Of a stretch of DNA of 64,000 nucleotides, positions 1 through 64,000 are shown piece by piece. The notes beneath the pieces were generated by a model, which saw only the letters and a list, made by a program, of their open reading frames with translations, ran no database searches and was not told the origin of the DNA. Position 1 is the first letter of the stretch. The number at the start of each line of letters is the position of its first letter. The translations under genes and the position numbers were made by a program. The stretch is from Bolinopsis microptera (Eukaryota > Ctenophora > Tentaculata > Lobata > Bolinopsidae): positions 19,680,103 to 19,744,102 of the forward strand of contig NC_087072.1 of assembly GCF_026151205.1 (NCBI RefSeq), given 5' to 3'.

Positions 1-3000
1 TACGAAGGTTGGCAGGGGGGTTCTGTTCAAACACCACACTCGAAACTACAGACATGATAAGGAGGAGCAATCTAACTGACACCGAGTGAAAATGAGACCA
101 CGTCCTGCTCTGAGGAGACAAAATGTTAGTTTGAGTAGATCTGTGTACGGTAGTCGTGTATTCTCTCTGGAGAATAAACTATTAGCGTTTATTACTATAC
201 AACGTGTTGTTGATGTGTACCGACGCGAAATCGGAAAACGAAACGTGAAATTTCATTTGCAGTAGATATAAGGAATTATTTACCGAAATTTCAGAAATTC
301 TAGAATTATCGTTAAAATGATCCGGGATGACTACAAAATTATGACATAACAAAATAGATATTTCTCTTAACAAACAACTAATAATTATATACTGAATTGA
401 TAGGAATCATAAAACTTATACAGAATTCACCGAAATTCTGGAATTATTAAAATACAGAGCGAGATGGCTAAAACGGTGTGACAACTGATGATATACTGAA
501 TTTAATAGGTAAAGGTTGTTGTAACCCCCGGGAGGACATCGATAATCAAAACAAGGGCGATAGAATTTCAAAACAGGCCAACATAAGGTAATAACAGGAG
601 ATTGTAGATGGTGGTGACTGGTGGGTATGGCATCCAATACCAACGTCGAATATATGAATTTCTTAAGTCAATGACATAATGTTTTGGAAAACATTGGAAG
701 TATATCTCAAAACATAAAACTAGTCGAAGAAGTATAGCGTTGTATTTTGGTACACGATTTATTGCAGCTCAGCAATGTGTCCAATGGTTCTCTTGGGGAT
801 AACGGTACTTCCCTATGTTAATTAAGTTTCATGGGTGCGAGTGTTGGGGGCAGGGGTACCTGTACAGTAACACTCACAGTGTACCAGTTTATTGTACTTA
901 CTTACATTAGGATACTGACAGTTGACACAAGTGCTCACACATTTGTATACAAACACTCACACTTACAAACACTCACACTTACAAACACTCACAGTTCACA
1001 CTTACGCTTACGCATTTCATATTTTAACTATCGTGCACCGCTCTGACAAACGCATTCAGAAAGTTATGAGTTGATATCACACAAAAATATCCTATGAAAT
1101 ATTTTGGGGATTCATTTTTACTTTCGGATTCGGGAATCGAGTTATCGAGTACCAACATAACATATTTTGGTGTTATACTTGATAAGAGAATAAGCTCCAT
1201 AAGTGTTATACTTAATAATCTAATACGAATTACGAAAGAAATTTCCAGAAATTCGGTGCAAAGCAATGGACAAAAAATGTTAATGGAAAAAGTTAGAGTA
1301 CATTATGATAAAAAACTGGAGTCGTTAAAATTCAAGCAATCCACAACCCACAATGCACAGGTAATGTAACTACTTAAATGTTCGTCAACAAAACCTTCTC
1401 GTGTTTCAAGCGGGATTCTCAGCCTCACGTTTCACCTCAAAAACGTTGTGTAAAATGCAGCCAGATTACCCAATTTATCTTAAAAGTTTAACTACCCCTA
1501 ATTGAAGACCGACTTATTAATATTAGTTAATGAACAGGGAAGTAACTTATTGATGGATACATTATATACGAAACTCTGAAAAATAACATACAAGTCTAAA
1601 ACTTAAAGGGAAACCGAATTGGAATTCAACAAACAAATGACTGAACATGTTGAATACGGAAGCGGTATACTTAAGAAAAGAAACAACGCTAGCACTAGCA
1701 GGACAGGGCACTACCTTTTAACCCTATGAGATCACAAGACATGTCAAATGAAAACCGAGATAAACCATCACGAACAAGTTAGGTTAAGGGGGCCTTTAAG
1801 AGTGGGGCGAAGGTGCACGGGCAGGTAGTGAACACGTCAAGAAAGATACATGACAGATAGGATAGCAAGAGGAATAGCAAACAGTGCTCGCAGGGTTACA
1901 AAACGCAGTGCAATACTCCCTAGAGAGTCTAAGAGTGAGTCATGTTCAATTAACACGTATGTAATAAGACACCGTACAGATAAGTCCCGGTCTCAGGAGA
2001 TTATAATGTATACTCACCACCTCCAGCTCCTCAGATTATCCCATCACGCTCCCATACCACTCCAGCCACTTCCTCCGCCCTTCCCTGGCCCCTCTTCTCG
2101 TCCCTGAAGGGACGATATCGTCCCAGAAAAAGCTTTTTCAGGGATAAATGGGTGTAGAAGTGCGAAATATTTAGGAACTTAGCGGTCTTCGGTAGAATAA
2201 TATACGGCTTAGCATATAGCTCATTGACAGCTTACACTTGACCAAAAAGTATACCACGACGCAATTACAAAACACATTCCGGAAGTCCGTGTTGATGGGA
2301 AGACATTTTAACCAGGGGATACAAGGCTGGTACTGCATTATAAAGCACCTGCAGATTCATTCATGGATCGGTACCGGTTGAAATGTATTCGTTAATTTCC
2401 AATTAAAGATTTATTACAGCAATGTATACAGATACTCGGAGATCTATTCGCATTGCTGAAAAACGCTTTTCTGCTCGCATCAGCACAGCTTATAACTTTA
2501 CCTGACAAGTGCTCCTCAGCCTCTGTATTGCTCTCATTTTTGTTGAGCAAATACAAAACAGAGCTAGACAAGAAGCCTCCCCGCTCGTATTTTAACACAG
2601 ATAGCACCTGAACCGGTCTGGACCCACCAGATGGAAGTAAAATAAAGCTATAATTGCTGCTAATACAATTACAATTTGAATTGGATCGTTCCTATTCTGC
2701 AGTTTTCTCAGCTGATCACCTGTGGATAAAGTGTGAGCCCCACTTTCATGGTTCAGCGACACCAGGTTTCAGTTCGGCCCCGTGATTCACAACCGTATTT
2801 TTTATTTTTCATCTGTTCAGTGGTTGTATTTTGTAGTCTGTATGATATGTACTAGTAGGAATAGTGTTAGTTTGGACGAGTCGTACCTAGCACTGCTTGG
2901 AGCGCGCACTGGCACGTGTTGCGCGGCTCAACAGCACGTGACACATCTTATCATCACGTCACTAGGGATTTAGCACGGGTGTTAAATCCCTGTCAGTGTG

Positions 3001-3218
3001 AATGTTGCATACTTGTATCAATATACATTATTTCATCCCTTCCGATAGCTATCAGTCCTCAACATCAATATAAATGAGCCGATGCTATAAACTGAAAACA
3101 ATACTGACTACCGATCGAAGCAGCAATCAGCATGTTAAAAGGAAATTAAGGACATCTTAATCTGAGTATGGCACTTCCTTTAAAATTGTTTACCCATCAG
3201 AACCCGTCAGATACCCGT
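1..3218. other. Noncoding stretch, no gene identified
   Basis: I see no convincing gene here. One possible plus-strand coding exon lies at about 1246-1361: an acceptor after TTTCCAG, an open Lys/Gln-rich frame and a GTAATG donor. It has no partner exon. A short tandem CACACTTACAAACACT array sits at about 945-1000. A perfect 16-bp palindrome, GGGACGATATCGTCCC, is at 2109-2124, nested within wider CCCTGAA/TTCAGGG arms. A hairpin, GGGATTTA...TTAAATCCC, is near 2965-2990. Confidence 0.5.
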
Positions 3219-3385
3219 TAGTACAGACAAATCCGTCTGAAAAAATCGATCTGCTGACACACGAAGCTTTCAGAGGATTTTTGACGTTTTTGAGTCCCAT
3301 TAGGTGCCCTTTATGGCTGACCAACTTTTCCAAACTTTTCCACTTAAGTCTTAAGGCCACTTTTTGCCACTTTACCACTTTTTAC

Positions 3386-4183
3386 CAGAGTTGAAAAATA
3401 CGTATTTAACGTATTTTATAAAATATCAAAAAAACATTAAATACGGCGTATTTTATTTTCGCTGAATAAAATTCGTTAAAATAGGTACGTTACAAGTGAT
3501 TTTGTAGCATTAAGAGCTCCAATGAAATAATAAGTACTATTTCTAATTATACAAGTTAAAAGTTTGATTAAAACTCGCGTAGCTCTGTAGTTGATCACCT
3601 CGCGTATGATTTAAGGGAACTGTGCACGTGCTAAAGCGTACCAAAGCGTGCAAATACGAATTATTGCGCGCTAAAATTCTGAGCCTCGTCTGTAGTGCTT
3701 CTGCCTGTGAAACTAACTGGTCCTCTTGGGAATATATTGTTGATAAACGCAGAAATAGACTAGCAACGGATAAGGCCATAAAGCTAGTAGGCATTAATGC
3801 CAACCTTCGACTTATCCAAAACATGGAGAAATGTGATTTCAATGATGATTACGATTCATCTGAGTAATTGTGTTCTTAATTGTGTATTTATTGAAACTTT
3901 TTTACGGACGATTTTCTACACAAATATGAATATTTTTCTGCGTTCAATTCCAAAAGTAAATTCCAATCCCGTTCAAGGGAACAAAATAAATGAAATTGAA
4001 TCGTAATGACGATGTGTCTGAAAAAATTGCGAACGAAAGACATAACTTATTAAGTTTTTGAATGCAATTACGAAAAAAATAGGCAAACGTATTTTAACGT
4101 ATTTTTGACGTATTTTATTTCTAAGCAAAAAAACGTTAAATACGGCGTATTTAAAAAATTATCTCACGTATTTTTCAACTCTG
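3386..4183 (+). mobile_element. hAT-like DNA transposon, truncated
   Basis: The ends are inverted repeats (CAGAGTTGAAAAATACGT at the left, its reverse complement ending at 4183), flanked by an exact 8-bp duplication CTTTTTAC at 3378-3385 and 4184-4191. Eight-base duplications and CAG-starting termini are typical of hAT elements. The mirror arm of the host palindrome near 6775-6800 carries the same surrounding sequence with only one CTTTTTAC, so it is an uninterrupted empty site. The interior keeps only the C-terminal hAT dimerisation part of a transposase. This is therefore an internally deleted copy. Confidence 0.88.
3622..3867 (+). pseudogene. hAT transposase C-terminal fragment
   Basis: This open frame of about 80 codons contains the hallmark of the hAT dimerisation region: an acidic-plus-NWS motif, then DKRRNRLATDKAIKLV and an NLRL motif. 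That matches the family pattern of ERxWS followed by a K-R-N-R-L helix and a xNLRL end. The catalytic RNase-H-like domain, BED finger and DDE residues are absent, and the surrounding frames are closed. It lies inside the 798-bp TIR element at 3386-4183, so it is the remnant of that element's transposase and cannot be functional alone. Its first methionine is simply the first in the frame, not a natural start. Confidence 0.75.
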
Positions 4184-6948
4184 CTTTTTACCACCTTTCT
4201 TGTTTGTCGAATATCTTTAGTTGTGAACATCGTAAAAGGTTGCGGATCAATCGAGTGTGTTCATATTATCAGGAAGAAAAACTTTTGTTCAAACAATTTT
4301 TACGTCAGATAATAAGTTAATTGGATAATTATCAATTAACTAATTAGCAAAATTCTAAAAATTTTTTATTGGCTCAAAATGATCGGAATAGCTTGAAACA
4401 CGGAGAAAAGTATTTTTTAGAAAAACTTTGAAAATTTTTCACTTACATTTTTTTTCGAGACTTTGAAAAAATTTCGAAAATTCAAAATATTTTTTCCGCC
4501 AAAAGTGATCAAACCGCATGAAACACGGAGAAAAATGCCTTTCAAAAAAACTTAGTGAATTTTTCGTTTCAAGAATACTTAATTCGCCAATTTTTGTAGT
4601 TGGAGTTCAGTAAATCTCGGCAGATTTTAGTAATCAGGAATTACTAAGTGAAGAGGTCTGAAACTGAAAAACGTTAACCATACGATCGCGCGGCGATATA
4701 AGAGTTTCATAAACTAATTTTCACAGAAACTGCACCAATGGCACAGTCAAGATCGAAACGATAGCCTGCTGTACTGTCATTTTATTGATTTCAATGATGA
4801 ATCAGTGGGGTTAAGATAATCACATTTGTAATAAATAAACATCTCTGTACCGTCAATTGTGCTAATCTAAACCAGCCTACCTGTATTACCAGACCTCTTC
4901 TTTTCCTCGACAATCAAACCAAGTTGTTCATATCGCATTTGGTGGGTGATGTAAGTAGTAATGCGCTTAGTCAATAAAGACACCGTGATTTTTATTAAAA
5001 GGAGATGATGAAGCAAGTATTCATAACACAAAGAAGAATGGTTGGTGGGAATTGGGACCCACTTAAATCACCTTAACACAGTGCCCTCAGTAATCCATCC
5101 TGTCATTAAAATTATTTGTTATATAGTATAGTGTTGAAAGTATTGAAACTAATACATATCGAGCTGTGTTCAATCAGACTACGACACAATACGTGTATAT
5201 TATATGGCTCTTAATGACTAATGAGGTTTATGTAACGCTTTATACCGTGAGAAACCCGGTATAGAGACGTTTTAAAGTTTATCACGAAAACGTATACTTG
5301 GCCTCATGGCTCATTTACCGTTCGAAGAAGGCAAGAACAGATCAGGGAAACTAAGGAACAGCCAGGTCCAGGAAGCAAGTGTAAATACACCTTCCAACAT
5401 CAACTGTGATTTGTTTTGTATTGTTCTGCATACCGCTTCATTTACTATGCTGGATCGGTGGTTACCTCAAATCACCCCCATATGTCAGGGTCGGCTAAAC
5501 GTAAAATCAGCAAGGGTAACATACTGGCAAGGGTAAGATGTAGATACGAATGACGGGCAAGGGGTAATAAAAAACCAGTAATAATTAATTCAGTGAAATG
5601 TTCCACGAGAGTCAGGATATTTTGGAAATTGCTAATAGAGACAGATCCTGATCAGGAAGGATTGTTAATGTTATTGAGGGTGTTGATTTGAAATCCGGAC
5701 GTCGTGAGGTAAAAATACAGGTTCTTCCCGTAGGATATTCGGGGCCATGATGATCAGCTCAGGATTAATGTGGAGTTGAAAATTTAAGCTTTCTGGTCTT
5801 TTTCGCCTTCTTTGAGCTGTCAAAGAGCCATGAGGCCAAGTAGACGTTTTCGTGCTAAACTGTTAAACCTCTCCATACTGGGCCTCTCACTGGAGTAACG
5901 AGAAGTGTACGCTATAGAACGTTTCATATACCTCATTAAGGGCCATAATATAATATACACGTATTGCATTGTGTCGTATTGTGATTGAATACAGCTCGAT
6001 ATGTATTACTATATACTACTTACATCACCCACCAAATGCGATATGAACAACTTGGTTTGATTGTCGAGGAAAAGAAGAGGTCTGGTAATACAGGTAGGCT
6101 GGTTTAGATTAGCACAATTGACGGTACAGAGATGTTTATTTATTACAAATGTGATTATCTTAACCCCACTGATTCATCATTGAAATCAATAAAATGACAG
6201 TACAGCAGGCTATCGTTTCGATCTTGACTGTGCCATTGGTGCAGTTTCTGTGAAAATTAGTCTATGAAACTCTTATATCGCCGCGCGATCGTATGGTTAA
6301 CGTTTTTCAGTTTCAGACCTCTTCACTTAGTAATTCCTGATTACTAAAATCTGCCGAGATTTACTGAACTCCAACTACAAATATTGGCGATTTAAGTATT
6401 CTTGAAACGAAAAATTCACTAAGTTTTTTTGAAAGGCATTTTTCTCCGTGTTTCATGCGGTTTGATCACTTTTGGCGGAAAAAATATTTTGAATTTTCGA
6501 AATTTTTTCAGTCTCGAAAAAAAAATGTAAGTGAACAATTTTCAAAGTTTTTCTAAAAAATACTTTTCTCCGTGTTTCAAGCTATTCCGATCATTTTGAG
6601 CCAATAAAAAATTTTTAGAATTTTGCTAATTAGTTAATTGATAATTATCCAATTAACTTATTATCTGACGTAAAAATTGTTTGAACAAAAGTTTTTCTTC
6701 CTGATAATATGAACACACTCGATTGATCCGCAACCTTTTACGATGTTCACAACTAAAGATATTCGACAAACAAGAAAGGTGGTAAAAAGTGGTAAAGTGG
6801 CAAAAAGTGGCCTTAAGACTTAAGTGGAAAAGTTTGGAAAAGTTGGTCAGCCATAAAGGGCACCTAATGGGACTCAAAAACGTCAAAAATCCTCTGAAAG
6901 CTTCGTGTGTCAGCAGATCGATTTTTTCAGACGGATTTGTCTGTACTA

Positions 6949-8852
6949 CGTTTAAATACCTTATTTGTTAATATTGGTCCGATCAGGATCAGCTAAAATG
7001 TCCAATCAGCGACGGGTCGTCCTGTTATTGTTAATGTTTGACAAATAATATTATTATAAGAACTTTCGCATTATGTATTATGATTTAAATAAAACTATGC
7101 CCATGGTGGTTATACACAGAAACTTAAAGTTAAATACATTAGGAGGTTATGATATATATTGCATCTATTATTGCTTTTTCTGCCTTGTATTTTATTGTAG
7201 TGGACAATGCATTGCGTATATTAAAATGAGAAGATAAGGTATATCTGGCATAAATATAAATATTTTATAATCAAAACACTCGAACGCGTAGAAAAAGCCT
7301 AATTATTTCAAGATTATATTGCACAGGTACTATACTACTATATAATATAGGTGATAGGGTTGTATAAAGTAATTATGTCGACTATCGGGTGATATATAAT
7401 CCAGTACACCGTCTCGCACAATTTGCAACGTTAATAGTAATATTATATAATGTACTAGAAAGCCCGTGGTAAAAGGGACGAAGCTAGTAGTATTCTTTGA
7501 AATAAAGTTTTAATCGCATCAAAAAATATCCATCTCAACCGAAGATACAGCCGATTTAAATATAAAACACTTTAAACACAACGTAATTACCACAAAACCG
7601 ATCAAAATGACGTTAAAACAATCTTTGCACGTGCATGTGTGCATTAAAACACCGTTGCTATGGAACCTTTTGGTTGTTACCTAAATTCCTATTTCTCGCC
7701 TAATTTGCACGTGGGCGGTCGTACGTACAGAATTCTCTGAATTATAGTAGAGATAACTACAGTTTCAATACTCATTACTCGTTGTCGTGCTACAGATCAG
7801 ATCGATCGATAATCTTTATCAAATATCATCTATTAACTTTAACTGCATCCGCCGAAGCTTCATTGAACAAATGGAATTATACATCTGCGACCACAGTATG
7901 TATAATAGATGTAATTTTACTGATTCAGAGAATTAAATGTATTAATAACTATAATATGTAAACGCATATTTATATTGTGATTCGAAGTTTTTGTTTCAAT
8001 GACAATGAATCTAAATTTGCCATTAATTCATCGTAGATAATATTTACATGAATATGATCTAGTATTCGCATAGCCATATTCCTGAACATTAAACATGTTT
8101 GTCTAACCGACATCGTTGATTTTCTGATTTTTGTCTGTAATTAAAAAAGCTTAGCATTTGAGAACCCATTTTATTTGAATGTTTTAGAGCCCTTTATACT
8201 ACTACTAGCTAAAACAATTTTTTCTAGAATCGAGCTAGACGGCACCTTTCGTCGTGATGCAGTCGTCGTCCTTGCTTGACTTTGATCCTTGTTCTATAGC
8301 TAGACGGCACGTAAAGCTAAAACGCTTCTACAGGCTGAACGTATGGTAGACAAGATTCGTTAAATCATTAGGGATACCCCTACCAGTAACCTGTAACATC
8401 CATCATTTCGAGACTCAAGTGTCTCGTAGGCAGATAGAGTCTTTGTTCAACAGAGACTCTATCTCGTAGTCGATTACGTGACGCGAATTACGTGCCGTTT
8501 AGCTGTTATACGGTCGTAGTATAAGCCTAATCCATACTTTTCAGCCTAACCTCATGCTTTGCGCAGCGATTGTTTGATACTTCAATGTTATTGTGGTTCA
8601 TTATTTGATGAAAGTTTCGAATCAAATAACGAGGATTGATCTAAGTTAAAGCTTGATTAATAGCGATGATCTCAACAGACAAAGTAAAACAAAGCAAGTA
8701 ACTGGTGAACATTATTTGCCTTTATATTTGCCTTGTTTTACTTTTTTTTGAGAGCCGTGATGCTTCCTACTTAACAGTAGTTCACTATCACTTCGAGATG
8801 GCCAGGCCTACTCTCATGCTGTCTATATGTGATGACTAACTCTGAAAAACTA
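6949..8852. other. AT-rich noncoding region with hairpins
   Basis: No gene is visible. Around 8400-8480 there are two short hairpins, the better one pairing AGATAGAGTC with GACTCTATCT across a 13-base loop. GTGCCGTYTAGCT-like words recur near 8235-8310 and 8485-8510. Long AT-rich runs fill the rest. Confidence 0.4.
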
Positions 8853-8924
8853 GGGACAACTGGGGAATGATCCCAGAACCTCGAGATTTCGCGTCTCTTG
8901 CTCTACCAATTGAGCTACTGACCC
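8853..8924 (-). pseudogene. tRNA-like sequence (degenerate tRNA or SINE head)
   Basis: Read on the minus strand this is 72 bases with a perfect A-box (TAGCTCAATTGG), a D stem (GCTC/GAGC) and a T-stem-like CTGGG...CCCAG. The acceptor arms GGGTCAG/TTGTCCC pair only in part. The anticodon loop lacks the invariant U33, and the T loop does not fit the TTCRANY rule. It therefore looks like a decayed tRNA or the head of a tRNA-derived SINE, not a working tRNA. No amino-acid identity can be assigned with confidence. Confidence 0.5.
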
Positions 8925-9114
8925 TGATTCTCAGAGCGAAATCACCACTCATATACAGCACAATTTCATGCTTTGTGTGGAACTGAGTAGTTCACTACTA
9001 TATGTTAAAACTCACGCTCGACTTGTTTTTTATAGCTATTTCGGGGTTTGTCAGAACACAATGGTGAGATTAAAACCTGCTGTGAGGTACACAGCACTGG
9101 AAACCAACAGCTGT

Positions 9115-9184
9115 GAGGATGAGGAAGAGGGTGAGGAAGAGGAGGAGGAAGAGGAGGAGGAAGAGGAGGAGGAAGAGGAGGAGA
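9115..9184 (+). repeat. GA-rich (GAGGAA) low-complexity tract
   Basis: A run of GAGGAAGAGGAG-type trinucleotides. It gives a polyglutamate stretch in one frame of an open frame (8968-9609) that I regard as fortuitous. Confidence 0.8.
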
Positions 9185-9295
9185 GGGCGTTATACAGTGC
9201 TCATAGTTCGGAGGACATCAGTGCTTTTCAGTGTCAGATAGGTCTAATCGGTGCTACCTGTCATGGTTCAGGTAACAAACTGGGCTCATCACAGT

Positions 9296-9504
9296 ATCAC
9301 CAGTCAGTGGTACCATCACCAGTCAGTGGTACCATCACCAGTCAGTGGTACCATCACCAGTCAGTGGTACCATCACCAGTCAGTGGTACCATCACCAGTC
9401 AGTGGTACCATCACCAGTCAGTGGTACCATCACCAGTCAGTGGTACCATCACCAGTCAGTGGTACCATCACCAGTCAGTGGTACCATCACCAGTCAGTGG
9501 TACC
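9296..9504. repeat. 19-bp minisatellite, 11 exact copies
   Basis: The unit ATCACCAGTCAGTGGTACC (19 bp) is repeated 11 times without visible error across 209 bp. The unit contains the palindrome GGTACC. Because 19 is not a multiple of three, each forward frame cycles through the same 19-residue peptide, so several long open frames overlap here without being genes. Confidence 0.95.
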
Positions 9505-9609
9505 ATCACATTCACATTTTATCAACAGATTTACACGGAATTTGCCATGAAATCGTTTTGCTGTCCCCGGCGTAGTAGTTTGTACAAACGATTGACCATA
9601 AAGTATTAG

Positions 9610-10741
9610 TGGGTCTGACTCTGGGGAAGATTGTTCAATTATTCTAATTGCAGTACTAATTGATGGTTATCATATGCAATTACCTTGCCGCCTTTATCGT
9701 TAAAATTTCATTGTACACACTCACCGATATATTTACACTAGGATAGTGTAGGATAATCTTATAATATAATTATATATATATTATATAGGATAATAGAGTT
9801 AGAATTAACCCAAATATCAGGGACACGAATGACTACTCCAGGATTTAAGAAACTAAACTTTCAACACTGAAAACATTCAGATTCTTGCCAAATATATTTC
9901 GATTGTAGTCATCTCCAGTGACATTGAACCTAAAAAATGTTAAAAGGTTAGTGAAACTCAAGCCGTTACAAAATTAAGAATCCGAAAAATATATATAGGA
10001 TAATCTTACTGTATATATAAAGCGAGACGATATAGGTATATAATAAATATACAAGAGGTTTACAAGAGGTTTACATATATATCCATACCATTTTACTGAC
10101 ACCACGGCATCAACTTTAACACGACGTTCCGCAAAAACCGTAAGAGATATAGAACTGAAACTTTTTTGACTGGGTCAAATGCCTCAATGGTCTTCAAATC
10201 AGCATGAAAAAATAAAAAATTGGCCAAGGAATAAGAATTTTAGTGCCCATAATTAGGAGTCCCCAAGTGGTGTCAAAGACGCGAATTAAATAAGTAATAA
10301 TTATTTTACACATTTAGTCTCTTGAGTCTAGACACCATTTTAGGGTTAGAGTTAGACGGGTTCCTGTAGTGGTCATAATGCAGATTAATTTCACATTTAA
10401 TATCGTAAGAATCAACCCGAAATTGACACGTTGTCAAATTCGTTAGGACACAATATTTCAAATTTCATGCTCAACCGCTCAACGACAAATTTAAGTATTG
10501 CTATTGCGGCAGAAATGATCAATTCACTTCATCCGTTTTAAACTACGACTGATTAGACACAGTAAAACGATTTCAATTAGATATCATATAATCTCTTCGA
10601 ATCCTTTGATTTTGCTGCCACCATTTTAATTCATCATTGTAAATATTTCGTTGGATCGACAGTACATCGACTCAATCAGTTTATCACTGCACAGAACAAA
10701 CGAACATTAAACAGTCTGCTAACATACTCCCAACACCACAG
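9610..10741. other. Noncoding stretch
   Basis: AT-rich with no supported gene. The segment beginning near 10089 (CATTTTACTGACACCACGGCATCAA) is a diverged copy of one near 29758-29790, so it belongs to a dispersed repeat. The 5' end of the gene at 10742-12781 probably lies somewhere in this stretch, but I cannot place its start codon. Confidence 0.4.
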
Positions 10742-12781
10742 AGAGTGACCCCGGCACTCCATTCCCCTCATCCCCCGCTCTTTGTGGACCTCCCCGCAGA
10801 CCGAACAAGAAACTGTCGGTTATCCAGGAGGATGGGGATCAGATAGGAGAGTGTTCGGTTAGAGCAGGTTCACGGCGTCTGATCGGCAGGAGGATGACTG
10901 CTGGGGATGTTTTGAGTATGCGAGATGATACCTCTCAGCGGATGCTCTCTGCTTTTGGTGAGCAAAAGAGAAACTAGTCTCGCTTAACCGCTAACTTGCT
11001 TGATAGCACGTGTTAAACAATAGCTGCCGTCAGCCAGGTGGTAAACATTTTTGATAAGATCATTCCCCGCAGGTATTTACTTTAAGACAAGGAATTATTA
11101 TAATGATTGGAACAATGAGTTCCGTTTACCACTCCCAATTGGATATAATGACAATAAAGGTGCGTCCAGCGTACTCATGTATGACAAAAAGGAAAATGAA
11201 CATCATTGTATGGGTTGTGGTGTTTTGTATATTGATTAATAATTGTCCTCCGTTCACTACACATATTGATTTAATTTCCTGGAAATCGTTCACTTTAACG
11301 TGTCCATATTATGTGGTACTCCAGTAAGCAATTTGCCAGTTGTCGATACAATTATTTCTTTTGGTAACAGCCATCATTTCGATCGAACAATGACTACCAT
11401 TTGCTTGCAATTTATAGTTCGACTACGTACTTATTTTTAGCACTCCATTTCGCAGAAACGGACTCACGCGCACTCGGAACAGATAAGGGTACAGGACGTA
11501 AGTACTCGGCAGTGATTGACAGAACCACTGGGTACCCTGTGGCACTGCTGGGAACTGCTGGACCCGGCTCTAACAAGATAGAAGTTAGACGTATTTCCAA
11601 ACCTGCCGAACGCCCTCTACTTCTTCTGGCCCCTCATTCTCTGAGCACTGGTTGTTCAAGGAAAAACTCTCTTATTCAGTTACTCAACGACCCCTTCGGG
11701 TAATCATGATCCCTGATTACTGATTAGTGGTGTTTATTGTTTATGCTGAGTTAAATTTGTAGTTTCATGTATGAAAGTGAAATATAATGTATCGTGAATC
11801 ACTATCAGTATCTTTTTTAAAAGATTAACCCACAAAGCCAAACATTCCAGGGATATTGGCTATGAACCTATAGCTATAACGGATGACTACTATCTCCAAC
11901 ATTTACCTGCATCGTCACGAAGAACTTCTTCTCAGCCACATGTATGGTTCTTATTTTACAGTTTAAAGAATAGTTTGAAATTATCTTGGTAATCTGTTGA
12001 ACACTTGAAATGTTGAACACACTTCAAAAAGAAAACACTTGGTTGCGCGTACACTTACAGTCGAATAGGACACAAAGATTACTTGCACTCTATCTGGGAC
12101 ACACTCTTTATTTCTAACATTGTTTTTCCAGATCTAACCAAGATGTACTCCATAAATCAAGAAGGGACCAGAGTGTTAAATGAACACTGTTAATTGTACC
12201 TTAAGTGTGACACATATTGGCTTTGATAGACTAACAATTTTCTACCACTCGTACCACTCGTTTCTATTCATTAATGACAAAAGTAATTTTAATTCAAGAA
12301 AAGAAATATACATCCAGGATTTATCGATAGCTCCAAGGAGGGTAACGAAAACGGACTACAAAGAACTTCAGGACCGTGGAAATACTGTTCTAATGAAGGA
12401 TTACAAAGTCATCAACACTTCCATCGCCTACATTATATTTTTCATAGTTTCAGGTTGGACTTTATGAAAAACAATATTTTTGTAAATTTCTTTCGCAATG
12501 ATTTTTCCTTAATCAAACATGCTTTATCACGTAACCTTTTTTGCTCAGGTATAACGTTTCTAGCAGCTTGGCAGGGTTCAGTTTGGGTTTTATTTCTAGT
12601 AGTTGGACTGGTGTTCTTCTTTATTTGCTGCTCCTGTGGAGCCGTAAAGTTTCATTTCCTCCTAAAACAAAGACGCAGTCAGAAATCCTACACTAAAGCC
12701 AGAAGAGCTACCATTTGCGCAGAGCTTGTATCTCCTGATTTCAGGCTGACTTTATCAGTACCCTCTGTACAAGACTTGTAG
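10742..12781 (+). CDS. Unrecognised protein with two membrane segments (3' exons)
   Basis: Six exons join in phase: 10742-10957, 11073-11159, 11456-11699, 11851-11941, 12318-12453 and 12549-12781 (stop TAG). Each has AG/GT borders, and codon phases agree at every junction, giving about 335 residues. The upstream portion is soluble, basic and Ser/Pro-containing. The last two exons encode two hydrophobic helices, about INTSIAYIIFFIVSGITFLA and GSVWVLFLVVGLVFFFICCS. A basic tail with KQRR and KARR follows, ending in a hydrophilic C-terminus. This suggests a hairpin-like two-pass membrane protein with both ends on one side. An extra candidate exon near 12132-12172 does not fit the phase and is left out. 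The first exon has no in-frame start at its edge; an in-frame stop at 10720 means the true 5' end must be spliced from upstream. I do not recognise the family. Confidence 0.65.
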
Positions 12782-13345
12782 AGAGTGATGTTATTAAAAT
12801 TAACAATTTCCAGATGGTCTTATTGCAAAGTTATTATAATTTATGGGATAAATCTTCATTATGCAACAATTTCAATTACAATTATCGAAGTTGTGTACAG
12901 AATTTCAATGATTCTTCTATTGACTCTAATTCTTAGTCAGATTAAATGGTTTCAGCTAATACATTTCATAATATTGCTATGTTGCTAGAGATGAGATTAT
13001 CTAATTACAATAGAGCTTTAACTGAGCTTATGTAGCAATTATAGACAAGGGGTTATTATTAATTGATTATGAAATAAATGTAATCCTGAATTGAACAATC
13101 ACATAATTTTATTTAATAACAAATTAAACATGATCTAGTTTTTATTCCAAATGGCTCACTGGGATCATATTTTAACGATAGTGTTTGTTCCTATGATATC
13201 TTCAGACTCAATTCATCAAATTAATTAAAAATCAAACTTTATAGCCATTTGAAATTATCGAAACGATAACTTATTAAAAACGGTTCATGATAAGTTAAAT
13301 CACGTTTTTATATAAGGCGTGAGTAACGATTATGGTGTAAATGTC
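12782..13345. other. Intergenic, convergent gene ends
   Basis: AT-rich spacer between the 3' end of the plus-strand membrane-protein gene and the 3' end of the minus-strand hemocyanin-family gene. No other feature is seen. Confidence 0.5.
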
Positions 13346-15430
13346 TCATTTTTTCTCTACAGACTCCTGCTTCTTAACGCCAGAATCCTTCTTCTTCTCA
13401 TATTGTTTCTTCTTATTCTCCTCCTTTGCCCACGATCCCAGGAAGTTCAGTTTCACGTCAGTCTTGAAGCTGTTTCGAACCTGTTCCACGAGCCCTTCAA
13501 CATCATCGATAGAATCATCATTACTGTCAACAACCTGCCTATCGAAGGGGAAGCCCATTGGTCTCATATCAGGATACATGGACTTCTCTCCTCTCTGTCC
13601 ACAGTAAGATACCGCACCGGCCTGCATCGGTTCTTGGGGATTAACTCCATCTTTAGTCCAGTCAGTGACCAGGACGTATAAGGTTCCCTTCATACCGTGC
13701 TTTGTTCCTTTTGGTATGAGCAAGTTCAAGGGCCAGCCACAGCAGTTACCGTGGGACATGTTATCTTTACCAGCTTCAATTTCCTCGACCGTCAACTGTG
13801 CTGTGTTGACCACGGAAGACTTGTTGTTTCGTTGTTTGATGTCGAAGATCTCGCTCTCATTTCCAGCCTCAACTGTGATTACAAATCTGTCCAGTTCAAC
13901 GAACATACTCCTCCAGTTCTCCAGAGATTCGTCACGAGTTTCTGGGGCCAGGAAAATCCTGATGCAAACCAAGACGTCTGCCTTGTTCTTGTTCTTCAGA
14001 GCTATCTTGTAGCTGAATGGAATGTGGTCCAAGAAGTCCTTCTTCTTGGTGGTAACCTTCTGTTGTGGATCCACATTGAATACAGAGTACTCCTTAGTTT
14101 CGGAGTAGGTGTAGAAGTTGTTCTTTTTGTCAAGAGGCTTGTCAACATTCTTCTTATGGTATTCTTCTGGCTGTAGCTCCACTTCAAATGACTCAATCTC
14201 AATGCCTGGGAACTCTATGTCTTTTTTGGTGTGGGGTTTCATATTTCTTCTGTGATCTTCAAAAAGAAGATCGACAAACTTGTGCCATCGATAAAAGACG
14301 GGGTCCCTTGGTGCTGTTTGGTCCCAGTTCATTGGGCCAGGTGATATTTGGTACTTTCCTTTGGGATCGTTCAAATTGGCAATAACTTGGTGGCCCTTGT
14401 TGTTGATTTCTCCATAAAGATTCTTGTTTATGGACCCTGCGTTTGCAAGAATGGTGTTTCCGAGGTTGTTCATGTCGATGGGAATCTTCACTTCATCCCT
14501 GTTGTAAAGAGAACCTCGAGCAATGCCGTCTTGGAGCCTTTCCTTGTGTCGTCCCATCTCTTCATGGATTGCTCTGGGGTCTGGGTTACCATCAGGCTTA
14601 ACTACGTACATGTCGGCAGGTCTGAAGGAACACAACATCATTCTAGGATTGAATCCTTCAGTCAGAGGTCTGTCCCATCCATAACCAGGGCCGTAGGGCT
14701 GAACTCGGTCATAACCCTGAGCCAATCTTTCAAAGTCGTACCTAGCCAACATTTGCTGGTGCATGTAACCGAAGAGCTCACCCTGTCGGTCTCTGGGAGA
14801 GTTTGGTGGGTATGGGTAGTTCAAATGCCAACTGTAGTTGTGTTCCAGCAGTCCAATGTCTTCTCTCCACCAAGCAAGATCTCTTTCTTTATCGAACTTG
14901 CCTTTACCTTGTTGTCCATCTTCTGATCTCATGGGCCCAGCTAATAGTGAGTCTACAGCCTGTTTCTGGCCATTCATACCTTCAAATATTTCATCTTGGG
15001 TGAAGTAAGCAACAGGCAAGGTTTGTCTTGATGGAGGAAGCGATGCTTCCTTGGTTTCGGGGTGCCTTGCAAATGTCAAACGCACCAGATGTTCAATGTA
15101 CGGGCTTTTCGGGTATGCAGTTCTCAGATACTTGAGTGCTTTGAGCATGGTTTCCTTAGGTTTCCTAGACAACTGTACAGCAGCATCGTGGGCTTTGCGG
15201 ACGTGTTTTTCATTGAAAACACTAAAAGGAGAAATATCCTGTATCTCCAGACTTTGAACGGTTATGTTGTTCAGTCCTCCTTTCAATGCGTTGTGAGCTT
15301 TTGGGTCGAACAGCAGGATATCCAAGACTTCCTTGTTGAGCTGCTTGAAGGCCTGAGAATGCTCTGCTGTGTGATGGCAGTGCTCACAGTCGCAGTTCAG
15401 CAACTCCTTCCCCTTTATCTCCGTAGACAT
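13346..15430 (-). CDS. Arthropod-type hemocyanin/prophenoloxidase-family protein 1
   Basis: One coding exon of 694 codons with the full three-domain layout: helical N domain (about 30-140), copper-site M domain (about 175-400) and Ig-like C domain (about 410-660). Family landmarks include WWRED (187-191), RQGELF-YMHQQMLARYDFERL (215-236), a GH...NDP stretch (346-355), PRDPVFYRWHKF (374-385) and CGWPLNLLIPKG in the C domain. By eye alignment to HHxHxHLVYP, the first CuA ligand is Asn198 and the first CuB ligand is Asn343. His202, His224, His347 and His383 remain. Four of six ligands are not expected to hold a normal type-3 dicopper centre, so oxygen transport or phenoloxidase activity is doubtful; a hexamerin-like storage or structural role is an inference. 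No signal peptide is visible, as in prophenoloxidases. The tail is Lys-rich. An acceptor (GATTCTTACAG) 6 bases before the ATG suggests a 5'UTR intron. Confidence 0.9.
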   Translation of the reverse strand: MSTEIKGKELLNCDCEHCHHTAEHSQAFKQLNKEVLDILLFDPKAHNALKGGLNNITVQSLEIQDISPFSVFNEKHVRKAHDAAVQLSRKPKETMLKALKYLRTAYPKSPYIEHLVRLTFARHPETKEASLPPSRQTLPVAYFTQDEIFEGMNGQKQAVDSLLAGPMRSEDGQQGKGKFDKERDLAWWREDIGLLEHNYSWHLNYPYPPNSPRDRQGELFGYMHQQMLARYDFERLAQGYDRVQPYGPGYGWDRPLTEGFNPRMMLCSFRPADMYVVKPDGNPDPRAIHEEMGRHKERLQDGIARGSLYNRDEVKIPIDMNNLGNTILANAGSINKNLYGEINNKGHQVIANLNDPKGKYQISPGPMNWDQTAPRDPVFYRWHKFVDLLFEDHRRNMKPHTKKDIEFPGIEIESFEVELQPEEYHKKNVDKPLDKKNNFYTYSETKEYSVFNVDPQQKVTTKKKDFLDHIPFSYKIALKNKNKADVLVCIRIFLAPETRDESLENWRSMFVELDRFVITVEAGNESEIFDIKQRNNKSSVVNTAQLTVEEIEAGKDNMSHGNCCGWPLNLLIPKGTKHGMKGTLYVLVTDWTKDGVNPQEPMQAGAVSYCGQRGEKSMYPDMRPMGFPFDRQVVDSNDDSIDDVEGLVEQVRNSFKTDVKLNFLGSWAKEENKKKQYEKKKDSGVKKQESVEKK

Positions 15431-15460
15431 TCTGAGCTGTAAGAATCACGATTAATATCA
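15431..15460 (-). promoter_or_regulatory. Probable 5'UTR-intron acceptor of hemocyanin-family gene 1
   Basis: On the minus strand a pyrimidine-containing GTGATTCTTACAG lies just before CTCAGAATG. The paralogue has TTTGTATATCACAG before TTCGCCATG at the matching place. A shared 5'UTR intron ending immediately before the start codon is inferred. Confidence 0.5.
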
Positions 15461-15547
15461 TCCAGGGTTTAGTTTAACGATGAGTCATAACAGTCAGGGT
15501 AAACAAATACGAGATTTATGAGTTATGGGCTAAATGGGATATGGTTA

Positions 15548-16324
15548 TCACAGTGCTGGCAAGTTTTTCAGGCATTAAGACTCACCGAAAGTAGTTCAGC
15601 AGGCATATTTTAAGTTCAAAACATTCTAATTCAATGTCAAAGAGGGAAGAAATAAAAAATAGTTATGTGGAAGTTTTTAAGAAATTTGCGCAAAATACGC
15701 GCCAGCACCCAAAATCGCCATATTCAGGTGCCTTAAAACCATGTTAAAATTGAGTTAAAGATTTGAAATTTTGCAGGGTGTCTAGATGTTGAATGTTGAC
15801 CAAATCAACTGTAAAAAAAGTTTCATGTTTCAGGAGTATTGGGAAGTGGGTTTTCTGGAACCCCTGATTTACAACAGATTGTCGTGAAGTATATACATAT
15901 ATCACAATGCTGGCAAGCATTACCGTTGACATTATATTCACAATACTATTTACCCCTATACTAATATTATATATTATAATACTATTTATATCCCCTTTAT
16001 TGTTTTTCAGGCATTAAGACTCATCGAAAGTAGTTCAGCAGGTATATTTAAGTTCAAAACATTCTAATTCAATGTCAAAGATGGCAGAAATAAGAAATAG
16101 TTATGTGGAGGCTTTTAAGAAATTTGCGCAAAATACGCGCTAGCACTGTTATACGAAATTTTGTAAAAAACCCAAAATCGCCATATTCAGGAGCCATAAA
16201 AATCATGTTTAAAATGAGTTAGAGATCTGAAATTTAGCAGGGCGTCTAGACGTTGACCAAATCGATTCTAAAAAAATTCAAGTTTCAGGAGTATCGGGAA
16301 GTGGGGTTTCTGGAAGTTGAAAAT
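15548..16324. repeat. Two diverged direct copies of a roughly 320-bp repeat
   Basis: The segment from about 15548 (CACAGTGCTGGCAAG, then CAGGCATTAAGACTCACCGAAAGTAG) recurs from about 15900 with an AT-rich insertion after TGCTGGCAAG. Both continue through TTTGCGCAAAATACGCGC and CCATATTCAGG to GTCTAGA. A fragment of the same family is near 28000-28140. The pair lies in the upstream or 5'UTR-intron region of hemocyanin-family gene 1. Confidence 0.8.
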
Positions 16325-17027
16325 CAAAAAGTTGCACACGTGGGGACACGCACAAATTGATATAAAATTAAAATTGCTAAAATCACTGAAAATTGCTATT
16401 TTCACGATTTTCTCAACTTTGGAGTCCCGTGATAATGTAATTGAAATCTTCTAATTGAAATCTTTTGAAACTTTGTATGTTTATCATACTATATATAAAA
16501 TACCAATATGCAAAAATATACGTTGATTCAATATCAAATGCGCACGCAACGTCCGCTCAAAGTTTGCACGTGCGAAAGGTGAGAATTTTGCTCATTCGAG
16601 ATGTCGATTAGATTCTGCTTTCCCACGACAGTTAAATGGCATTATGTATGGATTTATCGCCAACTTGAATGAGTATAAAGTGGCATATTCAGTCAGTGAT
16701 TCTCAGATATGCTTATCTAAACACAAGGAAATGTTTTCAAAGGTAAAATTTCGAAATTGTTGAAATTACCTGAAATTACCTTATTAATGAAGTTATCACT
16801 TTACATTTCGACTTCGCAAAGTACCCTGACATTAAAGAGGTCTGATCGTCATCTTCTTACAGCGTTCGATGTCCGTGTGAAGGTAGAATGGTAACATGCT
16901 CTGGATCAGGCAGAGGTCGAGTGTTATCGGGATTACTTCTGTAGTACTAGTAGTTATACGGAAATACTAAGGTATTTCCGTAGTAGTCCCATGACTTAAC
17001 CCTGACATTAATCAAAAAGAGATGATA

Positions 17028-17193
17028 TTTGACCAAAACCCATAATAGGGTAGAGTGTACCGCTGCCAGTATCTCTCTTTCCCAAACAAAAGTAAATGAT
17101 ATTAATTTGAATGACCGTCTGCAAATACTAAATGATATCGAGAATGAAATCGGTCGCGGTCCACTCTACCCAATTATGGGTTTTGGTCAAAAT
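17028..17193. mobile_element. MITE with about 30-bp inverted repeats
   Basis: The left arm starts ATTTGACCAAAACCCATAAT. The right arm ends with its near-perfect reverse complement, ATTATGGGTTTTGGTCAAAA. The two arms also share GGGTAGAGTG. The roughly 165-bp interior has no gene. Confidence 0.75.
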
Positions 17194-17699
17194 TCAAATA
17201 GAATCAATAAAGAATAATTAATATCGTATTAGTTACTCTTCATGTAAGGACTGAAAACAATCGAAATCAAACAAAAAACCGACACGTGGATGATTGTAAC
17301 CGTGCATAAGTTTTATAGTCACACAAAAATTTGACCATGCAAAATTTTCAACATTGTATGTTGTTTGATTTTCTCAATTTCCGCAAAAGCTACAAAATGA
17401 AACACATTCTCAAGTAACAAATTGTCGAGCGTGAATAAACGCTACCTTAACAAAACTATCAACTCTTAAAATGACATGAACTTGATCGGAGAATCTTTTA
17501 GATTCTTCTCTCTCGTGTGCAAAATAAATATATTTTCGCAGCGAGTAAAGCATTCTGCTACTTTGAAGAAATTGTCACGGGCGACAAAATCTATTTTGAG
17601 CTTGCTGCGAGTTTTCTGCTCAATAGGTTTAAACAGGAAAGAGCTTGTAAGATGCAAATTCCGAAATATCCAAGCGACCCGAGTAAAATCTGTACCACG

Positions 17700-17850
17700 G
17701 TTGGATAATTGAAATTATCACGTGACATAATATTATCAAGCAGGATATGCCAGCACAATCATAATAGCATGATTTGTTAAAAGATTCAGCGGTGCAAAGT
17801 CGAAAACAATCATTCAGCTAAGGCAACAGTTAAATCTTACAGCATGAGAT
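17700..17850 (-). promoter_or_regulatory. Conserved upstream block of hemocyanin-family gene 1
   Basis: Read on the minus strand, this shares an ordered set of words with 26940-27125, upstream of the paralogue: AAGATTT, TTTGCAC, TGCTATTAT, GAT(T/C)GTGCTGGC-ATCC-GC, then a CACGTGA/CACGTGAC E-box-like site and a GGTTGG-like word on the complementary side. It is about 2.3 kb from this gene's ATG, with repeats and a MITE between. A promoter or enhancer role is inferred only from the conserved order. Confidence 0.45.
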
Positions 17851-18032
17851 GAACGTAAGTTTTCCTCCGATGGCTGATGAATTCAGTGCGACAAAATCAG
17901 TAATCAGGTACACTCGTATAAAACGACCGCCGCGTTTACTAAGTTACTAAGACATTACTCTTGAATTGTGGCATACTCTACCCGACATGTCGCATTCAAA
18001 GTTACCACATTAATACTTACAATAATATTTTA

Positions 18033-18228
18033 AAAGGGCCTATGTCAAACTTAAATCAATTATACCAATTAGTCAAAAAGAGCCAAGAACATTTTTATAT
18101 TGTAGAACAGTCAATCTTTCCATTTAAGATGCATAGAAATCAAATTCAAATGCTTATCCTAGATCAAATTTCGAGAAATCGGTTTTTATGCATTATCTCA
18201 AAACAACTTTTTTTGACATAGGCCCTTT
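18033..18228. mobile_element. MITE with 17-bp inverted repeats
   Basis: AAAGGGCCTATGTCAAA at 18033-18049 is matched by TTTGACATAGGCCCTTT at 18212-18228. The 196-bp element has no coding capacity. Confidence 0.75.
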
Positions 18229-18449
18229 CTATATATAGGTGACGATATGTTAAGTTAGATAATTAAAGTGGATTGGATTTGGAGGTGGTTCATGAACTAG
18301 TTTTTTAGCACCGGCCTCTATTATATTTATGAGACAAAATCAGATACAGAGCGCTGGGCTGCTACGGCTATAATGTACGGACTGCGGAGGTCCTTAGCCC
18401 ACAAAAGTCGATTTAAGGTTACCGACACAACGACCTTACAAAAGATTTT

Positions 18450-18700
18450 TCATTTTTGAGTCCCACTATAAGATGACCTTTGTGGCTGACCAACGTTTCC
18501 AAATATTTGTACGTGTCTTACTCCTAAATTGTTAAAGTCTTAAGGCTACATTTTGCCACTTTTTACCAGCTTTTGTTTATATATTTAGTTGTGGACATCG
18601 TAGAATGCTGTGGATTCATCGGGGGTGTTTATCTTATGAATAAAAACTTTTCTTGTTAAAATTTCCACATCAGATAATCACTTAATTAACCTAATCACAA
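18450..18700. repeat. Diverged arm of the 3219-6948 fold-back family
   Basis: This contains TTTTGAGTCCCA, GGCTGACCAACGTTTCCAAA, TCTTAAGG and CCACTTTTTACCA in the same order as the palindrome arm. A second, longer diverged copy is at about 21255-21990. Confidence 0.7.
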
Positions 18701-18979
18701 AAAATGTAAATGATTTTGATAGTTTGATAAGATCAATACAAGAAAAAATGTACATTTCAATAAAAAATTCTTGAGGTCCTCTAGATTAGTAAATCGAGCA
18801 ACCATAATTAATGCTGGCAAGAACATTCAATATTTGTTGTTTCATTAATATTGTTTGTAGTCGGCGAGGTTGCATAAAACAATGTAATAGGATTAGCAAT
18901 CCGTCGTAGGAGTACTAGAAAGCCCGGATTTGTGATTGAATTATATATTCAAATTTCGTATGTGATACTCTTAAATCCC

Positions 18980-19200
18980 TTCGTCATAATGCGGATACCT
19001 TGCAATATCGTTTTTTGTACATCTTTAGTGGAACCATTCTGAACCAAGATCATTTAGGTACGCAAGTTGAATCCTTAGATCTGATCCTCAGGGGAAAATG
19101 TTTTAATTACCCTGAGGCGCGTATATTTGATATTTGCATCTTTACTCCTGAAGGCCATAGAGACTTCATTTTAAACTTATAAAAAGTACTAGAAGTAAAA
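18980..19200. repeat. Copy of the 40310-41600 repeat family
   Basis: The order ACCATTCTGAACCAAGATCAT, TTAGGTACGCA, CCTCAGG, then TCTGAAGGCCATAGAGACTT matches the tandem repeats at 40310-41600. There is no coding content. Confidence 0.6.
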
Positions 19201-21254
19201 ATATCAATTCAACCTTATTTAAATACAATTTCTGTAGTAGGTAGTGGTACTGAAGCTACATAAGCTCCATGAAATTGATGATATTTGGGCCAAATTTGAT
19301 TGTTTAACAAATACGTGCAATGTGTTTTTTTTTCTTCAAAGAAATGGACATATTTTGAACGGTAATGACTATAAGTATAATGACTACCACTTCAACCGGT
19401 AGAATCGAAGTGCGGGTCTGTTGTCTGCTTGGCAAGGGAGTCGTTTCAAAAGTTGATCCGCTTTCAGAAGTCAGGAAGTCGCTTTTTATAATTTGATTAT
19501 CCCCGCGGCTTCAGAGATTTTACACCAAGATCTGATGTACTTCTATTTACAGTTCTGATCATTAGAGGAATGCGCAGACCGAGATCCCCAGAATATTCAT
19601 TTCAAATGTTCTACTAGTAGGGTCTATAGGGTAAGGTCTACTAGTAGGGTCTAACTCTAAGCTTGACGTTGGCGCTCACTGCCGGGTGACATGTCTGAGA
19701 GTCTCATTGATGTCAGTACCGAGGATGATCATAAAGTTTTTATCAAGCTCCTATCTGTTCGCATATATTTCTTGATTATGAGCGGAGACTGAGAGGGTGT
19801 GCACGAACTTCCGTGTTTTGACACAAATTACATTATAACATTATATAATTATATGTTCATGATATAACATTAAGTTGCAGAAATAATTTTACAATCTATT
19901 TCAGTAGATTTATTAATATTTTCTATGATGACTAAATATTATTGAATACTAGAAGTAGAAGGCAACCATAATTGATTTCAGACCAGACCTCCTTTTTAAA
20001 TTTAGTCCGCTAGTATCTTATATCTAATCAGTCACCCATGGTGCACTATAAACTTGTACGGCTTCGCATGCACCCTCTCCGCCGGCTCGGCTACGATTAG
20101 ATGATGGGTACGATTAGAAAATTGACTAGAAAATAGAAATATACCATGGCTTATATTATTATTATTAATATTAAATCTGTGGCTTGTCTGCCGCGTATGA
20201 GGTTTTCTATTGCATGTTCGATCTCAGAATTAAAATATTGGTTTACCGTAGCTCGCAGACAGATCAGCTAATTTCAATTCCGTATGGGGTAAAAATTTAT
20301 AGAATTATTAGATCGATAGGCTGATGAAATAATTCACTATCTTTTGCTTGCAGTGCCTCACTAACAAATACAGATCAGCACCCAAAGTTGTTACCCGCAT
20401 TGGAGCACAGCTTCAATATGTTTAAATATATTTGCTTTAGAGCACCCTTTATAATTATATTATGACTTTATGACCACTGTTTGACCCATAGATAGAAGTA
20501 TAACGATGTTCTCTTGTGTACACATTTCTAATGTTAACGAATACTAATTTAATCATTTGATAAGTTCTTTGAGCATTAAATGGTTTAAAACGACTCGTTT
20601 CCAATTTTTATTTCATACACAATACAGGTGATCACTAATTCTTTCCTTTTTGAAATCTGTGTAATCTTCAAAACGTCGAGCACTCTATTTTTAGGTTCAA
20701 ATAACTAATTAGGAAATCACAATGGACTTCATTCCACCTGATCTAATGATTTCCCTAATTTTTCCACCATTTGTCTCGTCTTACTGCCTTTTGGAGAATC
20801 CTACAATTGTTTACGTGATTTATAGACAGGTAATGAATTGACAGTGTGCAACTTTGATGTCCAGATTATTGTTCAATTTAGTAATACAATACCAAATTCA
20901 AAAGCTCATCGAATTCATGTTTTAGTCGTATTATAATTAATGCATGAAAATAAGTTCTGTTTACATTTATCGTTGAAACATTTTGATAATTTATTGTTTC
21001 TTTTAAATTTTTAATTCGTTTAATCCGTATGTCATAGTTTAACCTTTTTGGGCATTTGCACCGAGAGCAATGATCTTCACAATAATAATGTATAGTCCGA
21101 TAGTTTCACTTGCATCCTATAATATACATTCATAATATAATTTATGGTCCGAAATTAGGTGTTTTCGGAAAAATACCTTTTATAGTCAGGGGAAAAGTGT
21201 CATTCCGTTGGATTTGAAGGGTAATAAGGATTTATCAACGGAATATGGAAGTTA
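19201..21254. other. Noncoding stretch
   Basis: AT-rich sequence. A short duplicated word, ACTAGTAGGGTCTA, occurs twice near 19612-19665. No gene or clear transposon end is seen. Confidence 0.4.
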
Positions 21255-21990
21255 GAACCCCTACGAACATAATTAGACTTGTCGCCAATTTTTTATCTCA
21301 CGGCAACACCACTTTTTACTACTTTCTTACCACCTTTCTGATACGCCAAATATATAGAGTTGTGAACGTCGTAGAAGGTTGCAAATTAATCGAGGATATT
21401 TATCTTATCAAAGAGAAAAACTTGTTGTAAAAATTTGCACGTTGGACAATCAGCTAATTGGATAATTACCAATTAGCCAATTACCAAAAAAGTGAGAATT
21501 TTTATTGGCTCAAAATGATCGAAATTGTTTGAAACACGGATAAATGTAGTTTTTAGAAAAACTTAGAAAATGTTTCAGTTTAATTTTTTTCGAAAATTCG
21601 AAAATATTTCTTTCCGCCAAAAGTGATCGAATTACATGAAACGTGGAGAAAAATGATTTGCAGAAAAACTTTTTCGCTTCGGGGAAACAAAAATCACCAA
21701 TATTTGAAGTTAGGGTTTAGTAAATCTCGGCGGAAAGGGCTGAGTTTCAAAATTAATTACAGTACAGCCTTATCAAATTCCACATAAAGAAACAGCACAA
21801 AACTAAAAGGACCGTTATTAAGATTGATCCGATTTTACCTGCTGTACTATCATTTTCTTGATTTCAATGATTAAAACCCCTCTATACTATATACCGTCAA
21901 TCTTGCCAATCTATACCGGGTACCTGAATGTACCGGGCCTCTTCTTTGCCTCTATAATTAGACCGGGTTGTGCAAGAAATGTTCCCACAG
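21255..21990. repeat. Second diverged arm of the fold-back family
   Basis: This follows the left arm of 3219-6948 in order: CCACTTTTTACTAC, ACCACCTTTCT, GTTGTGAAC-TCGTAGAAGGTTGC, AATTGGATAATTA-CAATTAG, TTGGCTCAAAATGATCG-AAT-G, TGAAAC-CGGA and CCGGGCCTCTTCTTTGCCTC. Only one arm is present. Confidence 0.7.
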
Positions 21991-22597
21991 GGGTTTCTCT
22001 CATCTCTTGAAATTAGTTTATTAATCTATGATCTAGGTTTTCACACTTCATCTTGATTCCGGCACTCCATATCTGTAACGATTAAGTCTTGCATTTTGGA
22101 AGTGTTAATCCACTGTCAGACTTAACAGAGGTTGGAAGTAATCAAATGGAATGTTATGAAAATGAAATTAGGGGAAGGGTGTATGAGACAGCATAAAATC
22201 ACATACAGTAGATATGGTAGCAAGGTCGCTCCCTCGTAATCTAATCTCTAAATCTAAACTCCATCCTAACTCAGCTTCTCCGCTCTCGGGTACTTTTTGA
22301 TTTGTCCATGTCATGCCTATGAAAGCACAGTGCACGGACGTGGAGGGCTGGTTGCTATGACTATGTATGAGCTCGATAATGCGATAGAATTATATTTAAC
22401 GTTCGAGAGGCCATTGTAGTATTCTACTTCTAGATGAACCATTGAGTGATAATGTTTAGGATTGCAGTGCTCAGTTCTAGTTTGCTCAATTTAGTCGTGC
22501 CAAGTTTGCTTTTCGAACTTTGTTCTCTGTATCCTTATTATTAATTTTTATAAATCTAGTTCTGATATCGATATTCAATATCACATATTCAGGTAAA

Positions 22598-23555
22598 ATG
22601 AAACAGGCTGGCATGCTTTTAACAGCTTTCTTCCTGGTCTTCTTAGCTCACGCTGCATTAACAGGTTGGTGACAATATTTTTGTACTATCCATAAACATG
22701 CCAATACTACGAATGAAGGATTCCAAACCGTCGTAAAGTTAGAGTTAGGGTTAGTAGTTAGTGTTCGATTTAGAGTTACAATTACAGTGACGGTTAGAGT
22801 GATGGTTAGGGTTAGGATTATGGTCAGGGTTAGCGTAAACAGTAAAGGTTCTGGGGCAGGATGTCGTGAACTGTGCTGCACGTAAGGGGAAATGTAGATT
22901 GTAGATTTATCAGAGTGGGTTTTTTGGACGTGTGATATTGTTCAGAACTATATGGCCGGCACCAGGGAATGAAATTTCCGGGGCGGCTAAGATGTACTTT
23001 ATTTACTGCCAAAGTTAATTTTAAGGAGGTTTTAGTTGCTTTAATCTAACAAAATGATCTCTTTCAGAGGAGTACCCGACATGCGACTGTTGGACTCCCG
23101 AGTGTGGATACTGTTCTAAACTGGAGTGTACGGTCAAGCAAACCTCAAACCTCGGTATCACTGTCAGCTCCAAACTCAGGTGGAAGAAGCAAAACACTAT
23201 TGTTCTGTTTGATGATGCTGGAGCGGAGGTTGGGAGGTTCCGGTTGAGCCTCAGAGGGATCTCCCTATCGGGATGTTCGAGTTGCCACACCCCGGGACCT
23301 CTGAAGAGAGCGAGAACTAGGGGAGGGCCCACTCAGTGGGCGTTTTCTCTGGGGGGAGGTTCCATTCAGATAGCAATCAAGGGACAGGTTCTGTACAGTC
23401 AAAAAATGGGCGGCCGATGTGCGGAGAAGTATGGTAAAGCTACGAGGTTTGCCTTCTACAACATGGGTTGTGAGAACACCTTCTCATATGTAGAAAGTGA
23501 GATGGAGTTAGGAGCACTGGTATCAGCAGACTGCGGAGGAGCTTGCTCTAAATAG
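22598..23555 (+). CDS. Small secreted cysteine-rich protein, two exons
   Basis: Exon 1 (22598-22664) encodes a clear signal peptide: MKQ, then a hydrophobic core (LLTAFFLVFLAHAAL) ending near an Ala/Thr cleavage region. Exon 2 (23068-23555, stop TAG) joins in phase 1, with a ctttcag acceptor and a GTTGGT donor. The product is 184 residues. The mature part has 11 cysteines: five clustered at the start (CDCWTPECGYC, then EC), a GCSSC pair, and four near the C-terminus ending DCGGAC. The middle alternates polar and hydrophobic residues like a beta-sandwich. No transmembrane segment follows, so secretion to the extracellular space is likely. I do not recognise the family and assign no function. 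It sits between the two hemocyanin-family genes, on the opposite strand. Its intron carries degenerate TTAGGG-like repeats. Confidence 0.75.
22735..22840 (+). repeat. Degenerate TTAGGG-like tract in an intron
   Basis: Repeated GTTAGGGTTAG, GGTTAGAG and GGTTAGGATTA words make an imperfect telomere-like hexamer tract inside the intron of the cysteine-rich gene. Confidence 0.6.
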
Positions 23556-24334
23556 TTTAAATAGTTATTGATATGCTAACTTTGTTATCTAATACATATT
23601 TAGACTATTGTCAATTTAGTTTGACATCTTTAGGTCACTATAAGTATAAATAATATAAATATCCCTGACCATTTTAATCTCAACGGAATTGAACGTCTTG
23701 AGTAGGTAAATAACAAGTACTTTGAGGTGGCAATAGCTTGGTGTTTGGTAATCTGATTTTGATATCACTGATGAGGGATGATGTAGCAAACATATTTTAT
23801 GTTATTATGAATATTATGTGCATTGATAGGATTTTAATTAAAAAAGATATATTGCATTTCATAGACATTCATTATTCAGTATTCTTGTAAACAATTTAAA
23901 TACAGAGGGCCATTATAATCATTATATCAAAGAAAATTACAATTATATATTCAATGACAAGGTGAAATCTAAATATATAGATGGCCAGAACCCGGGTTCT
24001 GCACAAAATAGGCGATTCAAATTTTGCCCAAACTTCATTCGTAAATTAAATATACAAATCATAATGCAAAATACGTGGAAATTTAAATGTGTACATTCGT
24101 ATTCTTAACTGACATATTATATCTCTTATTTGATTTATTCTAAATCGCACAAATACTTCACAACATGGCCATAAGTTTAATGATTAAATTGTTGAAAAAT
24201 CCGTGCATTCAGATTTTGGAAAAAGTTCATCTAAAAAAGGTCGAACAGTGAACATTGACCGATATTCATACTGTTCTCTTCTGAAATTTCAAATTATGTC
24301 TCTACATGTTTTTCTACGTGTTCATTGTTGGTTT
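23556..24334. other. Convergent intergenic spacer
   Basis: AT-rich region between the 3' ends of the cysteine-rich gene and hemocyanin-family gene 2. A palindrome, AGAACCCGGGTTCT, occurs near 23988-24001. No gene is seen. Confidence 0.4.
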
Positions 24335-26449
24335 CTATTCCTTCTTTTCATCCTTCTTCTCTTTCTTGTCGTCATTCTTTTCTTTCTTGTCGTCCTTCTG
24401 TTTCTTATTCTCATCGTCCCACGCTCCTAGGAAGGTAATGTTGACATCTGTCTTGCAGCTGTTATCCATATTATCTACAAGAGTTTCAAGATCCCTCATT
24501 GGCTTGCCTTTCTTGTCGACGATAAGCCTGTCGAATGGGTAACCCATTGGCCTTTGGTCGGGGTATTTTGATTTCCTGTCTTTCAGGCCGCAGTATGACC
24601 AGCTTCCATGAAGGTGTTCTTGTGGGTTCTCACCATCTTGCATCCAGTCAGAAGCAAGAACGAAAATTTGCCCTCTCATGCCCTGTTTGGTTCCACGAGG
24701 AATGAGAAGGTTAAGTGGCCATCCACAGCCACAGTTGTTCTGGGTGGCACTGTTTGACTTGCCATCCTTGATGTCCTCGAACTTTGCTCGTCGAGCTGCA
24801 ATAACAGAGGAGTCTTTGTCACTTCGGTTAATCTCCTTAGTTTCCCCTCCCTTGAAGGACTCCACGAACTTGTCTAGTTCCACGAACATGTTTCTCCAGT
24901 CATCTAGGGGTTCATCAGTTTCTGGAACAAGGAACACCCTGAAGCACACCATGACATCTCCCCTGTTCTTGTTCTTTGCTTTCATGTTAAAGCTGTATGG
25001 GATATGGTCCATGGACTGTGTCTTCACTTTAATGGCCTCCTGATCTTTGTTTGTGTTATAAACATCATATTTCTTTCCCTCCCTGTACGTGTAGAAGTGG
25101 TTCTTTGTGTCGAGTGGCTTATCAACCTTCTTCTTGTGGTAATCTTCTGGCTCTAATTTTACATTCAGATTTTCAAGTTCTACACCTGAGAACTGCAAAT
25201 CCTTTGCTTTATGGGGATCCATAGTAAATCTGTGCTCTTCAAAGAGTTGATCAATGAACTTGTGCCATCTGTAGAACACGGGATCTCTGGGAGAAGTCTG
25301 GTCCTCGTGCATTGGTCCGGGAGCCATGTTGTACATTCCTGAGGGATCATTTGCATTCGCAATTATCAGATGTCCGTGGTTGTGGACATTGCCGTAGAGG
25401 GTCTTGTTGATAGAACCTTCGTTAGCCAATATGGTGTTTCCAAGGTTGTTCATGGTCATCTTTACCTTAACCTCGTTCTTGTCGTACAGGAATCCTCGTG
25501 CGATGGCAAATTGGATCCTATCTTTGAACTTCTCTAGCTCTTCAGTAGACGTTTTTGCGAAGGAGTAATTCTCAGACCCTAAACTCAAGTTGGCTGGTCT
25601 AGCAGAGGAGAATTTCAATTTTGGGTTGAATCCTTCCTTAAGGGGTTTATTCCACCCATATCCAGGACCGTAGGGCACAACACGTGGCAAGCCTCTTGAA
25701 AGCCTCTCAAAGTCGTACCTAGCAAGCATCTGTTGGTGCATGTATGCAAACAGCTCGCCTTGGCGATCCCTAGGAGGGTTTGGTGGGTATGGGTAAGACA
25801 AATGCCAGTTGTAAAAGTGGTTCAAGAGACCAAGGTCCTCTCTCCACCAAGAAAGACACCTTTCTTTGTCAAACTTGGCATTGGTTGGTAAGATGTTCAT
25901 TTTCCTGTGATGTTTTTTGTTGGTTCCCATAACTACCATGGCATCCTCTCCTTTCTTAGTCAGACCCCACATCATGCTGTTCTCTCTGAAGTATGAATAA
26001 GGCATGGTCTGCTCTGGAGGAGGGAGGAGACATTCACGGGTTCTGGGGTGCTCCATGAATGTCACTCTGCTGAGATGTTCGATGTAAGGACTGCTCGGGT
26101 AGCATGTCCTCAGATAGGCAAAGGCATCAATCACCTGCTCGATGGGTTGTCTGGACATCTGGACAGCGATTTCATGGGCCTCTCCGACATGATCCTCCTG
26201 GAAAACACTGAAGTGAGGGATGTCGTCAATCTCAAATTCTTTCACGAACTCATTCACGTCTTTTTCATCCTTGCATCGAAACCTTTCACCTTTGTGGCCT
26301 TTGTCGAAAGATTTGTGTTTTGGGTCATGCAAGAATGCTCGTAAGATCTGTTTGTTCAGTTCCTTGGAGGCATTGGATTGCTTATGCTGATGACAGCTGT
26401 TATAGTTGTCCTTCAAGCCCCCTTTCTTAGCGTCTACAGCAGTAGCCAT
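24335..26449 (-). CDS. Arthropod-type hemocyanin/prophenoloxidase-family protein 2
   Basis: One coding exon of 704 codons, clearly paralogous to the gene at 13346-15430 along its whole length. It shows WWREDLGLL (201-209), the RDRQGELFAYMHQQMLARYDFERL segment (about 227-250), VHNHGH (355-360), PRDPVFYRWHKF (388-399) and GWPLNLLIPRG. By eye alignment, the first CuA histidine is replaced by Phe212. His216 and His238 remain in CuA. CuB looks complete: His356, His360, His396. A site with one intact and one broken copper centre would not bind dioxygen in the usual way; activity is uncertain and a storage or structural role is only inferred. There is no signal peptide. The C-terminus is an extreme Lys/Asp/Glu tail. 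An acceptor (TATATCACAG) 6 bases before the ATG suggests the same 5'UTR intron as the paralogue. Its N-terminal domain has an extra His/Lys-rich insertion. Confidence 0.9.
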   Translation of the reverse strand: MATAVDAKKGGLKDNYNSCHQHKQSNASKELNKQILRAFLHDPKHKSFDKGHKGERFRCKDEKDVNEFVKEFEIDDIPHFSVFQEDHVGEAHEIAVQMSRQPIEQVIDAFAYLRTCYPSSPYIEHLSRVTFMEHPRTRECLLPPPEQTMPYSYFRENSMMWGLTKKGEDAMVVMGTNKKHHRKMNILPTNAKFDKERCLSWWREDLGLLNHFYNWHLSYPYPPNPPRDRQGELFAYMHQQMLARYDFERLSRGLPRVVPYGPGYGWNKPLKEGFNPKLKFSSARPANLSLGSENYSFAKTSTEELEKFKDRIQFAIARGFLYDKNEVKVKMTMNNLGNTILANEGSINKTLYGNVHNHGHLIIANANDPSGMYNMAPGPMHEDQTSPRDPVFYRWHKFIDQLFEEHRFTMDPHKAKDLQFSGVELENLNVKLEPEDYHKKKVDKPLDTKNHFYTYREGKKYDVYNTNKDQEAIKVKTQSMDHIPYSFNMKAKNKNRGDVMVCFRVFLVPETDEPLDDWRNMFVELDKFVESFKGGETKEINRSDKDSSVIAARRAKFEDIKDGKSNSATQNNCGCGWPLNLLIPRGTKQGMRGQIFVLASDWMQDGENPQEHLHGSWSYCGLKDRKSKYPDQRPMGYPFDRLIVDKKGKPMRDLETLVDNMDNSCKTDVNITFLGAWDDENKKQKDDKKEKNDDKKEKKDEKKE

Positions 26450-26939
26450 GGCGAACTGTGATATACAAAATTAATTTTATTAAATCTAATGGATTAAGCA
26501 ACAACGCCAAAAAGTCGATACTAAGATTAAGTTTATAGGTACTGAACATCTCTGAACCGGCGAGGTACCATACTCTGAAATTGTAGAAAAACCTAAATTT
26601 TGTTTGAATCTAAAATCTAAATCTTATGTTATGATTTGATATAAACAAATCATCGCAGTGAAAAGAGTTACTATATCGAGATTTTTGTCTATCTTAAATT
26701 CAGTGGTCCAACTTATCGATATCCAGAGTCTAAAATTGTAGCAAGGAAATCACGATCACCATGGACATATGGAGTAGTTAAATCGAATCTAAAAAGATCT
26801 GCCTTGGCCATGGAAGAAAATCACAAGAGTTAAACATGAATCAAACTACTGTTCTCCACAAACTGCAACCGCTGTTAAAATATGTTTTAGATTATCGGTT
26901 ATGCAGGGTAAGCTTCCAACTCGTACGATTTTCAATCAT

Positions 26940-27125
26940 TGGTAGGTTGGGAAATATAACATGTCACGTGGGACAATGTTGACATGCTGGATGAGCCAGC
27001 ACGATCACAATGCTCGTAATAATAGCACAGCACGATCACAATGCTCGTAATAATAGCATTTTGGAGTGCAAATTTGTAAACATTAACTGCACCGGGCCGT
27101 AGTAAAATCTTTCAGCTTGAGAATT
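26940..27125 (-). promoter_or_regulatory. Conserved upstream block of hemocyanin-family gene 2
   Basis: This is about 0.5 kb upstream of the ATG. It matches 17700-17850 in the order of short words (AAGATTT, TTTGCAC, TGCTATTAT, GTGCTGGC, ATCC-GC, CACGTGA). Here the unit AGCACGATCACAATGCTCGTAATAATAGC is duplicated in tandem at about 26998-27058. Promoter function is inferred from paralogue conservation only. Confidence 0.45.
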
Positions 27126-28500
27126 AAGAGCAGTGCCGACCGAGCAGTCTTTAAACCAGAATATAGACGGAGAAAAATCACATACTGTGCAGAGACTGAG
27201 AACTTCGCACGGCAATAGATAGTTCTCAGATCCATACTCCAACTCGGTTAACCATCACCGACTCAAACTTCGAGCCAAACCGCTGCCATGCACTTTGACC
27301 CGATGCCGACAATAATATAGAGAGCGTAGCTGATCGTAGATACTTTAAAGTCAGGGTAGGTGGAGATAACACACATACGATAAAATATATTTTCCACGTA
27401 CAACCTGAAATATTGTAATTTCACACTAATACACTTTTCAACCAATTCTGGGACATGAAATAATTAAACTTATTACAACACTACAAGTCTATGACATTTA
27501 TCGAGTATTATGGAACGCGATGGAAATATTTTAAGCAGGTACTATTCTGTCCAAACCCAAAATACATAACATGAAGACTTTGTTGTAACTTTGTATGAAA
27601 AGCATTAATACAGCTAATATAGCAATTAGAGTATACAAGTATAAATAACGTAATTTCCTGCCAGAACGCCTGATATGCACTTAATTCCTTAATGTTATTT
27701 TAATTGTATTCCTAATTTGCTGCAAACCCATATGCAGCAATTAAACAAATTCGCAATTCACACAAATTTGTTTTTTCCACGTTAGCACGTTACACTTACA
27801 GGACAGTCTGTTGAGTGTTGTACTGTGTTGTCTGTGTACAATGTAGATCATGCGAACTTTCTCAGAAAATGGTGTGTGATTGAGAGATACTAAGATACCA
27901 CAATTAGATTTAATTAATTGCCGAACGCACACTCGTCACGTTAGTTGCGTCAAATAATACTTTCGGAAGTAAAAAACCGTCTCATCTTTTATCTTTTTAC
28001 GAAACTTGCACTGTTATTCGACATTTATAAAAAGCCCCTAAATGGCCATATTCATTATTCAGGTGCCTAAAAACCATGTTAGAATTAATGATTAAGTTGT
28101 AGTTATATATCTAAAATTTTGCAGAACGTCTAGACACCCTAAACTCTTAAACTGTCAAAGTACTGTGGGAACCTGAAACAATTAGACCAAGTTGCCGGTC
28201 AGCGAGTTAATATTGATAGTCATACTAATAAATCTTTAAAAGTTAATAAACCGTCCACCGTACGGCGTACATGGCTGGCGATATTCCTTTTGTTCATGGA
28301 GCTGTGTGATTTTTTAATATACTTGAGAATAGTTGTCTATCGGATGGTTGGAATTCGCAGTCTGAGTTCTGAACCATATTGCGACTTCCACATACCCTAG
28401 TGGGCAGTGGCTAGTTGAGTAGTACTGCCACTGGTACCGTCTAGAAGCGGCTCAGACTGAGTTGTGAGTCTTGCCAAGGTGGTACCAATATAACTGGATA
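27126..28500. other. Noncoding stretch upstream of hemocyanin gene 2
   Basis: No gene is visible. About 28000-28140 is a fragment of the repeat duplicated at 15548-16324 (CCATATTCA, CAGGTGCCTAAAAACCATGTTA, TTTTGCAGAACGTCTAGA). Confidence 0.4.
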
Positions 28501-28559
28501 GATGAATTCTATTGTGCTTATTCCCAAACCAGATAGTCGGATTGTTGTTTACGGTATGA

Positions 28560-28700
28560 TTACAGTAGAAGCAATACGGCCAACACGTTTATGCCTGGCG
28601 ACCCTAGGCTATTATGTTCATAGACATTCACATAATAGAATAACCGAGTAGAGATTCAGCGGAATGACAGGCTGAGCGCTGCCCAGTAATTTACAATTTG
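28560..28700 (+). repeat. Dispersed repeat, copy 1
   Basis: The order GCGACCCTAGGCTAT-ATGTTCATA, GAGATTC-GCGGAATGACAGGCT and GCGCTGCCCA is repeated in the same orientation at about 34190-34290 (GGGACCCCAGGCTATAATGTTCATA...). The two copies bracket the 3.1-kb TIR element. Confidence 0.65.
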
Positions 28701-28817
28701 AATTACAGTTACACGATGTGAAATATTTGTCATTAACGTTTCAAATATTTAGTCATTGTTTTTCTTAGATTCATGTAAAATCCGGATTGGAATATCATTT
28801 ATGAGTCGCATAGTTGA

Positions 28818-29042
28818 AACGTTTTCTTAGGTAAATTTCTATTGATCCCGTTTGATGCGACAAGGAAAGGGCTTTTATCAGGAAAGGAATTATTCAACAT
28901 GTTCAATGTGACAACATCGTATTCATGATCTCAAATTATTTGTTATATATTTATTTATATATATTTATAAATACTACTATAAATAGTAGTGTTGAAAGTA
29001 TTAAACGGGATCAATAACAATTTACCCAAGAAAACGTTTTCT
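28818..29042. repeat. Inverted repeat with about 38-bp arms
   Basis: GAAACGTTTTCTTAGGTAAATT...TTGATCCCGTTT at 28818-28856 is the reverse complement, with few mismatches, of AAACGGGATCAATAACAATTTACCCAAGAAAACG at about 29004-29040. It is a candidate small fold-back element. Confidence 0.7.
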
Positions 29043-30757
29043 TAAAGTTAGACTTTCATTTTGTCCAGCTTGTCAAAGTTTCGAATACTTTGCTTATGAT
29101 TGATAATGATGAAAGAAACAATTTATTTTATTAAATTATTGAATACAATTTACTCTAAGTCCTAGTCATAATATTTTTACTCGTAAATTTCCTCGAAATT
29201 TTCATTAGACGATTTTTGAATTTTCGATTCTGATGTAATGTTGTTAGTGTTACACAGAAGTCCATCAACTATATTAATGCGTCAATTGTTCATAAGTCAA
29301 AATCCATAAAATAAGTTTTATTACTTGTAATTGCACCAACTCCAAGGTATATGGGGGTAAAACACTTACAACTAAGTTAATGTAAATAATGTGTGTGTGT
29401 CGTGAAATTTGGAGTTGCGTTATTTAGTAAGAAATGTATATTCAATGCAGTATTTTATTCAACACATTATCTTTGTTATCAGTATTTAATAATTCATCAG
29501 TATTTGATCATTTATCGTAGTCAGTGCCGAATCTTTTATTATTACTCATCAAATATCGATTAGAGAACACATTGGTTAAAGATGTTTATTCACCGCCTGT
29601 AAAGTCTAAGTTTGACATCTAAAGATAAAAGAAATATATTCATTTTGCTAAGATTATGTTTGCGTTTCATTGCTCAACAGCTGTTCGAAGGATCAAATTT
29701 AAGATTTGACATCTAACTATATAATTATAGGTGTATATATAATATATATCTGTTCCCATTTTACTGACACCACGACATCAAGTTTAACACAAAAATGATA
29801 AATAAATATCATTTTCTCTTGACATCACATTGTCATTAGAATTAGAAGGGTTCTAATCTGTAGTGGCGTACAGATTTGTTTAATAAAAGGCAATTCGGCA
29901 CATAACGCACGGTTAAGCCCTTAAGGTACAGTTAAGGGATAACACAAAGCTGAAAGAAACGGACGTTCTATTCAACGCACAGCTAACGCACGGGTAGCAT
30001 TATACATATCACCTGGAAGTTCTTCCAAAGCACTCTCGATGATCAACAGTCGGTTCTTTTACTTCGCGTCCGGTCGGTTCTTTTAACGCACAAGGTTTCT
30101 CCCGAGTTAAATTTGCTCACACAAAACCTGGTTATTATGTATATGGAGCATCTGCATAGTACCCAGCCTCCAAGTCCTAAGGGCCAATAACGGACATGGA
30201 ATCAAGTCACGTGAATCAGTGATGGGGTTTTATTTGATAGATATTCTGAATAATTCAAGTGCACAACATAGGCATCCTCCCCCAGATAAAATTTATGCCA
30301 AAAATCCTACTATACTACTTAAAATATCCTTGACGCGCCTTATGCAAATTGCTCATCTCAATACTCAACCTGGTCAATTAATAAAACATTAAAAGTAAAA
30401 TCCTTTTGACAATCTGACTCCCCTGGCCCTGAATTATCGTGTATTGAAGAGGCCCAGTATAATGGGTTGCACAGCCCGTTACTCACTTACGGTTTGCTCA
30501 TTCTCGGTTGTTCTTACCATTGAAACCCCGGTCTCAGGGCCCATATAGCAGGTTTCAGGGTCTCTAGATCTGATGTCAGGTTATTAGGTTACATGCTGGG
30601 TTCTGATCCTAGGGTCCTAGGGTCCGATAGCGGGTGCTTGAACTAATTAGTGGGCGACCTTGATTTCCAATTCCTTACCTTAAGTTTAATTAGCCTTGTT
30701 TAAAGGCCTTATCTTTGTTATTCAACAACTTTTATTAGTCAATACTTTATCTTTTAT
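29043..30757. other. Noncoding repeat-rich stretch
   Basis: No gene is visible. The segment near 29758-29790 (CATTTTACTGACACCACGACATCAA) is shared with 10089. GGGTCCTAGGGTCC words cluster near 30595-30640. Confidence 0.4.
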
Positions 30758-33700
30758 GGACACGTTCATTGAAGTTTGAGGAAATTGGTAAATTTCTAAA
30801 ACAGCGTATTTGACGATAGTGGTTTAATTTTAACATATATTAATCTAGCGTGTTCATAAGTTCTGAACATTAGCCACGTGACCCATACTCCCATATGCAC
30901 TGCTCAAAAATAAAATGTATTGCTTTTAGGCACTATTATGTAAAAAATGTCACATTTTTGTGACATTGTTTACCATAGCTGCCCAATTAGCATTTTTTTA
31001 GTCTAAAATATAGTAGATTAGGTCAATCTAACAATTATGATACAATGTAGGCCTAAAGGGCAGTGATCGAACGGCTTTAAGGCAACATTTCGTAAACTTT
31101 GTCACACTCAGAATACGAGACCTCTTTTCTACTGTGAGGTGTCCTCAAAACCCTTTCAACTCATTATTTGATAGTTTTTCTGCCAATCATAGCCCTAAAA
31201 TATGTTGTCTTGAAAAGTTAACAAATACATGCACTTGGCTATTGGGAAATGATGTAAATTCTGTCACATTATATGGAATTTGAAATTCTGGGTGAATTTC
31301 CGAAATCATTTATATCTGATTTTGGTTTGGAAGGCGGGAAAACTCTATATGAGGACGATACACGGATACAGTTGATTGAAGTATATAGGGCAGTTGATGT
31401 AAACATCGTCACAAAATGATACGAAATCGTAAATGGACACGTTCATGTTGAAGTTTAAGGATATTGGTAAACCAAAAAAATAGCGTGTTCAGAAGTTCTG
31501 GACATTAACCACGTGACCCATACTTCCATATACACGGCTCAGAAATGCAATTTATTGTTTTTAGGCACTATAATGTAAAAAATGTCACATTTTTGTGACT
31601 GTGTTAACCATAGCTGCCCAATTAGCATTTTTTGGTTTAAAATATAGTAGATTAGGTCATTCTAACAATTATGATACAACATTTGGCTAAAGGGCAGGGA
31701 TCAAACGGTTTTAAGGCAATATTTCGTAAACTTTGTCACACTCAGAATACGATACCTCTTTTCTACTGTGAGGTGTCCTCAAAACCCTTTCAACTCATTA
31801 TTTGATGGTTCTTCTACCAATCATAGCCCTAAAATATGTTGTTTTGAAAAGTTAGCAAATACATGCACTTATTGGGAAATGATGTAAATTCTGTCACATT
31901 ATATGGAATTTAAAATTTTGGGTGAATCATTTATATCTGATTTAGGTTTGGAAGGCGGGAAAACTGTATATAAGGACGATGCACGGATAGAGCTGATTCA
32001 AGTTAAGGGCAGTTGATGTAAAAATTGTCACAATAATAATAAGGGCAGTTGATATGAAAGAAAATCTATCTAACTAATGCAATGGCTGATGTGACGAAAT
32101 TTACATTTCTTGACCATATTTTGAAGAAACATGCCTCGATTAGAATTCAATATTCTTCCAGGAATTATTAGTAGGTTATTATTCAGCAAATCAGAACTCA
32201 AGTTTAACAATTCTGAGTTTAATTTTACTAAGTTACCGAAATGTGACGAAAATCACTTTTCCTGCCCCAACAGTATAATTTCAATGTGATGAAAAATGGG
32301 CATGGGTTTCTATATTTCCTTATCTCTGAATTAATCATTTCAAACTATAATTAGGACTGTTGATGTGAAAGAAAGTGTATCTAAATTTTACAATGACGTA
32401 TGTGACAAAATTTACATTTCTTGACCCTATTTTGAAGAACCATACCCCGATTAGAATTCAATATTCTTCCAGGAATTATTAGTAGGTTATTATTCAGCAG
32501 ATCATCAGAACTCAAGTTTGACAATTCTGAGTTTAATTATACTAAGTTACCGAAATGTGACGAAATTCACTTTTCCTGCCCCAAAAGTATAATTTCAATG
32601 TGATGAAAAATGGGCATGGGTTTCTATATTTCCTTTATCTCTGAATTAATCATTTCAAACTATAATTAGGACTATTGATGTGAAAGAAAATGTATCTAAA
32701 TTTTACAATGACGTATGTGACGAAATTTACATTTCTTGACCCTATTTTGAAGAACCATACCCCGATTAGAATTCAATATTCTTCCAGGAATTATTGGTAG
32801 GTTATTTTTCAGCAAATCAGAACCCAAGTTTAACAATGCTGAGTTTGATATCACTAATTTACCGAAATGTGACGAAATTCACTTTTCCTGCCCCAACAGT
32901 ATAATTACAATGTGATGAAAAATGGGCATGGGTTTCTATATTTCCTGTATAAATCCACTCCAACTATAATAAGGGCAGTTGATATGAAAGAAAATCTATC
33001 TAACTAATGCAATAGCTGATGTGACGAAATTTACATTTCTTGCCCCTATTTTGAAGAATCATACCTCAATTAGTATATGATGTTACTTTATCACCATCAC
33101 TATGTCGATAAATTAGTTATTTTGCCAACACGGAGCAAATAAAATTATAATTTTTTTTGTGACGAAATTTACAAATTTTTACCCTGTTCAGGTGTTGAAA
33201 TTTATCCAATGTTAACATATCACTTCCATATAATAATTTATATGACCGGCGTATGGTTGAAATATTGTTAATTGATCCATAGTACGTAATATAGGGTGTT
33301 TAAGTTGGTATACTAATATTTACTCAATTTCACACATGTTGAGATATCATACAAATTTATGTGACTAAATTTACCTATTTCTGCCTTCTGTATTTGTATT
33401 TGCCTATGACAATGAAATATGTGAACAATTCCAAACACATTCAGCTCACAAAATAATGCTAGACTATTCGGCATTTCTTGTCAGGATGTCATAAACATCC
33501 CTCATATAAATTTCTTAAATGTGTGACGGAGTTTACATGGTGCTACCATTTAAGGAAAAAAAGTCGCTAAATATGTAGATAATAGTCATATGCAGCTATT
33601 CTATGAATTGGAAATTCGAAAATTTGGTCAAACACGGCAACAAGGGGTCCATATAAACTCCGTCACGTTTTTGTAGTGTGACAAAGTTTACAACTCACTG

Positions 33701-33895
33701 CCGGCCGCATTTAAGTGATAACTTATCGTCTGATAAAGATATCGTTATGCGACAAAGTTTATCTAGAGGATGAAACGATTATCTTAGGGTTAGAGGGTTT
33801 ATATAGTTTCATAGTGTGACACATTTTACATCATCGTGCCATTCAGTAGGGTCACTAATATTTACCAATATCCTCAAACTTCAATGAACGTGTCC
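30758..33895. mobile_element. 3138-bp TIR element with arrayed TGTGAC motifs
   Basis: It starts GGACACGTTCATTGAAGTTTGAGG and ends with the reverse complement (TCCTCAAACTTCAATGAACGTGTCC), flanked by TTAT on both sides (30754-30757 and 33896-33899). There is no coding frame, so it is nonautonomous. The first 0.68 kb (30758-31434) is duplicated at 31435-32030. About 310-bp units then repeat three times (32041-32349, 32350-32660, 32661-32966), with a partial fourth. Roughly 20 copies of a GTAAANNNNGTCACA / TGTGACNNANTTTAC motif are spread about every 100-200 bp. They read in one direction in the left half and in the other in the right half. The motif may be a transposase-binding site. Confidence 0.85.
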
Positions 33896-34159
33896 TTATA
33901 TCAAATATAAATAAGTGACCACTCTTGAACTAGAATTCTTTACTCAATACCTTAAAATCTAATATCAACATTCATTCCCTTACGATATTCAATGCCTTAT
34001 CTTTATTATCAGTATTTATTGACCCAACTTAGTTAATAGCCATTACCTTATAATTTCTATCGAATATAAACTAGTGAACGCATCGGTAAGAGACTAGAGT
34101 TCTTTCAATACCTATCTGCAGTTTATATAAACGATCATTAAACGCAGTAATTGTGGTCC

Positions 34160-34290
34160 TTGCTTAGTATTATAATTCGGCGTTGTGTTAACCTGGGGAC
34201 CCCAGGCTATAATGTTCATAATAAAGATTCGGCCGAATAGAGATTCGCGGCGGAATGACAGGCTTGGCGCCGCCCAATAACGTTTTACGT
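34160..34290 (+). repeat. Dispersed repeat, copy 2
   Basis: Same-orientation counterpart of 28560-28700, sharing GGCTATAATGTTCATA, GAATAGAGATTCGCGGCGGAATGACAGG in part, and GCGCCGCCCA. Confidence 0.65.
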
Positions 34291-34941
34291 TATGCTATTG
34301 ATACTAAATTAATATTAAAGAGTTAAATTTAAAGTGTCACCGATGGAGCTTTGCAGCTGCTTTATTTTTCGGCTTCAGTCACTCGAAAGTGTTTGGCTCT
34401 CTATTTCGTAGTCGTCAATACAAATAGTTGTGAGCTGGCTCAGTTCTTCATTCCGATCGCTCCATTTAACTTCATAAATTGTAAAAGTGATAGAGTAATT
34501 AAGATCTTTGCTGTGCATGTTATGTCAACAAAGCTAAAATTTGTAAAGAGATTTATGATGCAAATTTAAAACTTGATACCCTGTAACCCTGGTTACCTAT
34601 TATCTATAATCATCCAAGCGATAATTGCACCCGCCATAAAATGAGGAGTCAAACGCTTACTGACGCTATCTATTGTCCTTTGGCTTAAACGTTATGCGCC
34701 CCTGGATCTTCAACAACATGATAACTAACAATCAACCTGCCACCCAGTAAAGCTGTTTATCTATCTCGTTTAGCTAATCTTTTACAATTGCCGTCAGTTT
34801 GATTTACTTCCTCTGAACCTTCCTATTCCGATTCGGTTTATAATTATGGAATATGGAGCATACACTGATACATGGCGTTTATTTTGTAATTGTATCATAT
34901 GTTCATGTTTCTAATTATATTTATTTACCAGCCGTGCCTAC

Positions 34942-35110
34942 GGCTGCCCAGTCAGCCCATTCGCCGGCGAACGATAATTTTTCGCCGGGATAACTCGCCA
35001 GGCGAAAGCAGCCTTTCGCCGGGTTAAGGTGTCCGCACATTCGCCGGGTTAAAATTTTTTCGCCGGGCTAAGATCACATACGCGCGCACAGTTAGCGCGT
35101 TTTCATTGCG
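34942..35110 (+). repeat. GC-rich TTCGCCGG-motif repeat, copy 1
   Basis: TTCGCCGG(G) words recur about six times within 120 bp, in a GC-rich island starting CAGTCAGCCCATTCGCCGGC. An inverted copy is at 62065-62228. The sharp GC contrast and repeated word suggest a transposon end or binding-site array. Confidence 0.8.
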
Positions 35111-35334
35111 CGATTACTACTGCACCATGCAATTTGTCGTTCGCGCCACGATGTTTTTTGTAATTCCCGCCAAAATTCCGGCCAAAATCGGATCAGAATG
35201 GTAACAACGGCGCAATATAACTTTTTTTCTTCAGATACCAGGCCAATTTAATCCAATGATCTTTTAAATTTATCAACCTGATTTCGTATGTTTTAATTCA
35301 TACCTTAGCAGCGTATTTGTTTGAGAGGTATCAC

Positions 35335-36640
35335 AAAGTCATCAAGAACCAGGCATTTGTGAATATCTGGCCTTTTGAGTAAAACATTCCACAAGTATTT
35401 AAATCGATGTTTTCTTGTCGTCCACCAACCAATGCTTCAACGTCACACGTTTGCTTTTACCTGGAATTTTGACAGGGAAGCAAATTGTTTGTTATTCTTT
35501 TGGATTTAATAATAGATTTTAGATTTTAGATTTTCTATTTAATAATAGAAAATTAAACTTCTCTTAAACAAATGTAGGTATAACTAGCAAAGGTAAAACG
35601 AACAGAACAGCATAGCAACAAATATTACCTGCTGAGGACACTGTGGTCACACAGGTTTAATTCTGCAAAGGATTTAACACAACATATCACCGGAATAGAA
35701 AAAAGTCCGGGACATGTGAGAGATTATTAGGTGAGTGGCGTATGATGCTTACGGCTATACAATTATATGTATATATACAGGGGGGGAGGGGCAAAAGACA
35801 GTTAAAAAAAGAAGCCTCCAGGCTCGACAAACCCCGACAAACCCTGACAAACCCCGACGTGTCGAGATATGTCGTATCATGTCGGGCCCACCGGCTACAT
35901 GAGGCCTCTTTGACGGTCTGGTAGTGTAACTCCATTTTCGCCTCTACTGATACTCGGTGATTCTTTAAGTCGAACTCGTCGGGATATCAGATTCGTCGTA
36001 GGTACCTATAGGTAAAATACAGTAGGTAGAGTCGGTTCAGATTCAAATGCATTTGTTATCAAATTTTCTAGTTTCATTTTTCAAAGTTGTAGTAAGTAAG
36101 ATCGGAAGATATCTAAATGTAATTTCTACATAATGACTATGTGTAAGTTTACGGACATTTTCAGTTGAGACTGATTTAATACGGCATATCACCCGGAACT
36201 GGTCAAGTCCGGGCCTCTCCGATACAAGTACAATTTCCTTGTCTCCGGGTCCACGTGAATGACTTAGAAGTGAGTGAGATATGAAATGCTGAACGATGAG
36301 AGGGGTAGCAGCTGACTGCAGCTAGTGTTTTCCGTTTGTATCATCGTGCTACTATTATAGGGAAGATAGTATTATTCATTACGGTCTACAGTTGACGAAG
36401 GGAGACTGCAATAAATACTAAATTTCAACTGCGATCTTGACTGGAAATTATGACAAGGTAATAATTTATCATTGACACAATGAGGTGAATGAAAAGAAGT
36501 GATATCGCAAATGAAAATGCAAGGAGAGTGTGTGTAATCAAGGAATGAAATAATTTACCGTGCAGTTAGCAGGTTTGATAAATAAATATATATAATATAC
36601 CGTGCAGTTAGCAGGTTTGATAAATAAATAATGGCGATAT
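35335..36640. repeat. Left member of a long direct repeat
   Basis: About 35345-35540 matches 39440-39640 (TGAATATCTGGCCTTTTGAGTAAAACATTCC...). About 36283-36640 matches 39838-40205 almost base for base (TGCTGAACGATGAGAGGGG... to CCGTGCAGTTAGCAGGTTTGATAAATAAATA). Spacing differs by indels. The copies are in direct orientation around the Ala-rich gene fragment. The left copy of the putative coding exon (about 35340-35470) is frameshifted. Confidence 0.75.
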
Positions 36641-36649
36641 TTCATAACC

Positions 36650-37880
36650 CTCTTTTTTGTCACAAAGCATCTTTGATGGCTTTGAGAGCCTACCAAAGTT
36701 TTTTCTTTCATTCACTATAAATACTTTTGATCCCAGAATGTTGCCTATGACACGAACTAACTTCAGTGAAAAAATTATGTGGCCAGGTCATTCTTTGTAG
36801 GAGATATACAGGATTGAAGTTTTCGTCAAAGAGCATCGGATAGAATTTGGCACTTTTGTATTTCTGTGCTCATCGCAAAATTCCATACCAGCAACTTCAG
36901 ACTTGCCCATAGAAATTAGTGATTCGTAAATTTTGGACCTTTTCCTAACTTTGAGTACCAAATTTAAGCTTCTGTCTCAAACCGTTAAAGTTTTACAGCC
37001 TTTAAAAAATTTCTGTATTTTGTCACAGAGCATCAGTGTCATTTTGTCACAGAGCATCCTATCAAATTTTGACAGATAATGACGACCTAACCAAGAAATT
37101 ACCCATAGTATTGTTAGAGGGTTTTAATGGATGTGCCTACATGCTAAATTTGGTCCTCTATCATAATAGAATCCTGAGTTATTGACTGAAAACGCAAAAT
37201 TTTTACCAATTTCAGAGAAATTCTGAAAAAAGATCATTGTAGACTTATCTTCTATTGAAATTGTACCCAATCAGGTTCTTCTTAGAAGCAAACATGCTTA
37301 AAAGACAAAAAGGGGCAATTGAATGAACACAATGCTCAATATTGACAAAATATTTTCGTCACAGAGCATCAATTATGCAATTTGAAGCCAAAAATTTGCC
37401 ATAGCTATAGAAGCAGTTAATGTTATTTTAGGGATGTGATGACTTGAAAATCATAGAATATTACGACCAGGAACACATTTAAATCAAAATGAAGGATGCC
37501 ATTGTTGAGAATTTGAGGAAACGACCTTAAAAATCTGATAACCACAAATTCAAAATTTCAAATTCTTATTTTTTGGGGAAAAAATGGTGTTTTATGTTTG
37601 GTATGACTCAATTATTTTCTTCTGAGTTGTAAACAACTATTTTGGCACGAAATGAAGGCTGTGTGACGATTTTGTGTGGTTTTTGGAATTTTTCGTCACA
37701 GAGCTTCATGACTTTGAAAGCCTATATCTTTGGCTAGGTGCATCAGATAAATCCAAACTGTTGGTTACTCACTATCTCTACTGAGATAGGTTTTATTCAT
37801 TTGAAAGGTTTAAAGTGATTCAGGTCACTCTGAGAAAACTTTTCTCGCCTTTTTTCGTCACAGAGCTTCAACAGCTTCTT
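36650..37880 (+). repeat. Array of GTCACAGAGC(A/T)TC motifs
   Basis: TTTTGTCACA(G/A)AGCATC or TTTCGTCACAGAGCTTC occurs at about 36657, 36827, 37019, 37045, 37359, 37695 and 37857, all in the same orientation. The intervening sequence is AT-rich and noncoding. The core TTTNGTCACA recalls the motif in the 30758-33895 element. Confidence 0.7.
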
Positions 37881-38309
37881 TGCGGAGTCGCCTAGAAAAA
37901 CCCATACACGGTGGACAAAATTTGAAATTTGCACAATCATCTGTAACATCTGAATATCCTATGACCAGAAAATTGGAGCCAGAAATCATTTTCACATCTC
38001 CTGGCATTCAATCTAACGAAATTTGAATTTTTCAGAAAAATTTCAGATTTTTGACTTCAATAAGCTACTAACATTTTTCTGTTCTATATTTTTGCATAAA
38101 ATTTGTTGATCCTGACCCTCAAAACATTTGTATACCAAATTAAACCGGAATTTATGGCCAAAGGGGTTTTCGAAATTTTGGCCTCTGTGCAACCAGTTTT
38201 GAAATATCGCCTAATATACCTGATGATACTATTTCACAACAATGTTCCTCCCCAAGAAACACAGGTAAGACAGGAGGTATACTGTATGCATGATCGCCAT
38301 GTCAGTTAC

Positions 38310-39573
38310 CTGTGCTTCTGCACATAAAATTGCTTTTATGTACCGCTCCAGCTCTTTCAGCCGGGATTTTATTGCACAGGTGTTGCACCTCTGCGCATAT
38401 GACAATCTCTGCCGTTCATCGTAGGCGGCGCGTGCCAGCGAATAGGCACCTCTCGAAATACTACGCCGATCAGTGTCCCCTCCACCGACCATGGTTAACT
38501 GTCGCTTTGCATTAAACCAAAGCTTCAGTTTAGACCTTTGGTCAGTGAAGAAAGCACTGGCGGACACCAAGATATTCTTGAGGGCCAACCTCAGTTCTGC
38601 TTGAAAGATCTGGGCCGTTCTATTTTGCATAGCACACGCCAAAAACTGAACACAGACAGAGAAAGTGCTTCTCCCTGCCGCTACAAACTGCGGACCATTG
38701 ATGAAGACAAGGTCCGCATTGCCAGTGACAGAGAAAAAGCCAGGAGGTGCAACTCCACTGAGCGAAACACACCACGGAACAAATAAAAAAACTGGATTTT
38801 GTGCGTGGGGAATTTTCATCCAAAGAGGACAGAGCGTTAGGTTCATCATGGAAGCGGCAGCAGCAACAGGGGCTGAAGTAGCAGCATGGGGGGCAGCGGC
38901 AGCGGGGGCAGCGGGGGCAGCGGCAGCAACAACAGCGGGTGCAACAACAGCGAGGGTAGCAGCAGCGGGAACGGGGGCTGTACCAGCAGTGATAGGGGTA
39001 GCAGCAGCAGGGGTGGCGGTAGCAGGGGCCATAGCAGCAAATGAAATCCCTCTTACTGCAAATGAAAGCCTTTTACTGCCAATCACGGCGGCAGCATGGG
39101 CGGTGGTAGCAGTGGCGGTGGTAGCGGTGACATTAATCTTGTCCATGTTCTGGGAAAAAGAGTAATGTTAGAGAAAATTCTGCAATTTAAAGTCTTGAAT
39201 TTGATAATTTTTACCCTTTCAACAACTTTCTCCGCACGGTCGATGAAGAACTGTAATGACATGAACATGCACAGTAAATAATAGCAAGGTAATATTTGAG
39301 CAATGACATAATCAGATGAATGAGAGGAATTTATAACGCTAATGAAAATGCAATGAGTTTATGTGTAATCAAAGTATGAAATAATGAACGCTGCAGATTT
39401 GATAAAAGACGCTACAGTTAGCAGCTTTGCTTGCAGGTCATCATGAACCGGGCACAGGTATGTGTGAATATCTAGTCTTTTGAGTAAAACATCCCACAAG
39501 TATTTACATCGATGTTTAATGCGGTGTTTCTTGTCGTTCACCAAATGCTTCAACGTCTCACATTTGCTTTTAC
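38310..39573 (-). CDS. Ala-rich protein of unknown function, partial gene model
   Basis: Three minus-strand exons join in phase 0. One begins at 39573 (after TTTCAG, ending near 39412). The second is 39215-39250 (encoding FFIDRAEKVVER). The third is 38310-39149 (acceptor CTTTTTCCCAG, donor CAG/GTAACTG). The large exon encodes an Ala/Thr/Pro-rich low-complexity run of about 95 residues. A more ordinary segment follows, with WF-x-KRQ, two cysteines and an amphipathic basic helix (KSRLKELERYIKAIL). The first exon holds a basic stretch with KHRCKYLWDVLLKRLD and CPVHDD. I recognise no domain. The surrounding long direct repeats include a broken copy of the first exon at 35340-35470, so this could be part of a mobile element or a duplicated host gene. 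Neither the 5' nor the 3' end is established. Confidence 0.35.
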
Positions 39574-40205
39574 CTGAAATTTTGACAGGGAAGCAAATTT
39601 TTTGGTATACGTTTGAATTTAGTTATAGATTTTAGATCTAAGAAGATAGATTGAAAACGCTCTGAGATGAAAATTTCGAAAGATTTTTTCATACTATCAT
39701 AATGCTAAATAATTCGGTTCAACTAAACTTAAAAATTCATTTCTGTCTCTAGGCTTGCGTTTTGTTGCTTTGCGACATGACCCATCCGGGCTTTTGTTAC
39801 CATTATAGTGCCAATCGATGAAAGATATGATATGCTGAACGATGAGAGGGGTAGCAGCTGACTGCAGCTAATGTTTTCCGTTTGTATCATCGTGCTACTA
39901 TTATAGGGAAGATAGTATTAATACAGTTGTAGTCTACAGTTGACGAAGGGAGACTGCAATAAATACTAAATAGGTCATCGGAACACTACATGATCACGGA
40001 CTTCAACTATGATCTTGACTGGAAATTATGACAAGGTAATAATTTATCATTGACACAATAAGGTGAATGAAAAGAAGTGATATCGCAAATGAAAATGCAA
40101 GGAGAGTGTGTGTAATCAAGGATGAAATAATTTACCGTGCAGTTAGCAGGTTTGATAAATAAATAATATACCGTGCAGTTAGCAGGTTTGATATATAAAT
40201 AATAT
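39440..40205. repeat. Right member of the long direct repeat
   Basis: This is the counterpart of 35335-36640. The 39838-40205 part is nearly identical to 36283-36640 apart from small indels, including an extra AGGTCATCGGAACACTACATG. A shorter diverged copy of the inner part (AATGAAAATGCAATGAG) is at about 39275-39420. Confidence 0.75.
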
Positions 40206-40309
40206 TATTATTCTTTTTGTAAAAGTTGTACTATCGCAAATCTGTAGATGTCGCACAGTTTGATCAAAATGTTAAGTATATCCACCAAATACTCTAGTAA
40301 CAGAAAGTA

Positions 40310-41610
40310 GTTGAGTGTGCACTTCAATGTCCACAATTTTTGGCCACACAGGGACTTTCATTAGGCCATTCCAAACCAAAATCATCTAGGTACCCATTTT
40401 GTATCGCTAGTCCCAATCCTACAGGGTGAAATTTCTAAATTGCCCTCAGGTGCAAATTTGGGATTTTTGTATCTCGGCTTCTAAAAGACTTGGAGACTTG
40501 AATATTGGCTTAAAATAACCGCAATACGGAATACCCTTATTTATATACAAGTTATGAAGCAATATAAGGTCTCAAGTGCCTAGTTTCAAAGATATTCACG
40601 AAAAACTGTTTTTTCGCTCATCGCAGCCGGAATTACCGGATTAATTTTTATATCTCGAGCTAGAAAGGTCGTAGAAACTTCTCCGATATTGAAAAATATT
40701 CGCAATGAGCACATTTACATAAGACTTATCAATCATTGTATGCTCTAAAATGCTTATAATTTGTAGAGATATTAGCAAAAATCGGTAATTTTGGCTACAC
40801 AAATTTGGTAATTCGTTTTGTCTTTTTGTTGCAAATTTTCACGTTGCAATTTTCAAGATGCAGTTTGTGGCTATTGATAAAGCTTTATATGCTATTGTAT
40901 GGTTTTGATACAATCCTTCAGCACCTAGGACATAGTACTCTAGTAGCAGGGAGGGGTTGAGTGTGCACTTAGATGTACAGAGTTTTTTGATACTGAATCG
41001 GGTTAATTAGGTCATTGGTAACTCAAATCACCGAGGGGCACATTTTGTGTCGCTAGTCCCAACCCTGTGGGGGCCACGCCCATATTTCACATTAGGCACA
41101 TATATGGGAAATATGTATCTCAGCTTCTGAAGGTCTTAGAGACTCAAACTTTGGCTTAAAATGACCGCAATGCACATATTTATATTGACACTATGAAGGG
41201 TATAAAGGCCCAAAATGCTTACTTTTGGAAAAAATCCAGAAAAACCGATTTTCACTGGGGCGAGAGTGAAAAAAATCTACTCTAGAAGCTTATTGACATC
41301 GAGTATGCAGTTTGGTGTCTACAAATTTTCTAGAAACCAGGTCTTTTGTAAGGTCATTCTGGATCAGAATTGATAAGGTACGCAATTTCTATCATTAATC
41401 CCAATCCTAGGGGGAAATTTCTAAATTATCCTCAGGCACAAATATATATGACTTTTCTATCTCGGCTTCTGAACTTTGAAGGGGCCTCTCTTTTATCTCA
41501 AATTAACTGCAAAGGCCACATTTATCTACAAGCTATAAAGCAACATAGGGTTTATAGTGCTTAGTTTTGGAGATATTCATTAATTTAAACTGTTTTAACT
41601 TTCGTGCATC
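40310..41610 (+). repeat. Three diverged tandem copies of a 300-450-bp repeat
   Basis: The order TAGGCCATTC-AAACCA-AATCAT, AGGTACCCATTTTGTATCGCTAGTCCCAATCCT, CCTCAGG, TATCTCGGCTTCT-AAAG, AGAGACTT and TTGGCTTAAAATGACCGCAAT is present from about 40365, about 41000 and about 41350. Fragments of the same family lie at 18980-19200 and near 51600. Confidence 0.7.
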
Positions 41611-41854
41611 CTAAATTAGTAACACATGTACTTAATTTTGGTATCCCGGGCTAAAAAAGTCTTACAGACACTTCACTTGCAGCAGAGTGTGAAACGGCAG
41701 TGAGAGTGTGAAACGGCAGTGAGAGTGTGCTACTTCCTGCTCTATCTAGCTTCCACCGTCGTGTCTTGTGCTATCCTCAATGACCCTGTAAGATGGTCAT
41801 TCATGAAAATTTAAGTCAAAAAATTGAAATATGGGTCGAGGAAAGCTGAAATTC

Positions 41855-41889
41855 GAATATATCCTACCGGTCGCGGTAGGACATATTCA
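41855..41889. repeat. Perfect-looking 15-bp hairpin
   Basis: GAATATATCCTACCG is followed by a 4-base loop and the near-exact reverse complement CGGTAGGACATATTC, with one mismatch. It lies about 45 bp beyond the stop codon of the minus-strand gene at 41931-48698, so it could shape the 3' end of that transcript. Confidence 0.6.
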
Positions 41890-41930
41890 AAATTTTCATC
41901 GTGCAACTTAAAGTGAACAGTTTCCAATTC

Positions 41931-44900
41931 TTACGTTCTTTTCTTTTTCAAATAATTTATTCTTTTTCGTAGAATAAGTTTTATTTTTCTTCTCTCTTCT
42001 ACTCCCTGACTGATCTTTTCGACCTGAAATGCAATCGTAATATTTACTAATAGTAATAAAGAACAACTAATGTTCATTGTTATATTCAAATCAAAACCTT
42101 GCACACTTTACTTGTCTATGTAATAAGGGATTATTCACATTTAAAAGGCAACTTTTGGTACCAAATTGATTGCAATCGGAGGAAAAAATTCTGTGCCCGG
42201 GCCGCGCTTGTCGCTTATTACACTGAATATACCTTAGTTCAAGTTTATAACTTACTACTTTTATGATCGAGTCAATATGGACGTAAGTCAGATGACCTGA
42301 CGGCTTGGTGGAACCCTTTCCCTCTTTGTAGTCTCCAGGCCAGGAGAGGAGATTAGGATCGATGATATCGTCATCAACTAGTATAGTAATACATTTGTTG
42401 ACTAGGACATTCACCGACCCTGTCCCCACTCCTGCCTCAAGCCGCCAGGTCATCAGAGTATCAGCCATGTCCGGCTGATAGTCCCTTATCAGCCGTTTTC
42501 TTATCAGGGGGCCGGGGGGTCCAGAGACACGGGGACCAGCTGCTGAAGATATAAATCAGTCACCACAAGTATCAATAACCAATAAAAATAAAGTTTCATA
42601 AAATGTGCCCAATTATAAAGGTGATGAGTCAAACAATTGCCTTGGGATATCTTATATGTTAAATAATTAACATACCTGCAACATTAACGTGAAAACGGCA
42701 AAGCTTATCTATTGTCTTCTTGAGTTCTTTGACTTCGTTCTCTGATGGGTTGCAATAAATGTTTAGCACAAAAAAAAATAGCAGAGGGTACCAAGAAATT
42801 TGAAATACATCTTGATTTAGCTGATATGCAACATTTTATTGAAGCTCCCTCTCATCACATTAAACAATTTGCACTTTTCAGATAAAATGTATGTTGTACC
42901 AATTTTAAAACCTTGTAAAAGAATATAAACGAAGATCCCTCGAAGTTTAATTTTTTTGTAGCTGTAGCAAATTATTAATTATATCCCCGCAAACTGCAAA
43001 GGGTACCTACCTATGAAATATAATATCGAAAAGTCCAGAAGTCGGTATCGAGAAGTTATTGACTAAAGCAGTCGGGTATTGAAGTCAAGCTGCACTGTAT
43101 CCAAGACTATGGGACCTGTCTGGAAGAAATTTCTGAGAAATGAATTGTAGCTAACCAGGCCAGACTCTATAGTGTTGACAATTTTGGAAGAATATGCCTA
43201 AGTAATCTGTTTGCACTGAGAATGAGACGTAAGCAGAGCGTGAAACAGCTGCTGCTTTATTATAATATTTTCCGGGACTTATATGCACTAAAACTCGTGG
43301 ACACTGAGAGCTGATAATTTGCAGATATTTCCCGCTAGAGAAGCGAAGTTATTATCAGCACAGACTGCGAGTCACCTCAGGCTTCTTTTCGGGCCACGCG
43401 TTCCCTACAGCAAGCTGTCAAGAATTATCACCCGTAGCCCTCAAAAGCCTGTATTATAATAAGACGTAAGAGCACTACTTTGTATTTATAGAACTTAAAA
43501 ATCATAAACGGGATCGGAACTGACTTTCCCTCGCCCTCGTCAGTAAATGGAAATGGGTGAATAGTGTTTTATAAATGAGAATGGATAAATGATAGTTGAT
43601 AAACGAGAGTTGATATTTACTAGAATTGGTAAATGAAGGTTAAAAAGACTGACTTTTCACTCCTAATAAATCCCGCTTTAATAAGGATAGCCGAATTATT
43701 CAAGAATTTTAACGAATCAAATGATCTTATTCAAAATTTAGCCGAAGGTAGTTACTACCTTACTCGGGAACATTATAGCGGGTTAATTTATGACTGGGAA
43801 AATTAATGACGGGAAAAATATGGCGGAATTTTCCAAAACCCACCACTTTATCCCCTAGTCATAATATTCCCGAGTAGTACGTTATTCAGCTATTCATTTC
43901 CATTAGAATCTGCCTTCACTGAGTCTATTCAGAAACAATCAGAAATTTGAATAAAAGAACTATCAAATCATGAGACTCAAAAACACTACACGAATCCACC
44001 AGATTCCCGCGTAAGGTATGCAATTATCTATGGAATCGGATTCATCGATGGATTAACAGTCATAAATGGCGATGTGCCTTCAAATATGTTAAGAGCGTCG
44101 TGTTATAGCTGCAGAGTAGGTCACACCGTGCTGGTGACTTGAATACTGTTCCTATATAATGTCTATAATGTCTATAATACCTAGTATAGTAAGTTTTTAT
44201 CTTATACAAAAATTACCGTCACAACCGAAGTTACAGCCGGTTAAATTGTACTGAAAAATGAACTCAACGTTTAAAAAAACAAAAATCTATCAAAATGTCG
44301 CTGCAATATTTATTGCATGTGCACACGTGCGCCTTTCCATCACATCGTAACACACTTAGGAATCAGGGCAGTCTACAAGAAGCCCGACTGGTCCATGGAC
44401 CACTGGTCTATGGACTGGACCACTCTAGGTGGTCCATGGACCAGTGGTCCATGGATCACCTTATCACTGAATAAGTGGTCCATGGACCACTTTACCAAGG
44501 TCCATGGTATCAGCAAGCACTTTAGCTTCCATTATCATATGATCCAATCATACGGTAGACTTCTTCGCTAAGATTGCAAGATGTCAGTATTAACTACGAA
44601 AAACGTCGCAGAGATATATAAGATGAATTGTGGTACACAGCCATCGTCGTTTTCGATATACACGACAGATACTTGTACACCACTACTGTGTTTTCAATAT
44701 GAGCCACTCACTACACAACGAAATCCATCGGATAACAAATACAGAGGAGCATGCAAGGGATTTCCTCTTTCAACGTGGTCCTCTGAAGTCCTCTCTTTCC
44801 TGTCCTGGCTGCTCTTCTGCTATGAACCTTGTACCCTGCTCCTCTAAGAAGTCCTCAGACCTTCTCATCTGGCGGTGTTCACCCTGCTCACGGTTTAGGA

Positions 44901-47900
44901 ACATACGAACGGATAGTGTACTCTCTGGACAGAAGCTCACCTTCTCACTATTCCTACAGCTGGTTTTCTACCTCAGCATCAAATCCCTTGTAAATGTAGC
45001 TATCTCTCAGCTCATAGGAGTATCAGAGAACACCATCAGTGACTGGAAGACCCTGAAACATACAAGAGTAGCTGACTTTCTGGTATCCAATCCCTCTCCT
45101 CTCGGTGGACCTGGTGTTGTCGTGGAGATGGATGAGGCCAAGTTCGGAAAACGCAAGTACAATAAAGGAGCTTACAGAGAAGGGCAGTGGGTGCTTGGAG
45201 CTGTAGATCGGAGCAACGGTAACTGTTTCCTACTACCCTGTCCGAACAACAGCAGAGGCGCACCCACACTACTCCCTCTGATTCAACGCTGGATCCTCCC
45301 TGGTTCTGTTGTCTATACTGACGAGTGGGGAGCCTATAACAGCCTAACTACCGCTGGCTACACTCATCACACCGTCAACCACTCGATCCAGTTCGTGGAC
45401 CCGGCAACTGGCGTTCATACTAACACTCAGGGAGGACTTTGGGCTCATGTGAAAAAATCTGTTGTAGGAAAAACTGACTTGGAACTAGCTCTTGTTGATT
45501 TTCATGTTTCGTAGAAGATTCCATGCCACACTGAGCAGATTCTCGAAAGATTAGAGAGTGGTGACGATCCACTCAACCTGCTACCTAGAGACCCTTCTCC
45601 TCTACCTACCTCCCCAACTGTCGACTCTCCCCTCAACCTCATCGAGATACCGCCTCCTCAACCACTACCAGAGAGCTCGGCAGGACCTATCAGACGGAGG
45701 AATACCACACGGAGCAACATGGAAGCAGCAATCCATCAACAATATCCTCTTGTTTTGGAGATGGTGAAGAGTGGGACGAGCGCAAGGCAGACTATTCAGC
45801 AGATTCAGATGCCCAGATCAACGTTCTACAAGTGGCGTTTTGTTGCAGAAATGAAGCTTGTCGACTCCTCACACTATCATCACCTAGCTGATCAGTTCAA
45901 GGGAACCAAGCTGTGTGATCAATGCAAATACTGTTTATTTGAGGACTCGGCCTTTCTCACAAAGGCAGAGGAGATGAGGAAGAGCTCCGACCTCCTCCCT
46001 CTATCTATGTAAATTGTATGTTATTTACTTTTGTAATACTTATTATACATATTGCAATCATGAAGATGCCAATTTCAATTGATAATAAAAAATTAGATAT
46101 AATCTTCATGAGTTGACTTATGGTGGTACATGGACCACTGTACCTTGGTGAAGTGGTCCATGGACCAGTAGTCCATGGACCAGTAGTCCATGGACCAGTA
46201 GTCCATGGACCAGTCGGGCTTCTTGGAGAATGCCGGAATCAGGATATAAGAGACAGAAGCAAATAGGAAATTTGTAGCAGTAGGGAGTTAAATTAAGGAA
46301 AGTTAGATAGTAGAAGATCTCACAACGCAAGGTAGAATTTATAAACTGTAGAATTAATAAATGGGAACTTGTATAAATTATGATAATTGATAGTTGATGA
46401 ATGAGAGTTTGATAACAAATCAACTGTTACCTCAATTCTCTAGTCGTTTTAGACGCAGAATCATCCACACTACCTGACTTCTTCTGATGTCAAGTCCAAA
46501 CTATAATATACTCTGGAGTTAAACTATGAAAGTTTGAACAACTAACTCGAGCTACTAGAGAAAAAACATTGTGGGTTTAAAGATTTATATACAGATTAAA
46601 GATTTATACCGTCATATAATAATAATTAGTCAATTAATTAATTTGTAGAGCATGAATATTGCCAAATCGTTACACACTCAGGATTCAGTATACGAGATAC
46701 AGAAGTGAATATCCAATTGACTTTCCTGAAAAGGCAGGGTGTTAAATTACGGAAAGTAGAAGATCTCACAACGTGCAAGGTAGATAAACAAAATAGAGAA
46801 TTTATGAACTAGCGTTGATAAATGAGAGTTGATAAATGAGAGTTGATAAATGAGAGTTGATAAATGAGAGTTGATAAATTAGAGTTGATAAATGAGAGTT
46901 GATAAATGAGAGTTGATAAATTAGAGTTGATAAATGAGAGTTGATAAATGAGAGTTGACAAATGAGAGTTGATAAATGAGAGTTGATAAATTAGAGTTGA
47001 TAAATGAGAGTTGACAAATGAGAGTTGATAAATGAGAGTTGATAAATTAGAGTTGATAAATGAGAGTTGATAAATGAAAGTTGACAAATGAGAATTGATA
47101 AATGATAAATGAGAATTGATAAAATATGAGAGTTGATAAATTACCTATGTTCCTCCAATTCTGGACGGGGGCGGGGGCGGGAGCTTCGTACACCTCAGTA
47201 CGTTGGGAGGCCTGACAAAATATTTTCAAATTATCACAACTACTCCATCTTTATTATACATATTATTGAAATACATTATCTGACAAAAGATTACGGCAAA
47301 CAGATTATCAGAGCTACATTTAAATCGGCTGTATTTTAGGTTGTGACGGATATTTGTTGATGCTATAAAAACTTGCTAACAAAAATACTATTAGCTTCCT
47401 GATCCCTTGTCCACGGATTTTCTAGTTATATTATATAATATTGAAGTAATAATTCGTTTCCAGTGATTAAAGTCACTTCATAGACAACCATATCAAAACC
47501 ATTTACCGGAGGCAAGATGACTTCTTGGACTGTTTGGAACAAATCGTCATCAAGGTCGTCAATAATAGACCTATTTCCCAATGTGGTCAACTGCGTGGAC
47601 TCTTGTGACAGATGGTCTTCTATCTGATTGAAAAGATTATTTATGTAAATGATAATTTCTCCGATAAATCAACACTAGTTATTTTAATATTTTCTCATCT
47701 CTTTGAAAGGGAAAATATAACATAATGATCACAATTAACAATCAATGCAATACCATAACAAATAAAATTTCAGTCAATCGAAATGAAAATTATTTCTTAA
47801 CAAAATGTTTCCTATGGATGAATGAAAGAATTGTTTAGTGTAAAACTGAAATTAAAATTGATCAAAAAGAATAAACGAAATCAAACCTCCATCCTGTACG

Positions 47901-48698
47901 GCTCCATTTCCTCCATTTCCACTACTGCTTCCTCTTCTTCTACTTCCTCCTCCTCTGTCTCTTTTAAAATATCTTTCAGGTAGGCCTGACCCATCTTCTT
48001 GTCTAAGGATAAACTCTTTGAATGTTTTGCAGAAGCTGTCTTGGATGCAAATAGTCTTGGAATAAGCAGTATGATTATTTATATGGTAAAAAATAATAAA
48101 ATATTACTCACTGTAGGCAACTGAAAGTATTTTGCCCATGTGTAAGGTCCCGTGCCACCTTACTTGTACTATTTTAGACAGCTGAATGTCCTTATCTAAC
48201 ACCTGAAATAGTAAATATAATTATAAACCAAAGATTTTGAGCTGGAGCCAAGACTGGTAAGCGGGCCGACCTGAAATAGGAGCTACAGTGTGGTGCAGGC
48301 CACTCCAATGACAAATGAGTAGACCTTTTCAAGTACAAGTAGTAAGAATACAGAGTAAAACCCCAATTTTCCAGAGTATGGGGAAGGGTTAATCGAGGGT
48401 AAATTAATTACATTATGGATGTTGAGCCCTTATTTGTGAAAAATGATAACATCACAGTAAATTGATGTGATGTTTGCAAAGAAATGGGACAGTGGATTCA
48501 AGTGTTTCAAGATTCAAACAAAAATTTGGCGCACAGCAGGGTCAGCAGGGCCCTCTATTGGGGAGCAGTACATGGAGGTTTTACTGTACATACAAAATTT
48601 TGTGAATATTGTTTAAATATGATAAGTTTATACATATTTAAAAAGTACTTACATCTTTTCTCGGTATCAGTTCTGGGGCGAAGTTGCCCTCCTGCCAT
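41931..48698 (-). CDS. Ten-exon nuclear-type protein with possible BEN-like C-terminus
   Basis: In transcript order the exons are 48653-48698, 48112-48195, 47887-48035, 47507-47623, 47145-47211, 46431-46473, 43432-43448, 42676-42741, 42256-42542 and 41931-42023. Every border is AG/GT, phases agree throughout, and the sum is 969 bases (322 codons plus stop). The N-terminus is short and basic (MAGGQLRPRTDTEKR), followed by VRWHGTLHMGKILSVAY, a strongly acidic stretch (ETEEEEVEEEEAVVEMEEME), a leucine/lysine coiled coil (ELKKTIDKLCRFH), a GPPGP linker and a helical C-terminal region of about 90 residues ending in basic residues. The last region resembles a BEN domain in helix spacing, but this is a weak eye match. 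A Merlin transposon lies in the intron between exons 6 and 7, and a 14-bp tandem repeat in the intron after exon 5. It diverges from the CACTA transposase gene; whether the two belong to one element is unknown. Confidence 0.6.
44367..46234 (+). mobile_element. Merlin-family DNA transposon with 8-bp target duplication
   Basis: Flanked by GGAATCAG at 44359-44366 and 46235-46242. The terminal inverted repeats begin GGCA-TCT-CAAGAAGCCCG and continue ACTGGTCCATGGAC (two mismatches in the first 13 bases). Palindromic TGGTCCATGGACCA words are clustered inside both ends (44391-44510 and 46120-46215). An 8-9 bp duplication, GG-starting ends and an IS1016/IS1595-like transposase are the defining features of Merlin elements. 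It sits in an intron of the minus-strand gene at 41931-48698. The transposase frame is damaged, so this copy is probably inactive. Confidence 0.9.
44630..46012 (+). pseudogene. Merlin transposase, interrupted, with C-terminal HTH extension
   Basis: The first 294 codons (44630-45514) show a zinc-ribbon-like CPGC...WRCSPC region (58-86), a helix-turn-helix (about 123-145) and the IS1595-type DDE core. First Asp is in EMDEAKFGKRKYN (Asp168) and second Asp in VYTDEW (Asp231); then HHTVNHSIQFVDP, and HTNTQGGLW where the family normally has a catalytic Glu (often TNxIE). Here Gln267-Gly268 stand in its place. An in-frame TAG at 45512 follows. A neighbouring frame encodes the expected FMFRRRFHATLS just there, so one lost and one regained frame (paired indels near 45500 and 45530) is likely. 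The original frame then continues to 46012 as a proline-rich linker, a putative HTH (SARQTIQQIQMPRSTFYKWR) and a CDQCKYC cluster. The start is uncertain because the upstream frame is short. Confidence 0.8.
46814..47137. repeat. 14-bp tandem repeat in an intron
   Basis: About 20 copies of GTTGATAAATGAGA, with sporadic T/G and C/T changes, fill an intron of the minus-strand gene up to the exon at 47145-47211. The same unit appears once or twice near 43590-43625 and 46380-46415, in the same gene's introns, which suggests the array grew from a pre-existing word. Confidence 0.9.
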
Positions 48699-48978
48699 TT
48701 TATAATAAGGTGCGATACATGTTCCATTTCTTTAATAAAACAAAAGTTTAATAAAACAAAAGTTAATTTTATAGTATTCTTACATTTTAAAGTTGAGAAG
48801 ATTGCTCTAGAAAGAAAATACTACAATATAATCAAGGTACGATGTTGGATACTTGAGTTCTATATCTTTCGATAGCAACTCCATCTATGTATCTGCTTAG
48901 CTTCCATCACTGATCCTGGTACTTGAGATTCCAGGTGTGGCTTTAAACAATGTTTTAAGGGCCCAACACTCAGCTCAC

Positions 48979-49656
48979 TCAGTTGATGCATGGTAGAACA
49001 GTGGGTCTTTGTGCGATGTTGTAGCAGGGACTCCACTTCTTGTTTTCTCTTGCTAACCAGATTGCATAGGAACATCTGAGAGCAACCAAAGCCGCCTCTT
49101 GGAACACTGCTTTCTTTACTCTCTTTGTAACACCAAAGTAGTTTAGTAGGGCTGGTAAGGTATGATGCCAGAAGCCTCTACACCCAACCTCTACCGTAAA
49201 AAGCTGAGCTTTCCACCCACTGCCATGCAGCCCAGGAATAAGCTCTCTGTTGTAACGTGCTTGTTTACGTTCTGCTTGGTCACTAAAGTTACTCTCGTCA
49301 CGACTTGAAGTGCTGCTAGAACTAAAAGACGGCTTGTAACCCAAGTCGCTTTGATTTTTCAGGATATCCATTAGTAGGTTGAAAACTATTAAGAACAGTA
49401 CAACCGATAGAGGGTCGCCCTGAAAAAGACCTAACATATAAAAGAACCAGTTTGTTTTCCAGTCCTTTGTCACCACTCTCACAATCAGCTCATCATAGTA
49501 CTTAAACATATATTCTATGAGCCAGTTTGGGAACTTATAATGTCTTAGAGCATATATTATCAAGTTGTGGGGAACCCGGCCGTAGGCGTTCATTAGGTCC
49601 ACCCAAACTGCAAAGATCTGTCGTCTATTAGATTTGGCATCCTTCAACTCTTCCAT
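48979..49656 (-). pseudogene. Reverse-transcriptase fragment (non-LTR-like), 3' part
   Basis: This open frame carries RT motif A in WVDLMNAYGRVPHNLI (catalytic Asp present) and motif B as LFQGDPLSVVLFLIVFNLLMD. The YxDD motif C and palm residues are missing. After DILKN the frame jumps to a Ser-rich region, then a C-terminal segment (RYNRELIPGLHGSGWKAQLF, TVEVGCRGF, SYAIWLAREN). The QKGF and GC-EHT words just upstream, in another frame, recall R2/NeSL-type or related RTs. Together with 49725-49940 it forms one frameshifted, internally deleted copy, lying between the minus-strand gene and the CACTA gene. Confidence 0.7.
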
Positions 49657-49724
49657 CAGAGCCTGAGTGTGCTCGAGGCAACCTGGTGTCTTACGCAGGA
49701 ATCCTTTCTGGATAGACGTGTCTA

Positions 49725-49940
49725 TTAGCTATTACTGACCATATACTCTAGCATTCTGTCCGCTAGTAATCCCATCTGCAACTTCCCACTAGTGTTTGTT
49801 TTAGTGATGTTTCTGAACTTACTAGGGTCATCTAAATCCTCAGTTTTTGCTATCAGAATGGCTTCACCTACTCGCCATTTCAGCGGGACTCTCTGGCTTT
49901 CCCATAGAGAATCCAGCAATTTGAATACTGCTTTCGCCAT
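49725..49940 (-). pseudogene. Reverse-transcriptase fragment, 5' part
   Basis: This frame encodes an RT N-terminal palm/finger piece: SQRVPLKWRVGEAILIAKTEDLDDPSKFRNIT and a K-x-lADRM helix. It ends in stops, and the continuing RT text (LIDTSIQKGFLRKTPGCLEH) resumes one frame over, upstream of 49656. A single-base frameshift therefore separates the two fragments. The copy starts at an arbitrary methionine and is dead. Confidence 0.65.
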
Positions 49941-52735
49941 TTAGGAAGATTATATAAAATTTTATTCAAACAATAAACACATAATGTCACAATGACCCTA
50001 TATTAGAAGAAAAAACTAAACCCTTCAACAACTCAAAGTTTTGAAAATCACTCTTGGCCTTGCGGCTCCAAGTTCAAATCTAAACTGTCTGACAAAGTTC
50101 TTTCTTGCCCCTCTTTCTCCCATTCTGGGACATCTCTTATATACCAGATATGGGACTCCATTCGGACCAGGTGATGATTTATTTCTACGGCTCTATGACT
50201 TTAAATTTAAAATTTTAGCAAAAGCTATCTAATTTTTAAATAGTTCATAGTTCGTTACCGTTTATGGTAGTACTGGCATAAAAAGGATGTGGCTGGTAAA
50301 AGGATCCAGTTTATAAGGTTTAACCATAAATGTGTTTTTGCCAAAACATAATTTTAAGAAGAATTTTTTTTGTTTAATTCTCCTTCATTTCTGCATACAT
50401 AGACGGGAAGAGAGTCAATCTTTTGTTTCTCTGATGCAAATAGTGCCGTTGCTTGCTTAAACAGTTTTCCCCAATCTTGAATTTTTACTAAAATTTGTTT
50501 CACTTGAATAAATTGACCTGGCGTTAGCGCTAGAATAACATTGACTGTTTTTTCTCAAAACTTCTGTAGGATAGATGTTAAAAAATAATTTGAGGTTATT
50601 ATGTGATGTTCTTGTAAGTGGACTATTCATTGTAGTGCTATGCGTTACTGTGCCGCGCCGCGCACTCAATGAGGCTTCTCATGCACAGCGATCGGCGAAA
50701 TGCGCTACTCTGCCGCGCCGAGCTGAGATGAATTGACATCGTCAATTAAACTATTCAATGAAACCAGGTAATGAATTGATACATGTTACGTATCCCAAAT
50801 ATCAGAGAATAGTGGCATGCAACGTATGTCAAGTAATGAATGAAGAACGCATTACAATAAACTGTATTAAATGGAATAACCTAAAGGGGGATAAAAGTAA
50901 ATTAAATAGGCTGACACTACCTTAGAAATTTAATACAAGTAATATAATATTATATTTATTTAAAAAATTAAAATTAAAATTCCAACAGTAGATAGACACA
51001 TCCTGCCGCGCACACAGCCACAAATTTTTAAACGTGGGCGTAAGTGTCCCTCAGAAAATTAACTTTTTAAAAATGTAAACCAGTACTATTTACTAACTTG
51101 AAAAAAGTTTAGTCGAACAGCTAGATTCATCAAAATAAAGGGTGCAGGCTAGCTTTGGGGCTATACGGTTAAAGTTATGTACAACATAATTTTGTTCGGC
51201 AAAACAGTCAATGCATATATTGTAATTTATAAATAAATACAACCATATACACATTCCGCCTTACACACAGCCACGCATTGTTGACTGCAGGTACCGCGCG
51301 CAGGTTCCATTCAATTGTCATTTTGCAATTACATGTCACATTATATGCTTCACTGTCACCAAAATGTAACTTTTATCATGTGGTGACCCCCACTGTCGCT
51401 TCGCTATAGTGTAGTTTCTATAGTAGAGTTTCTACGATACAGGGGGAAATGTTAAAATATTTCTATCACGAAAATAATCGATTTTATTATTCAGCCGCGC
51501 CGCGCATCAAATTATTTATTTGCAATCATTTACACTTAAGTTGTCAAAATGCACCAGTGGGCCACGCTGTAAAGTATTGATTGGCTACGATGGCCCCATT
51601 TATATACCAACTGTAAAGCAACATAAGGTATATAGTGCTTTTTGTTTTTAAAATTCATTAAAAACCTCCATGCATCATTAAATTATGACATGAAACATAT
51701 ACTTTAATATGTAGGGATAAAAAGTCTTACAGAAATTTACAGCACAGTAAATCTTCAACATGAATACATTGGCATATACCACTTAGAGGGGGATATCTTT
51801 TTAAAGAATAAGTTATACGAAAAGATTTTATTAGCAGGAGCTTTCAAAATACATGTGTAAATCGTGTTTAGCGGACCATCTAACTTTAATTTTGCTATTA
51901 CTGCTAAAAAATAATCAGTTTCATAAGCTCCTTCCAGCTATCTTAGGCTGCCTTCTGCACCCTCTCTGGGCTGTCTCCAGTACTGATAGGCTAATATGAC
52001 AAATTAACTTGATTCATGCTGCATGGTTTCTGCCATCTGGTGGTTTAGTAGCTGGATAGAGGTAGCATTTATATCAGAGGTTGCTGGAAAGATGTAAAAT
52101 TATAACTTACTGATGGTGGTAGCTGGGTAGAGTTGGCATAGAAACAATCAACTTCTCCGTGCTACTGGAGTAACTAGGCCAATAGGAAAAGGAACTTGAC
52201 AAAAAAAATTTCATAAAAGAGCACACCAAACCGATATTCAAGCACAATAATATTCTAGCTATAAAAAATCTCTATACATACCACAGTTACTTTGAGCTCT
52301 ACAAGATAATGAAATGACGAATATCCCTACATGAGGTTTACTTATTAGCTTATTATAACCATTGATACAAAGGCCATAATCTTTTGCCAGCTCTCCAATA
52401 TCCACCTTGGTCCTTGAAGGTGCATTTTATATCCTTGAACGAAAATATAAACTAAAGTATGTTTTAGTATAGACTTTTTGTCACAACAAGACTGTAACCT
52501 ATAGTAAAAACTGTAAATAGAGCCCCTAATGTCTGTAAACAATTTTCTTCTAGTCTTAATATGAGCCTTGTCTTTAAAAACCTAACTGAACTAGCATTTC
52601 GGATTTAGCTCTACTGTGTAAACCCAAACATTTTGATGGATGTCTTAGAAGATCCTAAACCATATCCAATCAATGACTACAGTTATTTCTATTTCAAATA
52701 ATGCAATAAATACTTTGATTTTAGCAAAGTTAGGA
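49941..52735. other. Noncoding stretch before the CACTA gene
   Basis: No gene is visible. A segment near 50690-50745 (GATCGGCGAAATGCGC...GCCGCGCCGAGCTG...TTGACATCGT) is shared with about 62465-62530. Near 51600, text (CAACATAAGGTATATAGTGCTT) matches the 40310-41610 repeat family. Confidence 0.4.
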
Positions 52736-55700
52736 ATGTGTGATAGGACTAAAAGAAGACGAATTCAGAGAGAAAACGAGGACAACAATTTTTTGAAGGG
52801 TGAATTTTTAATTATCATAATTCATGATGTAAAGTAAAATACAATTGTATTAGGATATATCCTTTGAAGGTGGGTCCTTTTTTATAAAAAAAATATTCAA
52901 AACTGTCAGTCAATAATTACAGTAAGTTTTAGTAAACTTTGAACTTGCTCTTTACTTCTATTTTACAATGGATAATAACCTTTTTGCATATCAAAAATCA
53001 AGAGAGAATAGCTATAATAATTGCATCTGTTGTAAACACTTATATACCGTTTTCAGAATATGGTGATTTGACAATATCTGAGGAAACAGAAAGAGGTTTG
53101 TGATGAGTAACCGTCTTTGAATGCTTTATAACGAATAGAATTACAAATTTTTTGTTTTATTGGCTGATTTTAGATTTTTTTGACATACATTTTTTTTTCA
53201 GGAAGGTACGGCGATATTGATTATCACGACGAAATTTTTGGGATTAGTGGTAAGTAACTGCAGCTGTGTACCTCTTGTTACAATGGAGTTTAGAGGTGTT
53301 CTTTGAGTCTAAGATAGACATTATAAAATCTTGAACATTTTACTGTGAAGCTTAATTACTAATTTTAAAAAATTAATCTACTTAACAACTCAATAGTCCA
53401 TACCCTTTGTACATTCCTGAGTAGTGGATATACTTTTAAGAATTTCAAATTGTTGCTATAACTCTGTTATGAACTTTTTATTGTATCAATAATCACTTTC
53501 AGAAGATACCGAAGATGAATATAATGGTATTAATCTTGGAGAAGAGCAGATTGGTACGTCATTTTAATTTTCATCCTCTTTAAGTATAAGATTAACATGA
53601 TAAATTTCTGTATATTTTCAATATTCAAAATAAGCAGTGTATCATACCACTGACCTAAGGTTTTGTGCCTTCAAACAACAATTTGGCCCCCTGCGGCAGA
53701 GGTGGCTATTGAGGGCGTCCAGGCGTCCTCAAATTATTAATATTATCTGGTGGCTGGTGCTTGAAAATAGAAATAGTGATTAGTAATGGTATTCGGAAAT
53801 ATCTAACCGCAATATAAAGCTCTCTATTCATTCAAACGTTCAAATGTAAGCGCACACATGATCTTTGTGAAATGTTGTGTTTTAGGGTGTCCAATCCTCG
53901 TTTGGACAACTTAGACGCACAGTTTTAACACATAGTTAATTGTAAACGGTACAAAGCACATCAAGCGCATCCCACTACATGTAATCTATATGATTTGGTT
54001 GTCCAGGACACCTTGCAATCTAAACTGTTATGATACTGCGCGGCTGAGATCGTACACATGTGTGTCCTGTTTCACTCATGTTATAAGTTTTTGTTTTTGT
54101 TTATTTGCTGTCGCCTGTGACACATTACATACATGAGGCACTGTGGCCTGTGTGTAACTGTAATGTACGTTGGAATAATTTAATTAATTAATTAACTCTC
54201 TGCTATGGTAATGGTATTGTATGCAGTCATCGGTGAATAGACATCGGCAGTTTGGGGAGGGGGGGGGGGGGGAGATTGGGGCGGCCCCCAAGGCCCCCTC
54301 CCCCAGTCGGTCAGACATCCAACAAAACTGCCAGCCAGCTCCCATGAGCCGCCTCTGCCCTGCGGCCTGACAGCAAATCAGCGAGGCCCTTTGTTAATTG
54401 TTATTCAGGGTTAGGGAGCCCTTCGTTACGCCACTGGTGCAACTATATCAGCTGGTGGATTTAAACTCTGTTAGAACTTTCTATTGTACTAATTACAATA
54501 TTTGCTTTCAGAAGATACCGTAGATGAATGTATTGGTATCGATTTTGGAGAAGAGCAGATTGGTAAGTCATTTCAATTTTATTTCTTGATTTGATATGCA
54601 ATTCTGTTAATTTTTAGCCATTATCTAACTTTAGAATGTTAATTTAGGTTTACCTTTCTCATCTTAAAAATGAATAACCAACTTATGGGCGAAAATCTAT
54701 CAAAATTGTTGTGTGTGTCCTAATACAATGATCATATTATTTTTGGTTCATAACTCGTTTGCTGTCCATAAAATGGGTTCTGATCACAAGTGTTTTTAAC
54801 TGCTAGCTATAAGTATAATTCTGTTAATACCAATTAGGTGTGGTTGAATTTGAAGAAGAGGATAAAGATTTTTATGATGATGTACTATTTATCCTGAGTT
54901 TTGCTACAAAATACAATCTGCCTTATGTCGCAATAGAACATTTACTACACAAGATCATACCAATCGGTAAGAAAATAAATTAAATAAAAAGTTTGAAATC
55001 CATATGGACGGGATATAAGCACATTATTTCATTTCTTAATAACAAGAGGATTGCATCTGATACTCTATTGTTTAATTGAATAAAATTGCCTATTTAAACA
55101 ATTATCATCGTTTTTGGCCATATGTTAAATTATATTGTACAGAGTAACATCTTTCAGGGAAATATCCAGAGTGCCAGTCGGTCAAGACGTTCAGAAACTG
55201 GATTAAACAGCAAGTACCACAGGCAAAAAGATTTTTTGTTTGCACTGGGAATTGTGATGCATACTACGAGGACACAAAAGACGGTCTTCCGGAACATTGC
55301 AGGAAATGCAATTCAAAACTCAATCGGGACAGTCTTTGTAAAACAGGGAATTTTTTCCTGTACACATCTGTTGCGCAACAACTCACTTCTTTGTTGGGAC
55401 TGCTCGAAAACGAGCAAGCAGTTTTAAATTTCCAAGAAAGTATTAAAACTGCTCAATATTTAAATTATGTGAGTGATACGATCAACTCGAAACGGTATAA
55501 AGAGTTGATCATGGCTAATCCAACAAGTTCTGAACAAGACATCCCCTTCCTAAGCTTCTCTATGAACTTGGATGGGGTTCAAGCATCCAAGTCTTCTCAG
55601 AACTCTTTATATCCGTTAATGCTTGTTCTGAACGAACTTCCCCCGAATCTGAGGCAAAGAAACATAATCATACCGTTTCTTTTCATGAAACGCCGTGGAA

Positions 55701-57259
55701 GTAACACCAAGTTCCACACCAGCTATTTGGGGCCGTTTGTGGAGGAAATGAAGTTATTGGGAAGCAGCTTTAGTTTCGTCTCACGACAGCGGAACTGTAA
55801 CATTTCATTACCAGTTTACGTTTACTCGCTAAATTGCGATTCGGTGATGAAGTGTGACCTGCTTCATCTCAAGGGAGTTACTGGATACTTTTCGTGTCCG
55901 AAATGCAAGCAGAAGGGCGAATCAGTCGCTAAGGGTAGATCTTCCACTGTTGTAAAACCTGCAACGTTGGGCCCCAAAGGAGAGTTGATCAAATATCATC
56001 CCCGCAGTAAGGAAAATTTCGATCTGTCCCTTGAAGATGGTGTTTGTAAAAAGTCGATACTCTCGTCACTTCCAATGTTTACTGACATTTTCTGCAATGC
56101 TGCCATCGATAGTATGCATGGAGTCTACTTGGGTGTCTTCAAACTGGCGGCGAAATTATGGTTTAAAGAAAGAGGACGACCTTTCTCCGTCTCCCCTGCT
56201 GGTTACAGGATCGCCAAAGATGTCATGCAGAAAATCACCCCTTCATCGTCGATTGTACGTGGTGTTAGAAGTTTGGATGAGAGAGCAGACTGGAAAGCAA
56301 GTGAATGGCGCAGTTTTGGGTACTTTTGGGCACCCTTGATACTCGAAGCTCTTGTAAAGAACAGTGCAATTGATCAGGTATACCTTGACAACTGGATCCT
56401 ATTCACCAGTGGATTGTCTCTCCTCAACTCTGAAAATGTCAGTCCAGCGGATATTAAAGCTGCTCGAAAGTATCTGTCCAGTTTCTGTGTCCAGTTCACT
56501 TCTATTTACGGTAAAGAGTATGCCATTTTGAACCCACACCTCATGGTCCACGTGGCAGAATCAGTTGACTACTTGGGGCCTATGTGGTCAACGTCTCTGT
56601 TCATAAACGAGTCTTTCAACCAGACAGTCCTGAACTGCTTCAGAAGTGGAACAGGAGGTGTGGTTCAACAAATCTCTGAAAGATTCACCTGGAGAAAGTT
56701 GTCTGTTGATTTGCATTCCTGGTTGAAGCAGACAAACCTGAACTACCAAAATCCAATTGCTGAAGAATGCTGGAAACTAGGTGAATTTGCGGAAATCCAG
56801 GAGTGCAGTCAACCATCCAGTCGAAAGATAAACAGTATCGATCAAGTTGGTCGGTACTGTTTAGAATCGACTAGATTGCTTTTACCAGATGCAGAACATG
56901 AACCCATATTTTTTGACCGAATCAAGAAGAGTGGCATGCTCTTTACAACAAGGAACTACCACTTCAAGAAGAAGCTAAAAAACAGGGACAGCTTCTTCTA
57001 TTCCACCAAGGGCAGCATTTTTGGTGACATCACTGAAATCGTTAGAATTGGAAATAATTATTTTGTTTTGTATAATGTTTTCAAAACTAACGACGCACAA
57101 TTAAGTGTAGTAAATAAACTGAACTACGCACATTTTGGAGAATTTGGAGATTCATGCGACATCTTACCACTACGGGATGTTACTAAAAAGTGTACCATGT
57201 TACAATTTAGTTTTGGTTGTTGTTTGATGTATGATATGAACAATAAAGAAGGATCGTAA
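52736..57259 (+). CDS. CACTA/EnSpm (tnp2-type) transposase, seven exons, intact
   Basis: Exons: 52736-52799, 53057-53095, 53202-53249, 53503-53553, 54512-54562, 54838-54966 and 55158-57259. All introns are phase 1 with AG/GT borders, and the sum is 2484 bases (827 codons plus stop). The N-terminus is basic (MCDRTKRRRIQRENED, likely nuclear localisation), then an acidic region built from short similar exons. The last exon opens with CTGNCDAYYEDTKDGLPEHCRKC, a CxxxC...CxxC finger. The transposase core shows SFSMNLDGVQASKSSQNSLYPLM, LPPNLRQRN, CDLLHLKGVTGYFSCPKCKQKG and DSMHGVYLGVFKLAAKLWF, the landmark order of Transposase_21/tnp2 proteins. No stop or frameshift interrupts it, so it may be young or domesticated. 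I could not find CACTA-type terminal repeats on either side. A hAT MITE sits in its fourth intron. Confidence 0.85.
53503..54562 (+). repeat. Duplicated 51-nt exon with flanking intron sequence
   Basis: Exons 53503-53553 and 54512-54562 are both 51 nt and nearly identical (AAGATACC-AGATGAAT...CTTGGAGAAGAGCAGATTG and its counterpart). Similarity continues into both flanks (ACTCTGTTA-GAACTTT-TATTGTA before, GGTA-GTCATTT-AATTTT after). This is a tandem exon duplication that keeps the phase. Confidence 0.85.
53697..54357. mobile_element. Nonautonomous hAT element (MITE)
   Basis: The ends CAGAGGTGGCT and AGCCGCCTCTG are inverted repeats, flanked by an exact 8-bp duplication CCCTGCGG at 53689-53696 and 54358-54365. 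The 661-bp interior is noncoding and contains a run of 14 G. It lies in the intron between the duplicated exons of the CACTA gene. Confidence 0.85.
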
Positions 57260-57786
57260 TTAAATATCCATTTCAACAATTATTTTACTTCGGACATTCC
57301 AACAATTTTATTTAAACCTGCTAATTGCAGGTAAATTTTTAACATTTTGTTTATCCATACCTGGCATAGTATTTTCATTTGCGTAATCACTTCCCTTCAC
57401 TCAACTCAATTTACCGTGCCTTTTTTCTTCCTCCCAAACTTCGTGGTGAATCAGGGTATTACTGTATTTTTTATGCCCCAAATCAACAAACATATATCTG
57501 TATAGCTAGAATGCAGACTACAATTAATGATTTGTGCGGATAAGATAAAGAAAGAAAGAGAAAAAATGGAGCTGAAGATGAACAAAGAAAGATAATGGGA
57601 GAGAAGAGGGAATAGATAAAAACGCAGATGACTGAAGTTACGGATTTTATTTGACAGGTAGTTACTAACTAATACATACTTTTTCTAAGATCTAGTTACG
57701 AATTAATACATGATCGAGTCAGGAAATCGCGTAAATTCTATATCAAATTTAACCTATTTTTAGCAGGCACGTATCCAGGATTTTTG

Positions 57787-57820
<34 letters not shown>

Positions 57821-58297
57821 TAGCCCAATTAAATTTTATTGAATGAATAACATCACTAATCTATTTGTTGGACAGGATCACTATGGTTCCCCATTGATCT
57901 TGTGACTATGGATATAACACATTCCTACAGAGAACGACTACTTGATTCAAATGATTTACAGGCTGGTTCCGTTTATGTTTATCATATATACAGACCCTAC
58001 TCAGTGAGATCATTATCATCTGTAGACTGTTTTAAAAATGCCCTAAAGACGATTTATTTCAACCTAGCTTTTGATAATATTTCCAATATTTGTCCATAAA
58101 GTATGGGCTGATATGGAAGTGGATAATGTTGGTAACTTCATACAAATATTTGTCCATAAAGTCTGAACTGGTTAAAAAAGTCCATAATCTTGGTATTTCA
58201 ACACTAAGTCTCGCTTGAATGACTTAAATGTACATCTTTGTTGGGTATATTTTAATGTCGAAGCGTGCAATAAATGTTAGAATTTATTTATTTATTT
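57260..58297. other. Noncoding stretch with a 28-base poly-G run
   Basis: A homopolymer of 28 G is at 57791-57818, inside the sequence GCAGGCACGTATCCAGGATTTTTGTTTA(G)n. No gene or CACTA terminal repeat was found here. Confidence 0.5.
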
Positions 58298-60824
58298 GGA
58301 CACGTTCATTTGATTTTGAGGATATTGGTAAATATAAGTGACCCTATTAAAAGGCACAGTGTAGTTGACTTTGTCACACTATGAAATTACACAAACCCTT
58401 GATGGTTAGGATAATCGTCTTATCCTCCAGGCTAACTTTGTCACTTAACGATATCTAAATCAGGTGATAAGATATCGCTTAAATACGGCCGGCACGGAAA
58501 TGGTTACATTGTCACACTATAAACATGTGACGGAGTAAATATGGACCCCTTGCTGCCGTTTTTGACCAGATTTTTGAGTGTCCAGTTGATTGGATGGGTA
58601 CATACAGGGTGAGTTGAAAATAGTGTGTGGAATGTAAATGGCTCTAATTTTTTTGACAAATGACCTTTCCACTTAATTTTTGGATATTTAGGTAATGAAA
58701 ATATATACATATTATGATAATACAATAAAAATGCTTAATAATTAATAATTTGCTCAACCCATCGTCCTTTATTAGCTAGGACATATTGATAACGTGTAAG
58801 ACAATTGTCTACAGCCGACTTGACTGTATTAAGGGGGCAGGGGGGGTCTTCATGGAAATGTTCTCAAAATCGACTTTTTAGTTGTTTCTGATAGAGGGGA
58901 GTAATATCTGTCAGATGCTTGTATGACCATTAAGTACATATTTGACGACTTATTTCGTTAGATGGTGCACTCAGGTTTACTCTGTCACACATTTAAGTAA
59001 ACATGTGAAGAATGTTTAGGGCACCCTGATAAGCAATGCTGAGTAGTGTAGGTTTATTTAATGGCCTGGAAGTGCTAGGAATTGTTACTATATCATATAG
59101 TCGTAAGGAATTAAAACACAGAAGGCACAAACAAGTTTACTTTGTCACATAATCTTGATGATATCTGAACATGTGTGAAGTTGAACAAATAATGATATAC
59201 CAGCTTAAACCCCTTATATTATGTACTATGGATCAAACAACACTGCTAGTACCACGCACCAGTCACATAAATCATTATCGGGTGGTAATATGTTAACAGT
59301 GTCACAATTAAAGTACTGCAACATGGTCAAAAATAGGGTTATTTCGTCACAAAAAAATTCTTATAACTCTGTTAGCTCCTTGCTGGCAAAATAAATAGTT
59401 CATTGATGATAAAGTTACATAGTATTCTAATAGAGGTATAGCTCTTCAAAATAGGGGCAAGACATGTTTACTTTGTCACATCAGTAATTATTATAGGAGT
59501 TAGGTAATTGTCATCAGATTAACAGATCTTTTTTTGTAGTTTGGATCGATTAATATAGGCAATTAAGCATCATATGTCAATTTTAACACACTATCTTGAT
59601 ATTGTTGGGGCAGGGAAAGTTAATTTTGTTACATTTTCAGTGTCTTTGACAAATTAATCTAAAATTGTTAAACTTGAGCTCTGATGTTCTAGACAATATT
59701 CTACCAATCGTTTCTGAAAGAATGCTGAATTCTAATAGAGTTATAGATCTTCAAAATAGGGGCAAGACATGTTTACTTTGTCACATCAGTTATTATTAGA
59801 GTTAGGTAATCGTCATCAGATTAACAGATCTTTTTCGTAGTTTGGATTGATTTATATAGGCAATAAAGCAGCCTTTGCTAATTTTTACACACTATCTTGA
59901 AATTGTTGGGGCAGGAAAAGTTAATTTTGTCACATTTTTAGTGACTTTGACAAATTTAACCTAAAATTGTTAAACTTGAGCTCTGATGTTCTGGACAATA
60001 TTCTACCGATTTTTTTCTGGAAGAATGTTGAATTCTAATAGAGTCATAGAATATATAGATCTTCAAAATAGGGGCAAGACATGTTTACTTTGTCACATCA
60101 GTTATTATAATATATATAGTTATTATAAGAGTTATTATAAGAGACTATTTCATTCTATAATCATTGTTTTTAACCTATTTACGACATATCATTTTTTGTG
60201 ACAATGTAAACATCAACTGATCTTAACTTGCATCAACTACATTGTCATCATATAAAGTTTTTCCGCCTTTCAAACCCAAATCAGATATAAATAATTCGCC
60301 CAAAATTTAAAATTCCATATATTGTGACAGAATTAACCTCATTTCCCAATAAATAAGTGCCTGTATTAGCTAACTATTCGAAACAAAATGTTTTAGGGCT
60401 ATGATTGGTAGATCAACCATCAAATAATGAGTTAAAAGGTTTTTAAGGACACCTCACAGTAGAATAGAGGTATGGTATTCTGAGTGTGACAAAGTTACCC
60501 AAATATTGCCTTGTAACCGTTCGATCCGTGCCCTTTAACCAATGTTGTATCATAATTGTTAGATTGACCTAATCTACTATATTTCAGACCAAGGAATGAT
60601 AATTAGACAACTGCAGTTAACTAAGTCACACAAAATGTGACATTTGAACCATTATAGTGCCTAACAACAATAAATTTTCTTTCTGAGCAGTGCATATGGG
60701 AGTATGGCCATGGGTTACGTGGCTAATGTTCAGAACTTCTGAACGTGCTAGGTTAATATATGTCAAAATTAAGCCATTATCGTCGAAAACGCTATCATTT
60801 TTGTTTACCAATATCCTCAAACTC
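58298..60824. mobile_element. Second TGTGAC-motif TIR element, right end lost
   Basis: It begins GGACACGTTCATTTGATTTTGAGGATATTGGTAAAT, the same terminus as 30758-33895. Its right part (60170-60820) is the reverse complement of that element's left part (about 30760-31330). It stops after TTTACCAATATCCTCAAACT, lacking the final AATGAACGTGTCC. About 15 motif copies are present: GT(T/A)(T/A)ACTTTGTCAC forms up to about 60100, then GTGACAAAGTTAAC forms. No coding frame exists. Confidence 0.8.
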
Positions 60825-60827
60825 AAC

Positions 60828-61080
60828 AACAATTGACCCCCCGATAATTGACCCCCGACAATTGACCCTATGTAATTACCATAACCATAACCATAACCAT
60901 AACCATAACCATAACCATAACCATAACCATAACCATAACCATAACCATAACCATAACCATAACCATAACCATAACCATAACCGTAACCATAATCATAACT
61001 AATTGTCATGCTAAGCCCTAGATTTCACAATTGACCCCAGTGTAATTACATAGGGTCAATTGTCGGGGGGTCAATTGTCG
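60828..61080. mobile_element. MITE with internal hexamer microsatellite
   Basis: The left arm (60828-60878; AATTGACCCCCCGATAATTG... to CCCTATGTAATTAC) is mirrored by GTAATTACATAGGGTCAATT...GGGTCAATTGTCG ending at 61080. The interior holds (CCATAA)n. It abuts the truncated end of the 58298-60824 element, so its insertion probably accompanied loss of that end. Confidence 0.75.
60879..60992 (+). repeat. (CCATAA)19 hexamer microsatellite
   Basis: Nineteen near-exact tandem copies of CCATAA (TTATGG on the other strand). The last few have single changes (CCGTAA). It produces a spurious Tyr-Gly repeat frame on the minus strand. Confidence 0.95.
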
Positions 61081-61329
61081 CGGTACCATCTGATCATGTG
61101 TCGACTTTCTCTACGCCCGCGATTTCTTATCTTTGCACCTGAACCTTGCACCTGAACCTTTCCAGTGTTTTTATGTAATAAGAAGACTCGTGCATTCTCT
61201 AGGGAGGCTCTGGGTCCATTGATTTCGTCCATTAGACAGAAGAGTACCATGTCAGGAATTGGAATAGTTGTTGATGATGGCAACTGATAATACTCCACCA
61301 AAAACGAACGACTTATATACCACATTTAA

Positions 61330-61500
61330 ATCGTAATCATTTATATCATTGAGCAATATACTACGCTACAATCAATGCTATTCGTAACTAATTATATCTG
61401 AGAGACCACATTTGAATCGAAATCGATAGTTTGTTCCAGCAATTTACTACGCTACAATTAATGGCAAATTATGCTAGTCGTAAATTGCATCCAAGATACC
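61330..61500 (+). repeat. Two diverged tandem copies of about 90 bp
   Basis: GAGCAATATACTACGCTACAATCAATG and CAGCAATTTACTACGCTACAATTAATG, each followed by CTA-TCGTAA, show a local duplication. ACCACATTTAAATCGTAATC and ACCACATTTGAATCGAAATC precede each copy. Confidence 0.7.
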
Positions 61501-62064
61501 ATACATACCATTCAATTTCATAAAATTTGCGGTCATATGATCTGGTAACCAATCAACTATTCACGAACACCTGTTCGGAGAACAACTGTTCGGCGAACAG
61601 GGGTTGGGCTATCTGGATACTGCCTAGTATTGTTGAATAAGCGCTTCAAAAGTAAATGCATGGTTTTTAGCTAAGGCATCTAATTTTATACTTTTGTAAA
61701 AAAACATTTGAACAACGTTTTGATTGTAACTATAAATATAATACTACAACTTACAGCAATAAATCATTATATACTTACTCTTTATTGACTGACCTGGAAT
61801 CTATTGTATTGATCATGGTTACTTTCTACAGAGCAAGCAGATCAATCTATTCAACAGCGAAGGAATCAAAATGAGATTAGATGGAGACCAAATTTTAGCT
61901 AAGGTAGCTTCCAACTAAATATACGTGCTAAAAATCTTTCATTTGGTATTTATCTTTACGATTGTATCGTCCGATTTGCAAGAATAACGCGTGTGCAATA
62001 AAATGCATTTGACTGGCATGGTTTTCTTGGCGCGATAGACAAATTGCTGGGTAATAATGGTGAT

Positions 62065-62228
62065 CGCGCGCTTGAACCGCGCACACCGTGCGCGTATATT
62101 TGATGTTAGCCCGGCGAAAATTTTAGCCCGACGAATGTGCGGACACCTTAACCCGGCGAAAGGCTGCTTTCGCCTGGCGAGTTATCCCGGCGAAAATCTT
62201 CGTTCGCCGGCGAATGGGCTGACTGGGT
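62065..62228 (-). repeat. GC-rich TTCGCCGG-motif repeat, copy 2
   Basis: Inverted copy of 34942-35110, sharing GTTAGCCCGGCGAAAATTTTA, TGTGCGGACACCTTAACCCGGCGAAAGGCTGCTTTCGCCTGGCGAG in part, and CGCCGGCGAATGGGCTGACTGG. Confidence 0.8.
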
Positions 62229-64000
62229 GGGACTTCACTATCGCGGCAGTGGAAATGCAAAAGTATAAACCCGCGTATTAATATTATATTTGATTGACAC
62301 ACGCTGCAACCCCTTTTGATCGCGCGGCGCACGAGAGGTATACAACGTGTAGCAAATATTTGAAAACAGGCATAACATTGTCGTATGAAGTATAAGCTCT
62401 CTTTGTAGCGCGATAAGATGCACTACTTACTAACTGGGCCGCGCCGCTCATCTTCTCGCAACTTCAGTAGATCGGCGAAATGCACCAGTGGGCCTCACGC
62501 CGAGCTGCACGAAGGATTGACATCGTGAATCAAGAACAGTCCAAACAGACCGCAATGCGTGCAATCCCCCCTAATAAGTTTATAGTATTATCTTGAGGCT
62601 AACCTAATTATGATTACCAACGCTACATAATATGCAGTAACGGGAGATATATTGAAACCCTATTGAGTTCTATTGTTTTGAGCAATTGAGCGAAGTCAGT
62701 TTTGCAAATATCGCGAACTGAGATATGGGCAATTTTGTTCATTTTTTGCGATTATTTGAACACAGAATCCACACACCACAGTTAGGTAGATACTGAGCTG
62801 AAAATTATAGATAATGTGTAGTATAGGCTTACCTTTCATGTAAAGTTAGTTTCATTTAAAAATATTGATATTTGACCAATATATGGGCCAAAATCGATCA
62901 AATTTGGTGCGTATGCCCAAATATGGTCATATGGTTTTTTGCTCATAACTCAGTCATTTTTTGTTAAATCTTGATGAAAATTTATATACGAGTTCAGGGG
63001 ACCACTAGCTACAAGTAGAGCACCTAAAATCTGGATTTTGGGCATGTTCAGGGTATTTGGCTAAATTGGGCCTAATTTGGACAAAATATGGGCGTGGCTG
63101 CCCCGCGAGCACCGTTTGGCGGTTGGGGTCCGGGACCCCCTCAAAAGTTCGGTCACTGGTCCTAGTTTGTTGGTCTGCTATCTCGAAACCAAGTTTCACA
63201 AAAATATCAGGGTGAACCCCCCCCCTCCTTAATTAAAAGGTCACCCATTGTAAAAATATGAAAAACACCTGACCAAATTATCTTTTAAATGCTTTTGTAA
63301 TTAACACACAGAACATACTTTAAACTGAAGATGCAGCTAGAACAGGTCTGCTCTAGAACAGTTTGTGAATGACGCTATTGTTGTATATTAGGCGAACGAT
63401 AACTATATTGTTGTTATCTCGACTTAACGACAAGGTGTAAAGTGGGCCAACTATTATCATACTAGCTCCTTTTTGTTATGTTGACGTTCGAAGCAGACTT
63501 ACTTTGCCTTTAATTGAACATAATTTAAGAGTTTGTCAGGATACTGATAGGTCACAACATCTCACGAAAGCCATCCGACTGCCTAAACCTAAGATGAGAA
63601 GTATGTATGATACCGGGCGAAAAGTACGTACTTGTACTTTATTTTGAAAAGTACGTATGATACCTCAGTGTACGATTCAAAAAATTTTCAAACTTATTTT
63701 CACAGGCGCGATGTAACGTTTTTTAGATCCGACGTTTTATTTATTGGAAACTCCCGACTTCCACGATTGAAATTTCATTGTCATGATGGTTTTGAAAGCC
63801 ATATTCATGGAGATAATAGAAACACTCAATCGCAGATAACAAAGAAAGTTTAATAAGCTTCATCATTTCATTAAAACAAAAAACAATGAACTTTCTAGCA
63901 TCATCATTTCAACAGATCAAATTTACTTTCAGCTTTAACGTTTCAGTATTGCATTAGAGTTGATGTAGATCAATTTGTTGAATCTCTCAGGCTTAGTGCG
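62229..64000. other. Noncoding repeat-like end of window
   Basis: No gene is visible. The segment at 62690-63200 (GTATGCCCAAATATGGTCATATGG, GCTCATAACTCAGTCATTTTTTG) reads like a dispersed repeat without coding content. About 62465-62530 shares a GC-rich motif with 50690-50745. Confidence 0.4.

Follow-up and report, generated by a model that had tools for sequence, protein, structure and literature searches.

Two hemocyanin-family paralogues in the ctenophore Bolinopsis microptera lack copper ligands and the catalytic glutamate

Can a hemocyanin-type protein be maintained after residues that hold its copper have been replaced, and what might such a protein do? The question is raised by two neighbouring genes, g1 and g2, in a stretch of 64,000 nucleotides from the genome of Bolinopsis microptera (contig NC_087072.1, positions 19,680,103 to 19,744,102; hereafter the window). 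The host is a ctenophore and not an arthropod, and ctenophores have been described as the sister lineage to all other animals (passages of PMC11797021). In keeping with this, a glutamate-receptor gene of the genome finds its best PDB match in Mnemiopsis ML032222a (E 1e-120, the next molecule reaching 4e-71), and 22 homeodomains, from 24 of 111 matches, include no canonical Hox sequence by eye, which suggests a non-ParaHoxozoan. The arthropod RR cuticle domain (PF00379) and the tunicate marker GH6 gave no match in this genome, but none in the controls either, so these two results do not speak against either group; STING and COX1 likewise gave no match. The two genes, delimited by open reading frame and codon reading, are the following:

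13346..15430, minus strand: g1, intronless hemocyanin-superfamily gene, 694 amino acids plus stop
24335..26449, minus strand: g2, intronless hemocyanin-superfamily gene, 704 amino acids plus stop

Both frames run from ATG to stop without interruption, the genes are separated by 8.9 kb, and the proteins are 52–54% identical. The Pfam profile Hemocyanin_M matches g1 with 148.7 bits (E 2.5e-43) and g2 with 173.6 bits (E 6.1e-51), and Hemocyanin_C matches them with 130.9 bits (E 6.9e-38) and 129.7 bits (E 1.5e-37), respectively, the curated cut-offs being 20.8 bits for the first profile and 26.4 bits for the second; the Pfam N domain of hemocyanin has no match at E 0.01 in either protein. The closest relatives in the PDB are chelicerate hemocyanins, followed by insect phenoloxidases, and hexamerins are far weaker, at 100 bits or less. 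The placeholder Phe and the CGWP motif are shared with the arthropod proteins, and these sequence characters identify g1 and g2 as members of the arthropod-type hemocyanin/prophenoloxidase superfamily. Between the two genes, the segment 22598-23552 probably encodes a small secreted protein with Cys residues in two exons, the first being signal-peptide-like and the second, which follows a CAG acceptor, having no Pfam match. Elsewhere in the window, a plus-strand open frame of 703 aa (55148-57256) has no Pfam match at E 0.01, and transposon pieces at 44627-45511 and 48982-49728 are recognized by Pfam as an IS1595-like DDE domain and a reverse transcriptase.

An earlier note on this DNA had credited both proteins with the full three-domain frame. 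This stands for the middle and C-terminal domains of both, which Pfam scores, and for the N domain of g1, where the profile gives no score and the evidence comes from a predicted structure. An AlphaFold model of g1 built from a 22-row alignment (mean pLDDT 79, pTM 0.85; pLDDT 31 from the single sequence) superimposes through its residues 27-665 on residues 1-628 of Limulus hemocyanin with a VIA-align Z of 38.9 and 2.3 Å over 556 residues. The corresponding Z values are 33-34 for phenoloxidases, 26.6-29.1 for hexamerins, 26.8 for the fungal cyclopenase AsqI, and about 10 for bacterial tyrosinases, and Foldseek places the same families at the top. The three-domain fold, including the N domain, is predicted by this model to be kept in g1.

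The copper ligands were mapped by MAFFT alignment with Limulus hemocyanin II, in which we take them to be His173, His177, His204, His324, His328, and His364. Opposite these residues, g1 carries Asn198, His202, His224, Asn343, His347, and His383, and g2 carries Phe212, His216, His238, His356, His360, and His396. By alignment and codon reading, the first ligand position of each copper site is as follows:

14837..14839, minus strand: g1 CuA1 position (Limulus His173), Asn198, codon AAC
14402..14404, minus strand: g1 CuB1 position (Limulus His324), Asn343, codon AAC
25814..25816, minus strand: g2 CuA1 position (Limulus His173), Phe212, codon TTT
25382..25384, minus strand: g2 CuB1 position, His356 retained, codon CAC

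Alignment and codons agree here with the residues that the earlier note had assigned, namely Asn198 and Phe212 at CuA1, Asn343 at CuB1 of g1, and a retained His356 at CuB1 of g2. Both copper sites of g1 are one ligand short, so neither triad is whole; in g2, CuA is one ligand short and the CuB triad (H356/H360/H396) is complete. Four of the six ligand histidines remain in g1 and five in g2, and neither protein has the full six of a functional type-3 copper protein. An additional histidine in g2, His358 (25376-25378), lies between the CuB ligands His356 and His360 (HNHGH), at a position occupied by Trp in the Limulus protein. The same note had allowed that the adjacent His197 of g1 or His211 of g2 might occupy the ligand position. 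This proves not to be the case, because the column containing these residues is itself invariant, being His in 24 of 24 reference sequences (defined below), one place ahead of the ligand and without a nearby gap, and because Asn198 and Phe212 retain the four-residue spacing to CuA2.

A further change, absent from the earlier note and found in the present analysis, concerns the catalytic glutamate, again located by alignment and codon reading:

14447..14449, minus strand: g1 catalytic-Glu position (Limulus Glu309, AgPPO8 Glu364), Leu328, codon CTT
25427..25429, minus strand: g2 catalytic-Glu position, Leu341, codon TTG

In mosquito PPO8, the E364Q substitution has been shown to abolish about 89% of the diphenol oxidase activity and 93% of the hydroxylase activity (passages of PMC4700666). 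The column corresponding to Limulus Glu309 is residue 373 of the deposited PPO8 chain, and the offset of 9 between the two numberings was taken from the placeholder Phe, which is residue 108 in the deposited chain and 99 in the passages of PMC4700666; excerpts of PMC4092376 contained no passage on the catalytic glutamate. With Leu at this column, both g1 and g2 lack the glutamate expected of an active phenoloxidase. The column is Glu in 20 of 20 aligned bacterial rows, in all three PDB chains, and in five of the eight ctenophore loci (L003, L004, L005, L006, and L008); the remaining three have Leu (g1 and g2) and Gln (L002). In L002, all six histidines are present and the replacement of Glu by Gln (Q343) is the same change as E364Q of PPO8. 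Its codon, CAA, is a single base from the Glu codon GAA and a single base from a Leu codon, and Gln as an intermediate step from Glu to Leu is only a possibility.

How unusual such changes are can be judged across the superfamily. Arthropod-type hemocyanin/PPO relatives are encoded by 21 bacterial loci of several phyla (L037-L057), each with the CuA motif, although the search patterns sat at or beside CuA3 and could find only relatives that have it. Seventeen of the 21 align over both copper sites, and all 17 keep the six histidines, as do 3 of 3 arthropod chains; the other four (L046, L047, L055, and L053) also carry the HxxxH CuA motif, L053 having been omitted from alignment A2 and from the ligand and glutamate tally because its chosen frame covered its match poorly. 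One of these loci (L047:7-3474) encodes a Chloroflexi protein of 1156 aa in which a subtilase domain is joined to a hemocyanin-type domain. The 17 bacterial proteins, the three arthropod chains, and four ctenophore paralogues (L003, L004, L005, and L008) make up the 24 references. Among the 43 columns that are invariant in these references, g1 differs at three (N198 at CuA1, L328, and N343 at CuB1) and at no others, g2 at two (F212 at CuA1 and L341), and L002 at one (Q343). The probability that all changes fall by chance within the seven active-site columns is 0.003 for g1, 0.02 for g2, and 0.16 for L002, these values being uncorrected and the columns not independent. In a leave-one-out comparison of the 24 references, 17 show no change at an invariant column and 7 show one to four. 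Measured on these columns, the number of changes in g1 and g2 is ordinary and their placement in the active site is unusual; the changes are confined to the chemistry, with the scaffold residues retained.

It could be proposed that an asparagine, a water molecule, or a shifted histidine still supports a dicopper site, so that g1 and g2 would be altered but working type-3 copper proteins. Most of the ligand histidines do remain (5/6 in g2 and 4/6 in g1), and His358 of g2 lies near CuB. At CuA1, however, every one of the 24 references has His, the replacement in g2 is Phe, which cannot ligate copper, and the general base is gone too; an altered dicopper centre appears very improbable.

The remaining family members of the genome provide the immediate context. 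A Hemocyanin_M profile search found 8 loci, and a protein search gave 10 matches, the extra two being the second pieces of two broken genes (L003 and L006). Six frames are intact (g1, g2, L002, L004, L005, and L008). L003 is interrupted by a palindromic insert, and L006, which arose very recently as a copy of L004 (dS 0.004, dN 0.012), is interrupted by a stretch with an ORF judged by eye to be transposon-like. All six loci other than g1 and g2 keep the six histidines, and the full set of seven residues (six His and the Glu) is present in five of them, including the broken L003 and L006. L002 is 46% identical to g1 and 52% to g2. A separate tyrosinase-domain gene is found on contig 7 of the same genome. 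Each of the eight ctenophore members has one to three Cys within its first 20 residues, six of them in a CxC arrangement, and this motif is enlarged to CDCEHCHH in g1 (N-termini at window positions 15371-15430 for g1 and 26390-26449 for g2); metal handling and lipid attachment are guesses at its role.

The two broken family members make it reasonable to ask whether g1 and g2 are themselves decaying pseudogenes, a reading that is scarcely credible in view of their full-length frames, their retention of 40/43 (g1) and 41/43 (g2) invariant columns, and a saturated synonymous divergence combined with a low nonsynonymous one (pS 0.77 and pN 0.29 between g1 and g2). Among g1, g2, and L002, pS is 0.76-0.81, at saturation, and pN is 0.29-0.34; with synonymous sites saturated no dN/dS ratio is given, and the L004/L006 pair shows that the method reads young pairs. 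The distances of g1, g2, and L002 to six outgroup proteins are about equal, also for the middle domain alone, so relaxed or accelerated evolution of g1 and g2 is not seen against L002, which itself lacks the Glu and is not a fully active comparator. The pattern, as read from these divergences, is one of long constraint.

The position of the loss within the family was examined in trees. A large tree, which was built without the ligand and Glu columns from 27 of 31 aligned rows (L006, truncated, and L046, L047, and L055, cut ahead of the CuA motif, were dropped) and contains no hexamerin, unites the ctenophore genes in one clade (100/100) apart from the three arthropod chains, with g1, g2, and L002 as a clade inside it (100/100). 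The trees disagree on the branching order of these three. The grouping of g1 and g2 as sisters has supports of 83/86 and 75/72 in one pair of trees and 66/59 in another, whereas the large tree joins g2 and L002 (91/68), with the alternative grouping of g1 and g2 not rejected (AU p 0.32). A two-residue KS insertion is common to g1 and g2 and absent from L002, L003, L004, L005, and L008, and taken by itself favours the grouping of g1 with g2, though a bacterial row, L054, carries an insertion there too. L002, for its part, has four residues ahead of the catalytic Glu position that recur in the three arthropod chains and are missing from all the remaining ctenophore genes, g1 and g2 included, a stretch that likewise does not discriminate between the orders.

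A sister relationship between g1 and g2 would allow a single loss of CuA1 followed by drift, whereas with g2 and L002 as the sister pair two separate losses of CuA1 would be simplest. Under either order, the loss of CuA1 falls inside the ctenophore genes; surrounded as it is by paralogues of this group with intact copper sites, it very likely took place separately from the losses in hexamerins and cryptocyanins. The suggestion in the earlier note that a non-arthropod host would make this an independent branch is thereby supported, and so is its observation that the two genes have lost ligands to different degrees. Its description of them as successive stages meets with the conflict among the trees over g1, g2, and L002, and is best regarded as plausible. 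The loss is known from one ctenophore genome.

A storage or structural function, like that of insect hexamerins and crustacean cryptocyanins, has the attraction of precedent, since a comparable loss of ligands with retention of the fold is reported three times from arthropods (passages of PMC6034248), and the g1 model superimposes on hexamerins (Z 26.6-29.1). The composition of g1 and g2, however, shows no enrichment of the storage type: F+Y amounts to 7.9-8.9%, against 8.5-9.2% in L002, L004, L005, and L008, and Met to 2.9-3.7% in both sets. No N-terminal signal peptide is visible by eye in g1 or g2, and ctenophores have no hemolymph. Hexamerins and cryptocyanins, moreover, descend from arthropod hemocyanin, whereas g1, g2, and L002 form their 100/100 clade inside the ctenophore genes in the tree without hexamerins. 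This function seems distinctly unlikely for g1 and g2.

Another proposal makes g2, at least, a single-metal enzyme whose CuB triad would hold one Zn or Cu as a Lewis acid for a different reaction, by analogy with the fungal cyclopenases. g2 does have exactly one intact tri-His site, site B, formed by H356/H360/H396, and 41/43 invariant columns; precedent comes from AsqI, which retains site A alone and needs zinc, and from PngL, which retains site B alone, like g2 (passages of PMC6053404). The g1 model also aligns with AsqI (Z 26.8), although AsqI is remote in sequence, giving phmmer scores of 52 and 68 bits with g1 and g2, compared with 284 and 280 bits for the best hemocyanin. The proposal leaves g1 uncovered, as neither of its triads is whole, and for PngL itself its authors suggest, in the same passages of PMC6053404, that its action may depend much less on metal than on pre-organisation of the substrate. 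Among 10 window ORFs in the Pfam scan, including g1 and g2, none matched as a biosynthetic-enzyme neighbour, intron-containing genes being outside the scan. A single-metal enzyme is considered unlikely, though for g2 it is the leading alternative to the reading given next.

The reading preferred here, in which our confidence is evenly balanced, is that g1 and g2 are ancient ctenophore pseudoenzymes maintained for a scaffold or partner function. Their ancestor would have been a type-3 copper protein of the beta-subclass, phenoloxidase-like and with three domains, of which intact copies persist in the same genome. As the sequences show, CuA1 and the phenol-deprotonating Glu are replaced in both proteins and CuB1 in g1, the other tested invariant columns being retained. 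With these residues lost, neither protein should be able to hold a coupled dicopper centre, and we infer that neither carries O2 nor oxidizes phenols; the absence of dicopper oxidase and oxygen-carrier chemistry is held with good confidence, and g1 is likely copper-less. Selection would preserve the scaffold, and the likeliest role for the proteins would be that of non-catalytic partners or structural subunits, which might join copper-intact paralogues in mixed oligomers; this specific role we put forward tentatively and at somewhat short of even confidence. As a counterpoint, g2 keeps its CuB triad together with His358 and g1 keeps 4/6 ligands, whereas sites under no constraint at all ought to have lost more of them, so that selection may be maintaining some metal binding. 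In a more far-reaching version, which is doubtful, the enzyme was dismantled piecewise, the loss of the general base (as L002 would still show) being followed by that of CuA and finally of CuB, and what remained was remodelled into a conserved protein with no dicopper site, g2 possibly holding a single metal at CuB. If that is true, it would to our knowledge be the first such branch in animals outside arthropods, and all three stages persist in one genome.

Several known systems bear comparison with g1 and g2. Arthropod hemocyanins and prophenoloxidases (beta-subclass type-3 proteins) resemble them in the three-domain fold (g1 model), the placeholder Phe, CGWP, and 40-41 of 43 invariant columns, and differ in the CuA1 ligand and Glu that both have lost and in the CuB1 ligand lost from g1. 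With insect hexamerins, crustacean cryptocyanins, and the millipede protein CleHcBI2, they share the replacement of ligands on a retained hemocyanin fold, and CleHcBI2 is like g1 in having ligand changes in both sites; g1 and g2, in contrast, belong to another phylum, show no amino-acid enrichment, and lack a rate increase, which in CleHcBI2 is about 4.5-fold (passages of PMC6034248); their loss of the catalytic Glu may be a further difference. AsqI and PngL offer the same combination of a hemocyanin fold and one of two dismantled metal sites, g2 having the PngL pattern, whereas g1 has neither triad; in fungi, the loss of copper from this fold was accompanied by a switch to zinc (passages of PMC6053404). 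The nearest relative, Bolinopsis L002, belongs to the same 100/100 clade and is also without the catalytic Glu, but has its six His present and Gln, not Leu, at the Glu position.

A literature search that lay mostly outside the subscription literature found, among the matches listed, no paper on such copper-ligand-less hemocyanin relatives in ctenophores. A 2013 survey of type-3 copper proteins mentions ctenophores 0 times, the excerpts of PMC6485061 and PMC7771090, both of which contain "hemocyanin" and "ctenophor", report no such ctenophore proteins, and the words tyrosinase, phenoloxidase, and melanin have 0 occurrences in PMC11797021 and PMC10876535. The loss of copper on the hemocyanin fold is known already from arthropods and fungi; what appears to be new here is the ctenophore case, together with the loss of the catalytic Glu.

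A separate loss in comb jellies would mean that the hemocyanin scaffold has repeatedly been kept without its dicopper centre. Since the genome of g1 and g2 also contains L002, with its six ligands and the change of Glu to Gln published as inactivating, expression of a few proteins could directly test the sequence of steps by which the enzyme was dismantled.
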